DNA of 64,000 nt from Fusibacillus kribbianus (GTDB lineage: Bacteria > Bacillota > Clostridia > Lachnospirales > Lachnospiraceae). Under the pieces are notes generated by a model that was given only the letters and a program-made list of their open reading frames with translations, did no database searches and was not told where the DNA came from. Shown one piece after another: positions 1-64,000 of this stretch (position 1 is its first letter; each line of letters starts with the position of its first letter). The DNA is taken from positions 1 to 64,000 of the forward strand of contig NZ_JASGBQ010000011.1 in NCBI RefSeq assembly GCF_030053595.1, in the 5' to 3' direction. The position numbers and the translations under genes are program-made.

Positions 1-372
1 GGGACCTTCATTTCCTGACCACCCCAGGGTCCCCCGGGTGACCTTCACTTCCTGGCCCCCTCAGGGTCACCGGGTGACCTTCATATCCTTGACCGCCCTC
101 AGGGTCCCCCGGGGACCTTCACTTCCTGGCCGCTCCAGGGTCCCCCGGGGACCTTCACTCCATAGCCTCCTCAGGGTCCCCCGGGGACCTTCACTCCATA
201 GCCGCCTAGGGTCCCCCGGGGACCTTCATTTCCTGACCACCCCAGGGTCCCCCGGGTGACCTTCACTTCCTGGCCCCCTCAGGGTCACCGGGTGACCTTC
301 ATATCCTTGACCGCCCTCAGGGTCCCCCGGGGACCTTCACTCAATGACCACCTCCAGGGTCCCCCGGGGACC
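1..372 (+). repeat. Palindrome array A (left of parAB)
   Basis: Ten complete copies of a 15-bp odd palindrome and one right half at the window edge, so the array continues to the left. Copies start at 27, 64, 102, 138, 174, 209, 245, 282, 320 and 357, spaced 35-38 bp. Two arm types occur: GGTCCCC-N-GGGGACC and GGTCACC-N-GGTGACC. The copies at 27 and 245 have one arm of each type. Linkers are nearly constant (about TTCACTTCCTGGCCGCCCCA), so this is a tandem repeat and not a CRISPR. The first 121 bases recur almost unchanged from 219, giving a higher-order period of 218 bp. The palindromes suggest binding by a dimeric protein. The adjacent ParB is the obvious candidate, which is inference. Confidence 0.9.
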
Positions 373-381
373 CCAAAAATA

Positions 382-413
382 ATACCTCCAGAGGTTACAT
401 CTTCTGGAGGTAT
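382..413 (-). terminator. Terminator after parA-parB-xre operon
   Basis: An 11-bp perfect stem (ATACCTCCAGA / TCTGGAGGTAT) with a 10-nt loop. Read on the minus strand it is followed by a T-rich run (TATTATTTTTG), which fits factor-independent termination of the leftward xre operon just before array A. Confidence 0.7.
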
Positions 414-431
414 CTTAAAAATCTCATAGTT

Positions 432-469
432 ACATCCCAAAGCCCATCATCACTTTGGGATGTGTTTTT
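432..469 (+). terminator. Hairpin with plus-strand T tract
   Basis: An 11-bp perfect stem (ACATCCCAAAG / CTTTGGGATGT) followed by GTTTTTA on the plus strand. It would stop rightward transcription coming out of array A. A very similar stem (TAAATCCCAAAG) lies at 7944-7977. The remaining bases to 545 hold nothing recognisable. Confidence 0.6.
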
Positions 470-544
470 AGAAGGAGAGAAGGCTACACCTTCTCTGTTA
501 TGGCAATCCTATATTACGATTAATAATATAGGGAATAGGTAAAG

Positions 545-754
545 TTATTTAAACAACTCGTCAACCGTTATATTATAAAATTCTGCAATTTTATCCATAA
601 CTTCAAAAGACGGACAAACATGTTTTCCTGGTTCTTCTAGGTATCCATAGTAGCTACGCGCAATCTTGATACCATTTGCTACTGCCATTTTTGAATAACC
701 ATGTTCAGATCGTAAGCGATATAAATTTTGTTTAAAAATAGCTTCAGCGTTCAT
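545..754 (-). CDS. XRE-family helix-turn-helix regulator, 69 aa
   Basis: A 69-aa protein that is essentially one lambda-repressor-like HTH domain: residues 5-68 hold five predicted helices, with the HTH near YSKMAVANGIKIARSYYGYL and the typical C-terminal YNITVDELF helix. It starts at an ATG 6 nt after an AAAGGA ribosome site. It is the last gene of the parA-parB-xre operon, separated from parB by a 26-bp perfect palindrome. Likely a DNA-binding regulator of the partition operon or of the host element. No toxin partner is next to it, so an antitoxin role is unsupported. Family assignment is good, target unknown. Confidence 0.8.
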   Translation of the reverse strand: MNAEAIFKQNLYRLRSEHGYSKMAVANGIKIARSYYGYLEEPGKHVCPSFEVMDKIAEFYNITVDELFK

Positions 755-770
755 TTCTATTCCTTTCTAT

Positions 771-796
771 CTCCCGGAGGATATATCCTCCGGGAG
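771..796. promoter_or_regulatory. 26-bp perfect palindrome between parB and xre
   Basis: CTCCCGGAGGATA followed directly by its exact reverse complement, filling most of the parB-xre gap. There is no T tract on the minus strand, so it is not a classical terminator. It could be an mRNA processing or stability hairpin setting the parB:xre ratio, or an operator for the XRE protein. Confidence 0.6.
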
Positions 797-803
797 TAAA
801 TTG

Positions 804-2123
804 TTATTTATTGAAAAGAGTTTCAGGGGCGGGTAAAGCAGTCATGCCGGAAGCGGAATACCTCTTATAAGCTTTTTGCAATTTGTCAGTTGCGGCTTTC
901 CAATTTTCAATGGCTGTCTCATATTCGAGAGTCGCTTTAATGGTTTCCAAATTCTGTGCTTTTTCTTTTTCCGCGGCGTCCAACTCCTGACGAAGCTTCT
1001 CTTCGGTTTGAGCATGGGCCTTTTCCAAATCGTCCCGTTCCTTTTTCAGAGATGTAAGCTGTGCTTCATATTGTGCCTTTAATTTTTCAGCCTGAGCCTT
1101 TTCCATCTCTGTATGAGTGTCCTTAAGGATTTTCAGATCCTTTTCAAGATTGTCAATTACTGCCTGTTTTTCTTTAATTTCTTCCTCTTTATTTTTTCGG
1201 AGCTTTTCTAAAGCTTCCGTATTCTGAGCGGCAGTTATTTTCAAACTGTCCTGCAGTCGGGCAAGTTCCTGATCGGCTTTTTCTTTCTGCCGTTTCATAT
1301 TTTCCGCTTCTGCAGCTGAAACTGTCTTTCCAGCCTGTATCATTTCATAGATAGTCCGCTGTTCTTCTTCTGAAAGTTTGGAATAACTACTTCCTTCTTT
1401 CAAGGTGATATTATGCTTCTCGAATTCTTTTTTGAGTTCAGGAATCAATTTATCAATAGAACGATAACGCTTTATTTGTGATTCACCCAGCCCAGTTTCT
1501 TGTGCCAGCGTTTTGATGATATTGACCGGTTCATCCTGATAAATGATAGCATATAATTCTTCCAGTCTTTTCAATTTCTTCTGCTGTAAAACAGGATCTT
1601 TTTCCCGAATTTCGTCATTGGTGATAATCAGACGGATTTCACTTTCAGCTTCGGCCCTGCGTCTTTCTTCCGGTGACATTCCATCTTTGAGCGTCCGATT
1701 AATCTTACAAGGATACCCCCCTTCATATTCTTTGACATTCCGAAGATAATCCTTGTAATTACGGTCTTCCGGATCTCCATTATAATCTCTGTATTCTCCA
1801 ATGATCTTATCAAGGGCCGTAGTACGGCGTTCTCCGGCTTCCAGCATATACAAATCATTGTCGATATCGTAAATTACAACAAGTGGTTGCTGTAACCCAA
1901 AATGCAGAATGGAATCAGCCAGTTTATCAATATCGTCAATGGGATAATCATTCTTTGGATTTGTTACGATCCTGTTTCTAGGTATCTTAATAACCTTGAA
2001 TTCGTTTCGTTCCGGCTCCTTTTTTTCAAGCTTCTGTGCAAGGGCTTCCACACGATTTTCCGCAGGCATTCCTCCATTCATATTATCAGCCGGTCTCTGA
2101 AAATTAAATTTCTGTCGTCCCAT
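804..2123 (-). CDS. parB: ParB-like partition protein with long coiled coil
   Basis: A 439-aa ParB/Spo0J-type protein. Residues about 43-135 are the ParB N-terminal domain with the AGERRTTALD box (GERR near residue 97), which in this family forms the CTP-binding and clamp region. A helix-turn-helix follows at about 200-235 (ETGLGESQIKRYRSIDKL). Residues about 260-420 are a long Lys/Glu-rich coiled coil, much longer than the C-terminal dimer domain of chromosomal ParB (usually 280-300 aa total). It starts at an ATG with a GGAGG site lying in the end of parA, 3 nt downstream, so the two are translationally coupled. Expected role: bind a centromere and work with ParA in segregation. The flanking palindrome arrays are the likely binding sites (inference). 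Confidence 0.88.
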   Translation of the reverse strand: MGRQKFNFQRPADNMNGGMPAENRVEALAQKLEKKEPERNEFKVIKIPRNRIVTNPKNDYPIDDIDKLADSILHFGLQQPLVVIYDIDNDLYMLEAGERRTTALDKIIGEYRDYNGDPEDRNYKDYLRNVKEYEGGYPCKINRTLKDGMSPEERRRAEAESEIRLIITNDEIREKDPVLQQKKLKRLEELYAIIYQDEPVNIIKTLAQETGLGESQIKRYRSIDKLIPELKKEFEKHNITLKEGSSYSKLSEEEQRTIYEMIQAGKTVSAAEAENMKRQKEKADQELARLQDSLKITAAQNTEALEKLRKNKEEEIKEKQAVIDNLEKDLKILKDTHTEMEKAQAEKLKAQYEAQLTSLKKERDDLEKAHAQTEEKLRQELDAAEKEKAQNLETIKATLEYETAIENWKAATDKLQKAYKRYSASGMTALPAPETLFNK

Positions 2124-2126
2124 AAT

Positions 2127-2984
2127 CTATTCCTCCATTCCAATCGATTTCTTTAAGCACAAGGTATCCGTTTCGTTTAAAATATCCATTTCTAACAGCA
2201 GTTTGGCATAATCAAAAACACAACGGGTAGAAGGGCAATATTGCAGAATTGGAAGATTCTGTGATATCGCTTCGCTTGCCTTAACGTCTTTTGCGATATA
2301 GGTTCTGAAAAACATATCCCCCAGACTCTGACACAGCTCATCATATATAGCCCGAAAAATAACTGTATTGGATTCAACCCGTGTAATGTATACTCCTTTA
2401 ACCGTGACTGGAATATCAAAATCCTCTTTGATTCGTAAAACATTGTCTAAGGTTTCTTCAATTCCCTTCCGGCTGTACGATTCTGCATTAGCTGGACAAA
2501 TGATAAAATCACTTGCATAAAGACTGTTGGTTGTCAGTATATCGTCTGCCGGTGCATTGTCAATCAGTATATAATCATAATCTTCACGAACCGTCTGTAA
2601 TGCTCGCTTTAATATCACATTGTTATTAGCGGATGTATTAAAGAGAATGTTATATGGAGTCTGTTTGTGGCGTTTGCTTGCCGGAATCAGATCAATCCCT
2701 GCAATAGAACTGGGATAGATCACAGACATAACATCTTCTTTGGTGCGATAACGGCCTTTCATTAATTCTGCGATATTGGGTTCTTTTGGTGCTTCCATCC
2801 CGCTTATCACTTCGGAAGTATCAATTACCAAATGACCGAGGCTCATGGAACTATTGGCCTGACTATCAAAGTCAACAACTAAGACCTTTTTTCCGAGATA
2901 AGCAAGTAACTGACTGATGATCAGGACACTGGTGGTTTTTCCGGTTCCACCTTTGTTGTTTAACACAGAAATTGTAATTGCCAT
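2127..2984 (-). CDS. parA: ParA-family partition ATPase
   Basis: A 285-aa ParA/Soj ATPase. The deviant Walker A motif KGGTGKTT is at residues 11-18, followed by VLVVDFDSQANSS (A' motif) and YDYILIDNAPA (Walker B region). There is no N-terminal HTH, so this is a type Ib-like or Soj-like ParA. I chose the ATG at 2984 because a GAAGGAGC site lies 8 nt upstream; an upstream start at 3029 would add 15 residues without a ribosome site. First gene of parA-parB-xre. ATP-dependent, ParB-stimulated DNA positioning is the known family function. The tandem 17-bp repeats upstream (3031-3064) are candidate autoregulatory sites. Confidence 0.93.
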   Translation of the reverse strand: MAITISVLNNKGGTGKTTSVLIISQLLAYLGKKVLVVDFDSQANSSMSLGHLVIDTSEVISGMEAPKEPNIAELMKGRYRTKEDVMSVIYPSSIAGIDLIPASKRHKQTPYNILFNTSANNNVILKRALQTVREDYDYILIDNAPADDILTTNSLYASDFIICPANAESYSRKGIEETLDNVLRIKEDFDIPVTVKGVYITRVESNTVIFRAIYDELCQSLGDMFFRTYIAKDVKASEAISQNLPILQYCPSTRCVFDYAKLLLEMDILNETDTLCLKKSIGMEE

Positions 2985-3030
2985 AATAATATGCTCCTTC
3001 TTTTCGTTATTGCTACCCTTATTACCCATA

Positions 3031-3093
3031 AATGTTCTACAATTAAGAATGTTCTACGATTAAGAACATATTATAAAAAACATGAAATGTCAA
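3031..3093 (-). promoter_or_regulatory. parA promoter region with 17-bp tandem repeat
   Basis: Two head-to-tail 17-bp repeats at 3031-3047 and 3048-3064 differ at one base (AATGTTCTAC[A/G]ATTAAG). Each contains imperfect inverted GTTCT/AGAAC arms. On the minus strand TTGACA (3093-3088) and TATAAT (3075-3070) are present but only 12 bp apart, too close for one standard promoter, so the exact promoter is unresolved. The repeats lie between it and parA, as expected for an operator. Confidence 0.5.
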
Positions 3094-3111
3094 TAAGATT
3101 ATTGTAAAACA

Positions 3112-3144
3112 TATCCGGTAATGTTTGTTCTTGAGTTGGTGGGG
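3112..3144 (+). repeat. 33-bp direct repeat, copy 1
   Basis: Identical over 33 bp to 4091-4123 (begins TATCCGGTAATGTTTGTTC, ends GTTGGTGGGG). The two copies, 979 bp apart in the same orientation, bracket the foldback element and array B. Downstream sequences also resemble each other loosely (TTTTYCACCC). Confidence 0.85.
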
Positions 3145-3156
3145 GAAGGTTTTTCA

Positions 3157-3428
3157 CCCGGTATCGAACGTATTCATGTATGGTTCACCTCCTATCTTTT
3201 CATATCCGTATAAAGTCTGCCTGTCGTCGTATGGGGTTTTGATAGCTGTTAATGATGCGAAATGAACAGGTTCTGCAAGGGGTGAAAACGGTACCGGAAC
3301 GAAGTGAGGATAAGGAGTGTCCCCTTGCTGGTTCTGGAAATGAAGCTATAATGACAGCGTCAAAGCCCAGGCGACAGGCAGCATGATAAAAAGAAGGAAG
3401 CGATAACAGGAATACGTTCGATACCGGG
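3157..3428. other. 272-bp foldback element with 19-bp perfect ends
   Basis: CCCGGTATCGAACGTATTC at 3157-3175 is the exact reverse complement of 3410-3428. Pairing continues inward: CTGCCTGTCG with CGACAGGCAG, GGGnTTTGA...GCTGT with ACAGCnTCAAAnCCC, and GCAAGGGG (about 3277-3284) with CCCCTTGC (about 3320-3327). The whole element can fold into one long imperfect rod. It contains no credible gene. It could be a structured RNA, a MITE-like foldback element without clear target duplications, or a replication or transfer structure. Confidence 0.7.
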
Positions 3429-3446
3429 CCGCCGGAGGCATAAAAG

Positions 3447-3466
3447 AAACCGGCTCAAGCCGGTTT
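3447..3466 (+). terminator. Short GC hairpin before array B
   Basis: AAACCGGCT / AGCCGGTTT form a 9-bp stem with a minimal loop, followed by TTCC on the plus strand and by TCTTTTAT on the minus strand. It may act as a weak bidirectional terminator insulating array B. Confidence 0.45.
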
Positions 3467-3476
3467 TCCGCTTTCG

Positions 3477-4042
3477 GGGTTCCCCCGGGGACCTTCACTC
3501 CATAGCCGCCCCAGGGTCCCCCGGGGACCTTCACTTCCTGGCCGCTCCAGGGTCCCCCGGGGACCTTCACTCCATAGCCACCCAGGGTCCCCCGGGGACC
3601 TTCACTTCCTGACCGCCTCCAGGGTCACCGGGGGACCTTCACTTCCTGACCTCCTCCAGGGTCACCGGGTGACCTTCACTTTCTGGCCGCCCTCAGGGTC
3701 ACCGGGTGACCTTCACTTCCTTGACCGCCCTCAGGGTCACCGGGTGACCTTCACTTCCTGGCCGCCCCCAGGGTCACCGGGTGACCTTCATATCCTTGAC
3801 CGCCCTCAGGGTCACCGGGTGACCTTCACTTCCTGGCCCCCTCAGGGTCACCGGGTGACCTTCATATCCTTGACCGCCCTCAGGGTCACCGGGTGACCTC
3901 CACCTCCTGGCCGCCCTCAGGGTCACCGGGTGACCTTCACTTCCTGGCCGCCCTCAGGGTCACCGGGGACCTTCACTCCATAGCCACCCAGGGTCCCCCG
4001 GGGACCTTCACTCCGTAGCCGCCCTCGGGTCCCCTGGGGACC
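3477..4042 (+). repeat. Palindrome array B, 16 copies
   Basis: Sixteen copies start at 3477, 3514, 3550, 3585, 3622, 3659, 3696, 3734, 3771, 3809, 3845, 3883, 3920, 3957, 3991 and 4027, about 37 bp apart and in the same orientation as array A. The outer copies are the GGTCCCC/GGGGACC type; the eight from 3659 to 3920 are the GGTCACC/GGTGACC type. Copies 3622 and 3957, at the block borders, have mixed arms. Copy 3477 carries an extra T. The array lies upstream of parA, so array A, the operon and array B form a symmetric unit. Reading frames inside the array simply repeat short Gly/Pro-rich peptides and are not genes. Confidence 0.92.
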
Positions 4043-4090
4043 TTCATTTCCTGGCCACTCCCAGATATCATCAAGGACTACTTTATAAAT

Positions 4091-4123
4091 TATCCGGTAA
4101 TGTTTGTTCTTGAGTTGGTGGGG
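4091..4123 (+). repeat. 33-bp direct repeat, copy 2
   Basis: Exact second copy of 3112-3144, placed 48 bp after the end of array B. Confidence 0.85.
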
Positions 4124-4166
4124 TTCAAATTAAAACAGTGGGTTTTCCACCCCCTGTACCCCCGGA

Positions 4167-4320
4167 CAAGCGTGCGACGCTTGACCCGGCTCTTCGCCAG
4201 AGCAAGGCGAAAGCCGGTCCCATTGGAACCGACTTCGCTAATAAGCTTACTGTCATGCCTATGTCAAGCCCTGCCCGTCCTTCGGACAGCGTACTGTGGC
4301 TTGACATAGTTTTGGTTTTT
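4167..4320 (+). other. Cluster of three hairpins ending in a T tract
   Basis: Three consecutive stems: CAAGCGT/ACGCTTG at 4167-4183; CCGGCTCTTCGCC/GGCGAAAGCCGG at 4186-4217; and CTATGTCAAGCC/GGCTTGACATAG at 4259-4309, the last with an inner GTCC-ttc-GGAC hairpin and followed by TTTTGGTTTTT. It could be a structured RNA with its own terminator, or a replication or transfer origin structure. No coding region with a ribosome site is present. Confidence 0.45.
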
Positions 4321-4410
4321 GCAATATAAATAGTAGTTATCTATAGGTGTTAATTCGACACGTTAAACATATTGTAATGTTATCGTTTTTATGATATACT
4401 TATAATTAAG

Positions 4411-4442
4411 AAATGGGACAAAATATTTATATTGTCCCATTT
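4411..4442. terminator. Hairpin in AT-rich gap 4321-4648
   Basis: A perfect 11-bp stem, AAATGGGACAA / TTGTCCCATTT, with TTATATT after it on the plus strand. The rest of 4321-4648 is AT-rich and I see no gene, repeat or promoter in it. Confidence 0.45.
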
Positions 4443-4648
4443 TATATTAATAAAACCAACAGTAAACATCTCATACATTCTTCTTATAATGTCCCCCCCT
4501 TCAATAAAAACGAGCATTATAAGTACCCGAGACGTTCCTCCTCGAGTATTGAGTATTGAATGATTATTATGTTATAGCATTATATCAACCGATAAATAGA
4601 TAGAAGATTCTTAGACGAACAAAAAAACATACAGCTAGATACACATAT

Positions 4649-4690
4649 TCAAACACCGATATTCTATTCTTTTAGAATATCGGTGTTTGA
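4649..4690. terminator. Strong bidirectional terminator
   Basis: An 18-bp perfect stem with a 6-nt T-rich loop, about 48 bp beyond the stop of the leftward membrane protein gene. It is the likely end of the BlaI-M56-secreted-membrane gene group. Confidence 0.7.
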
Positions 4691-4738
4691 AATAATCTTT
4701 CATGATCCAATCTATGTCTCATACCTATTGAATACTTC

Positions 4739-5128
4739 CTACTTTTTCAATCTAATGTGTCGGAACATTAATAAATCAATAATAGAATAGATTGGAACAA
4801 TCAATAATTCTTTAGCATATAATACAAATGATCCGTTTATCTGTAAATACACCATGTATACAATCGGAACCATTATTCTACACAAAATATTGCTGTATAA
4901 AACTTGATGTGATTTGTTTTCCTTTAAACATCGTTCTATTCCCAGAGAAACAGAAAAAAGGGTATAAAAGATAACGATATATATATATGGAATCATCACT
5001 TTTAAAATCACTGAATAGTAAATTGATCCAATATATAAAGCCCATTGCTTTATATCATGATAGAATATCATCATAGACGCGCAAAACAAATCACATAATA
5101 TGACTATTATTCTTTTCTTATCTTTCAT
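4739..5128 (-). CDS. Small multi-pass membrane protein, 129 aa
   Basis: A hydrophobic 129-aa protein with about four membrane segments (roughly residues 6-24, 30-62 as two, 80-96 and 103-120) and Lys/Arg-rich ends (MKDKKR..., ...RHIRLKK). I do not recognise a family. Its ATG overlaps the stop of the secreted protein gene in an ATGA, so the two are translationally coupled and probably act together. A strong hairpin follows. The pair is encoded beyond a BlaI/M56 regulatory pair, and could be its output, an immunity/export pair, or an envelope-stress module; none of these is shown. Confidence 0.7.
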   Translation of the reverse strand: MKDKKRIIVILCDLFCASMMIFYHDIKQWALYIGSIYYSVILKVMIPYIYIVIFYTLFSVSLGIERCLKENKSHQVLYSNILCRIMVPIVYMVYLQINGSFVLYAKELLIVPIYSIIDLLMFRHIRLKK

Positions 5129-5832
5129 TGCAGATTATTTACATACTCATTGGATAACTTGCTACTCCAAGAGCTTCCTCCTCTCGTGAAAGACATTTCC
5201 AAATAACTTCCGATCATTGCTCCCGGTGATTGAATATTAACTTTTGTCCAAGATGAAGGAGCTGTAATAGTATATGTTGTATTACTTCCAAACACTGTAT
5301 TACTACTCTTCACTTGTCCCGACTGTGCTAGTGAGGCACAGCTTAAGACAGATTTTATACTATTTACAACAATTGTCGGCTGTCCTCTGTCATAGCTGTA
5401 AGTAGCCTTATTTGCAGTGATAAATGTAATAGTTCCACTCACTTCTTTTGTAAAATATAATGTACTGCTCATAAGTACCCAACCAGATGTATCATAAGCA
5501 CTCCCTACCAATGATTGATTAACTCCAGCTTTAGCATCAGAAACAGCTTTCCATGCTGAATATGCTTCACTGTCCAAAGTTTTTACTTTTGTTACTTCTA
5601 CAACAAATTCATCATCACTGTTTAATAAATCTGATTGCTTAGTAAACAGAAATTCCCCGTTTCCCTTTTCCTCGCAAACAGCATTTAATAGACTACTTCT
5701 ATTAAATTTTGCTTCATAAGGAATTTCTTCAGACGTATTGACGGATGATTCAGCAGCATGTGCAAATGCAGTACAAGAAAAAACACACATAATGCAAATC
5801 GCTAAGAATAACCCAGATAATCGTTTTAACAT
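5125..5832 (-). CDS. Secreted protein of unknown function, 235 aa
   Basis: The protein begins with a classical signal peptide (MLKRLSGLFLAICIMCVF..., cleavage near AFAHAAE, residues 22-28). The mature part is Ser/Thr-rich and beta-prone, with three cysteines and no known catalytic motif. The ATG follows an AAAGGAG site. A 195-bp gap separates it from the upstream M56 gene; it holds a TATAAT (minus strand, within GTGTATAATAATG) and a hairpin, so it may have its own promoter. It is coupled by an ATGA overlap to the membrane protein downstream. Function unknown. Confidence 0.75.
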   Translation of the reverse strand: MLKRLSGLFLAICIMCVFSCTAFAHAAESSVNTSEEIPYEAKFNRSSLLNAVCEEKGNGEFLFTKQSDLLNSDDEFVVEVTKVKTLDSEAYSAWKAVSDAKAGVNQSLVGSAYDTSGWVLMSSTLYFTKEVSGTITFITANKATYSYDRGQPTIVVNSIKSVLSCASLAQSGQVKSSNTVFGSNTTYTITAPSSWTKVNIQSPGAMIGSYLEMSFTRGGSSWSSKLSNEYVNNLQ

Positions 5833-5997
5833 ATAATTCTCCTTTCCTCTTTTAAAGAATGCACAAATTTAAATAATTAAATTGTTACGACATTATTATA
5901 CACGGATTATTTTACATAAGCCTCTTCATTGGACTCACCTCATTTCCAAATAATCTTTAATTCATTATTCAATTTAATTTATAATTGAATCGCCTTT

Positions 5998-6026
5998 TAA
6001 TTAAAGGGGACGCGCCCCTTTAATTA
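5998..6026 (-). promoter_or_regulatory. Hairpin directly after the M56 gene
   Basis: TAATTAAAGGGG / CCCCTTTAATTA, a perfect 12-bp stem with a 5-nt loop, abuts the stop codon of the M56 gene. There is no T run on the minus strand beyond TTAAAAGG, so it may be a weak terminator or a 3'-end protecting hairpin. Confidence 0.5.
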
Positions 6027-7406
6027 TTACGGTTTTTTCAAAACAAATGATACCGAGATTGTTTGATTTGACTGATTCTCAATATATACTCTATGACCTC
6101 CCGATTTTCTAATTGTAAAAGTATGGTCTATCTTTCCCGTAGAAGATACCGCTCTTCTCACACCATCCGGTTCCATGAGTCCCACTCTGGTTAAACAATC
6201 ACTCGGTTCAATACTTGCCATTACAAGTATTTCATCACCTATACAAGGTGTAAATTCTATCGTTTTTTTCAACGTATTCACTGGAATCGTCCACGTATAA
6301 CTGCTGGTTCCTCTGGTCACAATGAGTGGCATTTCTATTTCTGTAATCTTACTTTCCGTTTCGGCTGGAATGATTTCCTCAATCAATACCTCTGGTTCCT
6401 CTAATTCTTCCTCAATCACCACTTCTGTCTGTTCTTTAAGAAAATCATATCCCTGCAATACTCCGTCACTAGCTGCATAAGAAGTAACTGTAACTGTTCC
6501 TACAAAGAGAACCGATAATAAAAGTACCGTACTTTTTTTTAACTCTTTCATATACTGATATCCTTTCAACTTCAGCACCCTCCTTTTTACACTATTCATA
6601 TTTTCAAATAATGCCGACATTGTCAGTCCCATCCTGTTCCTCTTTTCCTTCCCTGAAAAATTAGCAATGGCTTTAAAGTATTGTTGATAAGAAAAAGGAG
6701 CATTTTCTTTTTTGCACAAATCTCTGTCACAATAAATCTCATTCCACTCCACAATATCGTTTGTAAGCAGATACACGATCGGATTAAACCAATGAATTCG
6801 TTTTAACCAGACGAGAAAATACAACCAGATCTGATCCCGGTGTTTAACATGCATTAATTCATGCCCGATTATAATCTCTGTATTTTGTGAAATATCTATG
6901 TTTTCAGGAAGAAGAATGACTGGTTTTCTTATTCCGCTGACCTGAGGTATCGTACAAATGATATTTTTATATATTTCTACTCTGCGTTTTATACCATATT
7001 GTTCCTGCAGCATATTTTTTACATCAACCAGTTCCTGTTCCGGCAAAATATTGTGCTTTTTTATATACTTCAAATACTGTTTATTTTTGAAATGCCAGGT
7101 ACACTGGCATAAAAAACCTAACAGCCAGATAAAAAACACTATTTTTAACACTCTATATGTGAAGGGAGAAATCCCAAAAATATCATTCACGCCTCCCTGT
7201 CCATTATAAGATGCACATTTAAAGCGTAAAAAAACAATAGGCATTAACCAGAAGATTACAACTAACTTTGCCGAAAAGACCAGCCAGTTATATTTTTTAT
7301 ACCGTTCTAAAAATAGCTCCAGTACCTTCCACAAGCCATAGGCGACACTTCCGGTTATGGAAGTCAGTAAGATGCAGAAAAACCATTCACTGCTGCTCAG
7401 ACTCAT
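6027..7406 (-). CDS. M56 family (BlaR1/MecR1-like) membrane metallopeptidase
   Basis: A 459-aa protein with N-terminal membrane helices (about 5-30, 40-62, 85-105), then a cytoplasmic zinc protease domain with HELMH at residues 182-186 and the following NDIVEWNEIYCD segment typical of M56, then a further helix (about 289-310). In BlaR1/MecR1 the C-terminus is a penicillin-binding sensor. Here it is a short acidic linker (EEELEEPEVLIEEI) and a roughly 100-residue beta-rich domain without the SxxK motif, so it probably does not sense beta-lactams. The start overlaps blaI by 20 bp. Known family role: cleave the partner BlaI-type repressor when a signal is received. Confidence 0.88.
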   Translation of the reverse strand: MSLSSSEWFFCILLTSITGSVAYGLWKVLELFLERYKKYNWLVFSAKLVVIFWLMPIVFLRFKCASYNGQGGVNDIFGISPFTYRVLKIVFFIWLLGFLCQCTWHFKNKQYLKYIKKHNILPEQELVDVKNMLQEQYGIKRRVEIYKNIICTIPQVSGIRKPVILLPENIDISQNTEIIIGHELMHVKHRDQIWLYFLVWLKRIHWFNPIVYLLTNDIVEWNEIYCDRDLCKKENAPFSYQQYFKAIANFSGKEKRNRMGLTMSALFENMNSVKRRVLKLKGYQYMKELKKSTVLLLSVLFVGTVTVTSYAASDGVLQGYDFLKEQTEVVIEEELEEPEVLIEEIIPAETESKITEIEMPLIVTRGTSSYTWTIPVNTLKKTIEFTPCIGDEILVMASIEPSDCLTRVGLMEPDGVRRAVSSTGKIDHTFTIRKSGGHRVYIENQSNQTISVSFVLKKP

Positions 7407-7770
7407 CCAGAATTTCCTCTATCTCTCTTATCTCTTCGTCGGTTAACTGCTCGTTTTCACGCAAATTGGAAGCCAGACAGAGAAGCGACTTCTTCCCCCA
7501 AAAATCCGCCATATATCCCATAATTGATTCCAGATATGCTTCTTCACTAATTGCAGGTGTATAATCATACGCTCTTCCTGCCTGTTTCATATGAAGAAAA
7601 CCACGGCGCACTAAAGAACGGATATATGTCGACACCGTCTGATACTGCCACTTTTTGTTGTATACATCCTTTGTTTGTGCATAAATATCGGCAAGCTGCA
7701 TAGGACGATCCGCATCCCAGATAATCTTCATGATTGTCAATTCCGTAATTGGTAACTCTTCAATTTTCAT
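7387..7770 (-). CDS. BlaI/MecI/CopY-family repressor
   Basis: A 127-aa winged-helix repressor: ITELTIMKIIWDADRPMQLADIY, then YQTVSTYIRSLVRRGFL as the recognition part, and a C-terminal helical dimer region. I start at the ATG at 7770 because GAGGAG lies 8 nt upstream; a start 15 codons earlier has no such site. It overlaps the M56 gene by 20 bp, the standard regulator-protease arrangement. It would repress its own operon and possibly the secreted/membrane pair downstream. I could not find the usual TACAnnTGTA dyad upstream, so its operator may differ. Confidence 0.9.
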   Translation of the reverse strand: MKIEELPITELTIMKIIWDADRPMQLADIYAQTKDVYNKKWQYQTVSTYIRSLVRRGFLHMKQAGRAYDYTPAISEEAYLESIMGYMADFWGKKSLLCLASNLRENEQLTDEEIREIEEILDESEQQ

Positions 7771-7818
7771 TGTTCTCTCCTCAAAACGCGTTTCAAGATT
7801 AAATTTAATTTTCAATTA

Positions 7819-7848
7819 TATACTACCATATTGTTCTCATTTTATCAA
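7819..7848 (-). promoter_or_regulatory. Possible blaI promoter
   Basis: On the minus strand TTGATA (7848-7843) and TAGTAT (7824-7819) are 18 bp apart, directly followed by TATAAT-like sequence and then the blaI leader. The region is AT-rich, so chance matches are likely. Confidence 0.35.
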
Positions 7849-7943
7849 GTATTATATTAATTATTTTCTATATTTTTAGAACTTATTTGTAACAATATAT
7901 ATTTTTTATTTTTTTCTCATCCCCCATTATTTTTTTCTAAAAG

Positions 7944-7977
7944 TAAATCCCAAAGCCATACTAGACTTTGGGATTTA
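7944..7977 (-). terminator. Terminator of the recombinase-HipA-Fic operon
   Basis: A 12-bp perfect stem (TAAATCCCAAAG / CTTTGGGATTTA) about 77 bp after the last gene of the operon. On the minus strand it is followed by CTTTTAGAAAAAA. It closely resembles the hairpin at 432-462. Confidence 0.55.
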
Positions 7978-8053
7978 TTAATCCATAGTATTATAATTCC
8001 GTTCACCCTTTATCCTCTTGCTATTAAATACAAAGTTTCTTATGCCTCACATA

Positions 8054-8281
8054 TCATCCTCCGCAATACCTGTCACACAGCTTTTCAAATTGTTCCTGCG
8101 TAATTGATTCATCGGGAACCCAATGCTTTGCATAACATTCCAACACCTCACAGGCGTCAAAATACCCATAGTCTTCCGTTTCATCATAATATTCCAACAT
8201 ATCCACCTTTTCCTGAATCGGCTTCGGAAGCGGAAAATCAATTTTTACGGAATCATTTACCCATCGATATTTTTTCTCCAT
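8054..8281 (-). CDS. Small acidic protein downstream of fic, 75 aa
   Basis: A 75-aa acidic protein (MEKKYRWVND..., many Asp/Glu and Tyr, three cysteines near the C-terminus). I start at the ATG at 8281, which has an AAGGAG site; an upstream extension overlaps fic and lacks one. It is the last gene of the recombinase-HipA-Fic operon, 38 bp after fic. No family is recognised. Its size, acidity and position would suit an antitoxin or adaptor for Fic or the kinase, but no sequence evidence proves this. Confidence 0.65.
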   Translation of the reverse strand: MEKKYRWVNDSVKIDFPLPKPIQEKVDMLEYYDETEDYGYFDACEVLECYAKHWVPDESITQEQFEKLCDRYCGG

Positions 8282-8319
8282 TTCTGTCTCCTTATTACTT
8301 CCATGTCTGTCTGCAGTTA

Positions 8320-9333
8320 TCACCGTTCCGGTTCCCATTCATCCTCTTCATACCGTGGCTCATCCGGCTTGTAAGAATTTTTCAGACCTTCTTCCCTCTC
8401 CTGATCACGCAATTCTTCAATAACTCGTTCTGCATATTCACCAGCTTTTTCAGGAAATCCATTGCACTTCCATGTTTCTACATCCTTAAGAGTGCAGTCT
8501 GTACCACAGATTTCCCGTAGCTTTCTCATATTTTTAATCAAAGAATCCGTTGCCCGATAACCACATTTTTCAATATCTGCAATCACCAACGGCTTTTCAA
8601 GATAACGGCTGTGTGTCTTTATTGCTTCAGACTTTAAAAAGCCAATCATCTGATCCAGTTTTAATTCTTCGTCAAATTCTTCTAAAGCTGCATAATATTT
8701 CTTTCGATCCTCTTCGTAAATAATCACCGGAGGATGCCCCTGAAGCAAAAAGTAATAATTCATCAAAGTTCTTCCTACTCTCCCATTTCCATCTGCAAAT
8801 GGATGTATATTTTCAAACTTTGCATGAAGATAAGCACCCCCAATAACCGCTTTTTCAGGGGGCACGGCTTCCTGAATATCCTCTATCAGTTCTTCCATTT
8901 CCTCAGACACATATTCCGGTGGACAACCGATCTCACGAATACCCGTTACATAATCATGCAGCTTATATTCTCCGGGACGTTCCCCTTGATTCCACCTGTG
9001 TTCATCATAGCACCCTTTCATCAGGATCGCATGCAGCTGCTTAATAAACTCTTCGTCTATAGCTCTTCGCTCTTCATAGGATTCCAGAATAAATCTATGC
9101 GCTTCTTTCTGATTCTGAATCTCAAACAGAGTTCTTATGTCACCTGTATAATCAATGATTTTCCCATTTTCAAAAATATCTCTGGTATCATGATAAGTGA
9201 CATTCTCATTTTCAATTTTTCCGGAATGATAGGCAAATAATACGCGAAAGCTGTCCAGTTTTCCTGCCAGATCATCTGCCGTCTGCAGATTCTCCTTTTT
9301 CCATTCATTCAGTAATCGTTCATAAGGACTCAT
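8320..9333 (-). CDS. Fic-domain protein, class II (N-terminal inhibitory helix)
   Basis: A 337-aa Fic/DOC-family protein. The active motif HPFADGNGRVGR is at residues 177-188 with the catalytic His and the full nucleotide loop. The N-terminal SGKIEN (residues 37-42) fits the inhibitory [S/T]xxxE[G/N] motif, so this is a self-inhibited class II Fic enzyme that normally AMPylates a target protein from ATP. A helical C-terminal region follows and ends in the acidic tail EEDEWEPER. The ATG has a GGGAG site 6 nt upstream. It follows the HipA-like kinase gene by 31 bp. The kinase ends in the same tail, encoded by the same 22 bases, which suggests a shared partner or a recombination event. Confidence 0.9.
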   Translation of the reverse strand: MSPYERLLNEWKKENLQTADDLAGKLDSFRVLFAYHSGKIENENVTYHDTRDIFENGKIIDYTGDIRTLFEIQNQKEAHRFILESYEERRAIDEEFIKQLHAILMKGCYDEHRWNQGERPGEYKLHDYVTGIREIGCPPEYVSEEMEELIEDIQEAVPPEKAVIGGAYLHAKFENIHPFADGNGRVGRTLMNYYFLLQGHPPVIIYEEDRKKYYAALEEFDEELKLDQMIGFLKSEAIKTHSRYLEKPLVIADIEKCGYRATDSLIKNMRKLREICGTDCTLKDVETWKCNGFPEKAGEYAERVIEELRDQEREEGLKNSYKPDEPRYEEDEWEPER

Positions 9334-9364
9334 GATATTCTCCCTTTACTTTAATCATATCCTG

Positions 9365-10213
9365 TTACAATTCCGGTTCCCATTCATCCTCTCTCTGCAG
9401 AAGAGTATCTTTTGGATTATGCTCCCACTCATCTTCTAAACACTCTTCTCTCAGGTGAAAATTCGGGATAATATCTCTATTTGCTTCGAGCTGGTAATCC
9501 AAAACCCGCAACGCTCTCGAGTCTGGTTCCTGGCTTAAACATGTTTCTAACCGTCCGTAATCAATCTGCAGGCCGATCCCGGCCTCAAGAGCCTGGCGTC
9601 TTAAATTCGCGCAAAAGGGTTGTCCGCAAACAAGCGCTATATTCTCTTCAATGGTTTCCTCATTGAATCTTCCCCAACTGCTCAATAACGCCGCCCCATT
9701 ATCGAAAACAGGGGCCGGACGGCAGATCCCGCTTTCATTATCAATAACGACACCCAGATTATTAAAATGTCTGTCAATGTTTAAAGTAAGCATATCCAAA
9801 GATAAGACCTGAGAAAGATATTCAGAGCAATCGATACCTACTGTATCCCTCACAAATTGTTTAACAAACTGGATCCTCTCTGCAGGCTCCGGAATAACCC
9901 GTACCCGGTCCAACAGATGCCCTCCTTCATATACTTCATGAAGCCTCTCAAAGCTGATAAACGACTCTGTTTTGCTCAAAAATGTTTTAGACCGGCAGCC
10001 GGATTTCCCATTAATTTTGCATGGCTCATAAACAACATAATCTTTGATATTGGAGCATTTTAAAACAAGAGAAACAAGATATTCGGCCAGACCTTCATAT
10101 CCTTCTGAATTTGCCTTATACCAATAGCCGTCATCATAATACTTCGGCTGTGTTCCCTTGGAGCTCCCCTGTACCATTACCAGAGCTTTTGTATCTAACG
10201 TGTATTCTCTCAT
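9365..10213 (-). CDS. HipA-type Ser/Thr kinase, HipT-like
   Basis: A 282-aa HipA-fold kinase lacking the N-terminal HipA subdomain. Motifs in order: a serine-containing Gly-rich loop GSSKGTQPK (about residues 17-25), the ATP-binding lysine in YWYKA, the catalytic loop NIDRHFNNLGV and the metal-binding FDNGAALL. I start at the ATG at 10213, which overlaps the previous stop in an ATGA. Serines in the Gly-rich loop recall HipT of split HipBST systems, where they are autophosphorylated; the analogy is inference. The C-terminus carries EDEWEHN and ends EDEWEPEL, matching the Fic tail. A helix-turn-helix HipB partner is not seen in the operon. Confidence 0.82.
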   Translation of the reverse strand: MREYTLDTKALVMVQGSSKGTQPKYYDDGYWYKANSEGYEGLAEYLVSLVLKCSNIKDYVVYEPCKINGKSGCRSKTFLSKTESFISFERLHEVYEGGHLLDRVRVIPEPAERIQFVKQFVRDTVGIDCSEYLSQVLSLDMLTLNIDRHFNNLGVVIDNESGICRPAPVFDNGAALLSSWGRFNEETIEENIALVCGQPFCANLRRQALEAGIGLQIDYGRLETCLSQEPDSRALRVLDYQLEANRDIIPNFHLREECLEDEWEHNPKDTLLQREDEWEPEL

Positions 10214-10545
10214 CTTATTGCCACATCCTTCCACTGTAAAGTTTCTCCCGGGAACCGAATCCATATAAAATCGTCATAGGTTACACCATGAGTCTTTTTT
10301 ACCCACTCCCATGGATTGTTTGAAGCCATACCAGCCGATTCCAGTATTTGTTTCAGATCTGCTCTCTCATTTTCATAGCATCGACTTTTTAAAAAATCAT
10401 ATACTCTAAAAATATCTTCCCTATTCCCACAGAAAGGCTGCTTATAAGAATCCGGCACAAACTTCCTAATCAATACTTTTCTTTTATCATCTGAAACGCT
10501 GACATGAGCAACCGGCTCATCCAGGTGCATAACTGTAAAGTTCAT
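10210..10545 (-). CDS. Small HipS-like (HipA N-subdomain) partner, 111 aa
   Basis: A 111-aa protein with an N-terminal beta-rich part (MNFTVMHLDEPVAHVSVSDD...) that resembles the first subdomain of HipA, and a helical C-terminal part rich in Trp and charge. It overlaps both neighbours by ATGA junctions (10542-10545 and 10210-10213), so recombinase, this protein and the kinase are made from one coupled message. In HipBST systems a small HipS protein encoded before the kinase acts as antitoxin; position and size fit that role. Similarity is by eye only. Confidence 0.55.
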   Translation of the reverse strand: MNFTVMHLDEPVAHVSVSDDKRKVLIRKFVPDSYKQPFCGNREDIFRVYDFLKSRCYENERADLKQILESAGMASNNPWEWVKKTHGVTYDDFIWIRFPGETLQWKDVAIR

Positions 10546-11192
10546 ATGCCCTCCTCTATTTCAGCTTCATACTGTTTCTTATACCGATAAAATGTTGACT
10601 GCGACAATCCCAATTCTCTCATCAGCGCAAATGGCTGGATCTCTTTTTCCTGTACCCTTTTATATTCTTCTTTGAATTTTTCAAAATCCATGGCCTTCGG
10701 CCGTCCATAATCGGCCCATTCGCCCCTGTCCTTCTTCTTTTGTATACCCTCGCGCTGCCTTTTTTCCCGTTTTTCAAATTCTGCCTGTGCTATCGTTGCA
10801 TAAATCTCAATGAGCATATGATTGATCGTATCAAGAACCATGGCTGCCATATTATCCTGCAATCCTGTTAAGTCTTGCAAAGTAGTCGGTATTTCGAGAA
10901 TCATAACTCTGATTCCACGATCTGCATAATATTGCAGCTCATTCAGTGTTTCCTTCTTATTTCTCCCCAGCCGATCAACTTCGGTCACAATAAGCGTATC
11001 TCCGGGGCGAAGGATATCATTTCTCAAAACAATATAGCGGGGACGATCAAAATTCATGCCCGATTGCTGATCCGTAAAAATTTTTTCCAGATGAATCCCA
11101 CGGTTTCTGCAGAACTGCTCGATCTCATCAATTCCCCGGTCCAAATGCTGTTTTTTTGTACTTGTCCGATGATATCCATAATAATATCCCAT
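10542..11192 (-). CDS. Serine recombinase (resolvase/invertase family)
   Basis: A 216-aa small serine recombinase. The N-terminal catalytic domain has GYHRTSTKKQ with the nucleophilic Ser near residue 11, then DRLGRNKKETLNEL, the E-helix with FEKREKRQREGI and the GRPKA hinge. The C-terminus has a helix-turn-helix (FALMRELGLSQSTFYRYKK). The length matches Tn3-type resolvases and Hin-type invertases. First gene of a five-gene operon. A promoter and three dyad sites resembling a res locus lie directly upstream (11225-11349), as in autoregulated resolvases. It could resolve multimers of the element or invert a segment. Confidence 0.92.
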   Translation of the reverse strand: MGYYYGYHRTSTKKQHLDRGIDEIEQFCRNRGIHLEKIFTDQQSGMNFDRPRYIVLRNDILRPGDTLIVTEVDRLGRNKKETLNELQYYADRGIRVMILEIPTTLQDLTGLQDNMAAMVLDTINHMLIEIYATIAQAEFEKREKRQREGIQKKKDRGEWADYGRPKAMDFEKFKEEYKRVQEKEIQPFALMRELGLSQSTFYRYKKQYEAEIEEGI

Positions 11193-11224
11193 TTTACGAT
11201 ACCTCTTACCTATTCTCTTATCTC

Positions 11225-11349
11225 ATTTTATCATAAACCTCCCAAAATGTCATTTAACTTTTTGGGAATTGCCAAAAGTAATCATACATACTTTTTGGCA
11301 GTTCTTTTTCTTCTTAAATTTATATTCCCAAATTGTATACTTTTTGACA
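11225..11349 (-). promoter_or_regulatory. Three-part res-like site and recombinase promoter
   Basis: Three imperfect dyads with the shared arm pattern T[C/G]CCAAA...TTTTTG[G/A][G/C]A: 11240-11267 (28 bp), 11270-11300 (31 bp) and 11325-11349 (25 bp). Gaps are 2 bp and 24 bp. This close pair plus distant third resembles sites III-II and I of Tn3/gamma-delta res. On the minus strand ATGACA (11253-11248), a 17-bp spacer and TAAAAT (11230-11225) make a promoter overlapping the gene-proximal dyad, so the recombinase would repress itself. Confidence 0.65.
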
Positions 11350-11477
11350 CTTAAAAACAGCGAGATAGAAGGACAGATCTTAAATTCTATAAAAACATTG
11401 TATCAGAATACACCTCATTTTCTCATTTCAACCATATATAAGATGATAATAAATTTGATTAATTCTCCGCCACCCCG

Positions 11478-11541
11478 AAAAAAAAATTGTAAAAAAACGT
11501 AAAAAAGTGATTTTGGGGCGCCAATATCAACCATATATATT
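11478..11541 (+). promoter_or_regulatory. Phased A tracts and promoter of the 111-aa gene
   Basis: Runs of 9, 7 and 6 adenines (11478-11486, 11491-11497, 11501-11506) are about one helical turn apart, so the DNA should be bent. Directly after them TTGGGG (11513-11518), 17 bp and TATATT (11536-11541) form a plausible plus-strand promoter. The rest of 11350-11477 is AT-rich with nothing recognisable. Confidence 0.5.
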
Positions 11542-11567
11542 ATGGAAAAAAACGGAGGGATATGCGT

Positions 11568-11615
11568 ATGTATAAGTCACGGTCACCACCAGCACATACT
11601 ATATACAATAATTAA
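11568..11615 (+). CDS. Possible 15-codon leader peptide
   Basis: A short frame reads MYKSRSPPAHTIYNN and has a GGAGGG site 8 nt upstream of the ATG. It lies in the roughly 100-nt leader of the 111-aa gene. No attenuator hairpin is evident between the two, so it may be chance. Confidence 0.25.
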   Translation: MYKSRSPPAHTIYNN

Positions 11616-11645
11616 TAATAACAATAATACTACAGGAGGATAACA

Positions 11646-11981
11646 ATGGCTATATACGATTATAAACGGTGCAGTTGGTTACAGATTGGTTGCAAAGGAG
11701 AGGTCTGGATCCATGGCTTTGGCGATCCAGGCACGTACTGCCAGTTGGCAGTACACATGGAAGATGATGGCTCTGTGGATACATTATTGGCAACGGATTA
11801 CACCCGCTGGTTGTATGGTCACTATGCTGTTGTGACATTTACGGTCCCTGACCCTGGCGATCCGGTCCGCAATATGCGGCTGTACAACATGGTGGCCTGC
11901 TACCGGCTGGACAATGTAACCTATACATATTGCGCCAATAATGGCATGTATGTGCCGCGTCGGCAGCACCTGTTGCCGTAG
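11646..11981 (+). CDS. Hypothetical protein beside array C, 111 aa
   Basis: A 111-aa protein with a very good ribosome site (AGGAGG, 7 nt before the ATG). It is aromatic-rich, beta-prone and has five cysteines (near residues 9, 16, 32, 85 and 95), with no signal peptide or membrane segment. I do not recognise a family. It is the only convincing plus-strand gene of the accessory segment. Its base composition is more GC-rich than the adjacent operon. The inverted palindrome array C begins 38 bp after its stop, so it may belong with the array or carry it as a 3' element. Confidence 0.7.
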   Translation: MAIYDYKRCSWLQIGCKGEVWIHGFGDPGTYCQLAVHMEDDGSVDTLLATDYTRWLYGHYAVVTFTVPDPGDPVRNMRLYNMVACYRLDNVTYTYCANNGMYVPRRQHLLP

Positions 11982-12018
11982 TATTATCTCGGGATCCCTG
12001 GGGCAGTCAGGGAGTGGA

Positions 12019-12142
12019 GGTCTCCGGTGGACCATGAGGGTGGTCATGGAGTGGAGGTCACCCGGTGACCCTGGGGCGCCATGGAGTGAAGGTCACCCGG
12101 TGACCTTGAGGGTGATCATGGAATGAAGGTCCCCGGGGGACC
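12019..12142 (-). repeat. Palindrome array C, inverted and short
   Basis: Four copies of the array A/B palindrome in the opposite orientation: 12019-12033 (degenerate), 12056-12070 and 12091-12105 (perfect GGTCACC-C-GGTGACC) and 12128-12142 (GGTCCCC-G-GGGGACC). The linkers match the reverse complement of the array A/B linker. A decayed fifth copy may lie near 11990. Spacing is 35-37 bp. Confidence 0.9.
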
Positions 12143-12238
12143 CTCATTATAGCCATAAAACGGAATTTCGCATTTAGGCTTGTTTTTTTAGCTGATTCTG
12201 AGCTTTGGTATCTTCCGATGAGAATATCTAAGGAGCCG

Positions 12239-12400
12239 TTTTGATGTGCTATGCTGGATCGTGACGATGGGAAGCTTCTGTTGGCTTGTCTTTTCCCTTC
12301 ATCGTCGCGAAGATGTGATGAGCACATCAAAATGTGAAATGCAAGGCCGAGCGCAGTGAGTGCAGTTAAGCCTTGCATTTTACATAGGTGACGATGTTTT
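12239..12400 (+). other. Nested hairpin region, possible structured RNA
   Basis: TTTTGATGTGCT (12239-12250) pairs exactly with 12321-12332 and encloses a second stem (GACGATG with CATCGTC, 12263-12306). Next, GTGAAATGCAAGGC (12334-12347) pairs with 12370-12383. A run of seven T follows at about 12394-12400. No gene is present. It could be a roughly 160-nt RNA, the terminator region of the 111-aa gene, or an origin structure. Bases 12401-12706 are AT-rich and I see nothing else there. Confidence 0.4.
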
Positions 12401-12715
12401 TTTCATAATCTCCCTATGCCATCTGCAAGTTTATCTTTTGATCTGCAAAAAGGATCTGATATTTTGCAGTAGAAAATATCAATATACATAAGAGTGAGTA
12501 TTTATATAGTAGTGATATATACGGCTCTTATAATACCCAAAAAAGCCCACAGTTACAATGCTTCCAGGTTATTTTGCGCGGCAAAAATCCGGGATGTTTT
12601 TTTGATTTTCTTCCTTAAAATGGAATATATTAACATTCTATGTCAATAAAGTTGAATATTTCATATTCTGACTGTGCATAAAATTTGAATGGATTATCTG
12701 CATCAAAACAAAAAA

Positions 12716-12743
12716 AGTGACAGCCTCCTTTTTGGCCATCACT
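12716..12743 (-). terminator. Terminator of the rep-like operon
   Basis: On the minus strand AGTGATGGCC pairs with GGCTGTCACT through ten pairs including two G-T wobbles, then TTTTTTTG. It lies about 100 bp after the winged-helix gene. A second weaker stem is at 12789-12818. Confidence 0.7.
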
Positions 12744-12840
12744 ACTTGATAATTCTTTTAATTTTTAAAGTTCTTGCATACGCAAAATAGACTTAGTGTA
12801 TTGATATATACTAAATCTGTTTTCATCTTATTTTGTTTTC

Positions 12841-13749
12841 TTAGTCTATAATTGGTATTTGCATAGATCGATCAAGGCCCAATAGGTTACGCAATAACTT
12901 GTGGACCAAAGCCGGGCGCAGAGTCCGTATCCATTTATAAACATTCTTTGTCTTAGCATTGATCGTCTGCAGACTCTTTTTAATAACACCGGGCAAGGTA
13001 ATCCTGTTATAAGGGTGCTTTTCATTCCATTTTTGGATCTCAGTTCCGTACTGGATAAACAGATCCGCTGTTTCCCGGATTACTTGCTCTGGTGCCTCTT
13101 TAATCCGGTTTCGCCGGCACTCCACCCGGACCAAATGGCGATGCAGCGTTTCCTTATCGGTTTCCGATCTGTTGCCTTTAAGGCCGCGTACCGCCCGAGA
13201 CAACGGCTCTATGTAACACACTCCATTTCTCATACCAATAGAAAAAAATGGCCGCAATTCCTCCAGATACGCTTTGATGGACCGACGCTTAACCCCCAAA
13301 AACTCCGTATACTTGTTGTATAGTTTTTTGATACCGATACGATAAGTTGTGTGATTAGTATCATCAAATCGCATGGCATCCGTTGCTATGATCTGGGCAC
13401 CGGCGGAAAGCCTCAAAAACTCCGGATCACTGTACATAGCCCTTGACATATTGATATATCCATCTGCATAGTCCCCATCTTTAAAATCATTATCCAGGAT
13501 CCAGACATCAATATCGTAATAATCATTTTTCTGTGTTCTTAATAAACCTTTCTTTTCCAGTCCATGCAGACTATCATAAAAGCCCTGATAGGATATCTGC
13601 AGAATCTCACAGCACTCCCGGTAATAGACGCCCCGCACACATCCGCTCTCGTTCTGGCGGGTAAGTAGCAAATTAAACAGTCCTCTTTCTGATTTTGTCA
13701 GCTTTGCGTTTATGCTCCTATAATACACGCTATACTTTTGTTTTCTCAT
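12841..13749 (-). CDS. Winged-helix protein, candidate replication initiator
   Basis: A 302-aa basic protein. Residues about 10-70 look like a winged helix (LTKSERGLFNLLL..., CEILQISYQGFYDSLHGLEKKGLL), and a second helical/HTH-like part follows at about 120-170 (LYNKYTEFLGVKRRSIKAYLEEL). The C-terminal half is Arg/Lys-rich. I start at the ATG at 13749, which has AGGAGG 8 nt upstream, in preference to a GTG three codons earlier. Third gene after two small proteins. The preceding attenuator-like terminator and divergent small RNA are typical of plasmid rep control, hence the suggestion. A plain transcription regulator is the alternative. Confidence 0.6.
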   Translation of the reverse strand: MRKQKYSVYYRSINAKLTKSERGLFNLLLTRQNESGCVRGVYYRECCEILQISYQGFYDSLHGLEKKGLLRTQKNDYYDIDVWILDNDFKDGDYADGYINMSRAMYSDPEFLRLSAGAQIIATDAMRFDDTNHTTYRIGIKKLYNKYTEFLGVKRRSIKAYLEELRPFFSIGMRNGVCYIEPLSRAVRGLKGNRSETDKETLHRHLVRVECRRNRIKEAPEQVIRETADLFIQYGTEIQKWNEKHPYNRITLPGVIKKSLQTINAKTKNVYKWIRTLRPALVHKLLRNLLGLDRSMQIPIID

Positions 13750-13790
13750 GCTTTCCACCTCCTCTCCGAGTCAAATCTTTTGGATTTATG

Positions 13791-13955
13791 TTACCAGCAC
13801 ATATACAGGGCATCCAACTTTTTCCGGATCCGCTCCAATTCTTCTTTTGTCACCATTTTCGGCTTCCCATATTTAAGATAACAGTCAATCATTTCCTGGA
13901 TATCATCGATCTCATAGCGGCTCTCAATGATAATCTTGTCATTGTCCAGTTTCAT
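13791..13955 (-). CDS. Small helical protein, 54 aa
   Basis: A 54-aa frame starting at an ATG that overlaps the stop of the 76-aa gene (ATGA, 13952-13955), with GGAAGGAG upstream. The sequence is charged and helical (MKLDNDKIIIESRYEIDDIQ..., TKEELERIRKKLDALYMCW). It lies 41 bp before the winged-helix gene. The coupling and good ribosome site make it a likely real gene. Function unknown. Confidence 0.65.
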   Translation of the reverse strand: MKLDNDKIIIESRYEIDDIQEMIDCYLKYGKPKMVTKEELERIRKKLDALYMCW

Positions 13956-14182
13956 TCTTCTTCTCCTTCCTTTGATACAGATATAAATGGCGTCACCAAT
14001 GGCAGACGCACTTGTCCATCCAGTCTCCTTAGATACTCGGCCATCCGGCAGATTTCTTCCTCAGATGGTCTTTCCGCATTTCCGTCTTCCGAGTCGGCGG
14101 TGCTTAACACTTGCTGCAGCCAACCGGCCAGCTCCCAGCCATAGGCACATAGTGTAGTCTCTGTTTTATTTATGCGTCCCAT
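13952..14182 (-). CDS. Small acidic protein, 76 aa
   Basis: A 76-aa acidic protein (MGRINKTETTLCAYGWELAG..., C-terminal SKEGEEE) starting at an ATG with AAGGAG. First gene of the three-gene rep-like operon and coupled to the 54-aa gene. No family recognised. By position it could be a copy-control or accessory replication protein. Confidence 0.65.
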   Translation of the reverse strand: MGRINKTETTLCAYGWELAGWLQQVLSTADSEDGNAERPSEEEICRMAEYLRRLDGQVRLPLVTPFISVSKEGEEE

Positions 14183-14203
14183 CGGCCTCTCCTTTCTTTA
14201 CAC

Positions 14204-14245
14204 CAAAAAAAGCATCTGCGGGAATCCAGTGTTCCAACAAATGCT
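14204..14245 (-). terminator. Attenuator-like terminator in the rep leader
   Basis: On the minus strand AGCAT...GGAA pairs with TTCC...ATGCT (14211-14245) and is directly followed by seven T (14210-14204). It stands only 22 bp before the first gene of the rep-like operon, so it would stop transcription before the gene: an attenuator position. Confidence 0.6.
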
Positions 14246-14289
14246 TTACCTTTTTACCATACGGGAATTAAATTTTGCTGTGATTATCC

Positions 14290-14318
14290 TTGACATTTTA
14301 TCGGTAGACCGATATACT
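14290..14318 (+). promoter_or_regulatory. Near-consensus promoter with palindromic spacer
   Basis: TTGACA (14290-14295), exactly 17 bp, TATACT (14313-14318). The spacer holds the 14-bp palindrome ATCGGTAGACCGAT, a likely operator. Read on the other strand, TTTCAG-16 bp-TAAAAT could be a weak divergent promoter sharing it. Confidence 0.7.
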
Positions 14319-14324
14319 GAAAGT

Positions 14325-14448
14325 AATCGAAAGCAAGCCGTGGTATAAGCTGTTCGGGAGTCTGGGTCCTAGCAGTGAAGGTGTTGGTAGCACCGTTCCG
14401 CTGTTTGCTTTTTGGTTTTTATTATGACCGCCATAGCGGTCATTTTAT
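14325..14448 (+). ncRNA. Small RNA divergent from the rep-like operon
   Basis: A roughly 120-nt transcript is predicted from the strong promoter at 14290 to a terminator (TGACCGC-cata-GCGGTCA then TTTTATTA, 14425-14448). Its ends can pair (AAAGCAA with TTGCTTT) and an inner GGTG-ttggta-GCACC hairpin is present. No start codon with a ribosome site exists within it. If the rep operon is transcribed from 14527-14555, this RNA is antisense to the rep leader, upstream of the attenuator: the layout of pT181/pIP501 copy control. I cannot match it to a named RNA family. Confidence 0.55.
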
Positions 14449-14526
14449 TATGCTTAAATGTAATATCCCTCACTATCCGGCGAAGAAAGCCGAATACAGG
14501 TAGTGCCGGAAACATTGCGTGAGTAG

Positions 14527-14609
14527 ATTACAATAAGTTACTCTGTATTACTCAAATTACTATCTAAAATTTATGTTACTCAAATCGTTACTCAAAATTT
14601 ACTCAAATT
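14527..14609 (-). promoter_or_regulatory. TTACTCAAA repeats over a candidate rep promoter
   Basis: TTACTCAAA[T/A] occurs at 14548, 14576, 14588 and 14599, with a partial copy at 14538, at 10-12 bp or 28 bp intervals. On the minus strand TTGAGT (14555-14550), 17 bp and TGTAAT (14532-14527) form a promoter whose -35 lies in one repeat. The repeats may be iterons, operators or recombinase arm sites. Between here and 14449 is a GC-rich stem (CACTATCCGGC with GCCG...TAGTG). Confidence 0.45.
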
Positions 14610-14664
14610 GGATTGGTCCTTGACGGTTTTTGGCGGTTCCTGACGACTTTTCGTCAGGCCATAG

Positions 14665-14726
14665 AAAAAGGCCCCGAAAACCTTATGGAAACAAAAAAAC
14701 AAGTATCCACAAGGCATTCCGGGCCT
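14665..14726 (-). terminator. Terminator of rpsB-tsf
   Basis: AGGCCCCGAAAA (14669-14680) pairs with TTCCGGGCCT (14717-14726), and on the minus strand TTTTT follows. An alternative smaller stem, AAGGC-CGGAAT-GCCTT then a T7 run, lies inside. A further hairpin, TGACGA-CTTT-TCGTCA, is at 14641-14656. It marks the end of the core operon and roughly the border of the accessory segment. Confidence 0.7.
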
Positions 14727-14766
14727 TCATAGATTTTATGATTTTAAAAAGGTAAAAATTCTTTGA

Positions 14767-15699
14767 TTACATCATCTGCTTTGCAACTTCCTCAGCGAAG
14801 TTCTCGCTCTTCTTCTCAAGGCCTTCACCGGTCTCGAAACGAACGAACTTCTTAACGGAAATCTTTGCGCCGTTGGCCTTTGCAACCTCATCGATGTACT
14901 TGGCTACGGTCTGCTTTCCGTCCTCAGCCTTTACATATACCTGATCTACCAGGCAGATCTCCTTCAGCTCTTTATTGATACGTCCGTTGATCATACCCTC
15001 GATCACCTTGGCAGGCTTCTGGGATTCCTTGGGATCGTTCTGGATCTGAGCCATAAGGATCTCTTTCTCATGTGCAATATACTCTTCGCTGATCTCGCTT
15101 CTGTCGATATACTTGGGGCTCAGAGCTGCGATCTGCATAGCTACGTTCTTGCCCATCTCTTTTACTGCATCATTCACAACATCAGACTCAATGTCAACCA
15201 GAACACCGATCTTGCCGCCCATGTGAATGTACTCAACGATGCAGCCGTTATCCTCAACCAGCTTCTCAAAACGTCTGATCTTCAGATTCTCACCGATCAC
15301 AGCGATCTTCTCAACCAGAGCTTCCTTCACAGTCTTGGAAGGATCTGCATTCCATGCCTCTTCCATGAAAGCGTCCATATCTGCTGCATCAGATGCAACT
15401 GCCTGAGCTGCAACCTCTGCAACGTATGCCTGGAAGGTCTCGTTCTTTGCAACAAAGTCTGTCTCGGAATTTACTTCTACAACAGCAGCGCAGTTTCCGC
15501 TGATCACGGTCTTTACAAGACCCTCAGCAGCGATTCTGCTTGCCTTCTTCTCAGCCTTGGCCTGTCCGTTCTTTCTCAGGAACTCAACTGCTGCATCCAT
15601 ATCACCGTCATTTGCTGCAAGAGCCTTCTTGCAGTCCATCATGCCGGCGCCGGTCATTTCTCTTAACTCTTTTACCATTGCTGCTGTAATTGCTGCCAT
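14767..15699 (-). CDS. tsf: Translation elongation factor Ts
   Basis: A 310-aa EF-Ts, the guanine-nucleotide exchange factor for EF-Tu. The N-terminal UBA-like helix bundle reads AAMVKELREMTGAGMMDCKKAL, followed by the core with the conserved NSETDFVAKNE signature (about residues 77-87) and a C-terminal coiled-coil part, full length for Firmicutes. I start at the ATG at 15699, about 12 nt after an AAAGGA site; upstream extensions are not conserved-looking. It follows rpsB by 98 bp in the usual rpsB-tsf order. pyrH and frr, which often come next, are absent here: the accessory segment begins instead. Confidence 0.97.
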   Translation of the reverse strand: MAAITAAMVKELREMTGAGMMDCKKALAANDGDMDAAVEFLRKNGQAKAEKKASRIAAEGLVKTVISGNCAAVVEVNSETDFVAKNETFQAYVAEVAAQAVASDAADMDAFMEEAWNADPSKTVKEALVEKIAVIGENLKIRRFEKLVEDNGCIVEYIHMGGKIGVLVDIESDVVNDAVKEMGKNVAMQIAALSPKYIDRSEISEEYIAHEKEILMAQIQNDPKESQKPAKVIEGMINGRINKELKEICLVDQVYVKAEDGKQTVAKYIDEVAKANGAKISVKKFVRFETGEGLEKKSENFAEEVAKQMM

Positions 15700-15797
15700 A
15701 ATTTTTTCCAATCCTTTCTCGATATGATACATTGCACGCAGTCGGGATCCGTATATCCGCTGCACTGCTAATGTCCCCGAAGGGCTGTCTCCTTAAA

Positions 15798-16541
15798 TTA
15801 AGCCTCAACTGCCTCAGCTTCTGCTTCCTCAGCCTCTGCTGCACCCTCAGTAACTTCCTCGCCCTGCTTTGCCTCGATGACAGCGTCTGCCATCTTGGAA
15901 ACGATGAGCTTAACGGCACGGATTGCATCGTCGTTGCCGGGGATCACATAATCCAGTTCCTCAGGATCACAGTTGGTATCAGCAATACCGATCAGAGTAA
16001 TACCCAGTGCGTGAGCCTCCTGAACACAGATTCTCTCTTTCTTGGGATCTACGATAAAGATAGCGTCAGGCAGCTTCTTCATTTCCTTGATGCCGCCCAG
16101 GTTCTTCTCTAACTTCTCCATCTCCTTCTTGAGAGCGATAACTTCCTTCTTGGGAAGTACATCGAAGGTTCCGTCTTCCTGCATCTTCTCGATGGCACGA
16201 AGTCTCTGGATTCTGCTCTGGATGGTCTTGAAGTTGGTCAGCATGCCGCCCAGCCATCTCTGGTTTACATAATACATACCGCAGCGCTCTGCCTCAGTCT
16301 GGATGGCATCCTGAGCCTGCTTCTTGGTTCCTACGAAAAGAATGGTACCGCCGTCAGCTACGATATCAGCCACTGCCTTGTAAGCATCGTCAACCATGCC
16401 GACAGATTTCTGAAGGTCGATGATGTAGATACCATTTCTCTCAGTGTAGATATAGGGAGCCATCTTGGGGTTCCATCTTCTTGTCTGGTGTCCGAAGTGT
16501 ACGCCTGCTTCCAGCAGCTGCTTCATTGAAATAACGCTCAT
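15798..16541 (-). CDS. rpsB: 30S ribosomal protein S2
   Basis: A 247-aa S2 protein with the N-terminal signature [21 protein letters not shown], the central coiled-coil and the [17 protein letters not shown] segment, and an acidic Ala/Glu tail. The ATG at 16541 has a GGAGG site 8 nt upstream. First gene of the rpsB-tsf operon, with a clear promoter at 16653-16681 and a leader of about 105 nt that may be the autoregulatory target. Confidence 0.98.
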
Positions 16542-16681
16542 GTCTTTTTCCTCCATTTGGTTTGATCTTCCGCAGATTTCTGTCTTCCTCAGAGACCGGA
16601 GCTCCGGCACCGTCTGAAGAATCCATCTGCGTGACATTTTTTCAGCCTTATCATTTTAACACGGTATCTATGGGATTGCAA
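16542..16681 (-). promoter_or_regulatory. rpsB promoter and leader
   Basis: TTGCAA (16681-16676), 17 bp, TAAAAT (16658-16653) on the minus strand. The leader holds the perfect palindrome CCGGAGCTCCGG (16596-16607) within a larger stem whose outer parts are CAGAT and ATCTG. S2 is known to repress its own mRNA in several bacteria, so this is a candidate regulatory leader. Confidence 0.6.
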
Positions 16682-16688
16682 GTATTTT

Positions 16689-17621
16689 TCACTTTTTTTT
16701 AGCCATGAAATTTGCAAAAACCGCACCGGAAATATTATGCCATACACTGAATACAGCTCCCGGAATTGTTGCCAGAGAATACTGTGCAAAATGTGTTGCA
16801 GCAAGTGAAGTGGCAAGTCCCGAATTCTGCATGCCCACCTCGATGGCAATGGCTTTTCTCTTCTTCATATCCATTTTCAGGAGTCTGGCCACAAAAAATC
16901 CAAGAGCATAACCACCGCAGTTATGAAGAACCACAACTGCCATGATCAGAAGACCGCTGGTCATGATCTTTGACGAATTGGCCGACACGACTGCCGCAAC
17001 AATTGCCACAATGGCCAGCACCGAAATAAGCGGAAGGATTTTTGTCACTTTTTCTGTAAATTCAGAAAACAGTTTGTTGATGATCACACCGGCTACGACA
17101 GGAATGATCACGACTTTGATGATTGATAAAAACATGCTCATCATATCAACCTCTACCGTCTGACCGGCATACAGATAAGTAAGAAGCGGAGTGATAAAAG
17201 GTGCCAGGATCGTTGAAACCCCTGTCATTCCCACAGATAATGCCACATCTCCTTTCGCCAGATACGTCATTACATTAGAAGAAGTTCCGCCAGGACATGT
17301 TCCCACAAGAATTACACCGATGGCAAGCTCCGGTGAAAGCCGGAAAAGCTTTGTCAGCCCAAAAGCCAGAAGCGGCATAATCAAAAACTGGGCCAATTCA
17401 CCAAAAATCACATCTTTAGGATGACTGAATACCACTTTAAAATCTTCCGCTTTCAATGTAAGTCCCATACCGAACATAACGATACCAAGAAGGGTGTTTA
17501 CATAACTTGTCTTAACAAAGCTTACCGTCGACGGTGCAAACAGCGCCAGTGCTGCCACCGCAAGCACAAGAACTGCCATATACTTTCCGATAAAGTCACT
17601 GATTTTTTCCATCACTTTCAT
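16689..17621 (-). CDS. BASS-family sodium-dependent transporter
   Basis: A 310-aa membrane protein of the bile acid:sodium symporter superfamily, with about nine to ten helices. It has the conserved GMGLTLKAEDF, GTCPGGTSSNVMTYLAKGD and GMQNSGLATSLA motifs; the last two line the sodium and substrate site. The ATG at 17621 has AAAGGAG. It is controlled by a T-box riboswitch whose specifier reads ATC (isoleucine). Since the family includes transporters of 2-keto acids such as pantoate/ketopantoate, a branched-chain keto acid or related precursor is a plausible substrate rather than bile acid. Substrate is inference. Confidence 0.9.
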   Translation of the reverse strand: MKVMEKISDFIGKYMAVLVLAVAALALFAPSTVSFVKTSYVNTLLGIVMFGMGLTLKAEDFKVVFSHPKDVIFGELAQFLIMPLLAFGLTKLFRLSPELAIGVILVGTCPGGTSSNVMTYLAKGDVALSVGMTGVSTILAPFITPLLTYLYAGQTVEVDMMSMFLSIIKVVIIPVVAGVIINKLFSEFTEKVTKILPLISVLAIVAIVAAVVSANSSKIMTSGLLIMAVVVLHNCGGYALGFFVARLLKMDMKKRKAIAIEVGMQNSGLATSLAATHFAQYSLATIPGAVFSVWHNISGAVFANFMAKKK

Positions 17622-17699
17622 TTTCTCGTTCTCCTTTTGCTGTCGTATTATTTTGTCAGAGAAAACGGCACTTTGATAACCTGGTTCGGAGTCAAAAAA

Positions 17700-18018
17700 A
17701 GCCTCTGTCTCCAAAGAGACAAAGGCTGAATCCTCTGCGGTACCACTCTTCTTGCCGGAATGCCCGACCACTCGTCATGCTGTCCATCAACAGCAAACAT
17801 TTCTAACGGATGTTACCCGTTCCGCCTTACACAGGACCGACCTCATCAAAAAGCGGCTCCTTCGGGCAGAAAGCTCCAAGGTGATCTTCAGGTTTTCAGG
17901 ATGTCTGCGTCACACCATACCGCAGCTCTCTGTGCATCCTTCCAACTCTACTTTCCTTATCATTGCACTGTTATCTTTGACTGCCTCAAACTATAGTCCT
18001 TTTATTTCAAAATGTCAA
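17700..18018 (-). promoter_or_regulatory. T-box riboswitch (Ile specifier) and promoter
   Basis: Promoter TTGACA (18018-18013), 17 bp, TATAGT (17995-17990). The transcript has a stem I with the AGAGAGCTGCGG...TGGTGTGA distal features and the specifier region CTGAAGATCACCTTGGAGC, where alignment on GAAN-xxx-purine gives ATC. The T-box bulge AGAGTGGTACCGCAGAGG lies near 17733-17750. Then comes a terminator stem (17701-17726) followed by seven T. Uncharged tRNA-Ile should stabilise the antiterminator and turn on the transporter. Confidence 0.9.
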
Positions 18019-18130
18019 TGTTCTGAACTGATTTTTTCCAAAAAAATCTGATTCTTGTGCTACAATCATAATAGACCGAAAAATAAGTCGGATCACTTTA
18101 ACTTCAATGTAAAAGAAAGGAACTGATATA

Positions 18131-19819
18131 ATGAAATCTTCTTCACAGCTTGATATCATGCTCCGCGAGATCGATCATAAGGGATATCCAGCCTATAAAT
18201 CACTGAAAGGTGCCTATGATTTCGGCGATTATTCCCTCTCCATCGACCATGTACAGGGAGACCCCTTCGCCTCTCCGTCCAGGCTGACCATCCACATCAC
18301 AGACAAGGCCTCCGGTTTTTCTCCGGACCTCTGGCGTACCCCGGACAGAAAAACCGCTTTCTGCGATTTCCTTCTGCGTCGTTTTGCAAAGGAAATTCAG
18401 GAGTACTCGTTTCAGGCCAGGGGATCCGGAAAAAGCGGTGCCCTCTTTACCACCAGGCCCGGACAGGAGGTGCTTGGCCGCACTGCCTGTACCATTGACC
18501 GGGACAGCCACACCATTCTCGTGCGCTTTGAAGCCGGTTTTCCCGCCAATGGGCGCACTATCAACGCCAGAGAGCTGAAAAAGATCCTTTTCGACTATCT
18601 GCCCAGGGCAGTCAAAAATGCCCTGTACAGCAGAAACACGGATCAGAAAGCCCTCCGGAACGCCATCGACCTGTATGAGGATCAACAGGCTTTACGAATT
18701 CTGCTCACCGAAAATGAGCTGGCTGCCTTCGTTGCCGACGGAGCCGTTCTTCCCCGAAGAAGCGGTGTATCAAATGCTCCTCTGCCGGGAGCCGTTCCCT
18801 TTTCCTCACCGGATTCTCTGCGGATTTCTTTGACCCTTCCCCACCGCGGTACCGTCACCGGCATGGGAATCCGACGGGGGATCACCCTGATCGTCGGAGG
18901 CGGCTACCACGGAAAATCCACCCTGTTGAAAGCCCTGGAGGCAGGTGTCTATAACCACGTTTCCGGTGACGGCCGGGAATTTGTCATCACCGATGCCACT
19001 GCTGTAAAGCTCCGTGCCGAGGAGGGACGCGTCGTCAAAAAGGTGGACATCTCCCCCTTCATCAACCATCTGCCCAATAAAAAGGATACCCGGCTTTTCT
19101 CCACCGAGGACGCCAGTGGCAGCACCTCTCAGGCCGCGGGAGTCGTGGAGGGAATGGAGGCCGGCACAGGACTGTTTCTCATCGACGAGGATACCTGCGC
19201 CACCAATTTCATGGTCCGGGATGAGCTTATGCAGCGGGTCATTGCCCCTGACAAGGAACCCATCACCCCCTTCCTTGCCCGTATCCGTCCCCTCTATGAG
19301 GAATACGGAATTTCCACGATCCTTGTTGTCGGGAGCTCCGGAGCCTTTTTCCGAAAGGCAGATACGATCATACAGATGGACAGCTATCACGCGGTCGACA
19401 TCACAGATTTTGCCAAAAAAGAGGCCGCTCTCGTTCCTGCTGCCGAAAAGGATGTCCCTTTCCCCTCAGTCAATCTGTCGAGAAGGCTCTGTCTTTCTGC
19501 CGGGAAGCGGGAGGACAGCCGCGGTGTAAAGATCCGCACCATGGGAAAGGATTCTCTGAGCTTTGACCGGGAAACCATAGATCTTCGCTACGTGGAGCAG
19601 CTGGTGGATGAAGAGCAGACACGAGCACTTGGCTCCATTCTTCAATATCTGGTGATCCATGGCCATCCGGATGCTTCCCTGTCCGATCAGCTCAGACACC
19701 TGTATGAAACACTCACATCGGAGGGACTGGAATCCATCGTCTCGTCAGACTGCCCGCCTTTCCTGGCTCTGCCCAGACTCCAGGAGATCTTTGCCTGCGT
19801 CAACCGATGCCGCTTCTGA
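18131..19819 (+). CDS. Predicted ABC-class P-loop ATPase (COG3044/PF09818 type)
   Basis: A 562-aa protein. The N-terminal half resembles the family's characteristic region (DIMLREIDHKGYPAYKSLKG). The P-loop GGGYHGKSTLLKAL is near residue 257 and the Walker B-like LIDEDTCATNFM near 353. It is not an ABC transporter: there is no membrane partner, and the two ABC halves are arranged unusually. The biological role of the family is poorly known; nucleic-acid binding has been suggested. The ATG follows AAAGGAAC. Divergent from the T-box transporter and convergent with codY, from which a strong hairpin separates it. Confidence 0.85.
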   Translation: MKSSSQLDIMLREIDHKGYPAYKSLKGAYDFGDYSLSIDHVQGDPFASPSRLTIHITDKASGFSPDLWRTPDRKTAFCDFLLRRFAKEIQEYSFQARGSGKSGALFTTRPGQEVLGRTACTIDRDSHTILVRFEAGFPANGRTINARELKKILFDYLPRAVKNALYSRNTDQKALRNAIDLYEDQQALRILLTENELAAFVADGAVLPRRSGVSNAPLPGAVPFSSPDSLRISLTLPHRGTVTGMGIRRGITLIVGGGYHGKSTLLKALEAGVYNHVSGDGREFVITDATAVKLRAEEGRVVKKVDISPFINHLPNKKDTRLFSTEDASGSTSQAAGVVEGMEAGTGLFLIDEDTCATNFMVRDELMQRVIAPDKEPITPFLARIRPLYEEYGISTILVVGSSGAFFRKADTIIQMDSYHAVDITDFAKKEAALVPAAEKDVPFPSVNLSRRLCLSAGKREDSRGVKIRTMGKDSLSFDRETIDLRYVEQLVDEEQTRALGSILQYLVIHGHPDASLSDQLRHLYETLTSEGLESIVSSDCPPFLALPRLQEIFACVNRCRF

Positions 19820-19845
19820 AACGTGGGCTGCATGGCGCAGTCAAA

Positions 19846-19878
19846 AAGGCACAGGACTGTAATCTCAGCCTGTGCCTT
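19846..19878. terminator. Terminator between the ATPase gene and codY
   Basis: A 10-bp perfect stem AAGGCACAGG / CCTGTGCCTT with TTTTTGAC after it on the minus strand and TCC on the plus strand. Best for codY, possibly shared. Confidence 0.75.
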
Positions 19879-19906
19879 CCATCCTCTTTATTTCAGCTTT
19901 TATCAC

Positions 19907-20683
19907 CTACACCGGTTCCTTCAGCTTTTTCAGTTCATCAAACACCACATCATTGAGCACCTTGATGTAAGTTCCCTTCATACCGGAGGAACGGGATTCA
20001 ATGACTCCGGCACTTTCAAATTTGCGAAGGGCGTTGACGATCACAGAACGGGTAATCCCCACCCTGTCTGCGATCTTGCTGGCCACCAGGATTCCCTCGC
20101 TTCCCTCCAGCTCCTCAAAGATATGCTGAATCGCCTCCAGCTCAGAGAAGGACAATGTGCTGATGGCAGATTTTACGATCTGAACCTTTCTCGTCTCTTC
20201 TGCATTCTCCTCATTGACGGAACGCATCATTTCCAGACCGACCACTGTGGTACCATACTCACTCAGGATGATATCATCGATACCGTACTGGTTGGAAGAT
20301 TTGTAGATAAACAGCGTTCCCAGCCGTTCTCCCGCAATATCAATGGGGGTAATAATCGCCTGATACTTTTTAACGTTTGTTTCCTCAAAACCAAGGGTTT
20401 CCAGATTTACATTCTCTTTGGTGGAAAGAACACTGAGCAGTCTTTCGTTCAGCATTTTATCAACATATCCACCCACCTGATCTTCGATCAACTCTTCGAT
20501 CTCATCCACTCCATCGCTTAATCCTACGCCAAGCACCTTACCCTTTTTGCTGATCACAAGGATATTGGAATCGAGAATTTCGCTCAGCACTGCACAAATA
20601 TCATTGAAGACTACCTTACTGGAGTTATTGTTATGAAGCAATTTGTTGATCTTTCTGGTCTTATCCAATAATTGTACACTCAT
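19907..20683 (-). CDS. codY: CodY, global GTP/branched-chain-amino-acid-responsive repressor
   Basis: A 258-aa protein with full CodY architecture: an N-terminal GAF domain (about 1-155) that binds isoleucine/valine, a linker helix, and a C-terminal winged helix (LVASKIADRVGITRSVIVNA, then RSSGMKGTYI). The ATG has GGAGG 6 nt upstream. In Firmicutes codY often follows topA, as here. CodY represses amino acid and nutrient-scavenging genes when branched-chain amino acids and GTP are high; the Ile-sensing T-box transporter nearby would be a natural companion. Confidence 0.97.
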   Translation of the reverse strand: MSVQLLDKTRKINKLLHNNNSSKVVFNDICAVLSEILDSNILVISKKGKVLGVGLSDGVDEIEELIEDQVGGYVDKMLNERLLSVLSTKENVNLETLGFEETNVKKYQAIITPIDIAGERLGTLFIYKSSNQYGIDDIILSEYGTTVVGLEMMRSVNEENAEETRKVQIVKSAISTLSFSELEAIQHIFEELEGSEGILVASKIADRVGITRSVIVNALRKFESAGVIESRSSGMKGTYIKVLNDVVFDELKKLKEPV

Positions 20684-20804
20684 TGCCGGCCTCCTGCTCT
20701 ATTTAGGGTAATAAGTTATATTTGAAATTAGCGTATCACATTTTCCTAAACATTACAATACTTTTCCGAATTATTTTATTAAATTATCATTTTTTCAAAT
20801 ATTT

Positions 20805-22865
20805 CTATTTTTCCATCAGGTAGCCGCAGGATTGCTGGGAGCAAATCAGCTTATTTCCCTTTTCTACCATATAATTACCGCATTTCGGACATTTTTGTGA
20901 GGAAGGCTTCTGCCAGGACATAAATTCACATTCCGGATGATTGCTGCATCCAAAATACCGTCTTCCCTTCTTGGTTTTCCGGATAACCACTTCGCCGCCG
21001 CATAAGGGACAGGGCACTCCGATCTTTTCCAGATACGGCTTCGTATTCCGGCACTCCGGGAAACCGGGACAGGCCAGAAACCGTCCATGGGGGCCGTATT
21101 TGATGACCATGTTTCTGCCGCAGTTCTCACAGATCTCATCGGTAACCTCATCCTCGATCTTAACAGTCTCCAGCTGCTTTTGTGCCTCTGTTACTGCCTC
21201 CATCAGATCCGGATAAAAGTTTCGGATCACCGTTTTCCATTTTACAACGCCTTCGGCGACGCCATCCAGAAGCGACTCCATGTTGGCGGTAAAGGCCACA
21301 TCCACCAGACTGGGGAAGGCCTCCTTCATAATGTGATTGACCACCTCACCAAGCTCGGTCACATAGAGATTCTTATTTTCCTTTGCCACATACCTTCTGG
21401 CGATAATGGTGGTGATGGTGGGCGCATAGGTGCTTGGACGCCCGATACCGGCCTCCTCCAGCGCCCGCACTAAGGATGCCTCCGTGTAATGGGCCGGCGG
21501 CTGCGTAAAGTGCTGCTTATAATCAAACTCCTTCAGGGAGATCTTTGTATCCATTGTCAGATTTTTTGCCAGAGCATTCGGCTCTTTCTTTTCATCCTGC
21601 TCATCATAGACGTTCAAAAATCCCGGAAATTTCACCTTGGAGGCAGCTGCCGTAAAACGGTACTCTCCTGCATCCAGCTTCACATTGGTGGTCTCATAGA
21701 CTGCCGCCGCCATTCTGCTGGCCGTAAATCTCCGCCAGATCAGCTGATAAAGCCGGAACTGATCTCTGGACAGAGAATCCTTGATCTTCGCCGGAGTCAT
21801 GGAAATATCCGTCGGACGGATCGCCTCATGGGCATCCTGGATCTTCCCGCCATTTTTTTCTTTTCTTTCCTCCGCAAGCGCGTATTCCTCTCCATATTCC
21901 GCCTGGATAAACCTGGCTGCAGAGGCCTGCGCCTCCTCAGACACGCGGGTGGAATCGGTACGAAGATAAGTGATGATACCGACCGTTCCGTTTCCCTTGA
22001 TATCCACACCCTCGTAAAGCTGCTGGGCCAGACGCATGGTCTTCTGGGTGGAAAAATTGAGGACGTTGGCCGCCTCCTGCTGCAGGGTACTGGTGGTAAA
22101 GGGAAGGGGCTGTTTCTTCACCCTCTCTCCCACACGGATATCGGAGATCCGGAATTCTTCTTTTTTTACCGCTTCGATGATTTTGTCCAGGCTCTCCCGA
22201 TTCCCGATCGTAAGCTTCTGTTTGCTGTCGCCGTAAAATTTCACCCGCATGGGCTTCTTTTCCCCTTCACAGAGAACGTCGGCCTCCAGGCTCCAGTATT
22301 CCTGTGGAATAAATGCAGAAATTTCTTCCTCTCTGTCACAGATGATCCGAAGGGCTGCCGACTGGACACGGCCTGCAGAAAGTCCCCGCTTCACCTTTGC
22401 CCACAGAAGAGGACTGATGCTGTAACCCACCATTCTGTCCAGAACACGCCGCGCCTGCTGAGCGTCCACCAGATCCATATCGATCGCTCTGGGCGCCTTT
22501 AAGGATGCTTTCACTGCGGTTTTTGTAATCTCATTAAAGCTGATCCTCCGTACCTTCTTGTCCTCCAGCTTAAGGGCCGCCATCAAATGCCAGGAAATGG
22601 CTTCTCCCTCCCGGTCCGGGTCAGTTGCCAGATAGACCTTATCCGCTTTCTTCACTTTTTTCCGCAGATTTGCCAGGATATCTCCTTTTCCGCGGATCGT
22701 TATATATTTTGGTTCATAATCATGTTCCACATCAATGCCCATCTGGCTTTTCGGCAGGTCTCTTACATGTCCGTTGGATGCTTCCACGTCATAATTCTGA
22801 CCCAGAAACTTTTTTATTGTCTTGACCTTCGCCGGGGACTCCACAATAACCAGATACTTCGCCAT
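20805..22865 (-). CDS. topA: DNA topoisomerase I
   Basis: A 686-aa type IA topoisomerase. The N-terminal Toprim domain begins KYLVIVESPAKVKTIKKFLG with the acidic DPDREGEAI motif, and the active-site tyrosine lies in GIITYLRTDSTRVS. Three C-terminal four-cysteine zinc ribbons start CENCGRN, CPLCGGE and CPKCGNY, the usual number for Firmicutes. The ATG at 22865 has AAAGGAG; longer frames upstream overlap dprA and are not real. It removes negative supercoils. Sits in the dprA-topA-codY order common in Firmicutes, 1 nt after dprA. Confidence 0.97.
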   Translation of the reverse strand: MAKYLVIVESPAKVKTIKKFLGQNYDVEASNGHVRDLPKSQMGIDVEHDYEPKYITIRGKGDILANLRKKVKKADKVYLATDPDREGEAISWHLMAALKLEDKKVRRISFNEITKTAVKASLKAPRAIDMDLVDAQQARRVLDRMVGYSISPLLWAKVKRGLSAGRVQSAALRIICDREEEISAFIPQEYWSLEADVLCEGEKKPMRVKFYGDSKQKLTIGNRESLDKIIEAVKKEEFRISDIRVGERVKKQPLPFTTSTLQQEAANVLNFSTQKTMRLAQQLYEGVDIKGNGTVGIITYLRTDSTRVSEEAQASAARFIQAEYGEEYALAEERKEKNGGKIQDAHEAIRPTDISMTPAKIKDSLSRDQFRLYQLIWRRFTASRMAAAVYETTNVKLDAGEYRFTAAASKVKFPGFLNVYDEQDEKKEPNALAKNLTMDTKISLKEFDYKQHFTQPPAHYTEASLVRALEEAGIGRPSTYAPTITTIIARRYVAKENKNLYVTELGEVVNHIMKEAFPSLVDVAFTANMESLLDGVAEGVVKWKTVIRNFYPDLMEAVTEAQKQLETVKIEDEVTDEICENCGRNMVIKYGPHGRFLACPGFPECRNTKPYLEKIGVPCPLCGGEVVIRKTKKGRRYFGCSNHPECEFMSWQKPSSQKCPKCGNYMVEKGNKLICSQQSCGYLMEK

Positions 22866-22866
22866 A

Positions 22867-23982
22867 CTACTCTCCTTTATCTCTTTTCGCCGCATAATAA
22901 TGCCGAAACGGCTGAACAGCCAGTCCTTCCAGCTCCAAATCCACCAAAACGGCAGCGACCACGGCGCTGTCAAGTCCGCTTTCTGCGCAAAGCCTTTCTT
23001 CAGATTTAGGGTCGGAATCGAGACAACTATACACCTTTTCTTCATTTTTATCAAGAGATAACTTTGTTTTCTCAAAATTTCTTTTTCCGGTCAGATTCCA
23101 GCTCATAAGTATATCCTCCGGCTCCGTGAGAAGAAATGCCCCATCCCGAATAAGCATATTGGTTCCCTGGCTCAGATACTCTCCCATCCTTCCCGGCACT
23201 GCCCAGATATCCTTTCCCTGCTCCAGCGCATAGGATGCCGTGATCAGGGAACCGCTCTTTTTCCCCGCCTCCACCACGGCGATGCTGTCCGAAAGTCCGC
23301 TGATGATCCTGTTCCTGGCCGGAAAATGCCAGGCCTCCGGCCCCACTCCCGGTGGATATTCGGAGATCAGGCCTCCGGCCTCTGCTACCCTTCCGAAAAG
23401 GCTTTCATTCTCCCTGGGATAGATCTGATCCGGTCCGCATCCCAGAACTCCGAAGGTCCTTCCGCAAACGTCCAGTGCTCCCCGGTGGCCCGCTGCATCA
23501 ATTCCCAGCGCAAGTCCGCTGATCACCTGAACTCCGGCCTTCGCCAGTGTCCTGCCAAGCTCCTGGGCCGCCGTCCTTCCATAAAAGCTGCAGCTTCTGG
23601 ACCCTACGACAGCCGCAGCCGGCCGCTTTGGATCGGGCAGTCTTCCTTTTACGAACAGACCTGAGGGGCAGTCGACGATTCCTCCCAGTTTTTCCGGAAA
23701 TTCAGGATCCTCCCTTGTCACCAGCCGGATCCCGGCCTGTTCCATCCTGTCATATGCCCGCCGGATCCGTTCCTCATCCCGGCTTTCCAGAAGCATTTCC
23801 CAGATCCGCTCCCGGTTTCTCACTCGCGGAACAGACTGAAGTACCTCCTTCACCGCTTTCTCCGAAGCCCGGTAAAGCTCTTCCTCCCCGCCCAGTACCT
23901 CCTTCAGCCGGCTTTTCGTCCGTGCCGTCAGACGGGAAAGGCTGCAGAACCAGAAGCTGTATTCTCTCTTATTAAGAGCCAT
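22867..23982 (-). CDS. dprA: DNA-processing protein DprA
   Basis: A 371-aa DprA/Smf protein. An N-terminal SAM-like helical region is followed by the Rossmann-like core with AAVVGSRSCSFYGR, GVQVISGLALGIDAAGHRGAL and FPARNRIISGLSD, and a C-terminal winged helix (EEKVYSCLDSDPKSEERLC...). It loads RecA on incoming single-stranded DNA during transformation. The ATG has AAAGGAG 8 nt upstream. It lies between the comM/yifB homologue and topA. Confidence 0.95.
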   Translation of the reverse strand: MALNKREYSFWFCSLSRLTARTKSRLKEVLGGEEELYRASEKAVKEVLQSVPRVRNRERIWEMLLESRDEERIRRAYDRMEQAGIRLVTREDPEFPEKLGGIVDCPSGLFVKGRLPDPKRPAAAVVGSRSCSFYGRTAAQELGRTLAKAGVQVISGLALGIDAAGHRGALDVCGRTFGVLGCGPDQIYPRENESLFGRVAEAGGLISEYPPGVGPEAWHFPARNRIISGLSDSIAVVEAGKKSGSLITASYALEQGKDIWAVPGRMGEYLSQGTNMLIRDGAFLLTEPEDILMSWNLTGKRNFEKTKLSLDKNEEKVYSCLDSDPKSEERLCAESGLDSAVVAAVLVDLELEGLAVQPFRHYYAAKRDKGE

Positions 23983-23997
23983 GTGTTTTCTCCTTTT

Positions 23998-25533
23998 TCA
24001 ATACTGGTCCACACGGTAGGCTGCCGCTTCCTTCAGATGACAGACGCCGATCTGTTCCTCGCCGGCCAGATCGGCAATGGTTCTCGCCACCCGGATGATC
24101 CGATGACAGGCCCTGGCGCTGATATGCATCACCTCAAAGGCCTTTTGTAAAAATGCCTCTTCCTTTTCGCCTATGGGACAGAAGCTCTGAATTTCCTTTG
24201 CCGGAATTTCTGAATTGTAGAGGATCCCGGTTCCGGCAAACCTCCTTTTCTGAATCAGTCTCGCCTTTTCCACACGCTCCCTGACAGCTGCAGAGGATTC
24301 CTCCTTTCCTCTGTTTCTGAGAGCCTCAAAAGGGACCGGCTCCACCAGCACCCGGATATCCATTCGATCCATCAGGGGTCTGGACAGCTTTTCCTGATAT
24401 TTTCTGATCTGATACTCCGTACATCTGCACTTGTTTCTGTCAGGATAATATCCGCAGGGACAGGGATTCATAGCCGCTGCCAGCATAAAACCGGCAGGGA
24501 ATTCGCAGGAACCGTGCAGTCTGGAAAGGACCACCCGCTTATCCTCCAGCGGCTGACGAAGCGCTTCGATGGTATGAAGAGACATTTCCGGCAATTCATC
24601 CAGAAACAGGACCCCATGGCTGGCCAGAGATACCTCCCCGGGTCTCGGGAGCCGTCCCCCTCCAATGAGCGCAGGTACCGTCACCGTATGGTGCGGTGCC
24701 CGGAACGGCCTTTTCAGAAAGAGCGCCTGCCCCTCCGGCAGCATGCCGCAAATGCTGTACACCCGGCTGATCTCCCTGCTCTCTTCCAGAGTCAGCCTCG
24801 GCAGGATGCCGGGAATGCTGCTGGCCAGCATGGTTTTTCCCGCTCCCGGCGGACCGGAGAGCAAAAGGTTGTGCATGCCCGCCGCAGCCACCTCCACTGC
24901 CCGTTTTGCCGCCCGCTGGCCCCGGATATCCTGAAAATCCACGGAAGCTTTCACATCTGCCAGATAACTGTCCCCGTCCGGGGAAAAGCCGCCCAGATCC
25001 GGCGATACCGCCGTCATGGTCTTCGGTCTCTGCAGAAATCTCACCGCCTCTCCCAGGCTCTTTACACCGCAGACCCTGATCTTTCCGCAGACGGCTCCCT
25101 CCCCGGCATTCTGTGCCGGAACCATTGACCAGGACAGTCCCGCTTCCCCGGCACATTCCGCCAGTGCCATAATCCCCGGCACCGGCCGCACTTCACCGCC
25201 AAGGCCCAGTTCGCCTGCCAGAAGAATTCCCTGCAGATTTTCCGCCGGAATAACTCCCATTGCCGCCAAAACTGCTACTGCGACCGGCAGATCGAAGGCC
25301 GTTCCGTATTTCCGCACATTGGCCGGTGCCAGATTGATCACGATCCGTTTCGGCGGCAGACGCCAGCCCGTATTTTTGAGTGCTGTCCGCACCCGGGAAG
25401 CCGCCTCCTTGATCTCGCCGGAGAGCGTCCCTACCATTTCAAAGGTTGGAAGGCCGTCGCTCAAATCGGCCTCCACGGTAATCAGCCGCCCCTCCAAGCC
25501 GTAAAGGGCAGCACTGTAAACTCTGCTGTACAA
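23998..25533 (-). CDS. ComM/YifB-type Mg-chelatase-like AAA+ ATPase
   Basis: A 511-aa protein. The N-terminal part has the ribosomal S5-like/Lon-like fold (KIRVCGV preceded by PVAVAVLAAMGVIP). The AAA+ core follows with Walker A GPPGAGKTMLASS, GVLFLDELPEM as Walker B and a cysteine cluster CPCGYYPDRNKCRC, and a C-terminal Mg-chelatase domain. ComM in naturally competent bacteria is a branch-migration helicase, in line with dprA next door. It starts at TTG (25533) with AAAGGAG 7 nt upstream; an ATG start is not available without losing conserved residues. Confidence 0.93.
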   Translation of the reverse strand: MYSRVYSAALYGLEGRLITVEADLSDGLPTFEMVGTLSGEIKEAASRVRTALKNTGWRLPPKRIVINLAPANVRKYGTAFDLPVAVAVLAAMGVIPAENLQGILLAGELGLGGEVRPVPGIMALAECAGEAGLSWSMVPAQNAGEGAVCGKIRVCGVKSLGEAVRFLQRPKTMTAVSPDLGGFSPDGDSYLADVKASVDFQDIRGQRAAKRAVEVAAAGMHNLLLSGPPGAGKTMLASSIPGILPRLTLEESREISRVYSICGMLPEGQALFLKRPFRAPHHTVTVPALIGGGRLPRPGEVSLASHGVLFLDELPEMSLHTIEALRQPLEDKRVVLSRLHGSCEFPAGFMLAAAMNPCPCGYYPDRNKCRCTEYQIRKYQEKLSRPLMDRMDIRVLVEPVPFEALRNRGKEESSAAVRERVEKARLIQKRRFAGTGILYNSEIPAKEIQSFCPIGEKEEAFLQKAFEVMHISARACHRIIRVARTIADLAGEEQIGVCHLKEAAAYRVDQY

Positions 25534-25640
25534 ATCAGAACTCCTTTCCTACATGATAAATTTTTTCTTCTTTTTGGGAAACATAGGACTCTGAAGCAGA
25601 AAGCTTCAGAATAAAAGAATAAACTCAGAAATGTTAATTT

Positions 25641-25664
25641 GGCAGGAGACAGACGCCTCCTGCC
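25641..25664 (-). terminator. Hairpin after the malic enzyme gene
   Basis: GGCAGGAG / CTCCTGCC with an 8-nt loop, about 108 bp beyond the malic enzyme stop. The T tract is poor (AAATTAACATT on the minus strand). A second small stem, CTGAAGC-AGAAA-GCTTCAG, lies at about 25590-25608 in the yifB leader. Confidence 0.5.
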
Positions 25665-25771
25665 TGTTTCTTCTATATATAAAATACTATCTTTTCACAA
25701 TTCGGTCAAGCCATATCTGCAGCCGACCAAACGCTTGCTTTATCATAAAACGAGCCAAATTTGGTTTTTGT

Positions 25772-26947
25772 TTACTTTCTCGCCACTCCCGTCCTTCTGG
25801 CTGCCTCTGCTACTGCTTTTGCTACAGCCGGGCCGACTCTCTTGTCAAATGCTTTCGGAATAATGTAATCCGGATCCAGTTCTTCATCGCTGATGAGGCC
25901 TGCCAAAGCGTCAGCTGCCGCGATCTTCATTTCATCATTGATGTCTCTGGCTCTTACATTGAAAGTTCCCCGGAAGATTCCCGGGAATGCCAGCACGTTG
26001 TTGATCTGATTGGGGAAATCGCTTCTTCCTGTGGCAACTATTTTTGCACCGCCCGCCTTCGCGTCCTCCGGATAAATTTCCGGAACGGGATTTGCACATG
26101 CAAAGATAACCGCATCCCTCGCCATTGTTCTGACCATCTCCGTGGTCAATGCGCCGGGAGCAGATACACCGATGAATACGTCAGCACCCTGAATGACCTC
26201 CGCAAGGCTTCCCTGCTTCTTTGAACGGTTAGTAAGCTTCGCCATCTCCTCTTTGACAGAGTTCATACCTTCCTGTCGGCCTTCATAAATGGCTCCCTTC
26301 CGGTCACACAATGTCACATCACGGTATCCGGCTTTCAGAAGCAGGCGCGCAATTGAGATTGCCGCTGCACCTGCACCGTTTATTACTATGGAGACCGCTT
26401 CTTTTTTCTTTCCGGTAAGCTTCATGGCATTATTCAGACCTGCGAGAGTAATTACAGCAGTACCATGTTGATCGTCATGGAAAATTGGAATATCACATTT
26501 TTCCTTCAGCTTTTTCTCTATCTCAAAGCATCTCGGAGCTGAAATATCCTCCAGGTTCACGCCGCCAAAAGAGCCCGAAATCAAATAAATTGTATTTACA
26601 ATTTCATCCACATCTTTTGATTTGATGCAGAGCGGAAATGCATCTACATTACCAAATGCTTTAAACAGAACGCATTTTCCTTCCATAACCGGCATACCTG
26701 CTTCCGGTCCGATATCTCCCAGGCCAAGAACTGCAGAACCGTCTGTCACCACCAGACACATATTCCATCTTCTTGTCAAATCATAGGACTTGTCAATATC
26801 CTTTTGAATTTCCAGGCAAGGCTGTGCCACTCCCGGAGTATATGCCAGGGACAGATCATCCTTTGTCTCCACAGGGACATTCGCCACTACCTGTATTTTT
26901 CCCTTCCACTCATTGTGAAGCCGTAAAGATTCCTTTGCATAATCCAT
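25772..26947 (-). CDS. NAD(P)-dependent malic enzyme
   Basis: A 391-aa short-form malic enzyme (oxaloacetate-decarboxylating malate dehydrogenase): malate + NAD(P)+ to pyruvate + CO2 + NAD(P)H. Signatures: SLAYTPGVAQPCLEI, PVMEGKCVLFK, FHDDQHGTAVI with the metal-binding acids, the nucleotide-binding GAGAAAISIARLL and CANPVPEIYPEDA. The length matches bacterial forms without the phosphotransacetylase-like extension. The ATG at 26947 has GGGAGG. Second gene of the GntR-controlled operon with the Ldh-type dehydrogenase. Confidence 0.95.
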   Translation of the reverse strand: MDYAKESLRLHNEWKGKIQVVANVPVETKDDLSLAYTPGVAQPCLEIQKDIDKSYDLTRRWNMCLVVTDGSAVLGLGDIGPEAGMPVMEGKCVLFKAFGNVDAFPLCIKSKDVDEIVNTIYLISGSFGGVNLEDISAPRCFEIEKKLKEKCDIPIFHDDQHGTAVITLAGLNNAMKLTGKKKEAVSIVINGAGAAAISIARLLLKAGYRDVTLCDRKGAIYEGRQEGMNSVKEEMAKLTNRSKKQGSLAEVIQGADVFIGVSAPGALTTEMVRTMARDAVIFACANPVPEIYPEDAKAGGAKIVATGRSDFPNQINNVLAFPGIFRGTFNVRARDINDEMKIAAADALAGLISDEELDPDYIIPKAFDKRVGPAVAKAVAEAARRTGVARK

Positions 26948-27040
26948 TTTATTTTCCTCCCGAATCATTTTCTGTAAACAGTACAGGATCCACTTTTCTG
27001 AAACCTGAATTTTTCTGTGAAACCAACGATCTCTCAAGGA

Positions 27041-28171
27041 TCAATAATTTCCCGTAAAAAATGTGCTGTTTTCCGGCAGCTTATAATCTTTAAAATAGGA
27101 ACCGAAATCCATCTTCAGGTAATGGCACAGCTCTGCCAGTTCTACCATCGTATTGTCATTTACCTGGATTCCATTTTCCATACGCTCTTTCATGGCATAC
27201 ACTTCTTTTTCTCCATGTGTATAAATGCGCTCCTGCCCCTCTGCCTTCGGGCTCCGGCGAAGTGTCTCCAGATACTCTGACAAATGCATCTTAATCTTTT
27301 CTGCATCTCCGAAAATTGCCGGATCGACCGCAATAAATCCGTGGCAGATCCCTGTCTTATCCTTGAAGGTGCAGCATTGATCTGAAGTAACTCCAAGAGA
27401 CATAATGGAACTGAACAGTTCACACAGCATTCCGTAACCGTATCCTTTATGACTGCCGCTTGCTTCCTCATTGCCGCCAAGAGGCATGATACCGCCGCCC
27501 TGCTTCGAAGTAATATTTTTCAACACCTCCGGAGCGCATGTGCTTTCATGTCCGTCCTTATCCAGCGCCCAGCCTTGGGGGAGAGGTTTATTCATCTTGT
27601 TGTACATCTCCAGTTTTCCTCTAGTGACCACGGTGGTGGAGCAGTCAAACAGGAACGGATAAGGTTCCGCAGGCATGGCTACCGCAATAGGATTGGAGCC
27701 CAGCATAGCCTTTCTTCCAAACGTAGGAACCATGATGGCTTCGGAGTTGGTGCATGCCATACCTAACAGTCCCTGATCACTGGCCATTTTGGCATAATAT
27801 CCGGCGATTCCAAAATGATTGGACTCACGAACCGTAACCATACCGATTCCTGTACTCTTCGCTTTTTCAATTGCTTTCTCCATAGCAAAAGCAGAAATAA
27901 GCTGTCCCATACCATTGTGTCCGTCAATCACAGCAGAAACAGGTGTCTCAAACACGATCTCCGGCTTTGCCTCCGGATGGATCGTTCCCTTTTCAATCCC
28001 CTTGTGATAGCGAACCATTCTCTGCATACCATGGGACTCAATTCCAAAAAGATCTGCCGTGAGCAAAACATCTTTAATGGTTTTACTCTCCTCTTCCGTA
28101 AATCCAAATCTGCAAAAAACATCGTGACAAAAGCGATTGAGCGTATCATAGCTCCATTTTACGTACCCCAT
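27041..28171 (-). CDS. Ldh-family (malate/lactate/ureidoglycolate type) dehydrogenase
   Basis: A 376-aa Ldh_2-family NAD(P)-dependent 2-hydroxyacid oxidoreductase. It has the N-terminal helix with TADLFGIESHGMQR, TVRESNHFGIAGYYAKMA with the catalytic His, and GSHKGYGYGMLCELFSSI. This fold is unrelated to classical lactate dehydrogenases and covers malate, sulfolactate, ureidoglycolate and delta1-piperideine-2-carboxylate reductases, so the substrate is open. Pairing with malic enzyme makes malate or a related C4 acid likely. A promoter and palindromic operator lie upstream, and the GntR gene is next. Confidence 0.9.
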   Translation of the reverse strand: MGYVKWSYDTLNRFCHDVFCRFGFTEEESKTIKDVLLTADLFGIESHGMQRMVRYHKGIEKGTIHPEAKPEIVFETPVSAVIDGHNGMGQLISAFAMEKAIEKAKSTGIGMVTVRESNHFGIAGYYAKMASDQGLLGMACTNSEAIMVPTFGRKAMLGSNPIAVAMPAEPYPFLFDCSTTVVTRGKLEMYNKMNKPLPQGWALDKDGHESTCAPEVLKNITSKQGGGIMPLGGNEEASGSHKGYGYGMLCELFSSIMSLGVTSDQCCTFKDKTGICHGFIAVDPAIFGDAEKIKMHLSEYLETLRRSPKAEGQERIYTHGEKEVYAMKERMENGIQVNDNTMVELAELCHYLKMDFGSYFKDYKLPENSTFFTGNY

Positions 28172-28205
28172 ATAAGTCCTCCCATTTGGTTTTACTTATC
28201 ATTTT

Positions 28206-28265
28206 ATTGGTAATACCAATTTTGAAATGGATTATATCATTGTTTTTATAAAAAAGCAATACCAA
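28206..28265 (-). promoter_or_regulatory. GntR operator and promoter of the Ldh-malic enzyme operon
   Basis: On the minus strand TTGCTT (28259-28254), 17 bp, TATAAT (28236-28231). Just downstream is the perfect odd palindrome ATTGGTA-A-TACCAAT (28206-28220). A half copy, TTGGTATTGC, overlaps the -35. The TTGGT...ACCAA pattern is typical of FadR-subfamily GntR proteins. Confidence 0.75.
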
Positions 28266-28301
28266 AAATAAAATTTTACAGTAACATTTGTTTCCATAAA
28301 A

Positions 28302-28337
28302 AAGACTGAACTGTGCAAATGGCTGCAGTTCAGTCTT
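28302..28337 (-). terminator. Terminator of the gntR gene
   Basis: A 12-bp perfect stem AAGACTGAACTG / CAGTTCAGTCTT, with TTTTTTATGG following on the minus strand. Confidence 0.85.
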
Positions 28338-28350
28338 AACTTACTCTGTT

Positions 28351-29070
28351 TTATTTATCGCTTCTCTTTTGGTCTGCGATCTCCCGTACGTACTTTTCCA
28401 CCGTATCCATATGTTCCCTCATGCAGCGCTCTGCCTGCTCAGGCAAGTGATTCACGATAGCCTCCACCAGCCTGCGATGCTGCTCATCCACCTCTGACAC
28501 AGAGTTATCCTTCTGCATGATATAGGTTCGAATCCCGCTGATAATCATTTCAGTAAGCTGTGCCGACGCACTCATCACACTGAAAATCATAGAATTTCCC
28601 GTCATCTTTCCAATCTTGATATGGAGCTTCCGATCAAGATTGCCGCGTATCTTCTCATCCTCTGCTGCATCCAGCTGTGCAATGATAAGTTGCAGTTCCG
28701 CCGCATCCAGAGGGGTACAGTTCTGCGCTGCCAACAGGGCCGCCTCCTGCTCCAATGCGGAACGCAGCTGCTGGGCATGCAGTGCATTGCTGTTGTTCAT
28801 ACGAAACAGGATTGACAGTGGACCGATCAGGCAGCTCTCCAGATCCTCTGCAATGTAATTGGCTCCGCCCTGCACACTCTTAATTACTCCAATCAGTTCC
28901 AATGCGCGAAGGACTTCCCGCAGTACCGGCCGGGACACCCCCAGAGCATCTGCCATGGAACGTTCTGCAGGAAGCGCATCCCCTTCCTTCAGGGTGCCGT
29001 TTTGAATATTCTCTATGATCTGATCTAAAATATCGTCAAATGCCTTTTCTTTACTAATTTCTCTGAACAT
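28351..29070 (-). CDS. FadR-subfamily GntR transcriptional regulator
   Basis: A 239-aa regulator. The N-terminal winged helix (DALPAERSMADALGVSRPVLREVLRALELIGVI) is of GntR type, and the C-terminal all-helical FCD domain (about 85-225) has the metal/ligand His residues (LHIKIGK, EQHRRLVEAI, REHMDTV). FCD proteins respond to organic acids. It is encoded just upstream of the Ldh-malic enzyme operon, whose promoter carries a GntR-type palindrome, so it is the probable local regulator. It has its own promoter with TGCTATAAT. Confidence 0.93.
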   Translation of the reverse strand: MFREISKEKAFDDILDQIIENIQNGTLKEGDALPAERSMADALGVSRPVLREVLRALELIGVIKSVQGGANYIAEDLESCLIGPLSILFRMNNSNALHAQQLRSALEQEAALLAAQNCTPLDAAELQLIIAQLDAAEDEKIRGNLDRKLHIKIGKMTGNSMIFSVMSASAQLTEMIISGIRTYIMQKDNSVSEVDEQHRRLVEAIVNHLPEQAERCMREHMDTVEKYVREIADQKRSDK

Positions 29071-29080
29071 AATATTACTC

Positions 29081-29128
29081 CGATTCTGTTGCTGTACAGC
29101 ATATGATTTCTATATTATAGCAGAATCG
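29081..29128 (-). promoter_or_regulatory. gntR promoter with inverted repeats
   Basis: Extended -10 TGC-TATAAT (TATAAT at 29119-29114) on the minus strand. CGATTCTG (29081-29088) and CAGAATCG (29121-29128) flank it, and the palindrome TGCTGTACAGCA is at 29090-29101 between them. These may be autoregulatory sites, different from the operator at 28206. Confidence 0.45.
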
Positions 29129-29331
29129 TATTGTAATTGCACCTGAAATCTTTCCGTATGCAGCTCGACCCCAAAATTTTCTGTCGATTCTCAGCATCAT
29201 GGATTCAGCCCACAGCTTAGGAAATTCATTGATATTTTTCCTGATTTTTTCGGATACTTAACGGTAAACTTTTAGTTCTTTTTGCGAAATTTCCTTTAAG
29301 ATATTGTGGGTTCCGCACATCCAGCCTTTCC

Positions 29332-30279
29332 CTAACCCGTCACGACCCGGTCAAGCCAGTTTCTCAAGTCATCGTAAACCACGCCGCGGTCAAGCTCATT
29401 GAGGATCTCGTGGCGGTCCCCGGGATAAAGCTTCATGGTGACATCAGTAAAGCCCAGAACCTGAAACTGCTTACAGCAAGCCTTCACGCCCTTTCCGTAA
29501 TTGCCCACCGGATCCTCCTCCCCGGCCACAAGAAGCAGAGGAAGCTTTCTGTTCATTGTATCAAAGTCCTTCTTTTTTGCCAGATCCACCAGAACAGAAA
29601 AGAAATCCCGATAGGCTCCCGCCGTAAACATAAAGCTGCAGAAGGGATCCTGATTGTAGGCATCCACCGACTCCCGGTTGTTGCTCAGCCAGTCATTTTC
29701 TGTCCTGCAGTCCTTGATGCGGCGGTTGTTGCCGCCCAGCGTCAGCTTATACAGGAATTTGCTTCTGCAGTGATCTCCCTTGACCCGGCAGATCAGTCCT
29801 GCTGCCGCTTTTCCGAAGGCGACAAGGGGAAGCGCCATAAAGCCGGTCCCCATAATGATCGCTCCGTCCACCTTCCTGCTGTATTTTGTCAGATATTTTC
29901 TTGTAAAAAAGGAGCCCATGCTGTGTCCCATGATGACAAGGGGCACTCCGGGCCAGAGCCGTCTTCCCTCACAGGTGAGCCGGTACATGTCGGCAATCAC
30001 ATGACGATCGCCGTCCTGCTCGGCAAAATATCCCAGCTCTTCTTCTGTCTGAGCCGTTTTCCCATGTCCAAGATGATCATGTCCAATGACAGCGTACCCC
30101 TGCTCTGCCAGATAACAGGCGAACTCCCCGTACCGCTCCACATATTCCACCATGCCGTGTACGATCTGCAGCACAGCCTTCACCTCACCGTTTTTCGGCT
30201 GCCATGCAACACAGTGAAGCTTCTGCCCTTTATTTTCCGAATCCATGTAAAAATCTCTTTTTTCAATCTTTCCTTCCAT
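29332..30279 (-). CDS. Alpha/beta hydrolase, monoacylglycerol-lipase-like
   Basis: A 315-aa serine hydrolase. The oxyanion region is IVHGMVEYVERY, the nucleophile elbow GHSMGS, then an Asp in LLLVAGEEDPVGNYGKG and the catalytic His in YPGDRHEILNE. This order and the HGMVEHxxRY-like start match the lysophospholipase/monoglyceride lipase (Hydrolase_4) group. No signal peptide, so it is cytoplasmic. I start at the ATG at 30279, with AGGAGG 8 nt upstream. Alone, convergent with nothing; a short plain gap separates it from gntR. Confidence 0.88.
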   Translation of the reverse strand: MEGKIEKRDFYMDSENKGQKLHCVAWQPKNGEVKAVLQIVHGMVEYVERYGEFACYLAEQGYAVIGHDHLGHGKTAQTEEELGYFAEQDGDRHVIADMYRLTCEGRRLWPGVPLVIMGHSMGSFFTRKYLTKYSRKVDGAIIMGTGFMALPLVAFGKAAAGLICRVKGDHCRSKFLYKLTLGGNNRRIKDCRTENDWLSNNRESVDAYNQDPFCSFMFTAGAYRDFFSVLVDLAKKKDFDTMNRKLPLLLVAGEEDPVGNYGKGVKACCKQFQVLGFTDVTMKLYPGDRHEILNELDRGVVYDDLRNWLDRVVTG

Positions 30280-30400
30280 ATTCACAGCCTCCTTTTTGCC
30301 GTCATGCGAAGGTTTCTGATCCCATTATAGTAAACCGATGTTTTCCTGTCAACGTTCGCCTGTTTATCTAAAATAAATGCTAGGAAAACTTCCGGTTTCA

Positions 30401-30409
30401 TGGTATACT
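30401..30409 (+). promoter_or_regulatory. Extended -10 promoter of the carbamate kinase gene
   Basis: TGG-TATACT on the plus strand, 34 bp before the ATG. There is no good -35, which is usual for extended -10 promoters. Confidence 0.5.
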
Positions 30410-30443
30410 GATAAATACTTTAAGACAGAAACGAGGGATTATC

Positions 30444-31379
30444 ATGAACAATAAACGGATTGTGGTTGCTCTGGGAAGAAACGCCTTCGGCACTTTGTTT
30501 CCTGACCAGAAGCAGGCAGTAACAAAAGCGGCCTGCGCCATCGCAGACCTGGTGGAAGAACGATATCAGATGGCCATTACCTTTTCAAACGGTCCTCAGG
30601 TCGGTATGCTCCACACGGCCATGACAGAGTTCAGCCGTCTCTCACCGGAATATACGGTCGCTCCCATGTCGGTGTGCGGCGCATTGAGTCAGGGTTACAT
30701 CGGTTATGACCTGCAGAATGCCATCCGGACAGAGCTTTTAAACCGCGGTATTTTCAAGCCGGTTTCCACCATCATCACCCAGGTGCGGGTGGATCCCTTT
30801 GATGAGGCCTTCAGCGAACCCACCAAGGTCATCGGCCGCTATATGAGCGAAGATGAGGCCCGCGCGGAAACTGCCAAGGGCAATTACGTTGTCAGGGAAG
30901 AAAAAGGATATCGCAGGATCGTCGCCGCACCGAAGCCCATCGACATCTATGAGATCGATGCGATCCGTGCCCTTCTGGACGCCAATCAGCTTGTCATCGC
31001 CGGCGGTGGCGGCGGAATTCCCGTTCTTCAGCAGGGAACCCGTCTGAAGGGTGCCAGTGCCGTCATCGAAAAGGATCTGACTGCAGCCCGCATGGCAGAT
31101 ATGGTCGATGCGGATACCCTTCTGTTCCTGACCGGTACGGAAAAGGTTGCGGTCAATTATAAGCAGCCGGATGAACAGTTTTTAGACAGTCTCACCGCCT
31201 CCGAGGCCCACGCATACATGGAGCAGAATCAGTTTGAGGCAGGCTCCATGCTTCCCAAGATCGAGGCCTCCGTGGAATTTGTCTCCGCCCGCCCCGGCAG
31301 AAAGGCGATCATCACCGATCTTTCCAAGGCACGGGAAGCGATGGACGGAAAAACCGGAACCATGATCACAGCGAAATAA
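30444..31379 (+). CDS. arcC: Carbamate kinase
   Basis: A 311-aa carbamate kinase (ATP + carbamate / carbamoyl phosphate + ADP). Signatures: FSNGPQVGM, the VCGALSQGYIGYDLQNA region, APKPIDIYEIDAIRALL, IAGGGGGIPV and EKDLTAARMADMVDAD. The N-terminal loop reads ALGRNAFG where the family normally has ALGGNAL. The ATG has AGGGA. It stands alone: no arginine deiminase or carbamoyltransferase gene is adjacent, so it may serve another source of carbamoyl phosphate such as agmatine or allantoin breakdown encoded elsewhere. Confidence 0.93.
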   Translation: MNNKRIVVALGRNAFGTLFPDQKQAVTKAACAIADLVEERYQMAITFSNGPQVGMLHTAMTEFSRLSPEYTVAPMSVCGALSQGYIGYDLQNAIRTELLNRGIFKPVSTIITQVRVDPFDEAFSEPTKVIGRYMSEDEARAETAKGNYVVREEKGYRRIVAAPKPIDIYEIDAIRALLDANQLVIAGGGGGIPVLQQGTRLKGASAVIEKDLTAARMADMVDADTLLFLTGTEKVAVNYKQPDEQFLDSLTASEAHAYMEQNQFEAGSMLPKIEASVEFVSARPGRKAIITDLSKAREAMDGKTGTMITAK

Positions 31380-31409
31380 ACGGTTTTGAAACAAAGAATT
31401 TTTAGTTGA

Positions 31410-31460
31410 AAAAGCTGCAGGAAGTCCGCCCACTGACGGATCCTCCCTGCAGCTTTTTTT
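31410..31460 (+). terminator. Terminator of arcC
   Basis: AAAGCTGCAGG pairs with CCTGCAGCTTT across a 22-nt loop, followed by a run of seven T. It also separates arcC from the convergent aminotransferase gene. Confidence 0.8.
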
Positions 31461-31484
31461 CGAAGCTTTTATAATGAAACTCTT

Positions 31485-32669
31485 TTATCGATACATCTGC
31501 GCCAGCTTCTCAAAAGCAGCCAGAGATCTCTCGATCATCTCTGTCTTCACGCAATAGGCAATTCTCACATGTCCGGGGCAGGCAAAATCGTCTCCGGGCA
31601 CCAGCAGCAGATCCAGACTTTTCGCCTTTTCGCAGAACGCATTGGCATCCGGCTCCAGGGAACGGGGGAACAGATAGAAGGCTCCCTCCGGCTTCACACA
31701 GGTATATCCCATCCTGGTCAGCTCGTTGTAAAGGATATCCCGATTTTTCCGGTAGACGGAAATGTCGGAGGTCTGTCCGGCACAGGAAGCTGCCACTCTC
31801 TGGAAAAGGGCCGGAGCGCATACATAGCCCAGCACACGCCCTGCTCCGCAGACAGCTGCATAGGCGGCTTTGAAATCCTCCATCTCACCGGGGACGACCA
31901 CATAGCCGATCCGCTCTCCGGGCATGGACAGCGACTTACTGTAGGAATAGCAGACAAAGGTATTGTCATAGTATTCAGTCAGATACGGCACCTTCACACC
32001 GTCAAAGGCAATTTCCCGATAAGGCTCATCGGAGATCAGATAAATGGGATGACCGTATTCCTCCGATCTTTCCTTCAAAAGAGCCGTCAGCTTAAGGATC
32101 GTCTCCTCCGAATAGACAACACCGGAAGGATTGTTGGGAGAATTGACGATGACTGCCTTTGTCTTCGGATTCAGGAGTGTCTCAAAGGCATCAAAATTGA
32201 TCTGGAAGCTGTCAATATCCGCCGGCACCACCTGAAGCTTCGCTCCGGTTCCCTCCACAAACACCTTGTATTCCGGGAAATAAGGAGCAAAGGCGATAAA
32301 CTCATCTCCCTCCTCCGCCAGGGCTTTAAAGCATACGCACAGGGAAGCTGCCGCACCCACTGTCATATACAGATTGTCGCCCGTAAAATGGGTACCGTGG
32401 GTCCTGTTGATGGACTCGGCGATCTGACTGCGCACCACCGCATCTCCCTGGGCACTGGTATACCCATGAAGAGCCGCCGCATCCTCCGTGGTCACCAGAC
32501 GGACGATCTCGTCACTGACCGTCTGCGGGGCCGGCACATTGGGATTTCCCAGGCTGAAATCAAAAATATTGTCTCTTCCCACTTCAGTCGCACGCTTGTT
32601 GCCAAACTCAAAAATCTCGCGGATCGTGGAGCGTCTGCTCCCAAGCTCTACCATTTTCTCTGCAAACAT
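31485..32669 (-). CDS. PLP-dependent aminotransferase, class I/II (AspC-like)
   Basis: A 394-aa fold-type I aminotransferase. Motifs: FSLGNPNVPAP, GAAASLCVCFKAL, NSPNNPSGVVYS, ISDEPYREI and the PLP lysine in YSYSKSLSMPGERIGYV. These fit an aspartate or aromatic aminotransferase-like enzyme (AAT-I); the substrate cannot be told from sequence. Two ATGs compete: GGAGG is only 2 nt before the first (32678) but 11 nt before the second (32669), which I prefer. Followed in the same direction by the other aminotransferase gene upstream. Confidence 0.88.
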   Translation of the reverse strand: MFAEKMVELGSRRSTIREIFEFGNKRATEVGRDNIFDFSLGNPNVPAPQTVSDEIVRLVTTEDAAALHGYTSAQGDAVVRSQIAESINRTHGTHFTGDNLYMTVGAAASLCVCFKALAEEGDEFIAFAPYFPEYKVFVEGTGAKLQVVPADIDSFQINFDAFETLLNPKTKAVIVNSPNNPSGVVYSEETILKLTALLKERSEEYGHPIYLISDEPYREIAFDGVKVPYLTEYYDNTFVCYSYSKSLSMPGERIGYVVVPGEMEDFKAAYAAVCGAGRVLGYVCAPALFQRVAASCAGQTSDISVYRKNRDILYNELTRMGYTCVKPEGAFYLFPRSLEPDANAFCEKAKSLDLLLVPGDDFACPGHVRIAYCVKTEMIERSLAAFEKLAQMYR

Positions 32670-32706
32670 CGCTGTCATTTCCTCCCGCTTCCTTTACTCT
32701 CTCAGG

Positions 32707-32734
32707 AAAGCTCCGGCCCTTTTGCCGGAGCTTT
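32707..32734 (-). terminator. Hairpin between the two aminotransferase genes
   Basis: AAAGCTCCGG / CCGGAGCTTT, a 10-bp perfect stem with an 8-nt loop after the stop of the upstream aminotransferase. The T run is short on the minus strand, so termination may be partial. Confidence 0.6.
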
Positions 32735-32749
32735 TCCAGTATTTTCTTT

Positions 32750-34021
32750 TTATGATTCTCCGATCAGCTTCTTCACTCCTGCCAGCTTCACGCACAGGCA
32801 GAACAGATGAATGGCCTTGTCAAGCTCCTCGATGGTCGGATAGGTGGGTGCAATACGGATATTGCTGTCCTTGGGGTCCTTCTTGTAGGGCCAGGTAGCT
32901 CCGGCGCCGGTCATGGTAACGCCAGCCTCCTTTGCAAGCCTTACGGTTTCCTTTGCACAGCCGGGAAGAGTATCCAGTGCTACAAAGTAGCCGCCCTTCG
33001 GCGTTACCCAAGACGCGAGGCCTGTTTCGCCCAGCTCTGCATCGAGAGTGTCGAGAACCATATCAAATTTCGGTCTTAACGCATCGGCCAGCTTTCTCAT
33101 GTGGGCGCGGATATTTTCCGCATTGCCGAAGTATTTCACATGGCGGAGCTGATTTAACTTGTCATGGCCGATGGTCTGGATGGTCATATGCTTTTTGATC
33201 TCCGCAATGTTGGACAGGCTGGACGCCATGATGGCAATGCCTGCACCGGGGAAGGTGATCTTGGAGGTGGAGAAGAAATAAAGGATCCTGTCCTCATTTC
33301 CGCATGCCGCAGCCGCCTTGAAGATATCCTTCAAGGGAACCTCCTCGTAAATATGGTGAACGCCGTAGGCATTATCCCAGAAGATACGGAAATCCTTCGC
33401 CGCCGTCTTCATGGAAGCCAGACGATCCACCGTCTCGTCAGAATAGCAGGCGCCGAGGGGATTGGAATGAAGCGGCACACACCAGATACCCTTGATGGTA
33501 TCATCCTCTGCCACCAGCTTTTCCACTACGTCCATATCCGGTCCTTCCGCCGTCATGGGAACCGGGATCAGCTCCATACCCATGTCCTCGGTAACGGCAA
33601 AATGCCTGTCATAGCCGGGGCTCGGGCAAAGCCACTTGATTCCCTTCACATCCTTCCAGGGCTTCTCCCCCTGGGTACCGAAGAGCATCAGTCTTGTCAT
33701 GGCATCGTACATCAGATTTAAGCTGGAGCTGCCGCCCACAATGATCTTATCTACAGGAATATCCAAAAGATCGGAAAATAGCTTTTTGGCTTCTGGAATT
33801 CCATCCAGAACCCCGTAATTTCTGGCGTCCAGACCTGACTCGGTATGGTAATCATCCAGTGCTGTCAAAAGCCCGTTGGTCAGATCCAGCTGGCTTGCCG
33901 CAGGCTTGCCTCTGGACATATCCAGCTTAAGTCCCTGGGCCTTAAACTCCTCGTACTGCTTTTCAAGCTCCTCCTGAAGCTCCAAAAGCTCCTCCCTTGT
34001 AAACTCTGTAATCTTTTTCAT
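32750..34021 (-). CDS. Aminotransferase of the long Asp-aminotransferase type (PF12897-like)
   Basis: A 423-aa protein beginning TREELLELQEELEKQYEEFK, then GLKLDMSRGKPAASQLDL, NYGVLDGIPEAKKLF, IVGGSSSLNLMYDAM, CPSPGYDRHF, IFWDNAYGVHH and the PLP lysine in FFSTSKITFPGAG. This group is annotated as aspartate aminotransferase-like and differs from the neighbour in its extended N-terminus. The ATG at 34021 has AAAGGAG. Precedes the other aminotransferase; proC follows upstream, so amino acid metabolism is a common theme. Confidence 0.88.
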   Translation of the reverse strand: MKKITEFTREELLELQEELEKQYEEFKAQGLKLDMSRGKPAASQLDLTNGLLTALDDYHTESGLDARNYGVLDGIPEAKKLFSDLLDIPVDKIIVGGSSSLNLMYDAMTRLMLFGTQGEKPWKDVKGIKWLCPSPGYDRHFAVTEDMGMELIPVPMTAEGPDMDVVEKLVAEDDTIKGIWCVPLHSNPLGACYSDETVDRLASMKTAAKDFRIFWDNAYGVHHIYEEVPLKDIFKAAAACGNEDRILYFFSTSKITFPGAGIAIMASSLSNIAEIKKHMTIQTIGHDKLNQLRHVKYFGNAENIRAHMRKLADALRPKFDMVLDTLDAELGETGLASWVTPKGGYFVALDTLPGCAKETVRLAKEAGVTMTGAGATWPYKKDPKDSNIRIAPTYPTIEELDKAIHLFCLCVKLAGVKKLIGES

Positions 34022-34108
34022 AGTGACTCCTTTCCGGCTTTCTGCCTTCCACTTTTCACCCGTCATATTCAACATATCAAATCTTTTACCTTCTGTCTGT
34101 CAGGCCTG

Positions 34109-34906
34109 TTACATCCTTCTGGCCTTGTCGGCGCAGGCAGTCATCGCTTCGATGACGCTGCTTCGAAGCCCCCGCTCCTCCAGGACACGGACCGCCTGAA
34201 TGGTGGTCCCGCCGGGCGAGCAGACCATATCCTTGAGGGCTCCCGGATGAAGCCCTGTCTCCTGCACCATCTTTGCAGCTCCGAGAACCGCCTGGGAGGC
34301 AAACTCATATGCCTGAGCTCTGGGCATTCCCAGCGATACGGCACCGTCAGCCATGGCTTCGATGAACATAAACACATAAGCAGGAGCACTTCCGCAGACG
34401 GCAATGACCGCCTCGCTCATGGTTTCCGGCAGCACCGATGCCCGTCCGAAGCTCTCGAGCACATCCATGACCCGTTTCAGTTCCTCCTCCGTCACCAGCT
34501 CGTTGGGCGATACGGAGGTGATCCCCTCTCCCACCAGAGCCGGAGTGTTGGGATTGCAGCGGATAAATTTAAGCTGCCGTCCGAACTGCTCCGTAAACCA
34601 GGCAAGGGTCTTGCCCGGTGCAATGCTCATGATCAGCTGGGTCTCATTTACCTCATTCCTGATCTCCTGGATCACCTGGCTGTAGAACTGGGGTTTTACT
34701 GCCAGCACCAGGATCTCCGCTTCCCTTGCCACCTGCCTGTTGTCGCCGGTGACACAGATACCCCAGGTCTTCTCCGCATAATCAAGGGCGCCCCGGCTTC
34801 TGTTGGAGGCAATGATCTCCTCCGGTGCCACAAGCTTCTTTCCCACAATTCCTCCGATCATGGCCCTGGCCATATTTCCGCAGCCGATAAAACCGATTTT
34901 TTTCAT
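34109..34906 (-). CDS. proC: Pyrroline-5-carboxylate reductase
   Basis: A 265-aa enzyme for the last step of proline synthesis (1-pyrroline-5-carboxylate + NAD(P)H to proline). The N-terminal Rossmann motif is GFIGCGNMARAMIGG, followed by AVKPQFYSQV, RCNPNTPALVGEG and the C-terminal signature KDMVCSPGGTTIQAVRVLEE. Usual length. ATG with AGGAG upstream. It lies 13 bp after scpB in the same direction. Confidence 0.96.
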   Translation of the reverse strand: MKKIGFIGCGNMARAMIGGIVGKKLVAPEEIIASNRSRGALDYAEKTWGICVTGDNRQVAREAEILVLAVKPQFYSQVIQEIRNEVNETQLIMSIAPGKTLAWFTEQFGRQLKFIRCNPNTPALVGEGITSVSPNELVTEEELKRVMDVLESFGRASVLPETMSEAVIAVCGSAPAYVFMFIEAMADGAVSLGMPRAQAYEFASQAVLGAAKMVQETGLHPGALKDMVCSPGGTTIQAVRVLEERGLRSSVIEAMTACADKARRM

Positions 34907-34919
34907 ACCCTTCTCCTCC

Positions 34920-35489
34920 TTACAGATCCAGCTTAAGCTGAGCTTCCTCTTCAGCCTCCGCCTTGAATTCTTCCATCTGCTCCGGCTTCATGGCCGGAAG
35001 CTCTTCCAGTGTGGACACGCCGAAGCTTCGCAGAAAATCTTCTGTTGTCCCGAATAAAATGGGCCGCCCCGGCACGTTGAGTCTGCCGACCTCCTCCACA
35101 AGGCCGTACTCAATGAGTTTATTGACCGCATGGTCCGATTTGACCCCTCGGATTTTTTCGATCTCCAGCCTCGTCACAGGCTGCTTATAGGCGATAATAG
35201 AAAGAGTTTCCAGAAGTACCTCTGTCAGGACATATTTCTTCGGCTGGGCCGCAACCCGGATCAGATTTTCATAGTATTCCGGTCTGGTACACATCTGAAA
35301 AGCGCTTTCCAGCTCGATGATCTTCATGCCGCGTTCTTCGGCCTCATAATCATCCGCCAGGCTCTGCACCAGCTTTCTGGTTGTCTCCTCATCCTGCCCA
35401 ATGGCTTCCGCCAGGGACTTTAACTCCACTGAGCCGCCCATGGCAAACAGTACCGCCTCCAGAATCCTCTTTGCTTCTTTTATTTCCAT
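34920..35489 (-). CDS. scpB: Segregation and condensation protein B
   Basis: A 189-aa ScpB with two winged-helix domains (KRILEAVLFAMGGSVELKSLAE; LLETLSIIAYKQPVTRLEIEKIRGVKSD), which dimerises and binds ScpA in the SMC complex. I choose the ATG at 35489; a GTG at 35525 overlapping the scpA stop in GTGA would add 12 residues, but neither ribosome site is strong. Standard scpA-scpB order. The chromosome SMC gene itself is not in the window. Confidence 0.94.
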   Translation of the reverse strand: MEIKEAKRILEAVLFAMGGSVELKSLAEAIGQDEETTRKLVQSLADDYEAEERGMKIIELESAFQMCTRPEYYENLIRVAAQPKKYVLTEVLLETLSIIAYKQPVTRLEIEKIRGVKSDHAVNKLIEYGLVEEVGRLNVPGRPILFGTTEDFLRSFGVSTLEELPAMKPEQMEEFKAEAEEEAQLKLDL

Positions 35490-35521
35490 AAATTTCTGCC
35501 TTTTCTTTCCTGTTTCTTCTC

Positions 35522-36331
35522 TCACCCGTCAATGCTGGCGGTTAGTTCCTCTGCCAGCCGTTCCCGGTCCTTAATAAGCTCCTCGGAAGCTTCGAGAAGG
35601 AAATCCTCCTCCTCTCCATCCATCTCCCGGAGAGTCACACTCCCCATCTTCATCAGCTCCAGCACCGCCAGAAAAGCGACGACCAGCTCCACCCGGCTGG
35701 ACTGTGCCTTCAGAAATTCCCGGAAGGAAAGCTGTCTTTGGTCAGCCGCCAGATTGAGGATCTCCACGATCTTATCCGCCACACGGAAAGGCTCCTTCTG
35801 GATCTGACTGAATTTGGAGCGGACCGGATCGATCTTGTCCTCCTGCCGCCTCAGAACTGCCCGGAAGATATCGTTGAGCCTTGTCAGGGTGACCCCATCC
35901 AGCAGTTCCTCCAGATCCACCGGCGGACGGTACTTTGCCACCTCCTCCGGAATGGTCTCCGGTTTGAACAGAAGCCGTTCCGCGTCCAGCTGTCTGTCCT
36001 TCAGTTCTCCGGCCATATACTTGTACATTTTGTATTCCAGCAGCCGCTCCACCAGCTCCTGTCGGGGATCCTCCTCTTCCCCTTCCTCATTCTCCTCGGC
36101 GGGAAGAAGCATTCTGGACTTGATGTCCAGAAGAGTCGCCGCCATCACAAGAAAATCGCTGACCACATCCAGATCCTCTTTGTCCATGGCGTTCACATAC
36201 TCCAAATACTGGTCGGTAATCTCCGCAATGGGGATGTCATAAATATTCACTTTATTTTTATCGATCAGATGAAGAAGCAGATCCAAAGGCCCCTCAAAGG
36301 CCTGAAGCTTCACCGACAGCACTGACTGCAT
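35522..36331 (-). CDS. scpA: Segregation and condensation protein A
   Basis: A 269-aa kleisin subunit of the SMC condensin. It begins with the conserved KLQAFEGPLDLLLHLIDKNKVNIYDIPI and has VVSDFLVMAATLLDIKSRMLLP; the acidic linker and C-terminal winged helix (FLAVLELMKMGSVTLRE) follow. Upstream of scpB, almost overlapping. Confidence 0.96.
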   Translation of the reverse strand: MQSVLSVKLQAFEGPLDLLLHLIDKNKVNIYDIPIAEITDQYLEYVNAMDKEDLDVVSDFLVMAATLLDIKSRMLLPAEENEEGEEEDPRQELVERLLEYKMYKYMAGELKDRQLDAERLLFKPETIPEEVAKYRPPVDLEELLDGVTLTRLNDIFRAVLRRQEDKIDPVRSKFSQIQKEPFRVADKIVEILNLAADQRQLSFREFLKAQSSRVELVVAFLAVLELMKMGSVTLREMDGEEEDFLLEASEELIKDRERLAEELTASIDG

Positions 36332-36374
36332 GTCAAATCCTCATTTCTCTCTCATAATATCCCAGGCAGAGTTT

Positions 36375-37271
36375 TTAAGCCCGTTCGCCGTCCCGGCGCC
36401 TTCGCTTCAGCCGGACCACCAGAAGCTCCGACATGTTGCCCAACCGGAGGTTGACGGAATGGGTCCCAAGCCCGCCGCTGACAAGCATGGTTTTTCCATC
36501 TGTTTCATACCGTCCTCTGCTGCAGCGGGGAAACAATTCAAAATTGGGAGAGATCAGCCCGCCCAGAAAAGGCAGGCGTACCGTTCCTCCATGATAATGA
36601 CCGCTTAAAGTAAGATCTGCTCCCCAGGCCGCATATTCCTCAAAATACGACGGCGAATGGGCCAGCAGAATATGATATTCGTCCCGTCTGGCCACTCCCA
36701 GCGTCCGGTCCAGATAGCCCGGCTCCATGGGACGCTTTTTAAATTTATGATAATAGCATCGATCCATGTTCAGGCCGGTGATGGTGAGCGCATCCTTTCC
36801 ATCCCGAATGGTCAGGGAAAGATTGTCAAGGACCGTCACTCCGGCCCGCATCATCTCACTGTACCACTCCCGGTAGGCAGAAGCATAGACTTCCTTTTCC
36901 CTGCCCATCCGGTCCTCATGATTGCCCAGGCCGTAGTATACCGGGTAACGGAAGGCCAGACGACGGAGCAGGCGGACACTTTCCCCGTAACGGCAGACAC
37001 CCTTTCTGGCCATCACCATATCTCCTGCCACCATGACTGCATCCGGATGGATCCTTCGGATAGAAGCCATCATTCGGTTGTTTCGCCTGCCGGCCCCATT
37101 GTCATGAAGATCCGCCATGACCACCATCGTATATCCGTCAAAGGCCTCACCGACGGCTTCGGACTCCACCTCATATTCTCTTACTGCCACATGATTCCGC
37201 TCATACCGGGAAACAAGCAGCAGCGCAATCACCAAACCTGCCAGGATAATTCCTGCAATCCATAAACCCAT
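36375..37271 (-). CDS. Membrane-anchored metallophosphoesterase
   Basis: A 298-aa calcineurin-like phosphoesterase with an N-terminal membrane anchor (residues about 3-22). Metal ligands appear in order: MADLHDN, AGDMV, GLGNHED, LLAHSP and SGHYHGG. This matches the YkuE/YaeI-like group, which is thought to act at the membrane on lipid or cell-wall substrates. It follows the two-component genes and precedes scpA. Substrate unknown. Confidence 0.88.
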   Translation of the reverse strand: MGLWIAGIILAGLVIALLLVSRYERNHVAVREYEVESEAVGEAFDGYTMVVMADLHDNGAGRRNNRMMASIRRIHPDAVMVAGDMVMARKGVCRYGESVRLLRRLAFRYPVYYGLGNHEDRMGREKEVYASAYREWYSEMMRAGVTVLDNLSLTIRDGKDALTITGLNMDRCYYHKFKKRPMEPGYLDRTLGVARRDEYHILLAHSPSYFEEYAAWGADLTLSGHYHGGTVRLPFLGGLISPNFELFPRCSRGRYETDGKTMLVSGGLGTHSVNLRLGNMSELLVVRLKRRRRDGERA

Positions 37272-37313
37272 ATATCTTCCCCATAATCTTTATTATTCAG
37301 TATAACACGGCTT

Positions 37314-38780
37314 CTATTTACAGTCAAACTCACAGAAGAAACTTACTCCATCTTCTTCATTTTTTACACCATAACTGCAGTTGTGGGCCTCCATGACTGC
37401 CTTCACAATGGAAAGTCCGATCCCGCTGCCGCCGTATTCTCTCGTTCTGGCCTTATCCACCTTATAAAACTTGTCCCAGATCCTTTCGATATCCCCTTCC
37501 GGAATGGGTGCCCCTGTATTCCGAACCTGGATATGAGCCCTGCTGTCCTGTTTTTCCACCGATATCAGGATTTTTTTCTCTCCCTCCAGATGATTCAGGG
37601 CATTACCCACATAGTTTCGGATCACCTCTTCCACCATATATTCATCGGCCCAGATATAAAGGCTCTTCGGGCATTTCAGGGAGACCTTCGCCTCCTTCTG
37701 TTCCAGAAGAAGCCGATAGGAATTCAAAACGCCTTCGATGACAGGGATCAGATCAAAATGCTCCATGGAAAGCTGTTCCCTGCCCGCCTCGATCTGATTC
37801 AAGGTAAGAAGCTTCTTCACCATGGTATTCATCTTGGAAGCCTCATCGATGATCACGTCGCAGTACCACTCCATGGTCTCAGGGTCGTCGTTGATCCCCT
37901 CCTTAAGTCCCTCCGCATATCCCTGTACCAGCGCAATGGGCGTTTTCAGCTCATGGGACACATTTGACAAAAACTCCCGCCGCATCTCATCAATTTTCGT
38001 TTTCTGCTCGATATCACGTTTCAGCTCCAGATTGGCCGTTTTCAACTCCAGAATAGTCTTTTCCAGCTGCTTCGACATATGGTTCATGCTCTGCCCCAGG
38101 ATCTCGATCTCCCGGTTGTCATTTCCCTCATACCGGGCCGTAAAGTCCAGGCTGGCCATCCGCTCCGCAATGGAAGAAAGCTCCAGAATGGGAGCCGTCA
38201 TGTTTTTCGTCAGGAACCAGACCGCCAGAATACCGGCCGCGGCCACTCCCAGGGCCACATACAGATTCAACTGGTTCACCAGGCGGACCGTCTCCTGAAT
38301 ACTTTGCAGGGGAACCCGCATCAGAGAAAAGCTCCCGCCCAGATAGGACGAGAACATTTCCATATAATAAGCCTGGAGATTTCCGTCATACACCTTATTG
38401 ATCTGATACTTACTGGTTGCCTCCAGCCGCTCCACGCTCTGGTTTGTGCCAAAAATATAGTCAAAGAGGTTATTTCCGCTCTGAAGGGCCTCTCCGCTGC
38501 CGGAAGAATAGATCACCTTCTGGGCGGAATCCCATAAAAATATTTCAATGTTGTAATTTTCCTTGACCCTTCTGAGATACATTTTCGTATCGGCGGTTAC
38601 CGTCCCGTCATTCTCCATCCGTGTCTCCAGCTCATTGTAGGCCTGAATGAGCGTATTTTTTTTCCGCTGCAGGTAATAGGGCTCCAGACACAGATTGACG
38701 GCGATCCAGCTGGCCAGAATGACCGCAGCCACCACGCCCGTCAGGATCATGGTATATTTAAATCGAATGGTGTGCTTCAT
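37314..38780 (-). CDS. Sensor histidine kinase with HAMP domain
   Basis: A 488-aa membrane kinase: helix 1 at about 10-30, an extracellular sensing region to about 168, helix 2 at about 172-192, HAMP, then HisKA (FLSNVSHELKTPIALVQGYA, phospho-His in SHELKTP) and HATPase_c (N box RNYVGNALNH, G1/F/G2 boxes in DKFYKVDKARTREYGGSGIGLSI). Its ATG overlaps the stop of the response regulator gene in ATGA, so the two are made together. The signal is unknown; the architecture is that of envelope-sensing kinases such as PhoR/VanS. Confidence 0.95.
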   Translation of the reverse strand: MKHTIRFKYTMILTGVVAAVILASWIAVNLCLEPYYLQRKKNTLIQAYNELETRMENDGTVTADTKMYLRRVKENYNIEIFLWDSAQKVIYSSGSGEALQSGNNLFDYIFGTNQSVERLEATSKYQINKVYDGNLQAYYMEMFSSYLGGSFSLMRVPLQSIQETVRLVNQLNLYVALGVAAAGILAVWFLTKNMTAPILELSSIAERMASLDFTARYEGNDNREIEILGQSMNHMSKQLEKTILELKTANLELKRDIEQKTKIDEMRREFLSNVSHELKTPIALVQGYAEGLKEGINDDPETMEWYCDVIIDEASKMNTMVKKLLTLNQIEAGREQLSMEHFDLIPVIEGVLNSYRLLLEQKEAKVSLKCPKSLYIWADEYMVEEVIRNYVGNALNHLEGEKKILISVEKQDSRAHIQVRNTGAPIPEGDIERIWDKFYKVDKARTREYGGSGIGLSIVKAVMEAHNCSYGVKNEEDGVSFFCEFDCK

Positions 38781-39457
38781 TCCTTATCCACCTCGAACTT
38801 GTACCCCATTCCCCAGATGGTCTTGATATATTCGCCGCGCTTTCCCAGCTTGCTGCGAAGCTTTTTCACATGGGTGTCAATGGTCCTGGCATCTCCGAAA
38901 TAATCATAATTCCACACATGGTTCAGAATATTCTCCCGGGAAAGGGCAAGCCCCTGATTTTCCACAAAATAGGTCAGAAGCTCAAATTCCTTGAAGCTCA
39001 GTTCCACCGGCTGACCGTCCACAGTCACCTGATGAGCCGCCTTGTCAAGGACGATGCCTCCCACCTCCACCGTTCCTGTCTTCACCGCCATGCTGCGTCT
39101 CAGGATCGCCTCCACCCTTGCCACCAGGATCTTGGGGCTGAAGGGCTTGGAGATGTATTCGTCCACTCCCAGCTCGAAGCCGAGAAGCTCGTCCCGCTCC
39201 TCGCTCTTTGCCGTCAGCATAATGATTGGCACCTGAGAATACTGACGGATGGTCCGGACCGCCTCATAGCCGTCCATCTTCGGCATCATCACATCCATGA
39301 TGATGAGGCGGATATCCTTATCTTCCAGGAAAAGCTCCACTGCCTCCTCGCCGTCTCCGGCCTCCTCCACCATAAAATCACGTTTTACAAGAAAATCCTT
39401 CAAAAGCTTCCGCATTCTGCTTTCGTCGTCTACCACAAGAATCTTTATTTTTTCCAT
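38777..39457 (-). CDS. OmpR/PhoB-family response regulator
   Basis: A 226-aa regulator. The receiver domain has VVDDESRM, the phosphoacceptor Asp55 in IIMDVMMPKMDG, and the conserved T and K (MLTAKSEE, YISKPFSP). The C-terminal winged helix has ENILNHVWNYDYFGDARTIDTHVKKLRSKLG. Upstream partner of the histidine kinase. ATG with GAGGA. A GGCCGC-ttcggt-GCGGCC hairpin lies in its leader at 39473-39490; the 240-bp gap to the next gene holds nothing else clear. Confidence 0.96.
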   Translation of the reverse strand: MEKIKILVVDDESRMRKLLKDFLVKRDFMVEEAGDGEEAVELFLEDKDIRLIIMDVMMPKMDGYEAVRTIRQYSQVPIIMLTAKSEERDELLGFELGVDEYISKPFSPKILVARVEAILRRSMAVKTGTVEVGGIVLDKAAHQVTVDGQPVELSFKEFELLTYFVENQGLALSRENILNHVWNYDYFGDARTIDTHVKKLRSKLGKRGEYIKTIWGMGYKFEVDKE

Positions 39458-39697
39458 ATCGTCCTCATTTCCGGCCGCTTCGGTGCGGCCTGTTGATTAC
39501 CATATGCCGGGCTTTTATTAAAAGATACACTGTCATTTTATCAGACCCTGTTTCGTATTTCCATAGTTTTGGCAAGGAATTCACGCAAGTTTCACAGGTT
39601 CTGCCCGTATCAAGCTTTTCCAAACGCAGAAAAGCCCTCGAAGGCAGTCTCTCTCCGCTTCCAAGGGTTTTGTGTTCTGCAGACGCTATACCCAAAA

Positions 39698-40246
39698 TCA
39701 TCCTTTGGGCCAGCTTTTTCTCTTTATAATATGCTCTCTGATATATCGGAAGGTCTCCTCCTCCCCTTCTTTGGCCAGCATCACCAGAAGCACCTCCAGC
39801 TGCCTCCTGGTCTTGGGGTGGATCACCATGACCTTTCTGGTCCGCTTGTAGTATTCCAGCGGACTTTTATCCGTGTAGTTCTCCTTCAGGTATGTTTTGG
39901 ATGCCGCGATCCTGTCCATAAACATTTCCAGCACATACTTCACCGGCATCTGCATCCCGGCGATCTGGTAGCCTCTGTCCATATCCACGTCAATCCAGTA
40001 TTCAAAATGGTGCTTGTTGCGGCCCTTGTGATGGAGCCACGCCGAGGAATACCCCTTCGCCTCCCTCTCCGCCGCATTGGGGCTCCGATTCCCCTGATAA
40101 TACTTACAGCCCACAAAGAATTCCACCGGATTATATTTGGATAAATCGTGGAGAAGCCCCTGTTTGTACATGCCCACCCGGAAGCAGTTTTTCATCACCT
40201 GCCCTTTGTGGTGATTGATAGTCCTCAAATGGTCCAGAGCCTTCAT
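39698..40246 (-). CDS. DUF5662-like protein
   Basis: A 182-aa soluble protein with HHKGQVMKNCFRVGMYKQGLLHDLSKYNP, then YYQGNRSPNAAEREAKGYSSAW and HHKGRNKHHFEYWIDV: several His/Asp residues that could bind metal, as in HD-type folds. I believe this is the DUF5662 family, whose function is not known. Its ATG (40246) sits on the stop codon of the Lrp-type regulator (TGATG) with GGAGGG upstream, so it is coupled to the regulator and may be one of its targets. Confidence 0.8.
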   Translation of the reverse strand: MKALDHLRTINHHKGQVMKNCFRVGMYKQGLLHDLSKYNPVEFFVGCKYYQGNRSPNAAEREAKGYSSAWLHHKGRNKHHFEYWIDVDMDRGYQIAGMQMPVKYVLEMFMDRIAASKTYLKENYTDKSPLEYYKRTRKVMVIHPKTRRQLEVLLVMLAKEGEEETFRYIREHIIKRKSWPKG

Positions 40247-40716
40247 CACTCTTTCCCTCCCCGGTTTTCTTCCTCCTCATCCAGGACCTGAATCCCTCTG
40301 GGACCCACCGGTGTGGAAAAAACGATCTGGGTACTGGTCCGTCCATAGTCCTGAAGCCGTCCGATGAACTGATCAAGCTCCACAGTGCTGTTGAAGGCCA
40401 CCTTGATGAGCATGGAAAACTGTCCGGTGACACAATTGCACTCCAGCACATTGGGACAGGCCTCGATAAACGGATAAAACTGACTCTTCTGCTTGGGCTG
40501 TACCTCCAGATTGATAAAGGCCATGATATGATAGCCCAGCTTTTCCACATTGATCTCCGCAGAATAGCCGGTGATGATCCCGGCTTTCTCCAGCCGCTCG
40601 ATCCTGGCAGATACCGCCGGAGAAGAAAGGTAAGCCTTCTCCGCAATGACCTTGAGCGGTGTTCTCGCATTTTTCTGCAGAATATTTACGATCTGTCTGT
40701 CTATATGATCCATCAT
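40246..40716 (-). CDS. Lrp/AsnC-family transcriptional regulator
   Basis: A 156-aa regulator: N-terminal AsnC-type HTH (DRQIVNILQKNARTPLKVIAEKAYLSSPAVSARIERLEKAG, the usual start of the family) and the C-terminal RAM ligand domain with FINLEVQPKQK and CVTGQFSMLIKVAF. I start at the ATG at 40716 because the upstream frame has no family similarity. It senses amino acids. Coupled downstream to the DUF5662-like gene. Confidence 0.92.
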   Translation of the reverse strand: MMDHIDRQIVNILQKNARTPLKVIAEKAYLSSPAVSARIERLEKAGIITGYSAEINVEKLGYHIMAFINLEVQPKQKSQFYPFIEACPNVLECNCVTGQFSMLIKVAFNSTVELDQFIGRLQDYGRTSTQIVFSTPVGPRGIQVLDEEEENRGGKE

Positions 40717-40896
40717 AATGTTAATACCCCCTGTGTGTTTCCACCCCTTATTATACGTCTTTCGCTTACTTTTTTCAAGCATTTATATTGATACACTTTA
40801 TAAAATTAATCAAAAAGGAATCATCCTCCTCAATATGGAAACAAGGACAGACTTCAGACATATCCTATAGTGTAAACAATCTTTGGAGGATTTATC

Positions 40897-41121
40897 ATGA
40901 GTGATCTGGCTGCAACAAACTGTGGATGTCCCAATAACGGAGGCTGCAGCTCCGGTGGAAACAACATCTTATTCCTGTTACTGATTCTCTGCCTCTGCGG
41001 TCATGGTGACTGTGACGACAACTGTGGCTTCGGCTTTGGCAGCTTCTTCGGCGGCGATGGCTGCAACAGCTGCAGCTGGCTGATCTGGATCCTGATTCTG
41101 TCCTGCTTCTGCAACCACTGA
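40897..41121 (+). CDS. High-cysteine 'HCB 13'-type small protein, 74 aa
   Basis: A 74-aa protein with 11 cysteines, many glycines and two very hydrophobic stretches (residues 24-34 and 61-72). It has a good GGAGG ribosome site and its own terminator, so it is a real gene. Such proteins are found in Lachnospiraceae and are often named chorion class high-cysteine HCB protein 13 by distant resemblance to insect eggshell proteins; that name says nothing of function. It might bind metal, form disulfide-linked surface material or insert in the membrane. Confidence 0.8.
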   Translation: MSDLAATNCGCPNNGGCSSGGNNILFLLLILCLCGHGDCDDNCGFGFGSFFGGDGCNSCSWLIWILILSCFCNH

Positions 41122-41150
41122 ATCTTCCGTCAGTTCTGAGTCACAACACG

Positions 41151-41178
41151 AAAAGGGGATGCTTCGGCATCCCCTTTT
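41151..41178. terminator. Strong bidirectional terminator
   Basis: A perfect 12-bp stem AAAAGGGGATGC / GCATCCCCTTTT closed by a TTCG loop. It ends both the cysteine-rich small gene and the convergent PrsA-like gene. Confidence 0.9.
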
Positions 41179-41193
41179 CCCAGTATGATCCTC

Positions 41194-42228
41194 TTATTGC
41201 TGTCCGTCATTGAAATACTGATAGTAGACCTCATAAAAATCGCTGCCGGGTGTTCCGAAATCCTCCCGATAATCCAGCCTTTTCCATGCCTTCTCATTGT
41301 ATTCCGCCACGATTGTCTTTACAAAGGCATCGTAGTATTCGTAAAAACGGTCTTCCTTATGCTTCCTGACCAGAGCTTCCTTGTTCTCCGCCGTTTTTGC
41401 TTCATCATAATTATTGATACATTTGATGACATGGAATCCGTAGGCCGTTTCCACCACCTCGCTGATCTGTCCGCTGCTCAAGGCAAACGCCGCCTCCTCA
41501 AACTGAGGCTCCGCCTCTCCTCTGCAAAGCTCCAGTTCAAATTCCTCTGCCTCATTTTCATTCTTTCCCAGAACGGAAAAATCTGCACCGGCCTCGGCCT
41601 GGGTCCGGATATTCTGAGCCTCCGTCCGTTTCACTTCCTTCTCCGTGCCGGAAAGTCCCTCGGTTCCCAGGAAAATCTGCTGGACCCGGATGACCCGTGC
41701 CTCATCCTCACTGATCTCCGTGGAAACATCAGCCGTCAGCTTCTCCATGAGCCGGTTGGAGATATAATAATCATGGAATACGGTCTCCGCCGCCGTCTTA
41801 TCGATGGAGGTGGCCTTCCTCACCTGATCGGAAAGGCCGTTCACATAGGTTTCGGCCGCCTGGGAAATCCGGACATTTTCCTCATCGGTCAGGACCACCT
41901 CATACTTTTCTGCCATCAGTACCATACATTTCATCTTGGCCAGAAAATCCTGAAGGTTATCCCTCATGTATTCTCCGAAGGTCTTGTCCCCGATCATCAC
42001 TTCCCAGATCCCGCTGCCGTATTCGTGCTCATATTTCGTTTTCTGACTGAGCATAAAGATCATGGCCTCCGGTCTTTCGCAGATCTCCTCCTCCAGACGG
42101 AAAAGCTCCGTATCCTTAAGGCCCGCAGTAAAACGGATCCCTCCCTTTTTCCCGCAGCCGCCCAGAACCGGAAGCAGCATGCACAGGATCATCCCAAGGG
42201 CCGCAGCCCGTTTCCCGATTTTTCTCAC
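41194..42228 (-). CDS. PrsA-like foldase lipoprotein (parvulin domain)
   Basis: A 344-aa lipoprotein with a signal peptide and lipobox LGGC (Cys near residue 25). A SurA-like helical region precedes a parvulin-type peptidyl-prolyl isomerase domain (about 195-290: VIRVQQIFLGT, ADFSVLGKNE, FEEAAFALSSGQISEVVETAYGFHVIK). It should help fold exported proteins outside the membrane. The GTG at 42228 has GGAGG 8 nt upstream; a GTG five codons earlier overlaps that site and is less likely. It follows sbcC in the same direction. Confidence 0.88.
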   Translation of the reverse strand: MRKIGKRAAALGMILCMLLPVLGGCGKKGGIRFTAGLKDTELFRLEEEICERPEAMIFMLSQKTKYEHEYGSGIWEVMIGDKTFGEYMRDNLQDFLAKMKCMVLMAEKYEVVLTDEENVRISQAAETYVNGLSDQVRKATSIDKTAAETVFHDYYISNRLMEKLTADVSTEISEDEARVIRVQQIFLGTEGLSGTEKEVKRTEAQNIRTQAEAGADFSVLGKNENEAEEFELELCRGEAEPQFEEAAFALSSGQISEVVETAYGFHVIKCINNYDEAKTAENKEALVRKHKEDRFYEYYDAFVKTIVAEYNEKAWKRLDYREDFGTPGSDFYEVYYQYFNDGQQ

Positions 42229-42264
42229 ATCAAATACCTCCACACCGGCGTTTTCCTGCGATTA

Positions 42265-45027
42265 TCATAGCACAGAAATCCGGATCGCGCTACCGCCTGT
42301 TTTCTCCTTTGTGACAATGATCTGCCTGTCGAGCCGCTCTTTCAGCTCATGCACATGGGAAATGATGCCCACAAGACGGTTTCCGCCGGCAAGTCCCGAG
42401 AGAGCTGTGATGGCCTGGTTCAGAGACTCCTCATCCAGAGAACCGAAGCCCTCGTCCACAAACATGGTATCCAGGCGGATTCCTCCGGCAGAAGCCTGAA
42501 TTTCATCGGAAAGGCCAAGGGCCAGGGCCAGGGAAGCCTTGAAAGCCTCTCCTCCCGACAGCGTCTTGACGCTCCTCTCCGTTCCGTTGTAATGATCCAG
42601 AACTGACAGCTCAAGACCGCTCTGACTTTTATTGTTCTCTGCCGTTTCCTGACGCCTGAGTTCATACTGACCATCAGACATTGCCAGGAACCTCACATTG
42701 GCCCTGGCAATGATCCGGTTGAAATAATCCATCTGGACATAGGTTTCCAGCATGATCTTTTCTTTTCCGGGCAGCGTTCCTCCTGCGGTGGCCGCCAGAG
42801 CACGGACGCTCTTCCATTCCTCTTCTGCTTCCTTCAGGCGGTTTCCAAGGGAAACCATGGTCTCCTCACAGCCTCTGTTCGCAGCCAGCCTCGTCTTCAC
42901 CGAAAGTCGTCGTGTTTCTGTGTCCGCCTTGTCTCCCAGAATCCGGTCCCTTTCCCTCTCATATTCCTGTTCATCGGCAGGCTCCGTCCCGTCAAGCTGA
43001 GACTCCAGAAGGCTTTTCTGTTCCAGGATTCCGGAAAGCTCCTCTTTTTTCTTCTGGTATGCTTTCTCTGCCCGACGAAGCGCTTCCTCCATGGCGGAAA
43101 GCTGCCTGTTCAGGGAAACCAGTGCCTGTACGGCCTGAGCTTCGTCCTCGCAGGTCAGCTCCCGTCTCATTTGACCGGCCTTTTCCTCCGCAGCTTTTGC
43201 CTTCGCAATCAGGCCGGAAAGCTCTTCCGCCCTCTGCTGGCTGTTCTCTGTTTCCTGCTCCAGCTGTGCCTCCAGGTTCGGAAGCATCCGTTCCAGTTCT
43301 TCCTTTCGCTCCCTCTTCCGCTCCTCCGCCTGCATTTCCGCTTCCAGAACACGAATGTAGGCAATGGTCTTTTCCAGAGCAGCCTCTGCCCTGGCCTTCG
43401 CTCCCTCCATGGAACGATCTCCGAAAAGTGAGGTCAGACGGTTTTGAATCTCCAGCTCCTTTGCTTCGGCTCTTCCCTTTGCATCACCGGAAGCCAGACT
43501 TCGCTCCCGGGCCAGCCTTGCCTGCCGATCTCTTCTCTCCTCCGCCTTTTTAAGCTCCTCCTCTGTGGGAACATGCTCTGTCCGTCCGGCCGGATGGGGA
43601 TGGGACAGGGAACCGCAGACCGGACATGGCTCCCCATCCAGAAGCTGTTCTGCCAAAAGCCCGGCCTGGCCATCCAGGAAGGCCCTGTTCAGACGGGCAA
43701 AAGCTGCCGCTTCCTCCTCCGCCTTCCCGGCAGAAGCGAGATAGGCATCCCTTGCCGCTTCAAATTCTCTCCAAAGCCGTTCTGATTCCTTCAGGTCCTT
43801 CAAAAGCTCTGAAAGCCGGCCTTTCCGCTCTTTCTCCTGCGTCATCTCTCCGGAAAGCCGTGCAAGTCTTTCCCCGGCCTTCCAAAGTCCGGCCTGCTCC
43901 TCCCGGCGTGCCCGAAGCTCCACACGCAGCTTTTCCAGACGGGCGGTTCCTTTTTCCAGATCCTCCTGCTTTTTCTGAAGCTCCCTTTCGGCTTTCTCCC
44001 GTTCTTTTCTGATAGCCTCCAATTCCCGATAACGGGGAAGCTCATGTTCAAGAAGCACGCCCTGGTTTTTCTTCTGCTTCCGTTCCTCCTCCCGGCCCTG
44101 CTCTTCGGAAAGGAGCTCTTCCGCTTTTTTGAGACTCTCCCGCTTTTCCTCCAGCCGTTTCTCTGCCGTCTTAAGTGCCTCTCTGGTCCGGTTCTGCTCC
44201 TTTGCCCGTCCAAGAAGCTGATTGACGGATGACAGCCTTTCCTCCAGACCGGAAAGCGCTTCCTCCAGGACTGTTTCTTCTTCCTCATCCTGGCCAATGG
44301 TCTTTCGAAGGGCCGAAAGGATCTCCTGTGCCGGTACCTTCCGGTTCTTCACCGCCGTCCCAAAAGCCTCCTCAGATGGTCTCCACCGGATTCCATCGAT
44401 GCTTTGCCAAAGGCCGGCTTCCAGTTCCCCGCACTGTTTTCCCAGATTACCCGCCAGCTCCTTAAACCGCTCCTGAAGCACATGGTAGCGCTCCGTTTCA
44501 AAAAGCTGCCGGAAAATCTGCTTCCGCTCTTCCGTGGGTGCAAACAGAAGCCGGAGGAAATCCCCCTGAGCGATCATGGCGATCCTGGAAAACTGCTCCC
44601 GATCCACTCCAAGCAGCTCTCTGACAGCAGCATTTACTTCCTTCACCTTTGTGACGATCCTGCCGTCCGGAAAAAAAAGCTCTGCGTCCGCCTTCTGAAC
44701 CGTCCTGCCTCCGCCCCTTCTGGCCGGCCGTTCATACTCCGGATTTCTCCTGATCTGGTACATTTTCCCACCGTGGGCAAATGTCAGCTCCACCTCTGTG
44801 GGGGTTGCATCCCCGGCATATTTGGACCGGAGCATGGACGGCTCCCGGTTTGTCCCGCTGGCTTCCCCGTAAAGGGCAAAGGTAATGGCATCGAAAATCG
44901 TCGTTTTCCCCGCTCCCGTATCTCCGGTTATGAGATAAAGCCCCCGTTCCCCCAGCGCATCCATAGGAACCTCCGTCCTGCCGGCGTAAGGTCCGAAGGC
45001 CGAAATCACAAGCTTCACCGGTCTCAT
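42265..45027 (-). CDS. sbcC: Exonuclease subunit SbcC (Rad50-like ATPase)
   Basis: A 920-aa SMC-like ATPase. N-terminal Walker A is GDTGAGKTTIFDAI; two long coiled coils (about 170-430 and 500-740) meet at a zinc hook CPVC near residue 460; the C-terminal half has LSGGEAFKASLALALGLSDEI (signature) and MFVDEGFGSLDEESL (Walker B). With SbcD it cuts hairpins and palindromes in DNA. That is of interest here, because the accessory segment is unusually rich in palindromes. ATG overlaps the sbcD stop. Confidence 0.96.
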   Translation of the reverse strand: MRPVKLVISAFGPYAGRTEVPMDALGERGLYLITGDTGAGKTTIFDAITFALYGEASGTNREPSMLRSKYAGDATPTEVELTFAHGGKMYQIRRNPEYERPARRGGGRTVQKADAELFFPDGRIVTKVKEVNAAVRELLGVDREQFSRIAMIAQGDFLRLLFAPTEERKQIFRQLFETERYHVLQERFKELAGNLGKQCGELEAGLWQSIDGIRWRPSEEAFGTAVKNRKVPAQEILSALRKTIGQDEEEETVLEEALSGLEERLSSVNQLLGRAKEQNRTREALKTAEKRLEEKRESLKKAEELLSEEQGREEERKQKKNQGVLLEHELPRYRELEAIRKEREKAERELQKKQEDLEKGTARLEKLRVELRARREEQAGLWKAGERLARLSGEMTQEKERKGRLSELLKDLKESERLWREFEAARDAYLASAGKAEEEAAAFARLNRAFLDGQAGLLAEQLLDGEPCPVCGSLSHPHPAGRTEHVPTEEELKKAEERRDRQARLARERSLASGDAKGRAEAKELEIQNRLTSLFGDRSMEGAKARAEAALEKTIAYIRVLEAEMQAEERKRERKEELERMLPNLEAQLEQETENSQQRAEELSGLIAKAKAAEEKAGQMRRELTCEDEAQAVQALVSLNRQLSAMEEALRRAEKAYQKKKEELSGILEQKSLLESQLDGTEPADEQEYERERDRILGDKADTETRRLSVKTRLAANRGCEETMVSLGNRLKEAEEEWKSVRALAATAGGTLPGKEKIMLETYVQMDYFNRIIARANVRFLAMSDGQYELRRQETAENNKSQSGLELSVLDHYNGTERSVKTLSGGEAFKASLALALGLSDEIQASAGGIRLDTMFVDEGFGSLDEESLNQAITALSGLAGGNRLVGIISHVHELKERLDRQIIVTKEKTGGSAIRISVL

Positions 45028-46160
45028 GGCTCATCCTCCCATATTTTTTCGATCAGTTCCCCGGCAAGCACCCTCTGTCTGCTGCTCATGGGTCCTCCGT
45101 TCTGCTTTTCATAAAGCTCCTCCAGAATCTCCATGGGCGTCTTTTCCTCCGGCGCCTCCGATGAAAAGGGCTGACCCGCCGTCTGCGTCCTCCTGTTGTC
45201 ATAATCAAGCTTCATGAGATTGGGATAAATAACGCGGAGCCTGCCGACTGCTTCCGGAATATCCTCCTCATCCGTCAAAGTAATCTGATAATAGGCCTCC
45301 CGGTCCAGATCGCTGTAATACGATCTGGCTGTAAGGTCCAGATACGTCCCCCGAAGTTTAAAAAGCTCCCTCTTTGGTACAAGCGGCACTGTGCGGACAG
45401 AAACCTCTCCCTTATTTCCAAGCTCGGCCACAGTCACCGATTTCTCCTGTCCCGCTTCTGAGAAGGAATACTTAAGGGGAGTTCCGCAGTATCGGACCGT
45501 CTCTCTGCCGATGCACTGAGGGCCGTGGATATGGCCGAGGGCCACATAATCAAAGGGTTCAAAGACCGAAGCATCCACATTATCCAGACCGCCCACAGAA
45601 ATCTCCTCCGACTCGCACCGGGATGCCCCGGTGACAAACTGATGGGTGACCAGGATATTCCTGGATTTCGGATCGAGGTTCATGGCATGTATGGCGGTTC
45701 GCAGCGCATCCGTATAGGACTCAATGCTCTCATCTTCAAAATAACGGCGCACATGGGAGGGCTTCAGAAAAGGAAGCAGATAGACATTCACACTGCCGAA
45801 GGCATCCCAAAGGACAACGGGTGCGGCAGTCCCGTCATAGACCGGTGACAGATAGATCCCGCTCTTGTCAAGGAGCCGGGAACCGAACGCGATCCGTTCC
45901 GGCGAATCATGGTTTCCGCTGATCACGAAAACCGACAGCTGCCGGCTGGAAAGCTCGTACAGAAAATCATCAAAAAGGCAGACGGCCTCAGCAGCAGGCA
46001 CAGCTTTATCGTATACGTCCCCGGCAACGATCACCCCGTCCGGCCGTTCCTCATCGATGATATTCAGAATTTCCTTTAAAATATAATTCTGGTCCTCCAT
46101 CATGGAAAAACCGTTGACCCGTTTTCCCAGATGGAGATCCGATAAATGGACAAATTTCAC
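45024..46160 (-). CDS. sbcD: Exonuclease subunit SbcD (Mre11-like nuclease)
   Basis: A 378-aa metallophosphoesterase nuclease: KFVHLSDLHLGKRV, VIVAGDVYDK, VISGNHDSPERI, ILVTHQF and YVALGHIHGPQ supply the metal ligands. GTG start at 46160 with GGAGG 8 nt upstream. Translationally coupled to sbcC through ATGA at 45024-45027. Confidence 0.96.
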   Translation of the reverse strand: MKFVHLSDLHLGKRVNGFSMMEDQNYILKEILNIIDEERPDGVIVAGDVYDKAVPAAEAVCLFDDFLYELSSRQLSVFVISGNHDSPERIAFGSRLLDKSGIYLSPVYDGTAAPVVLWDAFGSVNVYLLPFLKPSHVRRYFEDESIESYTDALRTAIHAMNLDPKSRNILVTHQFVTGASRCESEEISVGGLDNVDASVFEPFDYVALGHIHGPQCIGRETVRYCGTPLKYSFSEAGQEKSVTVAELGNKGEVSVRTVPLVPKRELFKLRGTYLDLTARSYYSDLDREAYYQITLTDEEDIPEAVGRLRVIYPNLMKLDYDNRRTQTAGQPFSSEAPEEKTPMEILEELYEKQNGGPMSSRQRVLAGELIEKIWEDEP

Positions 46161-46173
46161 AGACTGCTCCTCC

Positions 46174-46962
46174 TTACAGGAGAGACTTGAGCACGGCGAT
46201 CGCTCCGCCGTTTTCACAGGTATCAACCACATGGCGGGCCGCCGCCTTAACCTCAGGAATGGCATTGCCTACCGCATAGCTGTGGTATGCCTCCTTTAAC
46301 ATGGGAACATCATTCTGCTGATCTCCCATGGTCAGGGTTTCTTCCGGGGTCACCCCAAAATAATTCTGATACCATCTGACTGCGGTTCCCTTGCTGATGC
46401 CAAATTTAAATACATCAAGCCACATGGAGCCGGCTGTTGCCGTGGAGACAACACCCTTCCACTTTTCACAGAAGGACCGGAAGGTTTCGCCGGATCTGTG
46501 CTTTTTATCGTAAACGCTCAGCTTCACAAAATCTTCCGGCATGGCGGCAATATCTGGTACCCTTGTGATGTCCTCCTGATATCCCTCGGTCATCCACCGA
46601 AGAAGCTCCTCATCCTCCGAATCGGAGTACATGATCCCCGCTCCCGTAAAAAAGGGAACCGTATCCTTAATGGTCCGCACATCCTCAAGAAGGGTCAACA
46701 AAAGGGACTTCTCAACAGTTTCCGCAAAAAGAAGCTCCTGATAGCGTCCCATCAGTGCCCCGTTGCAGGCTGCATAATAGATCCGATCCTTGATGGGATC
46801 AAACAGCCGTTCCGTACTGATCAGGGAACGGCCGCTGTTGGCCACAAAATGAATTCCCCTGTCAATGAGGGCATTCACGGTGTCCACCAGTTCCTTCGGC
46901 AGGGTGCTGGAACCATCCTTTACCAGCGTCCCGTCTATATCTGTCATTATCAGCTTGATCAT
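46174..46962 (-). CDS. Cof-type HAD-IIB phosphatase
   Basis: A 262-aa HAD hydrolase: motif I MTDIDGTLVKDG, motif II ANSGRS, then the C2 cap, motif III K in FKFGISKGTAVRWY and motif IV TMGDQQNDVPML. This subfamily dephosphorylates sugar phosphates and cofactors, with broad substrates. ATG overlaps the stop of maf by 4 bp. Confidence 0.92.
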   Translation of the reverse strand: MIKLIMTDIDGTLVKDGSSTLPKELVDTVNALIDRGIHFVANSGRSLISTERLFDPIKDRIYYAACNGALMGRYQELLFAETVEKSLLLTLLEDVRTIKDTVPFFTGAGIMYSDSEDEELLRWMTEGYQEDITRVPDIAAMPEDFVKLSVYDKKHRSGETFRSFCEKWKGVVSTATAGSMWLDVFKFGISKGTAVRWYQNYFGVTPEETLTMGDQQNDVPMLKEAYHSYAVGNAIPEVKAAARHVVDTCENGGAIAVLKSLL

Positions 46963-47534
46963 ACGATCTCCTCCCTGAATTTTTTCAGCACTCCGTAAAG
47001 TCTTGCTACGGGAAGTCCCACCACATTCTGGTAATCTCCCTCGATCCGTTCCACATATACGGCAAATCTGCCCTGGATCCCATAGGCTCCCGCCTTATCC
47101 ATGGGTTCTCCGGTCTTTATATAATCCCATATTTCCTCCGAAGTCATGGGAAGCACATGGACCGCTGTCCGTTCGGAAAAGGTCACGCATTCCTCAGTTC
47201 CCTTTTTTATGACTGTAACGCCTGTATAGACCCCATGCTCTCTTCCCTGAAGGCGCTCAAGCATGGAAAAGGCTTCCTCCTCATCCTTCGGTTTTCCCAT
47301 GATGGTCCCATCCAGAGCCACCACCGTATCTGCACCGATGACAAGATCTCCGTCAGAAGCAAGCCCGCAGGCGGCCGAGGCCTTCTGAAAAGACAGCTCC
47401 TTTACCGCCTCTGCCGGATCGTCTGTATGAATGATCTCCTCCCCGTTTCCCGGCCTCACCTCAAAGGGAAGTCCGGTCAGGGCAAGTAACTCCCGTCTTC
47501 TGGGCGATGCAGATGCCAGAATCAATTTTCCCAT
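46959..47534 (-). CDS. maf: Maf-type nucleoside triphosphate pyrophosphatase
   Basis: A 191-aa Maf protein: LILASASPRRRELLALTG, then DLVIGADTVVALDG and GVTVIKKGTEE...FSERTAVHV, and the C-terminal KAGAYGIQGRFAVYVERIEGDYQNVVGLP. It hydrolyses dTTP/UTP or modified nucleotides to the monophosphate. Coupled to the HAD gene. Confidence 0.95.
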   Translation of the reverse strand: MGKLILASASPRRRELLALTGLPFEVRPGNGEEIIHTDDPAEAVKELSFQKASAACGLASDGDLVIGADTVVALDGTIMGKPKDEEEAFSMLERLQGREHGVYTGVTVIKKGTEECVTFSERTAVHVLPMTSEEIWDYIKTGEPMDKAGAYGIQGRFAVYVERIEGDYQNVVGLPVARLYGVLKKFREEIV

Positions 47535-47558
47535 TTTTCATTCTCCACTGTTCCGTCT

Positions 47559-48407
47559 TTATTTTAATGTCATCAAAAGCTCCTCAAAGCATACACCATC
47601 CTGTCTGGGGATCCCAAGCTCCTCTGAGCGGAGAATGCATCTTTTCACGAAATCCCCTGCCTTCTTCACGGACCTGTCAAAGGGGACACCGTTTACCGCA
47701 TCCGCGGCGATGACCGAGGAGAACACGTCTCCGGTACCGGCCCGCTCCGTTCCCACCAGATGGCTTCTTAAGATTCTCGGTTCCTTTCCAGCCTCATAGA
47801 CAAGATTTGCCACAAAATCTCCCTGCCGGATTCCCGTGATAACAATTTTATCCGGTCCCTCGTCATTTATTTTCTCCGCCATGGAAACAAGATCCTTCAT
47901 GGTCCAGCGGCCGTCATGGTACGGTGTATCCGTCAGAATACAGGCCTCTGTCAGATTGGGAGTCAGAATGTCCGCATACTCCACCAGCCGCTTCATCTCC
48001 CGACACATGTCCTCCGTATAGGTGGCATAGGGAACGCCGTGATCTCCCATGATGGGATCCACAATGACAGTGGTTCTCTCTGTCCGAAAATCCCGGATAA
48101 AATCCCTCACAATATCGATCTGCTCCTTTGATCCCAGAAAACCGGAGCAGATTCCCTCGAATTCAAGACCCAGCCTCTTCCATTTTTCAATATACTCCGG
48201 CATTTTTGCCGTATAATCATCAAAGAAATACTCCGGATAGCCGGTGTGGTTGGAAAAAATCGAAGTAAGAACCGGACAGCACTGAACCTTCATGGCCGAG
48301 ATAATGGGCAGAGCCACCGTAAGGGAACAGCGACCGAATCCGGAGATATCATTGATGACTGCGATTTTTTTCTGATTGTTGTGTGATCTGTCAATTTCCT
48401 TGCCCAT
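47559..48407 (-). CDS. Pyridoxal/pyridoxamine kinase (PdxK/PdxY type)
   Basis: A 282-aa ribokinase-fold enzyme: AVINDISGFGRCSLTVALPI, VIVDPIMGDHG, ILTPNLTEACILTD, and GTERAGTGDVFSSVIAA (anion hole and catalytic Asp). It phosphorylates vitamin B6 forms with ATP. ATG with AAGGAG. Neighbouring thiamine pyrophosphokinase and rpe suggest a cofactor/central metabolism group. Confidence 0.9.
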   Translation of the reverse strand: MGKEIDRSHNNQKKIAVINDISGFGRCSLTVALPIISAMKVQCCPVLTSIFSNHTGYPEYFFDDYTAKMPEYIEKWKRLGLEFEGICSGFLGSKEQIDIVRDFIRDFRTERTTVIVDPIMGDHGVPYATYTEDMCREMKRLVEYADILTPNLTEACILTDTPYHDGRWTMKDLVSMAEKINDEGPDKIVITGIRQGDFVANLVYEAGKEPRILRSHLVGTERAGTGDVFSSVIAADAVNGVPFDRSVKKAGDFVKRCILRSEELGIPRQDGVCFEELLMTLK

Positions 48408-48443
48408 ATTTACTCCTTTTTGATTTTCGGATCCCGATGATTT

Positions 48444-49091
48444 TCAATCTCTGGACTCCACACAGACGGCGATCCCTTCGCGGATCCGGATGGTTCCCGT
48501 CTCCTCCGTCAGTTCATTGCTGATGCCCAGGCTGTTTCCCTGAACCAGGACCGCCTCGAGGAGCGGATATTTGAATCCCTCCAGGGTCACCCCACTCACC
48601 TTCTCCGTGAATGGGATCAGAGAAATGTATTTTCCCCAGGTCTCTGACCGTTTCAGTGTTTTTGGCCTTTCTAACAGATAAATGCAGTTGTATGCATCCA
48701 CCATCCGGCAGAAAACGCCTTTTTTCAGTCCGTGAAGCAGGATCTGCAGATTGGCCAGCGCATGATCAAACCGACGGCCCAGGCCGCCCAGAATGGTGAT
48801 CTCCGTGACGCCCTCCAGGGAAAGTCCGTAAAACAGTGCCAGTTCCGTATCGGTATAATCCTTCTCCGGTTTATGGGTCTCAAAATGGACCCCACGCTCC
48901 CGGTAAGGTGCGAGCCGTTTTGGCTCAATGGTATCAAAGTCCCCGACGATGCAGTCGGGAAAAAGCGTAAGCTCCTCCGCTGCAAGGAGGCCTCCGTCCA
49001 CAGCAATCACAAAGTCCGGCCCCCAACCCTTTAAAAATCCGGCGGCAGACGCTTTGTCCACGTCACCGCCGGTTACAATCAAAACCTTCAT
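48444..49091 (-). CDS. Thiamine pyrophosphokinase
   Basis: A 215-aa enzyme that pyrophosphorylates thiamine to thiamine diphosphate. Motifs: VIAVDGGLLAAEEL, DCIVGDFDTIEP, EKDYTDTELALFYGL and ILGGLGRRFDHALANLQ in the catalytic half, plus the C-terminal beta domain. In Firmicutes it commonly follows rsgA-rpe, as here. Confidence 0.94.
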   Translation of the reverse strand: MKVLIVTGGDVDKASAAGFLKGWGPDFVIAVDGGLLAAEELTLFPDCIVGDFDTIEPKRLAPYRERGVHFETHKPEKDYTDTELALFYGLSLEGVTEITILGGLGRRFDHALANLQILLHGLKKGVFCRMVDAYNCIYLLERPKTLKRSETWGKYISLIPFTEKVSGVTLEGFKYPLLEAVLVQGNSLGISNELTEETGTIRIREGIAVCVESRD

Positions 49092-49105
49092 ATTGTCATC
49101 CCGTT

Positions 49106-49765
49106 TTATTCAAACTCTGCAAACACATCCATAAATGCCTTCGTATTGGCCGCGACATCGCCGGAAAATACCGCCGAACCGCCCACCAGTACATTGGCAC
49201 CTGCCTCGATAACCTCTTTTGCATTGGAGGCCTTGATGCCGCCGTCCACCTGAATGTCGATGTCCAGTCCCCGCTCCTTCATCATCGCCCGCAGGTCGCT
49301 GACCTTTTTCAGGCAGTAGGGAATCAGCTTCTGTCCGCCGAAGCCGGGATTTACCGTCATGATCAGCACCATGTCCAGCTCGTCCAGCACATAATCCAGC
49401 GCAGACAGGGGAGTCGCCGGATTCAAAGCCACGCCTGCCTTCACACCGGCCGCCTTGATCTGCTGGATCACCCGGTCCAGATGGGTGCAGGCCTCGGCGT
49501 GAACGGTGATAATATCGGCTCCCGTTTTAGCAAAGGTCTCAATGTACCGGCCCGGATCCTGGATCATCAGATGCACATCAAACACCTTGTCGGTACAGCT
49601 TCTTATAGTCTCAATAACCGGCATACCAAAAGAAATCTGAGGCACGAACATGCCGTCCATCACATCCAGATGAATATATTCGGCACCTGCCTCCACAGTC
49701 TCCTTGATCTGTTCTCCCAGCTTTGTGAAATCCGCCGCCAGGATAGAAGGGGATAAAATCAACAT
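49106..49765 (-). CDS. rpe: Ribulose-phosphate 3-epimerase
   Basis: A 219-aa TIM-barrel enzyme: [58 protein letters not shown] and [13 protein letters not shown] supply the metal His/Asp and phosphate site. Interconverts ribulose-5-P and xylulose-5-P. Follows rsgA by 14 bp. Confidence 0.97.
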
Positions 49766-49778
49766 ATCGGTCTCCTTT

Positions 49779-50657
49779 TCATTTATAACGTTTTTTTGCT
49801 TTCAGCTCCTCATAGAGCTGAAGATAATTTTCATATCGTTCCCGGCTGATGCCGCCCTCCAGCACCGCCTTCTTGACTGCACAGTCCGGCTCCTTTCCAT
49901 GAATGCAGCCCTGAAACCGGCATTTTCCCTCAAGAGCTTCTATTTCCGGATAATAAAACCGCAGCTCACTGCAGAGCATCCCTTCGATTTCCAGAGAGCT
50001 GAAGCCGGGCGTGTCCAGAAGATAGGTATCCTCTCCCACACAGAAAAGCTCCGTATGCCTGGTGGTATGGCGTCCACGGCCGATCTTTGCGCTGACGGTA
50101 CCGGTCTCCATCTGTGCCTCCGGATTGATCAGATTCATAAGGGAGGATTTTCCCACGCCGGAGGGTCCGGCCATCACCGTGGTTTTTCCTGCCAGGAGCA
50201 CGGAAAGCTCCGAAAGCCCCCTCTTTTCGTAGGTGCTCACCAGATGAGACGGATAACCGGCCTTCTCATAGATACCGGCCAGTCTTTCTGCCTCGCCGAC
50301 ATCCAGATCCGTCTTGCTGATGCAGACATGGCAGGGAAGCCCCTGCTGCCCCATCATAACAAGAAACCGGTCCAACAGATTCAGATTGGGGGCCGGTTCC
50401 TTTACTGCAAAGATCACAAGGGCCTGGTCCACATTGGCCGAAGCCGGACGAATCAGGCTGTTTTTCCTGGGGAATATCTCCGTGATATTCCCCAGGCTCT
50501 CCTCACTGGAAAGGACATCCACCGACACATCATCACCCACCAGAGGCTTTAATCCCTGGTTTCGGAAAATGCCCTTTGCTTTGCATTCATAGACCTTATC
50601 ATGACCGTCGTGGACATAATAGAAGCCTGCAATTCCCTTTATTATTTTTCCCTTCAT
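49779..50657 (-). CDS. rsgA: Ribosome small-subunit GTPase RsgA
   Basis: A 292-aa circularly permuted GTPase. N-terminal OB fold ([22 protein letters not shown]), then the G4 motif CISKTDLD, G1 [15 protein letters not shown] and G3 DTPGF, and a C-terminal zinc finger ([12 protein letters not shown]). It checks late 30S assembly. The ribosome site is weak, but prkC ends 8 bp upstream, so coupling is likely. Confidence 0.96.
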
Positions 50658-50665
50658 GGCTTAAG

Positions 50666-52822
50666 CTACTCTGATGCCGGCGCCTCGGTCGGCGCATCCG
50701 TCGGTGCCTCGGTCGGTGCCTCGGTCGGTGCCTCCGTGGGCGGTGTTGTCGGCGCCTCAGTCGGTCTCGGTCCCTTGCTCACATAGATCTCCACCTCTGT
50801 GCCCACATCCAGCTTTGTTCCGGCATCCACAGACGCATCAAAGACAAGTCCCTGTGCCATCTCATCGTCATAATAATATCCCGGCTTTGCGATCAGTCCC
50901 TGGGACTGGAGTCTTGCAATGGCGTCCGCCTCAGACCGTCCGATGACATCCGGCATGGAAACGGTGGTCTCCTTCTTTCCAAGGCTTACCACAAAGCTTA
51001 CCTTGGTGCCTTCCTCCACGGTGCTTCCGCTCTTGACGGACTGGCTCATAACTTCGCCTTCTTCATAATCGTCGCTGTAATCCTCGGTGATGCTTCCCAC
51101 CTCCAGCTTGGCATCAGAAAGCTCCTGCTTTGCACGGTTCTCGGATTTTCCGAGGAGATTGGGAACGGTGGTCGTCTTTGTCTCCGGTCCCTTGGACAGG
51201 TATACCGTAACCGTATCGCCCATGGTAGCCTTTGTGCCCAGACCGGGGCTTACCTTCGCCACCAGTCCGACCTCCTGAAGCTCGCTGAAGATCTCGCTGA
51301 ATTCCGGATTGAGTCCGGCTTCATGGAGGGCCTTCATGGCCTGCTCTCTCGTCATGCCGATCAGATTCTCCGGAACCTTGGTCTCTGTGGAGCCCTTGCT
51401 CACAGTCACCTTGATGACCGTATGGCGCTTCACCGCCTGCCCCTCAGGGAACTCCTGTTCCATGATCTGACCGTCCTCGTAATCCTTGGACTCGCTGTAG
51501 GAAAGCTTCATTTCCAGATCCAGCGGAGCCAGAAGGGCTTCTGCCTCAGAAATGGTCTTGCCCAGAAGGCTCGGCATCTCTACCTCTGTTCCGTCTGATT
51601 CGGCCGTACTCTCCGTCTGATTTTTGTTTCCTCCGGAGAAATTGAAAAACCCAAAGGTCTTGCCCAGAATAAACAGGGCAAGCAGCACGATGATCACGGC
51701 AACTGCAATCCCTACGATGGTGTAAACTTTATCGGATTTGGAATTTTCTTCGTAATCGTCCTCATCTTCATCATCAGGAAGAAGGTCCTCGTCATCATAA
51801 TCCAGCTGATACCGCTCCTCTTCCTCCATGTCATCATATTCGTCATAGCCTCTGTCCGCATATTCGCTGCCGCGTCCCTTTGTCGTGCCTGCTGCCATGG
51901 CACCCATGGCGGCGCCGCTCCGGATCTGATTGACCTCATCCTGGCTCATAACTCTGGTAGGACCGTTGCTGTTCACGGTATTCATGTGAACAAAGTCCTC
52001 GTTGGGGGTCATCAGAGCCCGCTTCAGATCAGCGATGAGCTCTGTGACAGTGCGGTAACGCATCTCAGGCTTCTTCTGCGTACACTTTAATACGATCTTT
52101 TCCAGGCTCACCGGAATCATCGGTTCATATTTTCTCGGCGGAACCATCTCGCCCTGAATGTGCAGAAGAGCCACCGATACGGTGGAATCCCCCTCGAAGG
52201 GCACACGTCCTGTCAGCATCTCATACATGGTAATACCAAGAGAATAAATATCACTTCTCTCGTCGCAGTAACCGCCTCTGGCCTGCTCTGGAGAAATATA
52301 ATGAACCGAACCCATGGTACTGGAGGTAATGGTCTCGGTGGTAGATGCCTTCGCAATGCCGAAGTCCGTCACCTTCACCTTTCCGTCCCTGGAAATAATG
52401 ATATTCTGGGGCTTGATGTCCCGATGGACAATGTGCTGCTCATGGGCAGCTTCAATGCCCTGGGCCACCTGCATGGCGATTCCGATGGTCTCCCGGATCT
52501 CCAGCTTGCCCTTCTTGGAAATATAAGTCTTGAGGGTGATTCCCTCCACCAGCTCCATGACAATATAATGGATGTCATTTTCATCGCCCACATCAAACAC
52601 ATGGACAATATTGGGGTGAGACAGACAGGCCGCCGCATGGGCCTCTGTCCTGAATTTTCCGATAAACGTTCTGTCGGAATTGAATTCCTGCTTAAGAACC
52701 TTGACGGCCACATCCCGGTTCAGTCTGTGGTCCTTGGCGCGGTATACATCCGACATCCCGCCGGAACCGATTTTTTCCAGGATCTCATAGCGGTCTCCCA
52801 GAAACATTCCTGCTCTTACCAT
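50666..52822 (-). CDS. prkC: PASTA-domain Ser/Thr protein kinase (PrkC/PknB)
   Basis: A 718-aa membrane kinase. Kinase domain at about 10-270: GSGGMSDVYRAKD, AVKVLKQEF (lysine), HRDIKPQNII, DFGIAK. An acidic juxtamembrane segment with DEDEDDYEE, one membrane helix at about 370-395, then four PASTA domains (about 412-690) that bind peptidoglycan fragments. The extracellular end is a Pro/Thr/Glu-rich tail made of PTEA repeats (from about 690), coded by a 12-bp tandem repeat at 50672-50760. ATG overlaps prpC by 7 bp with GAGGTG in front. Controls cell wall and spore or growth responses in Firmicutes. Confidence 0.96.
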   Translation of the reverse strand: MVRAGMFLGDRYEILEKIGSGGMSDVYRAKDHRLNRDVAVKVLKQEFNSDRTFIGKFRTEAHAAACLSHPNIVHVFDVGDENDIHYIVMELVEGITLKTYISKKGKLEIRETIGIAMQVAQGIEAAHEQHIVHRDIKPQNIIISRDGKVKVTDFGIAKASTTETITSSTMGSVHYISPEQARGGYCDERSDIYSLGITMYEMLTGRVPFEGDSTVSVALLHIQGEMVPPRKYEPMIPVSLEKIVLKCTQKKPEMRYRTVTELIADLKRALMTPNEDFVHMNTVNSNGPTRVMSQDEVNQIRSGAAMGAMAAGTTKGRGSEYADRGYDEYDDMEEEERYQLDYDDEDLLPDDEDEDDYEENSKSDKVYTIVGIAVAVIIVLLALFILGKTFGFFNFSGGNKNQTESTAESDGTEVEMPSLLGKTISEAEALLAPLDLEMKLSYSESKDYEDGQIMEQEFPEGQAVKRHTVIKVTVSKGSTETKVPENLIGMTREQAMKALHEAGLNPEFSEIFSELQEVGLVAKVSPGLGTKATMGDTVTVYLSKGPETKTTTVPNLLGKSENRAKQELSDAKLEVGSITEDYSDDYEEGEVMSQSVKSGSTVEEGTKVSFVVSLGKKETTVSMPDVIGRSEADAIARLQSQGLIAKPGYYYDDEMAQGLVFDASVDAGTKLDVGTEVEIYVSKGPRPTEAPTTPPTEAPTEAPTEAPTDAPTEAPASE

Positions 52823-53562
52823 TCTTTCACCTCATCGTCTGACGGACGGAACACCACAACTGCGATATTGTCCTTACCGCCATTATTATTTGCCTCTTCT
52901 ATCAAATCCTCACATACTGCCCGAAGGTCCTCACGGCCCGCGGAAAGCTCCCGGATCCGCTCATCGGCAACCATATTGGAAAGGCCGTCGGAGCACATGA
53001 GCACCGTGTCTCCCGCTTCCAGATTTACTTCAAAAAAATCTGCGCATACATCCTTTCCGGCACCGATGGCCCTGGTAATGATATTTTTATGCTCGTGATA
53101 AGCCGCACTTCCCCGTTCCATCTCACCCCGCTGGATCAGTTCCTCCACAAGAGAATGATCTCTGGTGATCTGACGGATCTCCTCTTCGCTTACGACATAG
53201 AGACGGCTGTCCCCCACATTTGCCACACACAGAACCGGCCCCATGGTACATGCCGCCACAAGAGTCGTTCCCATTCCGGCCAGCTCATCCTCCTCAGAGG
53301 CTTTTTGAAGGAGCAGGCTGTTTGCCTGCCGGATGCTTTCGTTTAAAATCGTGATGGGGTTGTTTCCCTCGGCTTCCTCTACCAGTCTGACCAGATTGTC
53401 AATGGTATATTTCGATGCAAAATCTCCGGCCTGATGCCCTCCCATCCCGTCTGCCACAAGGAACAGATTGGGAATATTTCCAACCGGATAGGCTGAATAA
53501 TATACTGCATCCTGATTGATCTGTCTTTTTCTCCCCCGGTCGGTCATTGCGTAGGCCTTCAT
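52816..53562 (-). CDS. prpC: PP2C-type Ser/Thr phosphatase (PrpC/Stp)
   Basis: A 248-aa PPM phosphatase: KAYAMTDRGRKRQINQDA, LFLVADGMGGHQAGDFAS, VANVGDSRLYV, MCSDGLSNMV and NGGKDNIAVVV carry the metal-binding Asp residues. It reverses PrkC phosphorylation and is coupled to it. Confidence 0.97.
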   Translation of the reverse strand: MKAYAMTDRGRKRQINQDAVYYSAYPVGNIPNLFLVADGMGGHQAGDFASKYTIDNLVRLVEEAEGNNPITILNESIRQANSLLLQKASEEDELAGMGTTLVAACTMGPVLCVANVGDSRLYVVSEEEIRQITRDHSLVEELIQRGEMERGSAAYHEHKNIITRAIGAGKDVCADFFEVNLEAGDTVLMCSDGLSNMVADERIRELSAGREDLRAVCEDLIEEANNNGGKDNIAVVVFRPSDDEVKEW

Positions 53563-53596
53563 GGTCTATCCTCCTCCTGCCTGAACAGATACCCTT

Positions 53597-54688
53597 TTAC
53601 GGACACGTTTCGCTGTAGCTGCGTCTCAGCTGTCCGCAGGCTCCATTGATGTCGCGCCCCATTTCTCTTCTTATAGTAACATTAATTCCACTTTTTTCAA
53701 GTATATTTTTGAAATTGGCAATGGCCTGCTGCCCGGAACGAACGTATTTCCGTTCCTTAATGGGATTCACCGGTATCAGATTCACATGGCAGTTTCGCTT
53801 TCCCAGAAGTGCCGCCAGGGCCTTCGCTTCCTCTGCCGTATCGTTGACCCCGCCCACCAGGCTGTATTCAAAGCTCAGCCGCCGTCCTGTTTTTTCAAAG
53901 TAGGTGTCACAGGCGGGAAGTACCTGGCTTAAGCTGTATTTATTGGCGATGGGCATCAGCTCCCGTCGCTTTTCATCGTTGGTCGCATGGAGGGAAAGGG
54001 CCAGCGTCACCGGAAGTCCCTCATCGGCCAGCCTTAAGATCTGATCGGGCAGGCCGCAGGTGGAAATGGTAATGTTCCGGACACTTAAGTTAAAGCCCCG
54101 CTCATCAGTCACCAGGCGGACAAACTTCACGAAATTGTCGTAATTATCCAGCGGCTCGCCGGAACCCATAATGACCACGTTGGAGATCCGCTTTCCCATA
54201 AGGCTCTGCATCCGGTAGATCTGCTCCAGCATTTCCCCGGGAGTCAATCCCCTGACCAGGCCGTCCAAGGTGGAAGCGCAGAAGCGGCAGCCCATGCGGC
54301 AGCCCACCTGGGAGGAAATGCAGACGCTGTTCCCATGATGATACTCCATCCAGACGCTCTCGATCACATTGCCGTCGGGCAGCCGGAACAGGTATTTTCT
54401 GGTCGCATCCAGCCTGGAGGCCAGGACCTCCACCGGCGTAAGCACCGTCAGAAAAAAGTTCTCCCGAAGCTTCTCCCGAAGCCCTTTGGATAGATTGGTC
54501 ATCTCCTCAAAATCTGTCACCAGCTTTTCATGGAGCCAGGAAAAGATCTGTTTTGCCCGGAAGGGCTTTTCCCCCATTTGGGCAAGGATCGCCGAAAGCT
54601 CCTCAAGGCTCAGGGATTTGATATCCCACTTTCCGTCCGTCCTCTTATGTATCTGATTTTCTTGTGAATGCTGCAATAAAGAATCCAT
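53597..54688 (-). CDS. rlmN: Dual-specificity 23S rRNA/tRNA adenine C2-methyltransferase RlmN
   Basis: A 363-aa radical SAM enzyme with the Cx3Cx2C cluster motif CRMGCRFCAST, the GSGEPLDNYDNF motif, and conserved methyl-carrier cysteines (ISTCGLP and the C-terminal GACGQLR). N-terminal accessory domain included. I start at the ATG at 54688 with AAAGGA; it overlaps the rsmB end by 44 bp. Confidence 0.96.
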   Translation of the reverse strand: MDSLLQHSQENQIHKRTDGKWDIKSLSLEELSAILAQMGEKPFRAKQIFSWLHEKLVTDFEEMTNLSKGLREKLRENFFLTVLTPVEVLASRLDATRKYLFRLPDGNVIESVWMEYHHGNSVCISSQVGCRMGCRFCASTLDGLVRGLTPGEMLEQIYRMQSLMGKRISNVVIMGSGEPLDNYDNFVKFVRLVTDERGFNLSVRNITISTCGLPDQILRLADEGLPVTLALSLHATNDEKRRELMPIANKYSLSQVLPACDTYFEKTGRRLSFEYSLVGGVNDTAEEAKALAALLGKRNCHVNLIPVNPIKERKYVRSGQQAIANFKNILEKSGINVTIRREMGRDINGACGQLRRSYSETCP

Positions 54689-55997
54689 CTGTTCCTTTCT
54701 CTCCCGGCAAAAGCTGGAGATCGTAGTATTCTTCTCCCTCTGCAAAAAAGCGCTTCGGCAGCACCTTTTTAAGATCCACCTGCTCAAAGGGATAATGCTC
54801 CAGAAACCACCGGGCATTGTCCCGGTTCTCCCCCGGAAATACGGTGCAGGTGGAAAATACCAGCCGTCCTCCCGGCTTCACATACTTCCATACTACCTGA
54901 AGGATCTTTCTCTGGAGAGCACAAAGCTCCTCCTCGGAAGCTTCTGTCAGCCTGTATTTGATATCACTCTTCCGTCCGATGATCCCCATTCCCGAACAGG
55001 GCAGGTCCGCCAGGACCACATCGGCCGACTTTATTTTTTCCGGATCCTCATTCAGAGCATCCCACACCTTCGCCGAAATATTGGTAAGGCGGCTGCGCCG
55101 GATATTCTCCCTGATGAGGGCCACCTTCTCCGGTGTCAGATCTCTGGCCTCCACATGACCGGTGCCTGCCAGTAGATCCGCCGCATGAAGGCTTTTTCCG
55201 CCCGGTGCCGCGCAGACATCCAGCACACAGTCTCCGGGCTTTATCTGCGCTGCAAGCCCCACCAGCATGGAGCTCACGTCCTGTACCTGCAGATGGCCCT
55301 CCTCAAAGGCTCGGATCCCTGCAGGATTATCGTAATTTTCAAGAAGCAGAGCGCCGGGAACATCCTCCACCCGCTGAAACCCAATGTTCTGGGACCGGAG
55401 GCTTTCCTCTGTCTCCTCCAGGGAGGCCCTGCTTTCGTTGCACCGCACCGTAAGCGGTCTTTCCGAAAGACCGCAGACTAAAAGTCCCTCCGTCCGTTCT
55501 TCCCCGTATTCGGAAAGAAGCTTTTCCGTGATCCAGACAGGCATGGAATATTTCACTCTGGCCCACTGTGCGAAGCCGTCCTCCCGTTTCGGCCAGGAAA
55601 TACCGTCGGGATTTCCGGAGACGGCGCGAAGCACTCCGTTCACAAAGCCCTTAAAAAATCCATATCCCCGCTTTACGGTCAGACGCACCGACTCATTGAC
55701 GGCAGCCCGGTCCGGCACGGAGTCCATATATCGGATCTGATAAACGCCCATCCGCAGAATCTCCCGGATCACCGGCTTCTGCTTTGCCGTTTTTGTCTTC
55801 GAAAAGGTATCGATGATATAATCCAGCTCATACAGGTGCTCGATGGTTCCCTCCACAAGCCGGGTGAGAAACGCCCGGTCCCGCTTTTCCAGCTCCTCAT
55901 GAGCTTCCAGGACCTCCTTCAGTACCACATGGCTGTATTCACCCTTTTCCAGAATCCTCATGAGGCAGACAAGGGCTGTTTCACGAACATCAGTCAC
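54645..55997 (-). CDS. rsmB: 16S rRNA m5C967 methyltransferase RsmB
   Basis: A 450-aa protein. The N-terminal NusB-like RNA-binding domain (ETALVCLMRIL...AFLTRLVEGTIE) is followed by the SAM domain: DVCAAPGGKSLHAADLL, DLPCSGMGIIGRK and FSTCTVFPGENRDN, with both cysteines of the m5C mechanism. GTG start at 55997 with GGAGG 11 nt upstream; overlaps the peptidase gene by 8 bp. Confidence 0.95.
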   Translation of the reverse strand: MTDVRETALVCLMRILEKGEYSHVVLKEVLEAHEELEKRDRAFLTRLVEGTIEHLYELDYIIDTFSKTKTAKQKPVIREILRMGVYQIRYMDSVPDRAAVNESVRLTVKRGYGFFKGFVNGVLRAVSGNPDGISWPKREDGFAQWARVKYSMPVWITEKLLSEYGEERTEGLLVCGLSERPLTVRCNESRASLEETEESLRSQNIGFQRVEDVPGALLLENYDNPAGIRAFEEGHLQVQDVSSMLVGLAAQIKPGDCVLDVCAAPGGKSLHAADLLAGTGHVEARDLTPEKVALIRENIRRSRLTNISAKVWDALNEDPEKIKSADVVLADLPCSGMGIIGRKSDIKYRLTEASEEELCALQRKILQVVWKYVKPGGRLVFSTCTVFPGENRDNARWFLEHYPFEQVDLKKVLPKRFFAEGEEYYDLQLLPGEKGTDGFFIAAFTRKSDT

Positions 55998-56709
55998 GAT
56001 CTCTTCTTCCTCCGAATAAAATGATAAGACGCAGAAGCTGCAGAATTGCCGAAAGCGCTCCCGCCACATAAGTCAGAGCCGCTGCGGAAAGCACCTTCCT
56101 CGTCTGGGCTGCTTCGTCCTCATAAAGAATCCCGTTTTCCCTGAGAAGCACAAGCGCTCTTCTGGAGGCATTGAATTCCACAGGCAGGGTGATCAGCTGG
56201 AACAGCACCGCCAGGGAAAAGCAGAGGATTCCGATATTGACCAGAATCGAATAGCTTCCGTTTCTTGCTCCGAAAATCAGTCCCGCCACGATCAGGATCA
56301 TACTGATGCTGGAGCCGAAGTTTGCCACCGGCACAAAAGCTGTCCGGAGACGCAGAGGACCGTAGCCCACCTCATCCTGAATGGCATGGCCGCACTCATG
56401 GGCCGCCACTCCGATGGCCGCCACCGAGGTACTTCCGTATACCGACTGGGACAGCTTCAGAGTCTTATCCCTGGGATCATAATGGTCTGTCAGATTTCCT
56501 GAAACAGGAAGTATCTGCACACCGTAGATCCCCTGGCTGTCAAGGAGCCGTCTGGCCGCCTCAGCGCCGGTCATGCCGGTTCTGCTTCTGACTCCCGAAT
56601 ATTTGGAAAATGTTGTTTTTACCCTGGCCGATGCGATCATGCAGATCACCATGCCGATCAGTACAAGGATCCACGTGGGATCGAAATAATAGTATCCGTA
56701 ATAAGGCAT
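55990..56709 (-). CDS. Zinc membrane metallopeptidase (YugP family)
   Basis: A 239-aa membrane protein with an N-terminal helix (about 11-29), the zinc motif AAHECGHAIQDE, and further helices at about 120-150, 155-175 and 215-235. The N-terminal YYFDPTWIL is typical of the YugP family. Role unknown; it is commonly placed between fmt and rsmB in this cluster. Confidence 0.93.
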   Translation of the reverse strand: MPYYGYYYFDPTWILVLIGMVICMIASARVKTTFSKYSGVRSRTGMTGAEAARRLLDSQGIYGVQILPVSGNLTDHYDPRDKTLKLSQSVYGSTSVAAIGVAAHECGHAIQDEVGYGPLRLRTAFVPVANFGSSISMILIVAGLIFGARNGSYSILVNIGILCFSLAVLFQLITLPVEFNASRRALVLLRENGILYEDEAAQTRKVLSAAALTYVAGALSAILQLLRLIILFGGRRDRD

Positions 56710-56712
56710 TTG

Positions 56713-57654
56713 CTATTCCTCCATTCTGTCTCCGGCCTTCAGGGAATATCCCCGCAGAAACGCTCCCGCGTCCATCCGCTTCTTCCCCTCCAGCTGAAGC
56801 TCCTTCACGGCCAGAAGACCTTTTCCGGTCTTTACAAAAATGCTGTCCTTTGAAACGCCGACGATCTCACCTGGCAGGACATCGTCTCCGTTCAGATCCT
56901 CCTCACATACCTGAGCTTTCCAGAGCTTGACTGTCTTTCCATCCAGATGGCTGTATGCGCTGGGCCAGGGAGAGAGTCCCCGGATCAGCCGTTCAATGGC
57001 CTCAGCATCCATGGACCAATCCACATTTCCCAGGGCTTTGGTCAGGATCTTCGCATAGCAGGTCTCGCCCACCTGGGGCATCCGTGTGAGGGCACCGCTT
57101 TCCAGCCCCTTTAAAGTCTCCAGGATCAGAGGGCCTCCTGCCGCCGCCAGCTTGTCGTGCAGGCTTCCTCCTGTCTCATCCTTCTCGATGGGAATTACCG
57201 TCTTGAGAAGCATGTCCCCGGTATCCAGTCCCTCCTCCATATACATGGTGGTGACACCGGTCTCGGCTTCTCCGTCGATGATGACCCACTGGATCGGTGC
57301 CGCTCCCCGGTATTTGGGAAGGAGCGACGCATGAATATTGATACATCCGTATTTGGGAAGCTCCAGGATCTCCTTGGGAAGGATCTGTCCAAAGGCGATG
57401 ACCACAATGGCATCCGGGCAGATCTCCTTTACTTTTGTCAGAAATTCCGGATTGTTTTTAACCTTTTCCGGCTGAAGCACCGGAATTCCGTGAGAAAGAG
57501 CTGCCGTCTTTACCGGCGTCATCTGCATTTCCTTTCCCCGTCCTCTCCGTTTGTCCGGCTGTGTGACCACAGCCTCCACCTGATGCCCTCCGGCAATGAG
57601 AGCTTCAAGGGCAGGCACAGAAAAGTCCGGGGTACCCATAAATATCAGTCTCAT
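56713..57654 (-). CDS. fmt: Methionyl-tRNA formyltransferase
   Basis: A 313-aa enzyme. RLIFMGTPDFSVPAL opens the N-terminal domain; GCINIHASLLPKYRGAAPIQW holds the catalytic Asn/His of the formyl site, and GVTTMYMEEGLDTGDML follows. The C-terminal OB domain is complete. ATG at 57654 with GGAGG. Works with def in start-methionine formylation. Confidence 0.97.
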   Translation of the reverse strand: MRLIFMGTPDFSVPALEALIAGGHQVEAVVTQPDKRRGRGKEMQMTPVKTAALSHGIPVLQPEKVKNNPEFLTKVKEICPDAIVVIAFGQILPKEILELPKYGCINIHASLLPKYRGAAPIQWVIIDGEAETGVTTMYMEEGLDTGDMLLKTVIPIEKDETGGSLHDKLAAAGGPLILETLKGLESGALTRMPQVGETCYAKILTKALGNVDWSMDAEAIERLIRGLSPWPSAYSHLDGKTVKLWKAQVCEEDLNGDDVLPGEIVGVSKDSIFVKTGKGLLAVKELQLEGKKRMDAGAFLRGYSLKAGDRMEE

Positions 57655-57733
57655 AATCTTTTCCTCCACCTCACAGTATACTCTCTTTTCATGCAAAAAC
57701 TGCATTTTTCACAGAAATTTTTGATTTTTTTAA

Positions 57734-58204
57734 TTATTCCGCTTCCTCATCGGTCACGTCCACCAGCTCATCGGCCAGCTCCACATAGAGCTTTCCCTCC
57801 AGATGGTCGCACTCATGGCAGATGGCCCTGGCCAGAAGCTCCGTACCGGTGATCAGCCGCTCCTTCATATTCTCGTCAAGAGCCTTCACCGTCACCTCAT
57901 TCGGTCTTGTAACATTCCCCTGTTTTCCCGGTACACTGAGACAGCCCTCCGGGCCTGTCTGCTCGCCGCTCGTCTCCACAATGACGGGGTTGATGAGGAC
58001 GATGGGGCCATCCCCCACATCGATCGTAACGATCCGCTTCAGGATCCCCACCTGGGGTGCTGCCAGTCCCACGCCGTTTGCCTCGTACATGGTATCCAGC
58101 ATGTCCGCAATGAGCTTCTGTGTTCTCGGAGTCATCTCCTTAACTTCCTTTGCCTTTTTTGTCAGGACCTCGTCCCCGATCTCACGAATAATTCTGATTG
58201 CCAT
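57734..58204 (-). CDS. def: Peptide deformylase
   Basis: A 156-aa type I deformylase with all three motifs: GVGLAAPQVG, EGCLSVP and HECDHLEG (metal-binding His with Cys of motif 2). ATG at 58204 with AAAGGA. Between priA and fmt as in many Firmicutes. Confidence 0.97.
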   Translation of the reverse strand: MAIRIIREIGDEVLTKKAKEVKEMTPRTQKLIADMLDTMYEANGVGLAAPQVGILKRIVTIDVGDGPIVLINPVIVETSGEQTGPEGCLSVPGKQGNVTRPNEVTVKALDENMKERLITGTELLARAICHECDHLEGKLYVELADELVDVTDEEAE

Positions 58205-58274
58205 GGTTGATTCTTCCTTTCTCACTGTCAATAGTCTTCTGTTCTTTATCAAGCATCTTCTGTATCTGCATTGT

Positions 58275-60485
58275 TTATTCCAGATCAAACTGATACAGCA
58301 CCTGTCTGTCCCAGTCCATTTCCTCGACCTGACGCTTAAACGCAAGAAGAGGCTCCTCTTCCTCGCATTTCACATACAGCATGTAACGGTACACATCATT
58401 GATCCTGGAAACTGCCGCCTTCGCCGGCCCAATGAGCTCCAGGATTCCGTCACGGTCCTCTGCCTCCGCCAGTTCTTTCACCCGCCCGGCCATTTTCTCC
58501 GCCCGCTCCTCCTCCTTTGAGGTAATGAGGAGCGACAGCATTTTGCAGACCGGCGGATATCGAAGAAGCTTCCGGTACAGGATCTCATGCCAGTAAAAGC
58601 CCTCATAATCCTGACTGGCCGCCGCCTCCACACTGTAATTGTCCGGCGCATAGCTCTGGATGACCACATGGCCGGGAAGTACATCCCGTCCTGCCCTTCC
58701 GGCTGCCTGGGTGATAAGCTCAAAGGTCCGCTCCCCGGCTTCATAGCCTCCGGAATAGAGGGACAGATCAGCAGCCAGGATTCCCACCAGCGTCACTCTG
58801 GGAAAATCGTGTCCCTTCACGATCATCTGTGTGCCGATGAGGATGTCGGCCTTTCCGTCGGCAAAGGCCGACAGGATTGCATCATGCCCGCCCTTGCGGG
58901 AGGTCGTGTCCATATCCATCCGAAGGACTCCTGCCTCCGGGAACATGGCCCTTACCATGGCCTCCACCTTCTGGGTCCCCGTACCGAAGCCTGCAATATA
59001 GGGAGAACCACAGGAAGGACATTTCCTGGGAAGGGGCATTTCGAAGCCGCAGTAATGGCATTTTAAGGTTCCGTCCCTGTGAACCTTTAAGCTCACATCG
59101 CAGTGGGGACATTTGACTGCCTCCCCACAGGAGCGGCAGGAAACAAAGCCCGCATAGCCTCTCCTGTTTAAGAACAGAAGGATCTGCTCCCCTCTGTCCA
59201 GAGTTTCCTTCATGAGAGTCACCAGCCGTCTGCTGAAGATTCCCCGGTTTCCCTCCTTTAATTCCATGCGAAGATCTATAATTTCCACCGAAGGGAGACT
59301 GCTGGCTTCCCTGGCTCTTGTTTTCATCTGAAAATAATGATATTCCCCATTCTGTGCTTTATAATAGGAAGCTGCCGAGGGAGTCGCCGAGCCCAGCACC
59401 ACCATGGCTCCGGCCAGACGGCACCTCTCAATGGCCGTCTCCACCGCATGATACCGCGGAACCGTTTCGCTCTTGTAGGCAGTCTCATGCTCCTCGTCAA
59501 TGATGATCAGCCCCAGATCAGGGAAGGGGGTAAACAGTGCCGACCGCGGACCGATCATAATGTCGATCTTCCCCCGTCTTGCCCGTTCCAGCTGATCAGA
59601 CTTTTCCCCGGCAGACAGCCTGGAATTGACAATGGAGACCCGGTCGCCGAACTGCCGGTAAAACCGCATTACGGTCTGCCAGGTCAGCGCAATTTCCGGT
59701 ATCAGCACAATGGCCTGTTTTCCCTCCCGGATCACCCGGCGGATCAGTTCCATATAGACCTCTGTTTTTCCGCTTCCGGTGATGCCGTAAAGAAGGGAAG
59801 GACATCTGTCCCCATTCCACACGTCCCAGAGTCCGTCCACGGCCTGACTCTGCTCCCCGTTGAGTGTGACCCGGCTTTCGTTCCTCTCCATGCCGTGTAT
59901 GGGATTTCTGAGGGCCGCTTCCGTTTCCAGGGAACAGATCCCCTGCTCTAAAAACAGCCGGAAGGAAGCCGAGGATACCCGAAGCTTCTGGACCACCATC
60001 TCATAAGGCAGCACCTCATCCTCCGAGAGCGCTTCCAGGAAGCGCACCCTTGCCTTCTGTTTTTTTCTGCGGTACACGGAAAGCAGTTCCCTGCATTCAT
60101 CCTCTGTGATCTTTCGCACCAGAAGCTTTTTTTCCGCCGTTTTCATCTTCCGCTTCACCGGCAGCACTGTCTTCAGAGCCTGTATCATGGTGGAACCGTA
60201 ACGCTCCTTCATCCAGGCTGCCAGTTGAATCAGCTGCCCCTCGATAGGAATGCCGTCCCGGCAGACCTCCGCAATTCTTTTGATCTTCAGGGGATCATAA
60301 TCTGTTTTATCGGTAAATCCGATGATATAGCCGTCCCGCAGGCGGTTTCCCTTTCCAAAGGGCACCCGAACCTTCATCCCCACAGAGAGCTCTTCCCAAA
60401 GCTCCTCAGGGATCTCATACTGAAATACCCGGTCAACCGCCGTGTGGACAATGTCAATGATGACATTTGCATATTGTCGTGACAT
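58275..60485 (-). CDS. priA: Primosomal helicase PriA
   Basis: A 736-aa replication-restart helicase. The N-terminal 3'-end-binding domain (VDRVFQYEIPEEL) precedes the helicase core: Walker A GITGSGKTEVY, DEEHETAYKSE, GSATPS, LFLNRRGYAGF. A double zinc insert (CRSCGEAVKCPHC and CHYCG...CPSCG) lies in the second lobe, and GTQMIVKGHDFPRVTLVG follows. Full length; reloads the replisome at stalled forks. Confidence 0.97.
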   Translation of the reverse strand: MSRQYANVIIDIVHTAVDRVFQYEIPEELWEELSVGMKVRVPFGKGNRLRDGYIIGFTDKTDYDPLKIKRIAEVCRDGIPIEGQLIQLAAWMKERYGSTMIQALKTVLPVKRKMKTAEKKLLVRKITEDECRELLSVYRRKKQKARVRFLEALSEDEVLPYEMVVQKLRVSSASFRLFLEQGICSLETEAALRNPIHGMERNESRVTLNGEQSQAVDGLWDVWNGDRCPSLLYGITGSGKTEVYMELIRRVIREGKQAIVLIPEIALTWQTVMRFYRQFGDRVSIVNSRLSAGEKSDQLERARRGKIDIMIGPRSALFTPFPDLGLIIIDEEHETAYKSETVPRYHAVETAIERCRLAGAMVVLGSATPSAASYYKAQNGEYHYFQMKTRAREASSLPSVEIIDLRMELKEGNRGIFSRRLVTLMKETLDRGEQILLFLNRRGYAGFVSCRSCGEAVKCPHCDVSLKVHRDGTLKCHYCGFEMPLPRKCPSCGSPYIAGFGTGTQKVEAMVRAMFPEAGVLRMDMDTTSRKGGHDAILSAFADGKADILIGTQMIVKGHDFPRVTLVGILAADLSLYSGGYEAGERTFELITQAAGRAGRDVLPGHVVIQSYAPDNYSVEAAASQDYEGFYWHEILYRKLLRYPPVCKMLSLLITSKEEERAEKMAGRVKELAEAEDRDGILELIGPAKAAVSRINDVYRYMLYVKCEEEEPLLAFKRQVEEMDWDRQVLYQFDLE

Positions 60486-60527
60486 GTATGCTCATTCTCT
60501 TTCTTAATAGGTCTCTTCTGTCTGTCA

Positions 60528-61895
60528 TCAGCCCTTCAGTGCTTCGATCAGTTCTCCCAGACGCATACTGTTGGAGCCTTTGAACAGGATCAGGTCTCCT
60601 GAGCGCGCCTCGTTTCTGAGGTAAGGAAGGGCCTCCTCCCTGGAGGCAAAGGCCTTCACCTCTGTGGGCGCCCCTGCATCCAGAAGCCCTTTTCCGATCT
60701 CCGCAGCCAACTCTCCGATGCAGATCAGAAGCTCCGGAGAATGCTCCGCCGCAAACTGCCCCACCTCATAATGGAACTGCCTGCTGTTTTCCCCCAGCTC
60801 CAGCATATTGGCCAGAACGGCGATCTTCCTTCCCTCGGTTTCCATCCCGTCAAGGACACCGAGGGCAGCCTTCATGGAATCGGGACTTGCATTGTATGTG
60901 TCATCGATGACTCTGAAATCGCCGACCCCGTAGATCTGCTGCCGGTTTTTAAAGCCTTCGAAGCTCTCCAGCGCCTTTGCCGCCTGCTCCATGGATATCC
61001 CCCAGAGAGACGCGGCTGCCATAGCTGCAAGGGCATTCATGACCATGTGCTTTCCCATAACCGGCAGCAATGTCAGAACACGATCTTTTCCGTGGACTGC
61101 CACAAATTCTGTACCGCCTGAGGTGATCCTCACCTGCTCTGCCCGATAATCGCAGTTTTCGCCGCAGCCGTAAAAGATTCTGTGAAACCCGCATTCCGCC
61201 GGAACCGTCTTCAGGAATTCGTCGTCCCCGTTTAAAATCAGGGTACCGCCTGCTTTCATGGAGGAAGCGATCTTAAGCTTTTCCCTGAAAATATTTTCTC
61301 TCGTTTTCAGTTGTTCCATGTGGGCCACGCCGATATTGGTGATCACCGCAGCGGAAGGCTCCGCCAGAGAGGAAAGCACCTCCATCTCGCCAAAATTGCT
61401 CATGCCCATTTCCAGGACCGCCAGTTCATCTTCCTTTCCCATCTCTGTCATGGTGACGGGGAGACCGATATCGCTGTTAAAATTCTTGGAAGTGCGGAAC
61501 ACCCTGAAGCCGGCGGAAAGGGCTGCCGCAACCATTTCCCTGGTAGTCGTTTTTCCGACACTGCCGGTCACCCCGACAACAGGGATCCCCATCCTTCTCC
61601 GATAGTCCCGCCCCACGTCCTGGAGGGCCTTCAGCGTATCCTCCACCTGGATCCAGGCTGCGCCGGGCAGGGATTCCATGGTTCTGGAAGAGAACACAGC
61701 TGCCGCCCCGTTTTCAATGGCCTGCCCGAGGTAATCGTGGGCATCGGAGCGTTCTCCGATCAGAGGGACAAACAGATCCTGCCCCTTCATCACTCTGGAA
61801 TCAATGCTTACATGTTTCACTACTGTATCAGGGTCTCCGGCCAGCAGTCTGCCGCCCGATGCCCTCACCAGATCTTTTACTGTTGTCTGCTCCAT
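60528..61895 (-). CDS. murF: UDP-MurNAc-tripeptide:D-Ala-D-Ala ligase MurF
   Basis: A 455-aa Mur ligase: ATP loop GVTGSVGKTTTREMVAAAL, NSDIGLP, VLEMGMSNFGEME and the FRVIDDTYNASPDSMKAAL motif typical of MurF, followed by the C-terminal ligase domain. Adds D-Ala-D-Ala in peptidoglycan precursor synthesis. ATG with GAGGAA; 31 bp after murE. Confidence 0.96.
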   Translation of the reverse strand: MEQTTVKDLVRASGGRLLAGDPDTVVKHVSIDSRVMKGQDLFVPLIGERSDAHDYLGQAIENGAAAVFSSRTMESLPGAAWIQVEDTLKALQDVGRDYRRRMGIPVVGVTGSVGKTTTREMVAAALSAGFRVFRTSKNFNSDIGLPVTMTEMGKEDELAVLEMGMSNFGEMEVLSSLAEPSAAVITNIGVAHMEQLKTRENIFREKLKIASSMKAGGTLILNGDDEFLKTVPAECGFHRIFYGCGENCDYRAEQVRITSGGTEFVAVHGKDRVLTLLPVMGKHMVMNALAAMAAASLWGISMEQAAKALESFEGFKNRQQIYGVGDFRVIDDTYNASPDSMKAALGVLDGMETEGRKIAVLANMLELGENSRQFHYEVGQFAAEHSPELLICIGELAAEIGKGLLDAGAPTEVKAFASREEALPYLRNEARSGDLILFKGSNSMRLGELIEALKG

Positions 61896-61926
61896 ACTAT
61901 TTCCTCATCCTTATATTTTTTACGGA

Positions 61927-63435
61927 TCAGCGGTACAAAAGAATCGCCCGCTCTGCCTCCTCCCGATCGGAAAAGGGGATCCGTTTTCCTTCTGTTTCCT
62001 GATATTCCTCATGGCCTTTGCCGATGATGGCAAGGATATCTCCCACCTTGCCGTGCCGGACGGCATAGCCGATGGCTTCTCGCCTGTCGGGAATGACCGT
62101 ATACTGCCCTCCGCTTTCCGAAAGGCCCTCCTCAATATCTGAAATGATATTCTGAAGGGGCTCATATCTGGAATTATCCTCCGTCACGACGGACAGATCT
62201 GCCCATCTTCCCGCCGCCCGCCCCATACCGAAGCGGCGGAGCCTGGAACGGTTGCCGCCGCAGCCGAACACACAGATCAGACGGCGGGGCTCATAGGTCT
62301 TCAGAGTTTTCAAAAGATTCTCCATACTGATCTCATTGTGAGCATAATCCACAATGACCCACAGGTGATGATTGCCGGACACCACTTCCATCCGCCCCGG
62401 GATCCGCACCTTCCGAAGGGCATCTTTTGCTGTCTTTATCGGAACGCCCAGCTGCGCCGCTGCACAAACGGCTGCCAGACTGTTTCGGATATTGTAATCT
62501 CCCGGCACCGGAAGAACAATCCGCTCCTTTGCTTCCATGGGACCTGAGAGGAAGTATTCGCAGCCCAGCATCCGGCTGTCCATCAAACGGGCTGCCCCGG
62601 ACGCCTGGTAATCCCCCTGTCCGATCCCATACCAGACAAGGCGGCATGCAGTCCGGGCGGTGATCTCATCTGCCCAGGGATCCTCCCGGTTGATCACGCC
62701 TGTATCGCACACGGAAAACAGTCTGCTCTTCTGATATAAATAATCCTCAAAGCTTCCATGCTCGCCGGGTCCGATGTGATCCGGCGAAAGGTTTGTAAAA
62801 ATTCCGCAGGTAAACCGAAGTCCTGCCACACGCTCCATTTTGATGCCCTGGGAGGACACCTCCATGACCACATGGGTACAGCCTGCATCCTTCATTTCCC
62901 GCAGGATCCGCTGAAGCTCATGGGCCTCCGGCGTCGTGTGGGAAAGGGCAAGCCTTCTCTCCCCGATAAAGGCTCCGTTGGTTCCAATGAGCCCGGTTTT
63001 ATATCCTGCTTCTGTTAAAACAGCCCGGGTCATATAGGCCGTGGTCGTCTTTCCCTTTGTACCGGTCACCGCCACGGATACCAGGGAACGAAGGGGATAA
63101 CCGTAAAAGGCCGCTGCCAGAGGAGAAAACGCCTTTCGTGTCGAGGCTGCCGTCACAAGGACCGGTGCCCGGTCCGTTTTCTCCAGCTGCTGTTCCAGCC
63201 GCACGGTCTCCGGGTTTCCCTCCTCCATCACCAGAACGGAAGCGCCCCTTTCCATGGCCTCCCCGGCAAATTCATGACCGTCTCTGTGATATCCGGCCAT
63301 ACAGACAAACATGTTTCCCGGCTGAAGCTCTCTGGAATCACAGGTGATGCCGGTCACCTCGGTCCGGGCACTGCCCCGGATCCTCACATATCCCACATGG
63401 GAAAGCAGACCGCTCAGTATCATCGATTTCTCCAC
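61927..63435 (-). CDS. murE: UDP-MurNAc-dipeptide:diamino acid ligase MurE
   Basis: A 502-aa Mur ligase: N-terminal domain with GITCDSRELQPGNMFVC, ATP loop VTGTKGKTTTAYM, TTPEAHELQRIL, MEVSSQGIKMERV and VIVDYAHN. The motif that discriminates the added amino acid reads DNSR where meso-diaminopimelate enzymes have DNPR and L-lysine enzymes have variants of DDPN, so diaminopimelate is the likelier substrate. I choose a GTG start at 63435 after an AAGGAAG site; the exact start is uncertain. Confidence 0.94.
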   Translation of the reverse strand: MEKSMILSGLLSHVGYVRIRGSARTEVTGITCDSRELQPGNMFVCMAGYHRDGHEFAGEAMERGASVLVMEEGNPETVRLEQQLEKTDRAPVLVTAASTRKAFSPLAAAFYGYPLRSLVSVAVTGTKGKTTTAYMTRAVLTEAGYKTGLIGTNGAFIGERRLALSHTTPEAHELQRILREMKDAGCTHVVMEVSSQGIKMERVAGLRFTCGIFTNLSPDHIGPGEHGSFEDYLYQKSRLFSVCDTGVINREDPWADEITARTACRLVWYGIGQGDYQASGAARLMDSRMLGCEYFLSGPMEAKERIVLPVPGDYNIRNSLAAVCAAAQLGVPIKTAKDALRKVRIPGRMEVVSGNHHLWVIVDYAHNEISMENLLKTLKTYEPRRLICVFGCGGNRSRLRRFGMGRAAGRWADLSVVTEDNSRYEPLQNIISDIEEGLSESGGQYTVIPDRREAIGYAVRHGKVGDILAIIGKGHEEYQETEGKRIPFSDREEAERAILLYR

Positions 63436-63500
63436 GCATACTACTTCTTCCTTTATTATATGCGTGAAATGCAGAGCGGTCACAGACTGCTGTTTTTCTG

Positions 63501-64000
63501 TTATGACTGCTGCAGAAATTCTTCAAATTCTTCCAGCGTCATCAAGATCTTTCTCGGCTTTGTACCTTCCTCCTCACCGACGACGCCTGCATCGGCAAGT
63601 TGTTCCATGATCCTGGCAGCCCGGTTGAAGCCAACCTTGAAGGCCCTCTGGATCATACCGATGGAGCCCTTCTCCTTCTCAATAAGGAAGCGCCCCGCAT
63701 CGGCAAAATAGGCATCCCGCTCTCCGCCTCCCGCTCCCTCCGAAGAGGAGGCCACATTCAAACGGCTCTCAATATCCTGGCTGTATTCGGCGTCTGTATT
63801 GTCTGTGAGGAACTTGACCACCCGGGAGACCTCCTCGTCGGAGATAAAGGCTCCCTGGACACGGACCGGCTTCTGATAGCCGGAGGGATAAAAGAGCATG
63901 TCTCCCTTGCCCAGAAGCTTCTCGGCGCCGTTCATGTCAATGATGGTTCTGGAATCCACACCGGAGGACACGGAGAAGGCAATTCTCGACGGCACGTTGG
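63501..64000 (-). CDS. ftsK: FtsK/SpoIIIE DNA translocase, C-terminal part
   Basis: The 3' end of a gene cut by the window edge. The visible 166 residues include the motor end NVPSRIAFSVSSGVDSRTII, GAEKLLGKGDMLFYP and the C-terminal gamma winged helix (GSIGMIQRAFKVGFNRAARIMEQLADAGVVG) that reads orienting polar sequences. It pumps chromosomal DNA at the division septum. It ends in EEFEEFLQQS and precedes murE. Confidence 0.95.
   Translation of the reverse strand, partial: NVPSRIAFSVSSGVDSRTIIDMNGAEKLLGKGDMLFYPSGYQKPVRVQGAFISDEEVSRVVKFLTDNTDAEYSQDIESRLNVASSSEGAGGGERDAYFADAGRFLIEKEKGSIGMIQRAFKVGFNRAARIMEQLADAGVVGEEEGTKPRKILMTLEEFEEFLQQS

Follow-up and report, generated by a model that had tools for sequence, protein, structure and literature searches.

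A ParABS-type locus between two palindrome arrays on an integrated conjugative element of Fusibacillus kribbianus

The first 64,000 nucleotides of one contig of this genome (the stretch analysed here, called the window) open in an array of short palindromes, continue with the genes xre, parB and parA, and then enter a second array of the same palindrome. The carrier of this locus is an integrated conjugative element (ICE), not a plasmid. The palindrome arrays are most likely the centromere of this ICE, a reading based on the gene families, the ends of the element, the confinement of the sites to it, and the different iterated palindromes found at related parAB loci. We think it probable that the whole is an ICE-borne ParABS partition locus with a large two-sided centromere; binding of the sites, clamp behaviour, partition and autoregulation are functions that we infer. 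What is new is that the locus sits on an ICE, that the leader-plus-array is duplicated so as to flank the operon, and that single sites lie upstream of element genes. In the titles and abstract openings of the part of the open-access literature that was searched, we found no description of a comparable ParABS on a Lachnospiraceae ICE. The usual view is that ICEs depend on the chromosome for their inheritance. A large ParABS centromere on an ICE would argue for a substantial plasmid-like phase.

Two palindrome arrays around parA, parB and xre

The genome is assembled in 48 contigs (2.9 Mb), and the window opens contig C3. The features to which we refer are the following.

Array A, part within the window: 1..372, plus strand, 10 palindrome copies (29-372) and a half site at the contig edge
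xre: 545..754, minus strand, 69-aa Cro/C1-type helix-turn-helix protein (HTH_19, E 8e-9), downstream of parB
parB: 804..2123, minus strand, 439 aa, with a ParB N-terminal domain (CTPase-type), a GERR motif, a central region and a long C-terminal part
parA: 2127..2984, minus strand, 285-aa Walker-type ATPase (Pfam AAA_31, E 5.5e-40), adjoining parB
Leader: 3109..3478, plus strand, about 370 bp, non-coding, with a long imperfect hairpin, preceding array B
Array B: 3479..4042, plus strand, 16 palindrome copies, upstream of parA
33-bp repeat: 4091..4123, plus strand, identical to 3112-3144, the two bracketing the leader and array B
Dispersed cluster: 12019..12142, minus strand, four palindromes in the orientation opposite to that of arrays A and B
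25-bp direct repeat: 14765..14789, no strand, right end of the ICE, at the 3' end of tsf (gene identified by eye)
Integrase: C44:105474-106682, Phage_integrase E 7e-31, with a match to the Tn916 DNA-binding domain below the Pfam cut-off

The repeat word of both arrays is the 15-bp palindrome GGTCMCC-N-GGKGACC, spaced at 35-38 bp in the window. The arrays have the same orientation, with xre-parB-parA between them. Two copies in array A, at 29 and 247, carry two mismatches each, and the copy at 3957 in array B is degenerate (three mismatches). Allowing up to two mismatches, the window holds 29 matches (10 in array A, 15 in array B and four at 12019-12142), against a mean of 0.59 and a maximum of 4 in 100 shuffles of the window. 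These counts bear out an earlier note on this DNA, which had described arrays of at least 10 and of 16 copies on either side of the three genes, and the gene calls made there also hold. Lying beyond that note are the location of the locus on an ICE, the placement of both arrays in copies of one leader-plus-array unit, and the further dispersed sites.

Contig C44 terminates inside a like array, with 15 further copies at C44:128328-128852 (the array runs to 128878). Array A therefore very probably crosses a contig break and has at least 25 copies. This is a lower bound, and since both contigs end in repeats, the adjacency of C3 and C44 is one that we infer. A second copy of the leader, 94% identical, precedes array A at C44:127958-128330, and the two leader-plus-array copies can be aligned along 931 bp (87.5%), so that the operon sits between two direct copies of one unit. 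The 33-bp repeat, too, has a near-identical counterpart at C44:127952-127993. The leader folds at -159.6 kcal/mol (z -7.9; z -8.7 on the opposite strand) into a hairpin of about 290 nt. It has no Rfam match at gathering score (window 1-15000 and the stretch L006 were scanned), and besides its own two copies only short matches of 24-42 bp were found, in 3 of 397 genomes. The leader could be a single-strand origin or a structured RNA.

We considered compensatory variation as evidence, since, among the 47 sites that depart from the palindrome by no more than one mismatch, 45 are symmetric at positions 5 and 11. This was discounted: the two variants travel with their spacers, and duplication of two ancestral units explains the pattern.

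The ParB assignment combines several matches. The window ParB scores 25.7 bits against Pfam ParB_N, slightly under the cut-off of 26.3, its family profile matches Noc/Spo0J structures (best E 4.3e-11), and the protein matches the ParB-like PHROG 4715 (E 1.9e-22). Residues G97, E98 and R100 of the GERR motif are invariant in all nine rows of the alignment, and CTP binding is predicted. The Pfam ParB helix-turn-helix domain gave no match in this protein at E 0.1; the region is conserved in the alignment. The long C-terminal part looks coiled-coil-like by eye. The earlier note had called the coiled coil unusually long, but this long part recurs among relatives: six of the eight aligned measure 397-490 aa, the remaining two 370 and 337 aa.

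The following mechanism may be proposed. ParB would be a clamp protein of the CTP-dependent kind. A ParB dimer most likely binds the palindrome; loading would take place at the numerous tandem sites that flank the operon, and spreading would follow. ParA would distribute the excised circular element on the nucleoid, and partition would keep the element from loss during the extrachromosomal phase that follows excision or transfer. From array B, which lies upstream of parA, ParB probably autoregulates the operon as well.

The carrier element and the confinement of the palindrome to it

The ICE is split over C44 and C3, whose junction is putative. The assembled sequence amounts to at least 38.4 kb, to which the missing stretch of array A must be added. 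The ends of the element are given by the 25-bp repeat at tsf and by a matching copy at C44:105310-105334. On C44 the element also encodes proteins with Pfam matches to ArdC, a C39 peptidase-like domain, a VirB4-like ATPase (AAA_10), TrbL and a type IV secretion coupling protein, together with a small tyrosine recombinase, a MobL relaxase and a protein with a weak ribbon-helix-helix match. A plasmid was considered as the carrier and dropped: the window continues into tsf and rpsB (identified by eye), and the 25-bp repeat ends the element at tsf. In a search for the empty site in same-genus genomes, tsf was present in four of five, and the left flank had no match in these short loci.

Several features of such elements may be recorded in passing. 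A small tyrosine recombinase (about 200 aa), distinct from the terminal integrase, lies near a MobL relaxase in two related elements (L006:12238-12828 and L031:17178-17786). A 1011-aa protein with six SpaA domain matches is encoded at C44:107869-110904 (L005:12870-15905), and its gene holds tandem repeats offset by about 264 bp and 72-84% identical. Between array B and the right end, the cargo at 5125-9333 includes M56/BlaR-like and repressor-like genes (by eye) and a Fic-domain protein.

The palindrome is nearly confined to this element. Of the 48 matches that the genome contains when one mismatch is allowed, 47 are on the ICE, from C44:111684 to the contig end and from C3:65 to C3:12142, and the remaining one is on contig C12. 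Five of 397 family genomes contain the exact word: it is present 43 times in this one and once in each of the other four; among 11 genomes of the genus it is found only in this one. The canonical parS, by comparison, was absent from the window, as the earlier note had stated, and from the element: its three copies in the genome (at most one mismatch) all lie on contig C9, where they adjoin another ParA homologue.

Arrays of this word apart from parAB, which the earlier note had named as a finding that would speak against a centromere, are rare. Palindrome pairs separated by 15-45 bp were found in four stretches of a collection of 84,980 genomes, which may omit the window's own genome, and in no viral contigs. 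Three unrelated high-GC genomes account for the four stretches, a single metagenome-assembled genome (MAG) of 64% GC contributing two, and parAB was recognised by eye in none of the parts fetched. This MAG, a member of the Bacillota, has degenerate arrays at two loci (L040 and L041), in which a TGGTCCCC-N-GGGGACCA-like palindrome is spaced at 32 bp.

These distributions bear on whether the palindromes are selfish repeats of the REP/BIME kind, or repeats forming mRNA hairpins, that lie near parAB by chance. Their GC-richness, tandem arrangement and position mostly outside long ORFs would fit such repeats, as would the similar arrays in the 64% GC MAG with no parAB in view. However, they are not dispersed over the host genome, with only 1 of 48 matches outside the element; the Y1 transposase matches of the genome, candidates for an associated RAYT transposase (one full-length on C38, three partial on C36, C4 and C23), are absent from C3 and C44; and different palindromes recur at related parAB loci. 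We consider this origin very improbable. The preferred centromere reading has good, if indirect, support: the sites are confined to the element, and iterated palindromes of other sequence stand at parAB in four related lineages.

Palindromes at related parAB loci

At E 1e-10, 7 of 397 family genomes have a match to the window ParB, and at E 1e-25 the ParB profile finds 7 of 391 genomes of the class, both counts including the window's own genome. Peptide scans confirmed no relative of the window ParB in genome_contigs, gave no match in phage records, and confirmed no relative of the G119 ParB in viral_contigs. We examined 14 relatives for palindromes: the family loci G119, G178, G008, G336, G076 and G394, the plasmids NC_012780 and NZ_CP067350, and six class-level loci (G688, G633, G639, G689, G752 and G452, the last only 4 kb long). 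Further ParB matches outside this examination are NZ_CP085937, three Paraclostridium sordellii plasmids, NZ_CP117407, NZ_CP037841 and NC_014390.

The strongest evidence that the arrays may be a centromere is that 6 of these 14 relatives, from four lineages besides the window, have their own iterated palindromes at the parAB locus, all differing from that of the window. The words of the four lineages are CCGGAAC-NN-GTTCCGG, TGGGAAGTACTTCCCA, TTGAACT-N-AGTTCAA and TGAAGCGCTTCA. If one mismatch to a 12-base core is allowed, copies number 31 in G119, 8 in G336, 4 in G008, 4 in NC_012780 and 3 in G076; G178 has 3 copies, exact over 16 bp. Shuffles of the six loci (20 each) gave maxima of 2-3. We count G008, G336 and NC_012780 as one lineage, since they have TTGAACT-N-AGTTCAA and much of their gene neighbourhood in common; identity between the G336 ParB and the one encoded by the Lachnospira eligens megaplasmid is 71%. 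In these three loci and in G076 the palindromes lie mostly just upstream of parA, like array B (6 of 8 copies in G336). That several relatives lie beside different words is as expected if protein and word evolve together. G119 and G178, whose ParA proteins have the highest identity to that of the window among those aligned (41 and 42%), also have MobL relaxases at their loci and are thus related mobile elements. The exact G119 word, CCGGAAC-NN-GTTCCGG, occurs in 29 of 396 genomes: G119 has it 12 times, the 28 others once or twice each.

The pattern is not uniform. Eight of the 14 relatives (G394, the Clostridioides plasmid pESS10701c and the six class-level loci) have no iterated palindrome at parAB in this test; in G688 the palindrome TGTTCC-NNN-GGAACA is present three times, though at a distance of 3-5 kb from the par genes. 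A control scan of 16 stretches, which include five distant parB loci (L052-L056, at most the first 15 kb) and are thus not all free of par genes, gave a maximum of 1-3 palindrome copies in 14; the exceptions, L039 (8) and L041 (7), had been fetched for matching the palindrome pattern. Since control L007 also reached 3, the relatives with three copies are weak cases with no safe margin. Three further details count against a centromere: the G119 array directly follows a helix-turn-helix gene that is possibly a replication initiator, two of the three copies in G178 lie inside coding sequence, and the unrelated MAG has arrays of a similar GC-rich palindrome with no parAB in view.

The G119 arrangement is also what favours reading the arrays as iterons, to which a Rep protein would bind at an origin of replication. 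In the element itself, however, no initiator was recognised among 20 proteins scanned with Pfam (window 12841-13758 has no assignment). In G076 the palindromes are upstream of parA, some 6 kb away from the Rep_3 gene (L035:4074-5369), and three of the four sites in NC_012780 lie between a thioesterase gene and parA. Iterons thus seem an improbable explanation.

Binding by the small XRE protein instead of ParB, with the arrays as its operators or decoy sites, is in our judgement unlikely as well. The xre gene is the one adjoining array A, and XRE proteins often bind palindromes of about this size; arrays of 16 and at least 25 copies, on the other hand, are unusual for an operator, and no XRE gene was recognised right after parB in G008, G336 or NC_012780 (by eye among ORFs of at least 60 aa, and from the annotation of NC_012780). 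The five different palindromes that five lineages (this element, G119, G178, the L. eligens type and G076) have at related ParB loci form a natural data set on how ParB changes its word, and are ready candidates for binding assays.

Single sites and comparison with known systems

Sites outside the arrays suggest an addition to the centromere role. Three exact single sites, at C44:111684, 116086 and 116519, lie 31, 57 and 16 nt upstream of an ATG, each ATG being preceded by a purine-rich ribosome site (by eye). They resemble the operators of RK2 KorB, a CTPase clamp of the ParB type that acts from its operators to repress promoters at a distance (PMC11790492), and on this thin evidence they hint at KorB-like regulation. 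ParB might then also repress element genes from single sites at gene starts and so link transfer genes with maintenance, which would add to the centromere and not replace it. We regard this dual role as possible, if doubtful: the exact single sites number only three and the promoters there are putative, a one-mismatch site at C44:112949 precedes only a 31-codon frame, and the other dispersed clusters (C44:124888, C44:127081 and window 12019) are not obviously at gene starts.

A broader and quite speculative reading would make one ParB, with more than 40 palindromic sites in two large arrays and as single sites at gene starts, the basis of a centromere that doubles as a silencing centre. ParB clamps at the arrays would segregate the excised circle while ParB at single sites held down element genes, coupling maintenance to transfer, and the word would be exchanged wholesale together with ParB across related elements.

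Among known systems, the srpMRC locus of SXT/R391 ICEs is of the ParM type, unlike a ParA/ParB system with palindrome arrays. Those ICEs resemble the present element in having a partition system of their own (PMC4489591). With Soj/Spo0J-parS the locus shares a ParA ATPase and the ParB N-terminal domain, whereas the canonical 16-bp parS is missing from the element. RK2 is not known to have arrays of this size. Its KorB-OB system is otherwise similar in pairing a ParB-type CTPase with palindromic operator sites near promoters (PMC11790492), the CTPase being predicted and the operators and promoters putative in our case. The Lachnospira eligens megaplasmid (NC_012780, EUBELI_RS11910/11915) has a ParA and a ParB each 29% identical to those of the window and an iterated palindrome with three of four copies upstream of parA. 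It differs in its word (TTGAACT-N-AGTTCAA), in having four copies and no long tandem arrays, and in being a 627-kb plasmid record.

The closest match in plan is sopABC (type Ia) of F. Its sopC consists of twelve 43-bp tandem repeats with ten 16-bp inverted repeats, so that tandem repeats of about 40 bp holding 15-16-bp palindromes lie beside parAB in both systems (PMC6238139). The window ParA, however, lacks the N-terminal part of SopA, the regulatory domain of type Ia (the SopA model matches only from its position 108, with 51 bits against a cut-off of 725), and the window ParB has no match to the F family in the libraries used. The sequence of the sopC site also differs from the window palindrome. 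The earlier note had proposed a new type of centromere. The centromere in that proposal is well supported by indirect evidence, from confinement and from the relatives' palindromes; its novelty is upheld only in part, because the array architecture is a known design, that of F sopC. Two differences from F sopABC set the present locus apart: its arrays flank the operon on both sides, and its carrier is an ICE.
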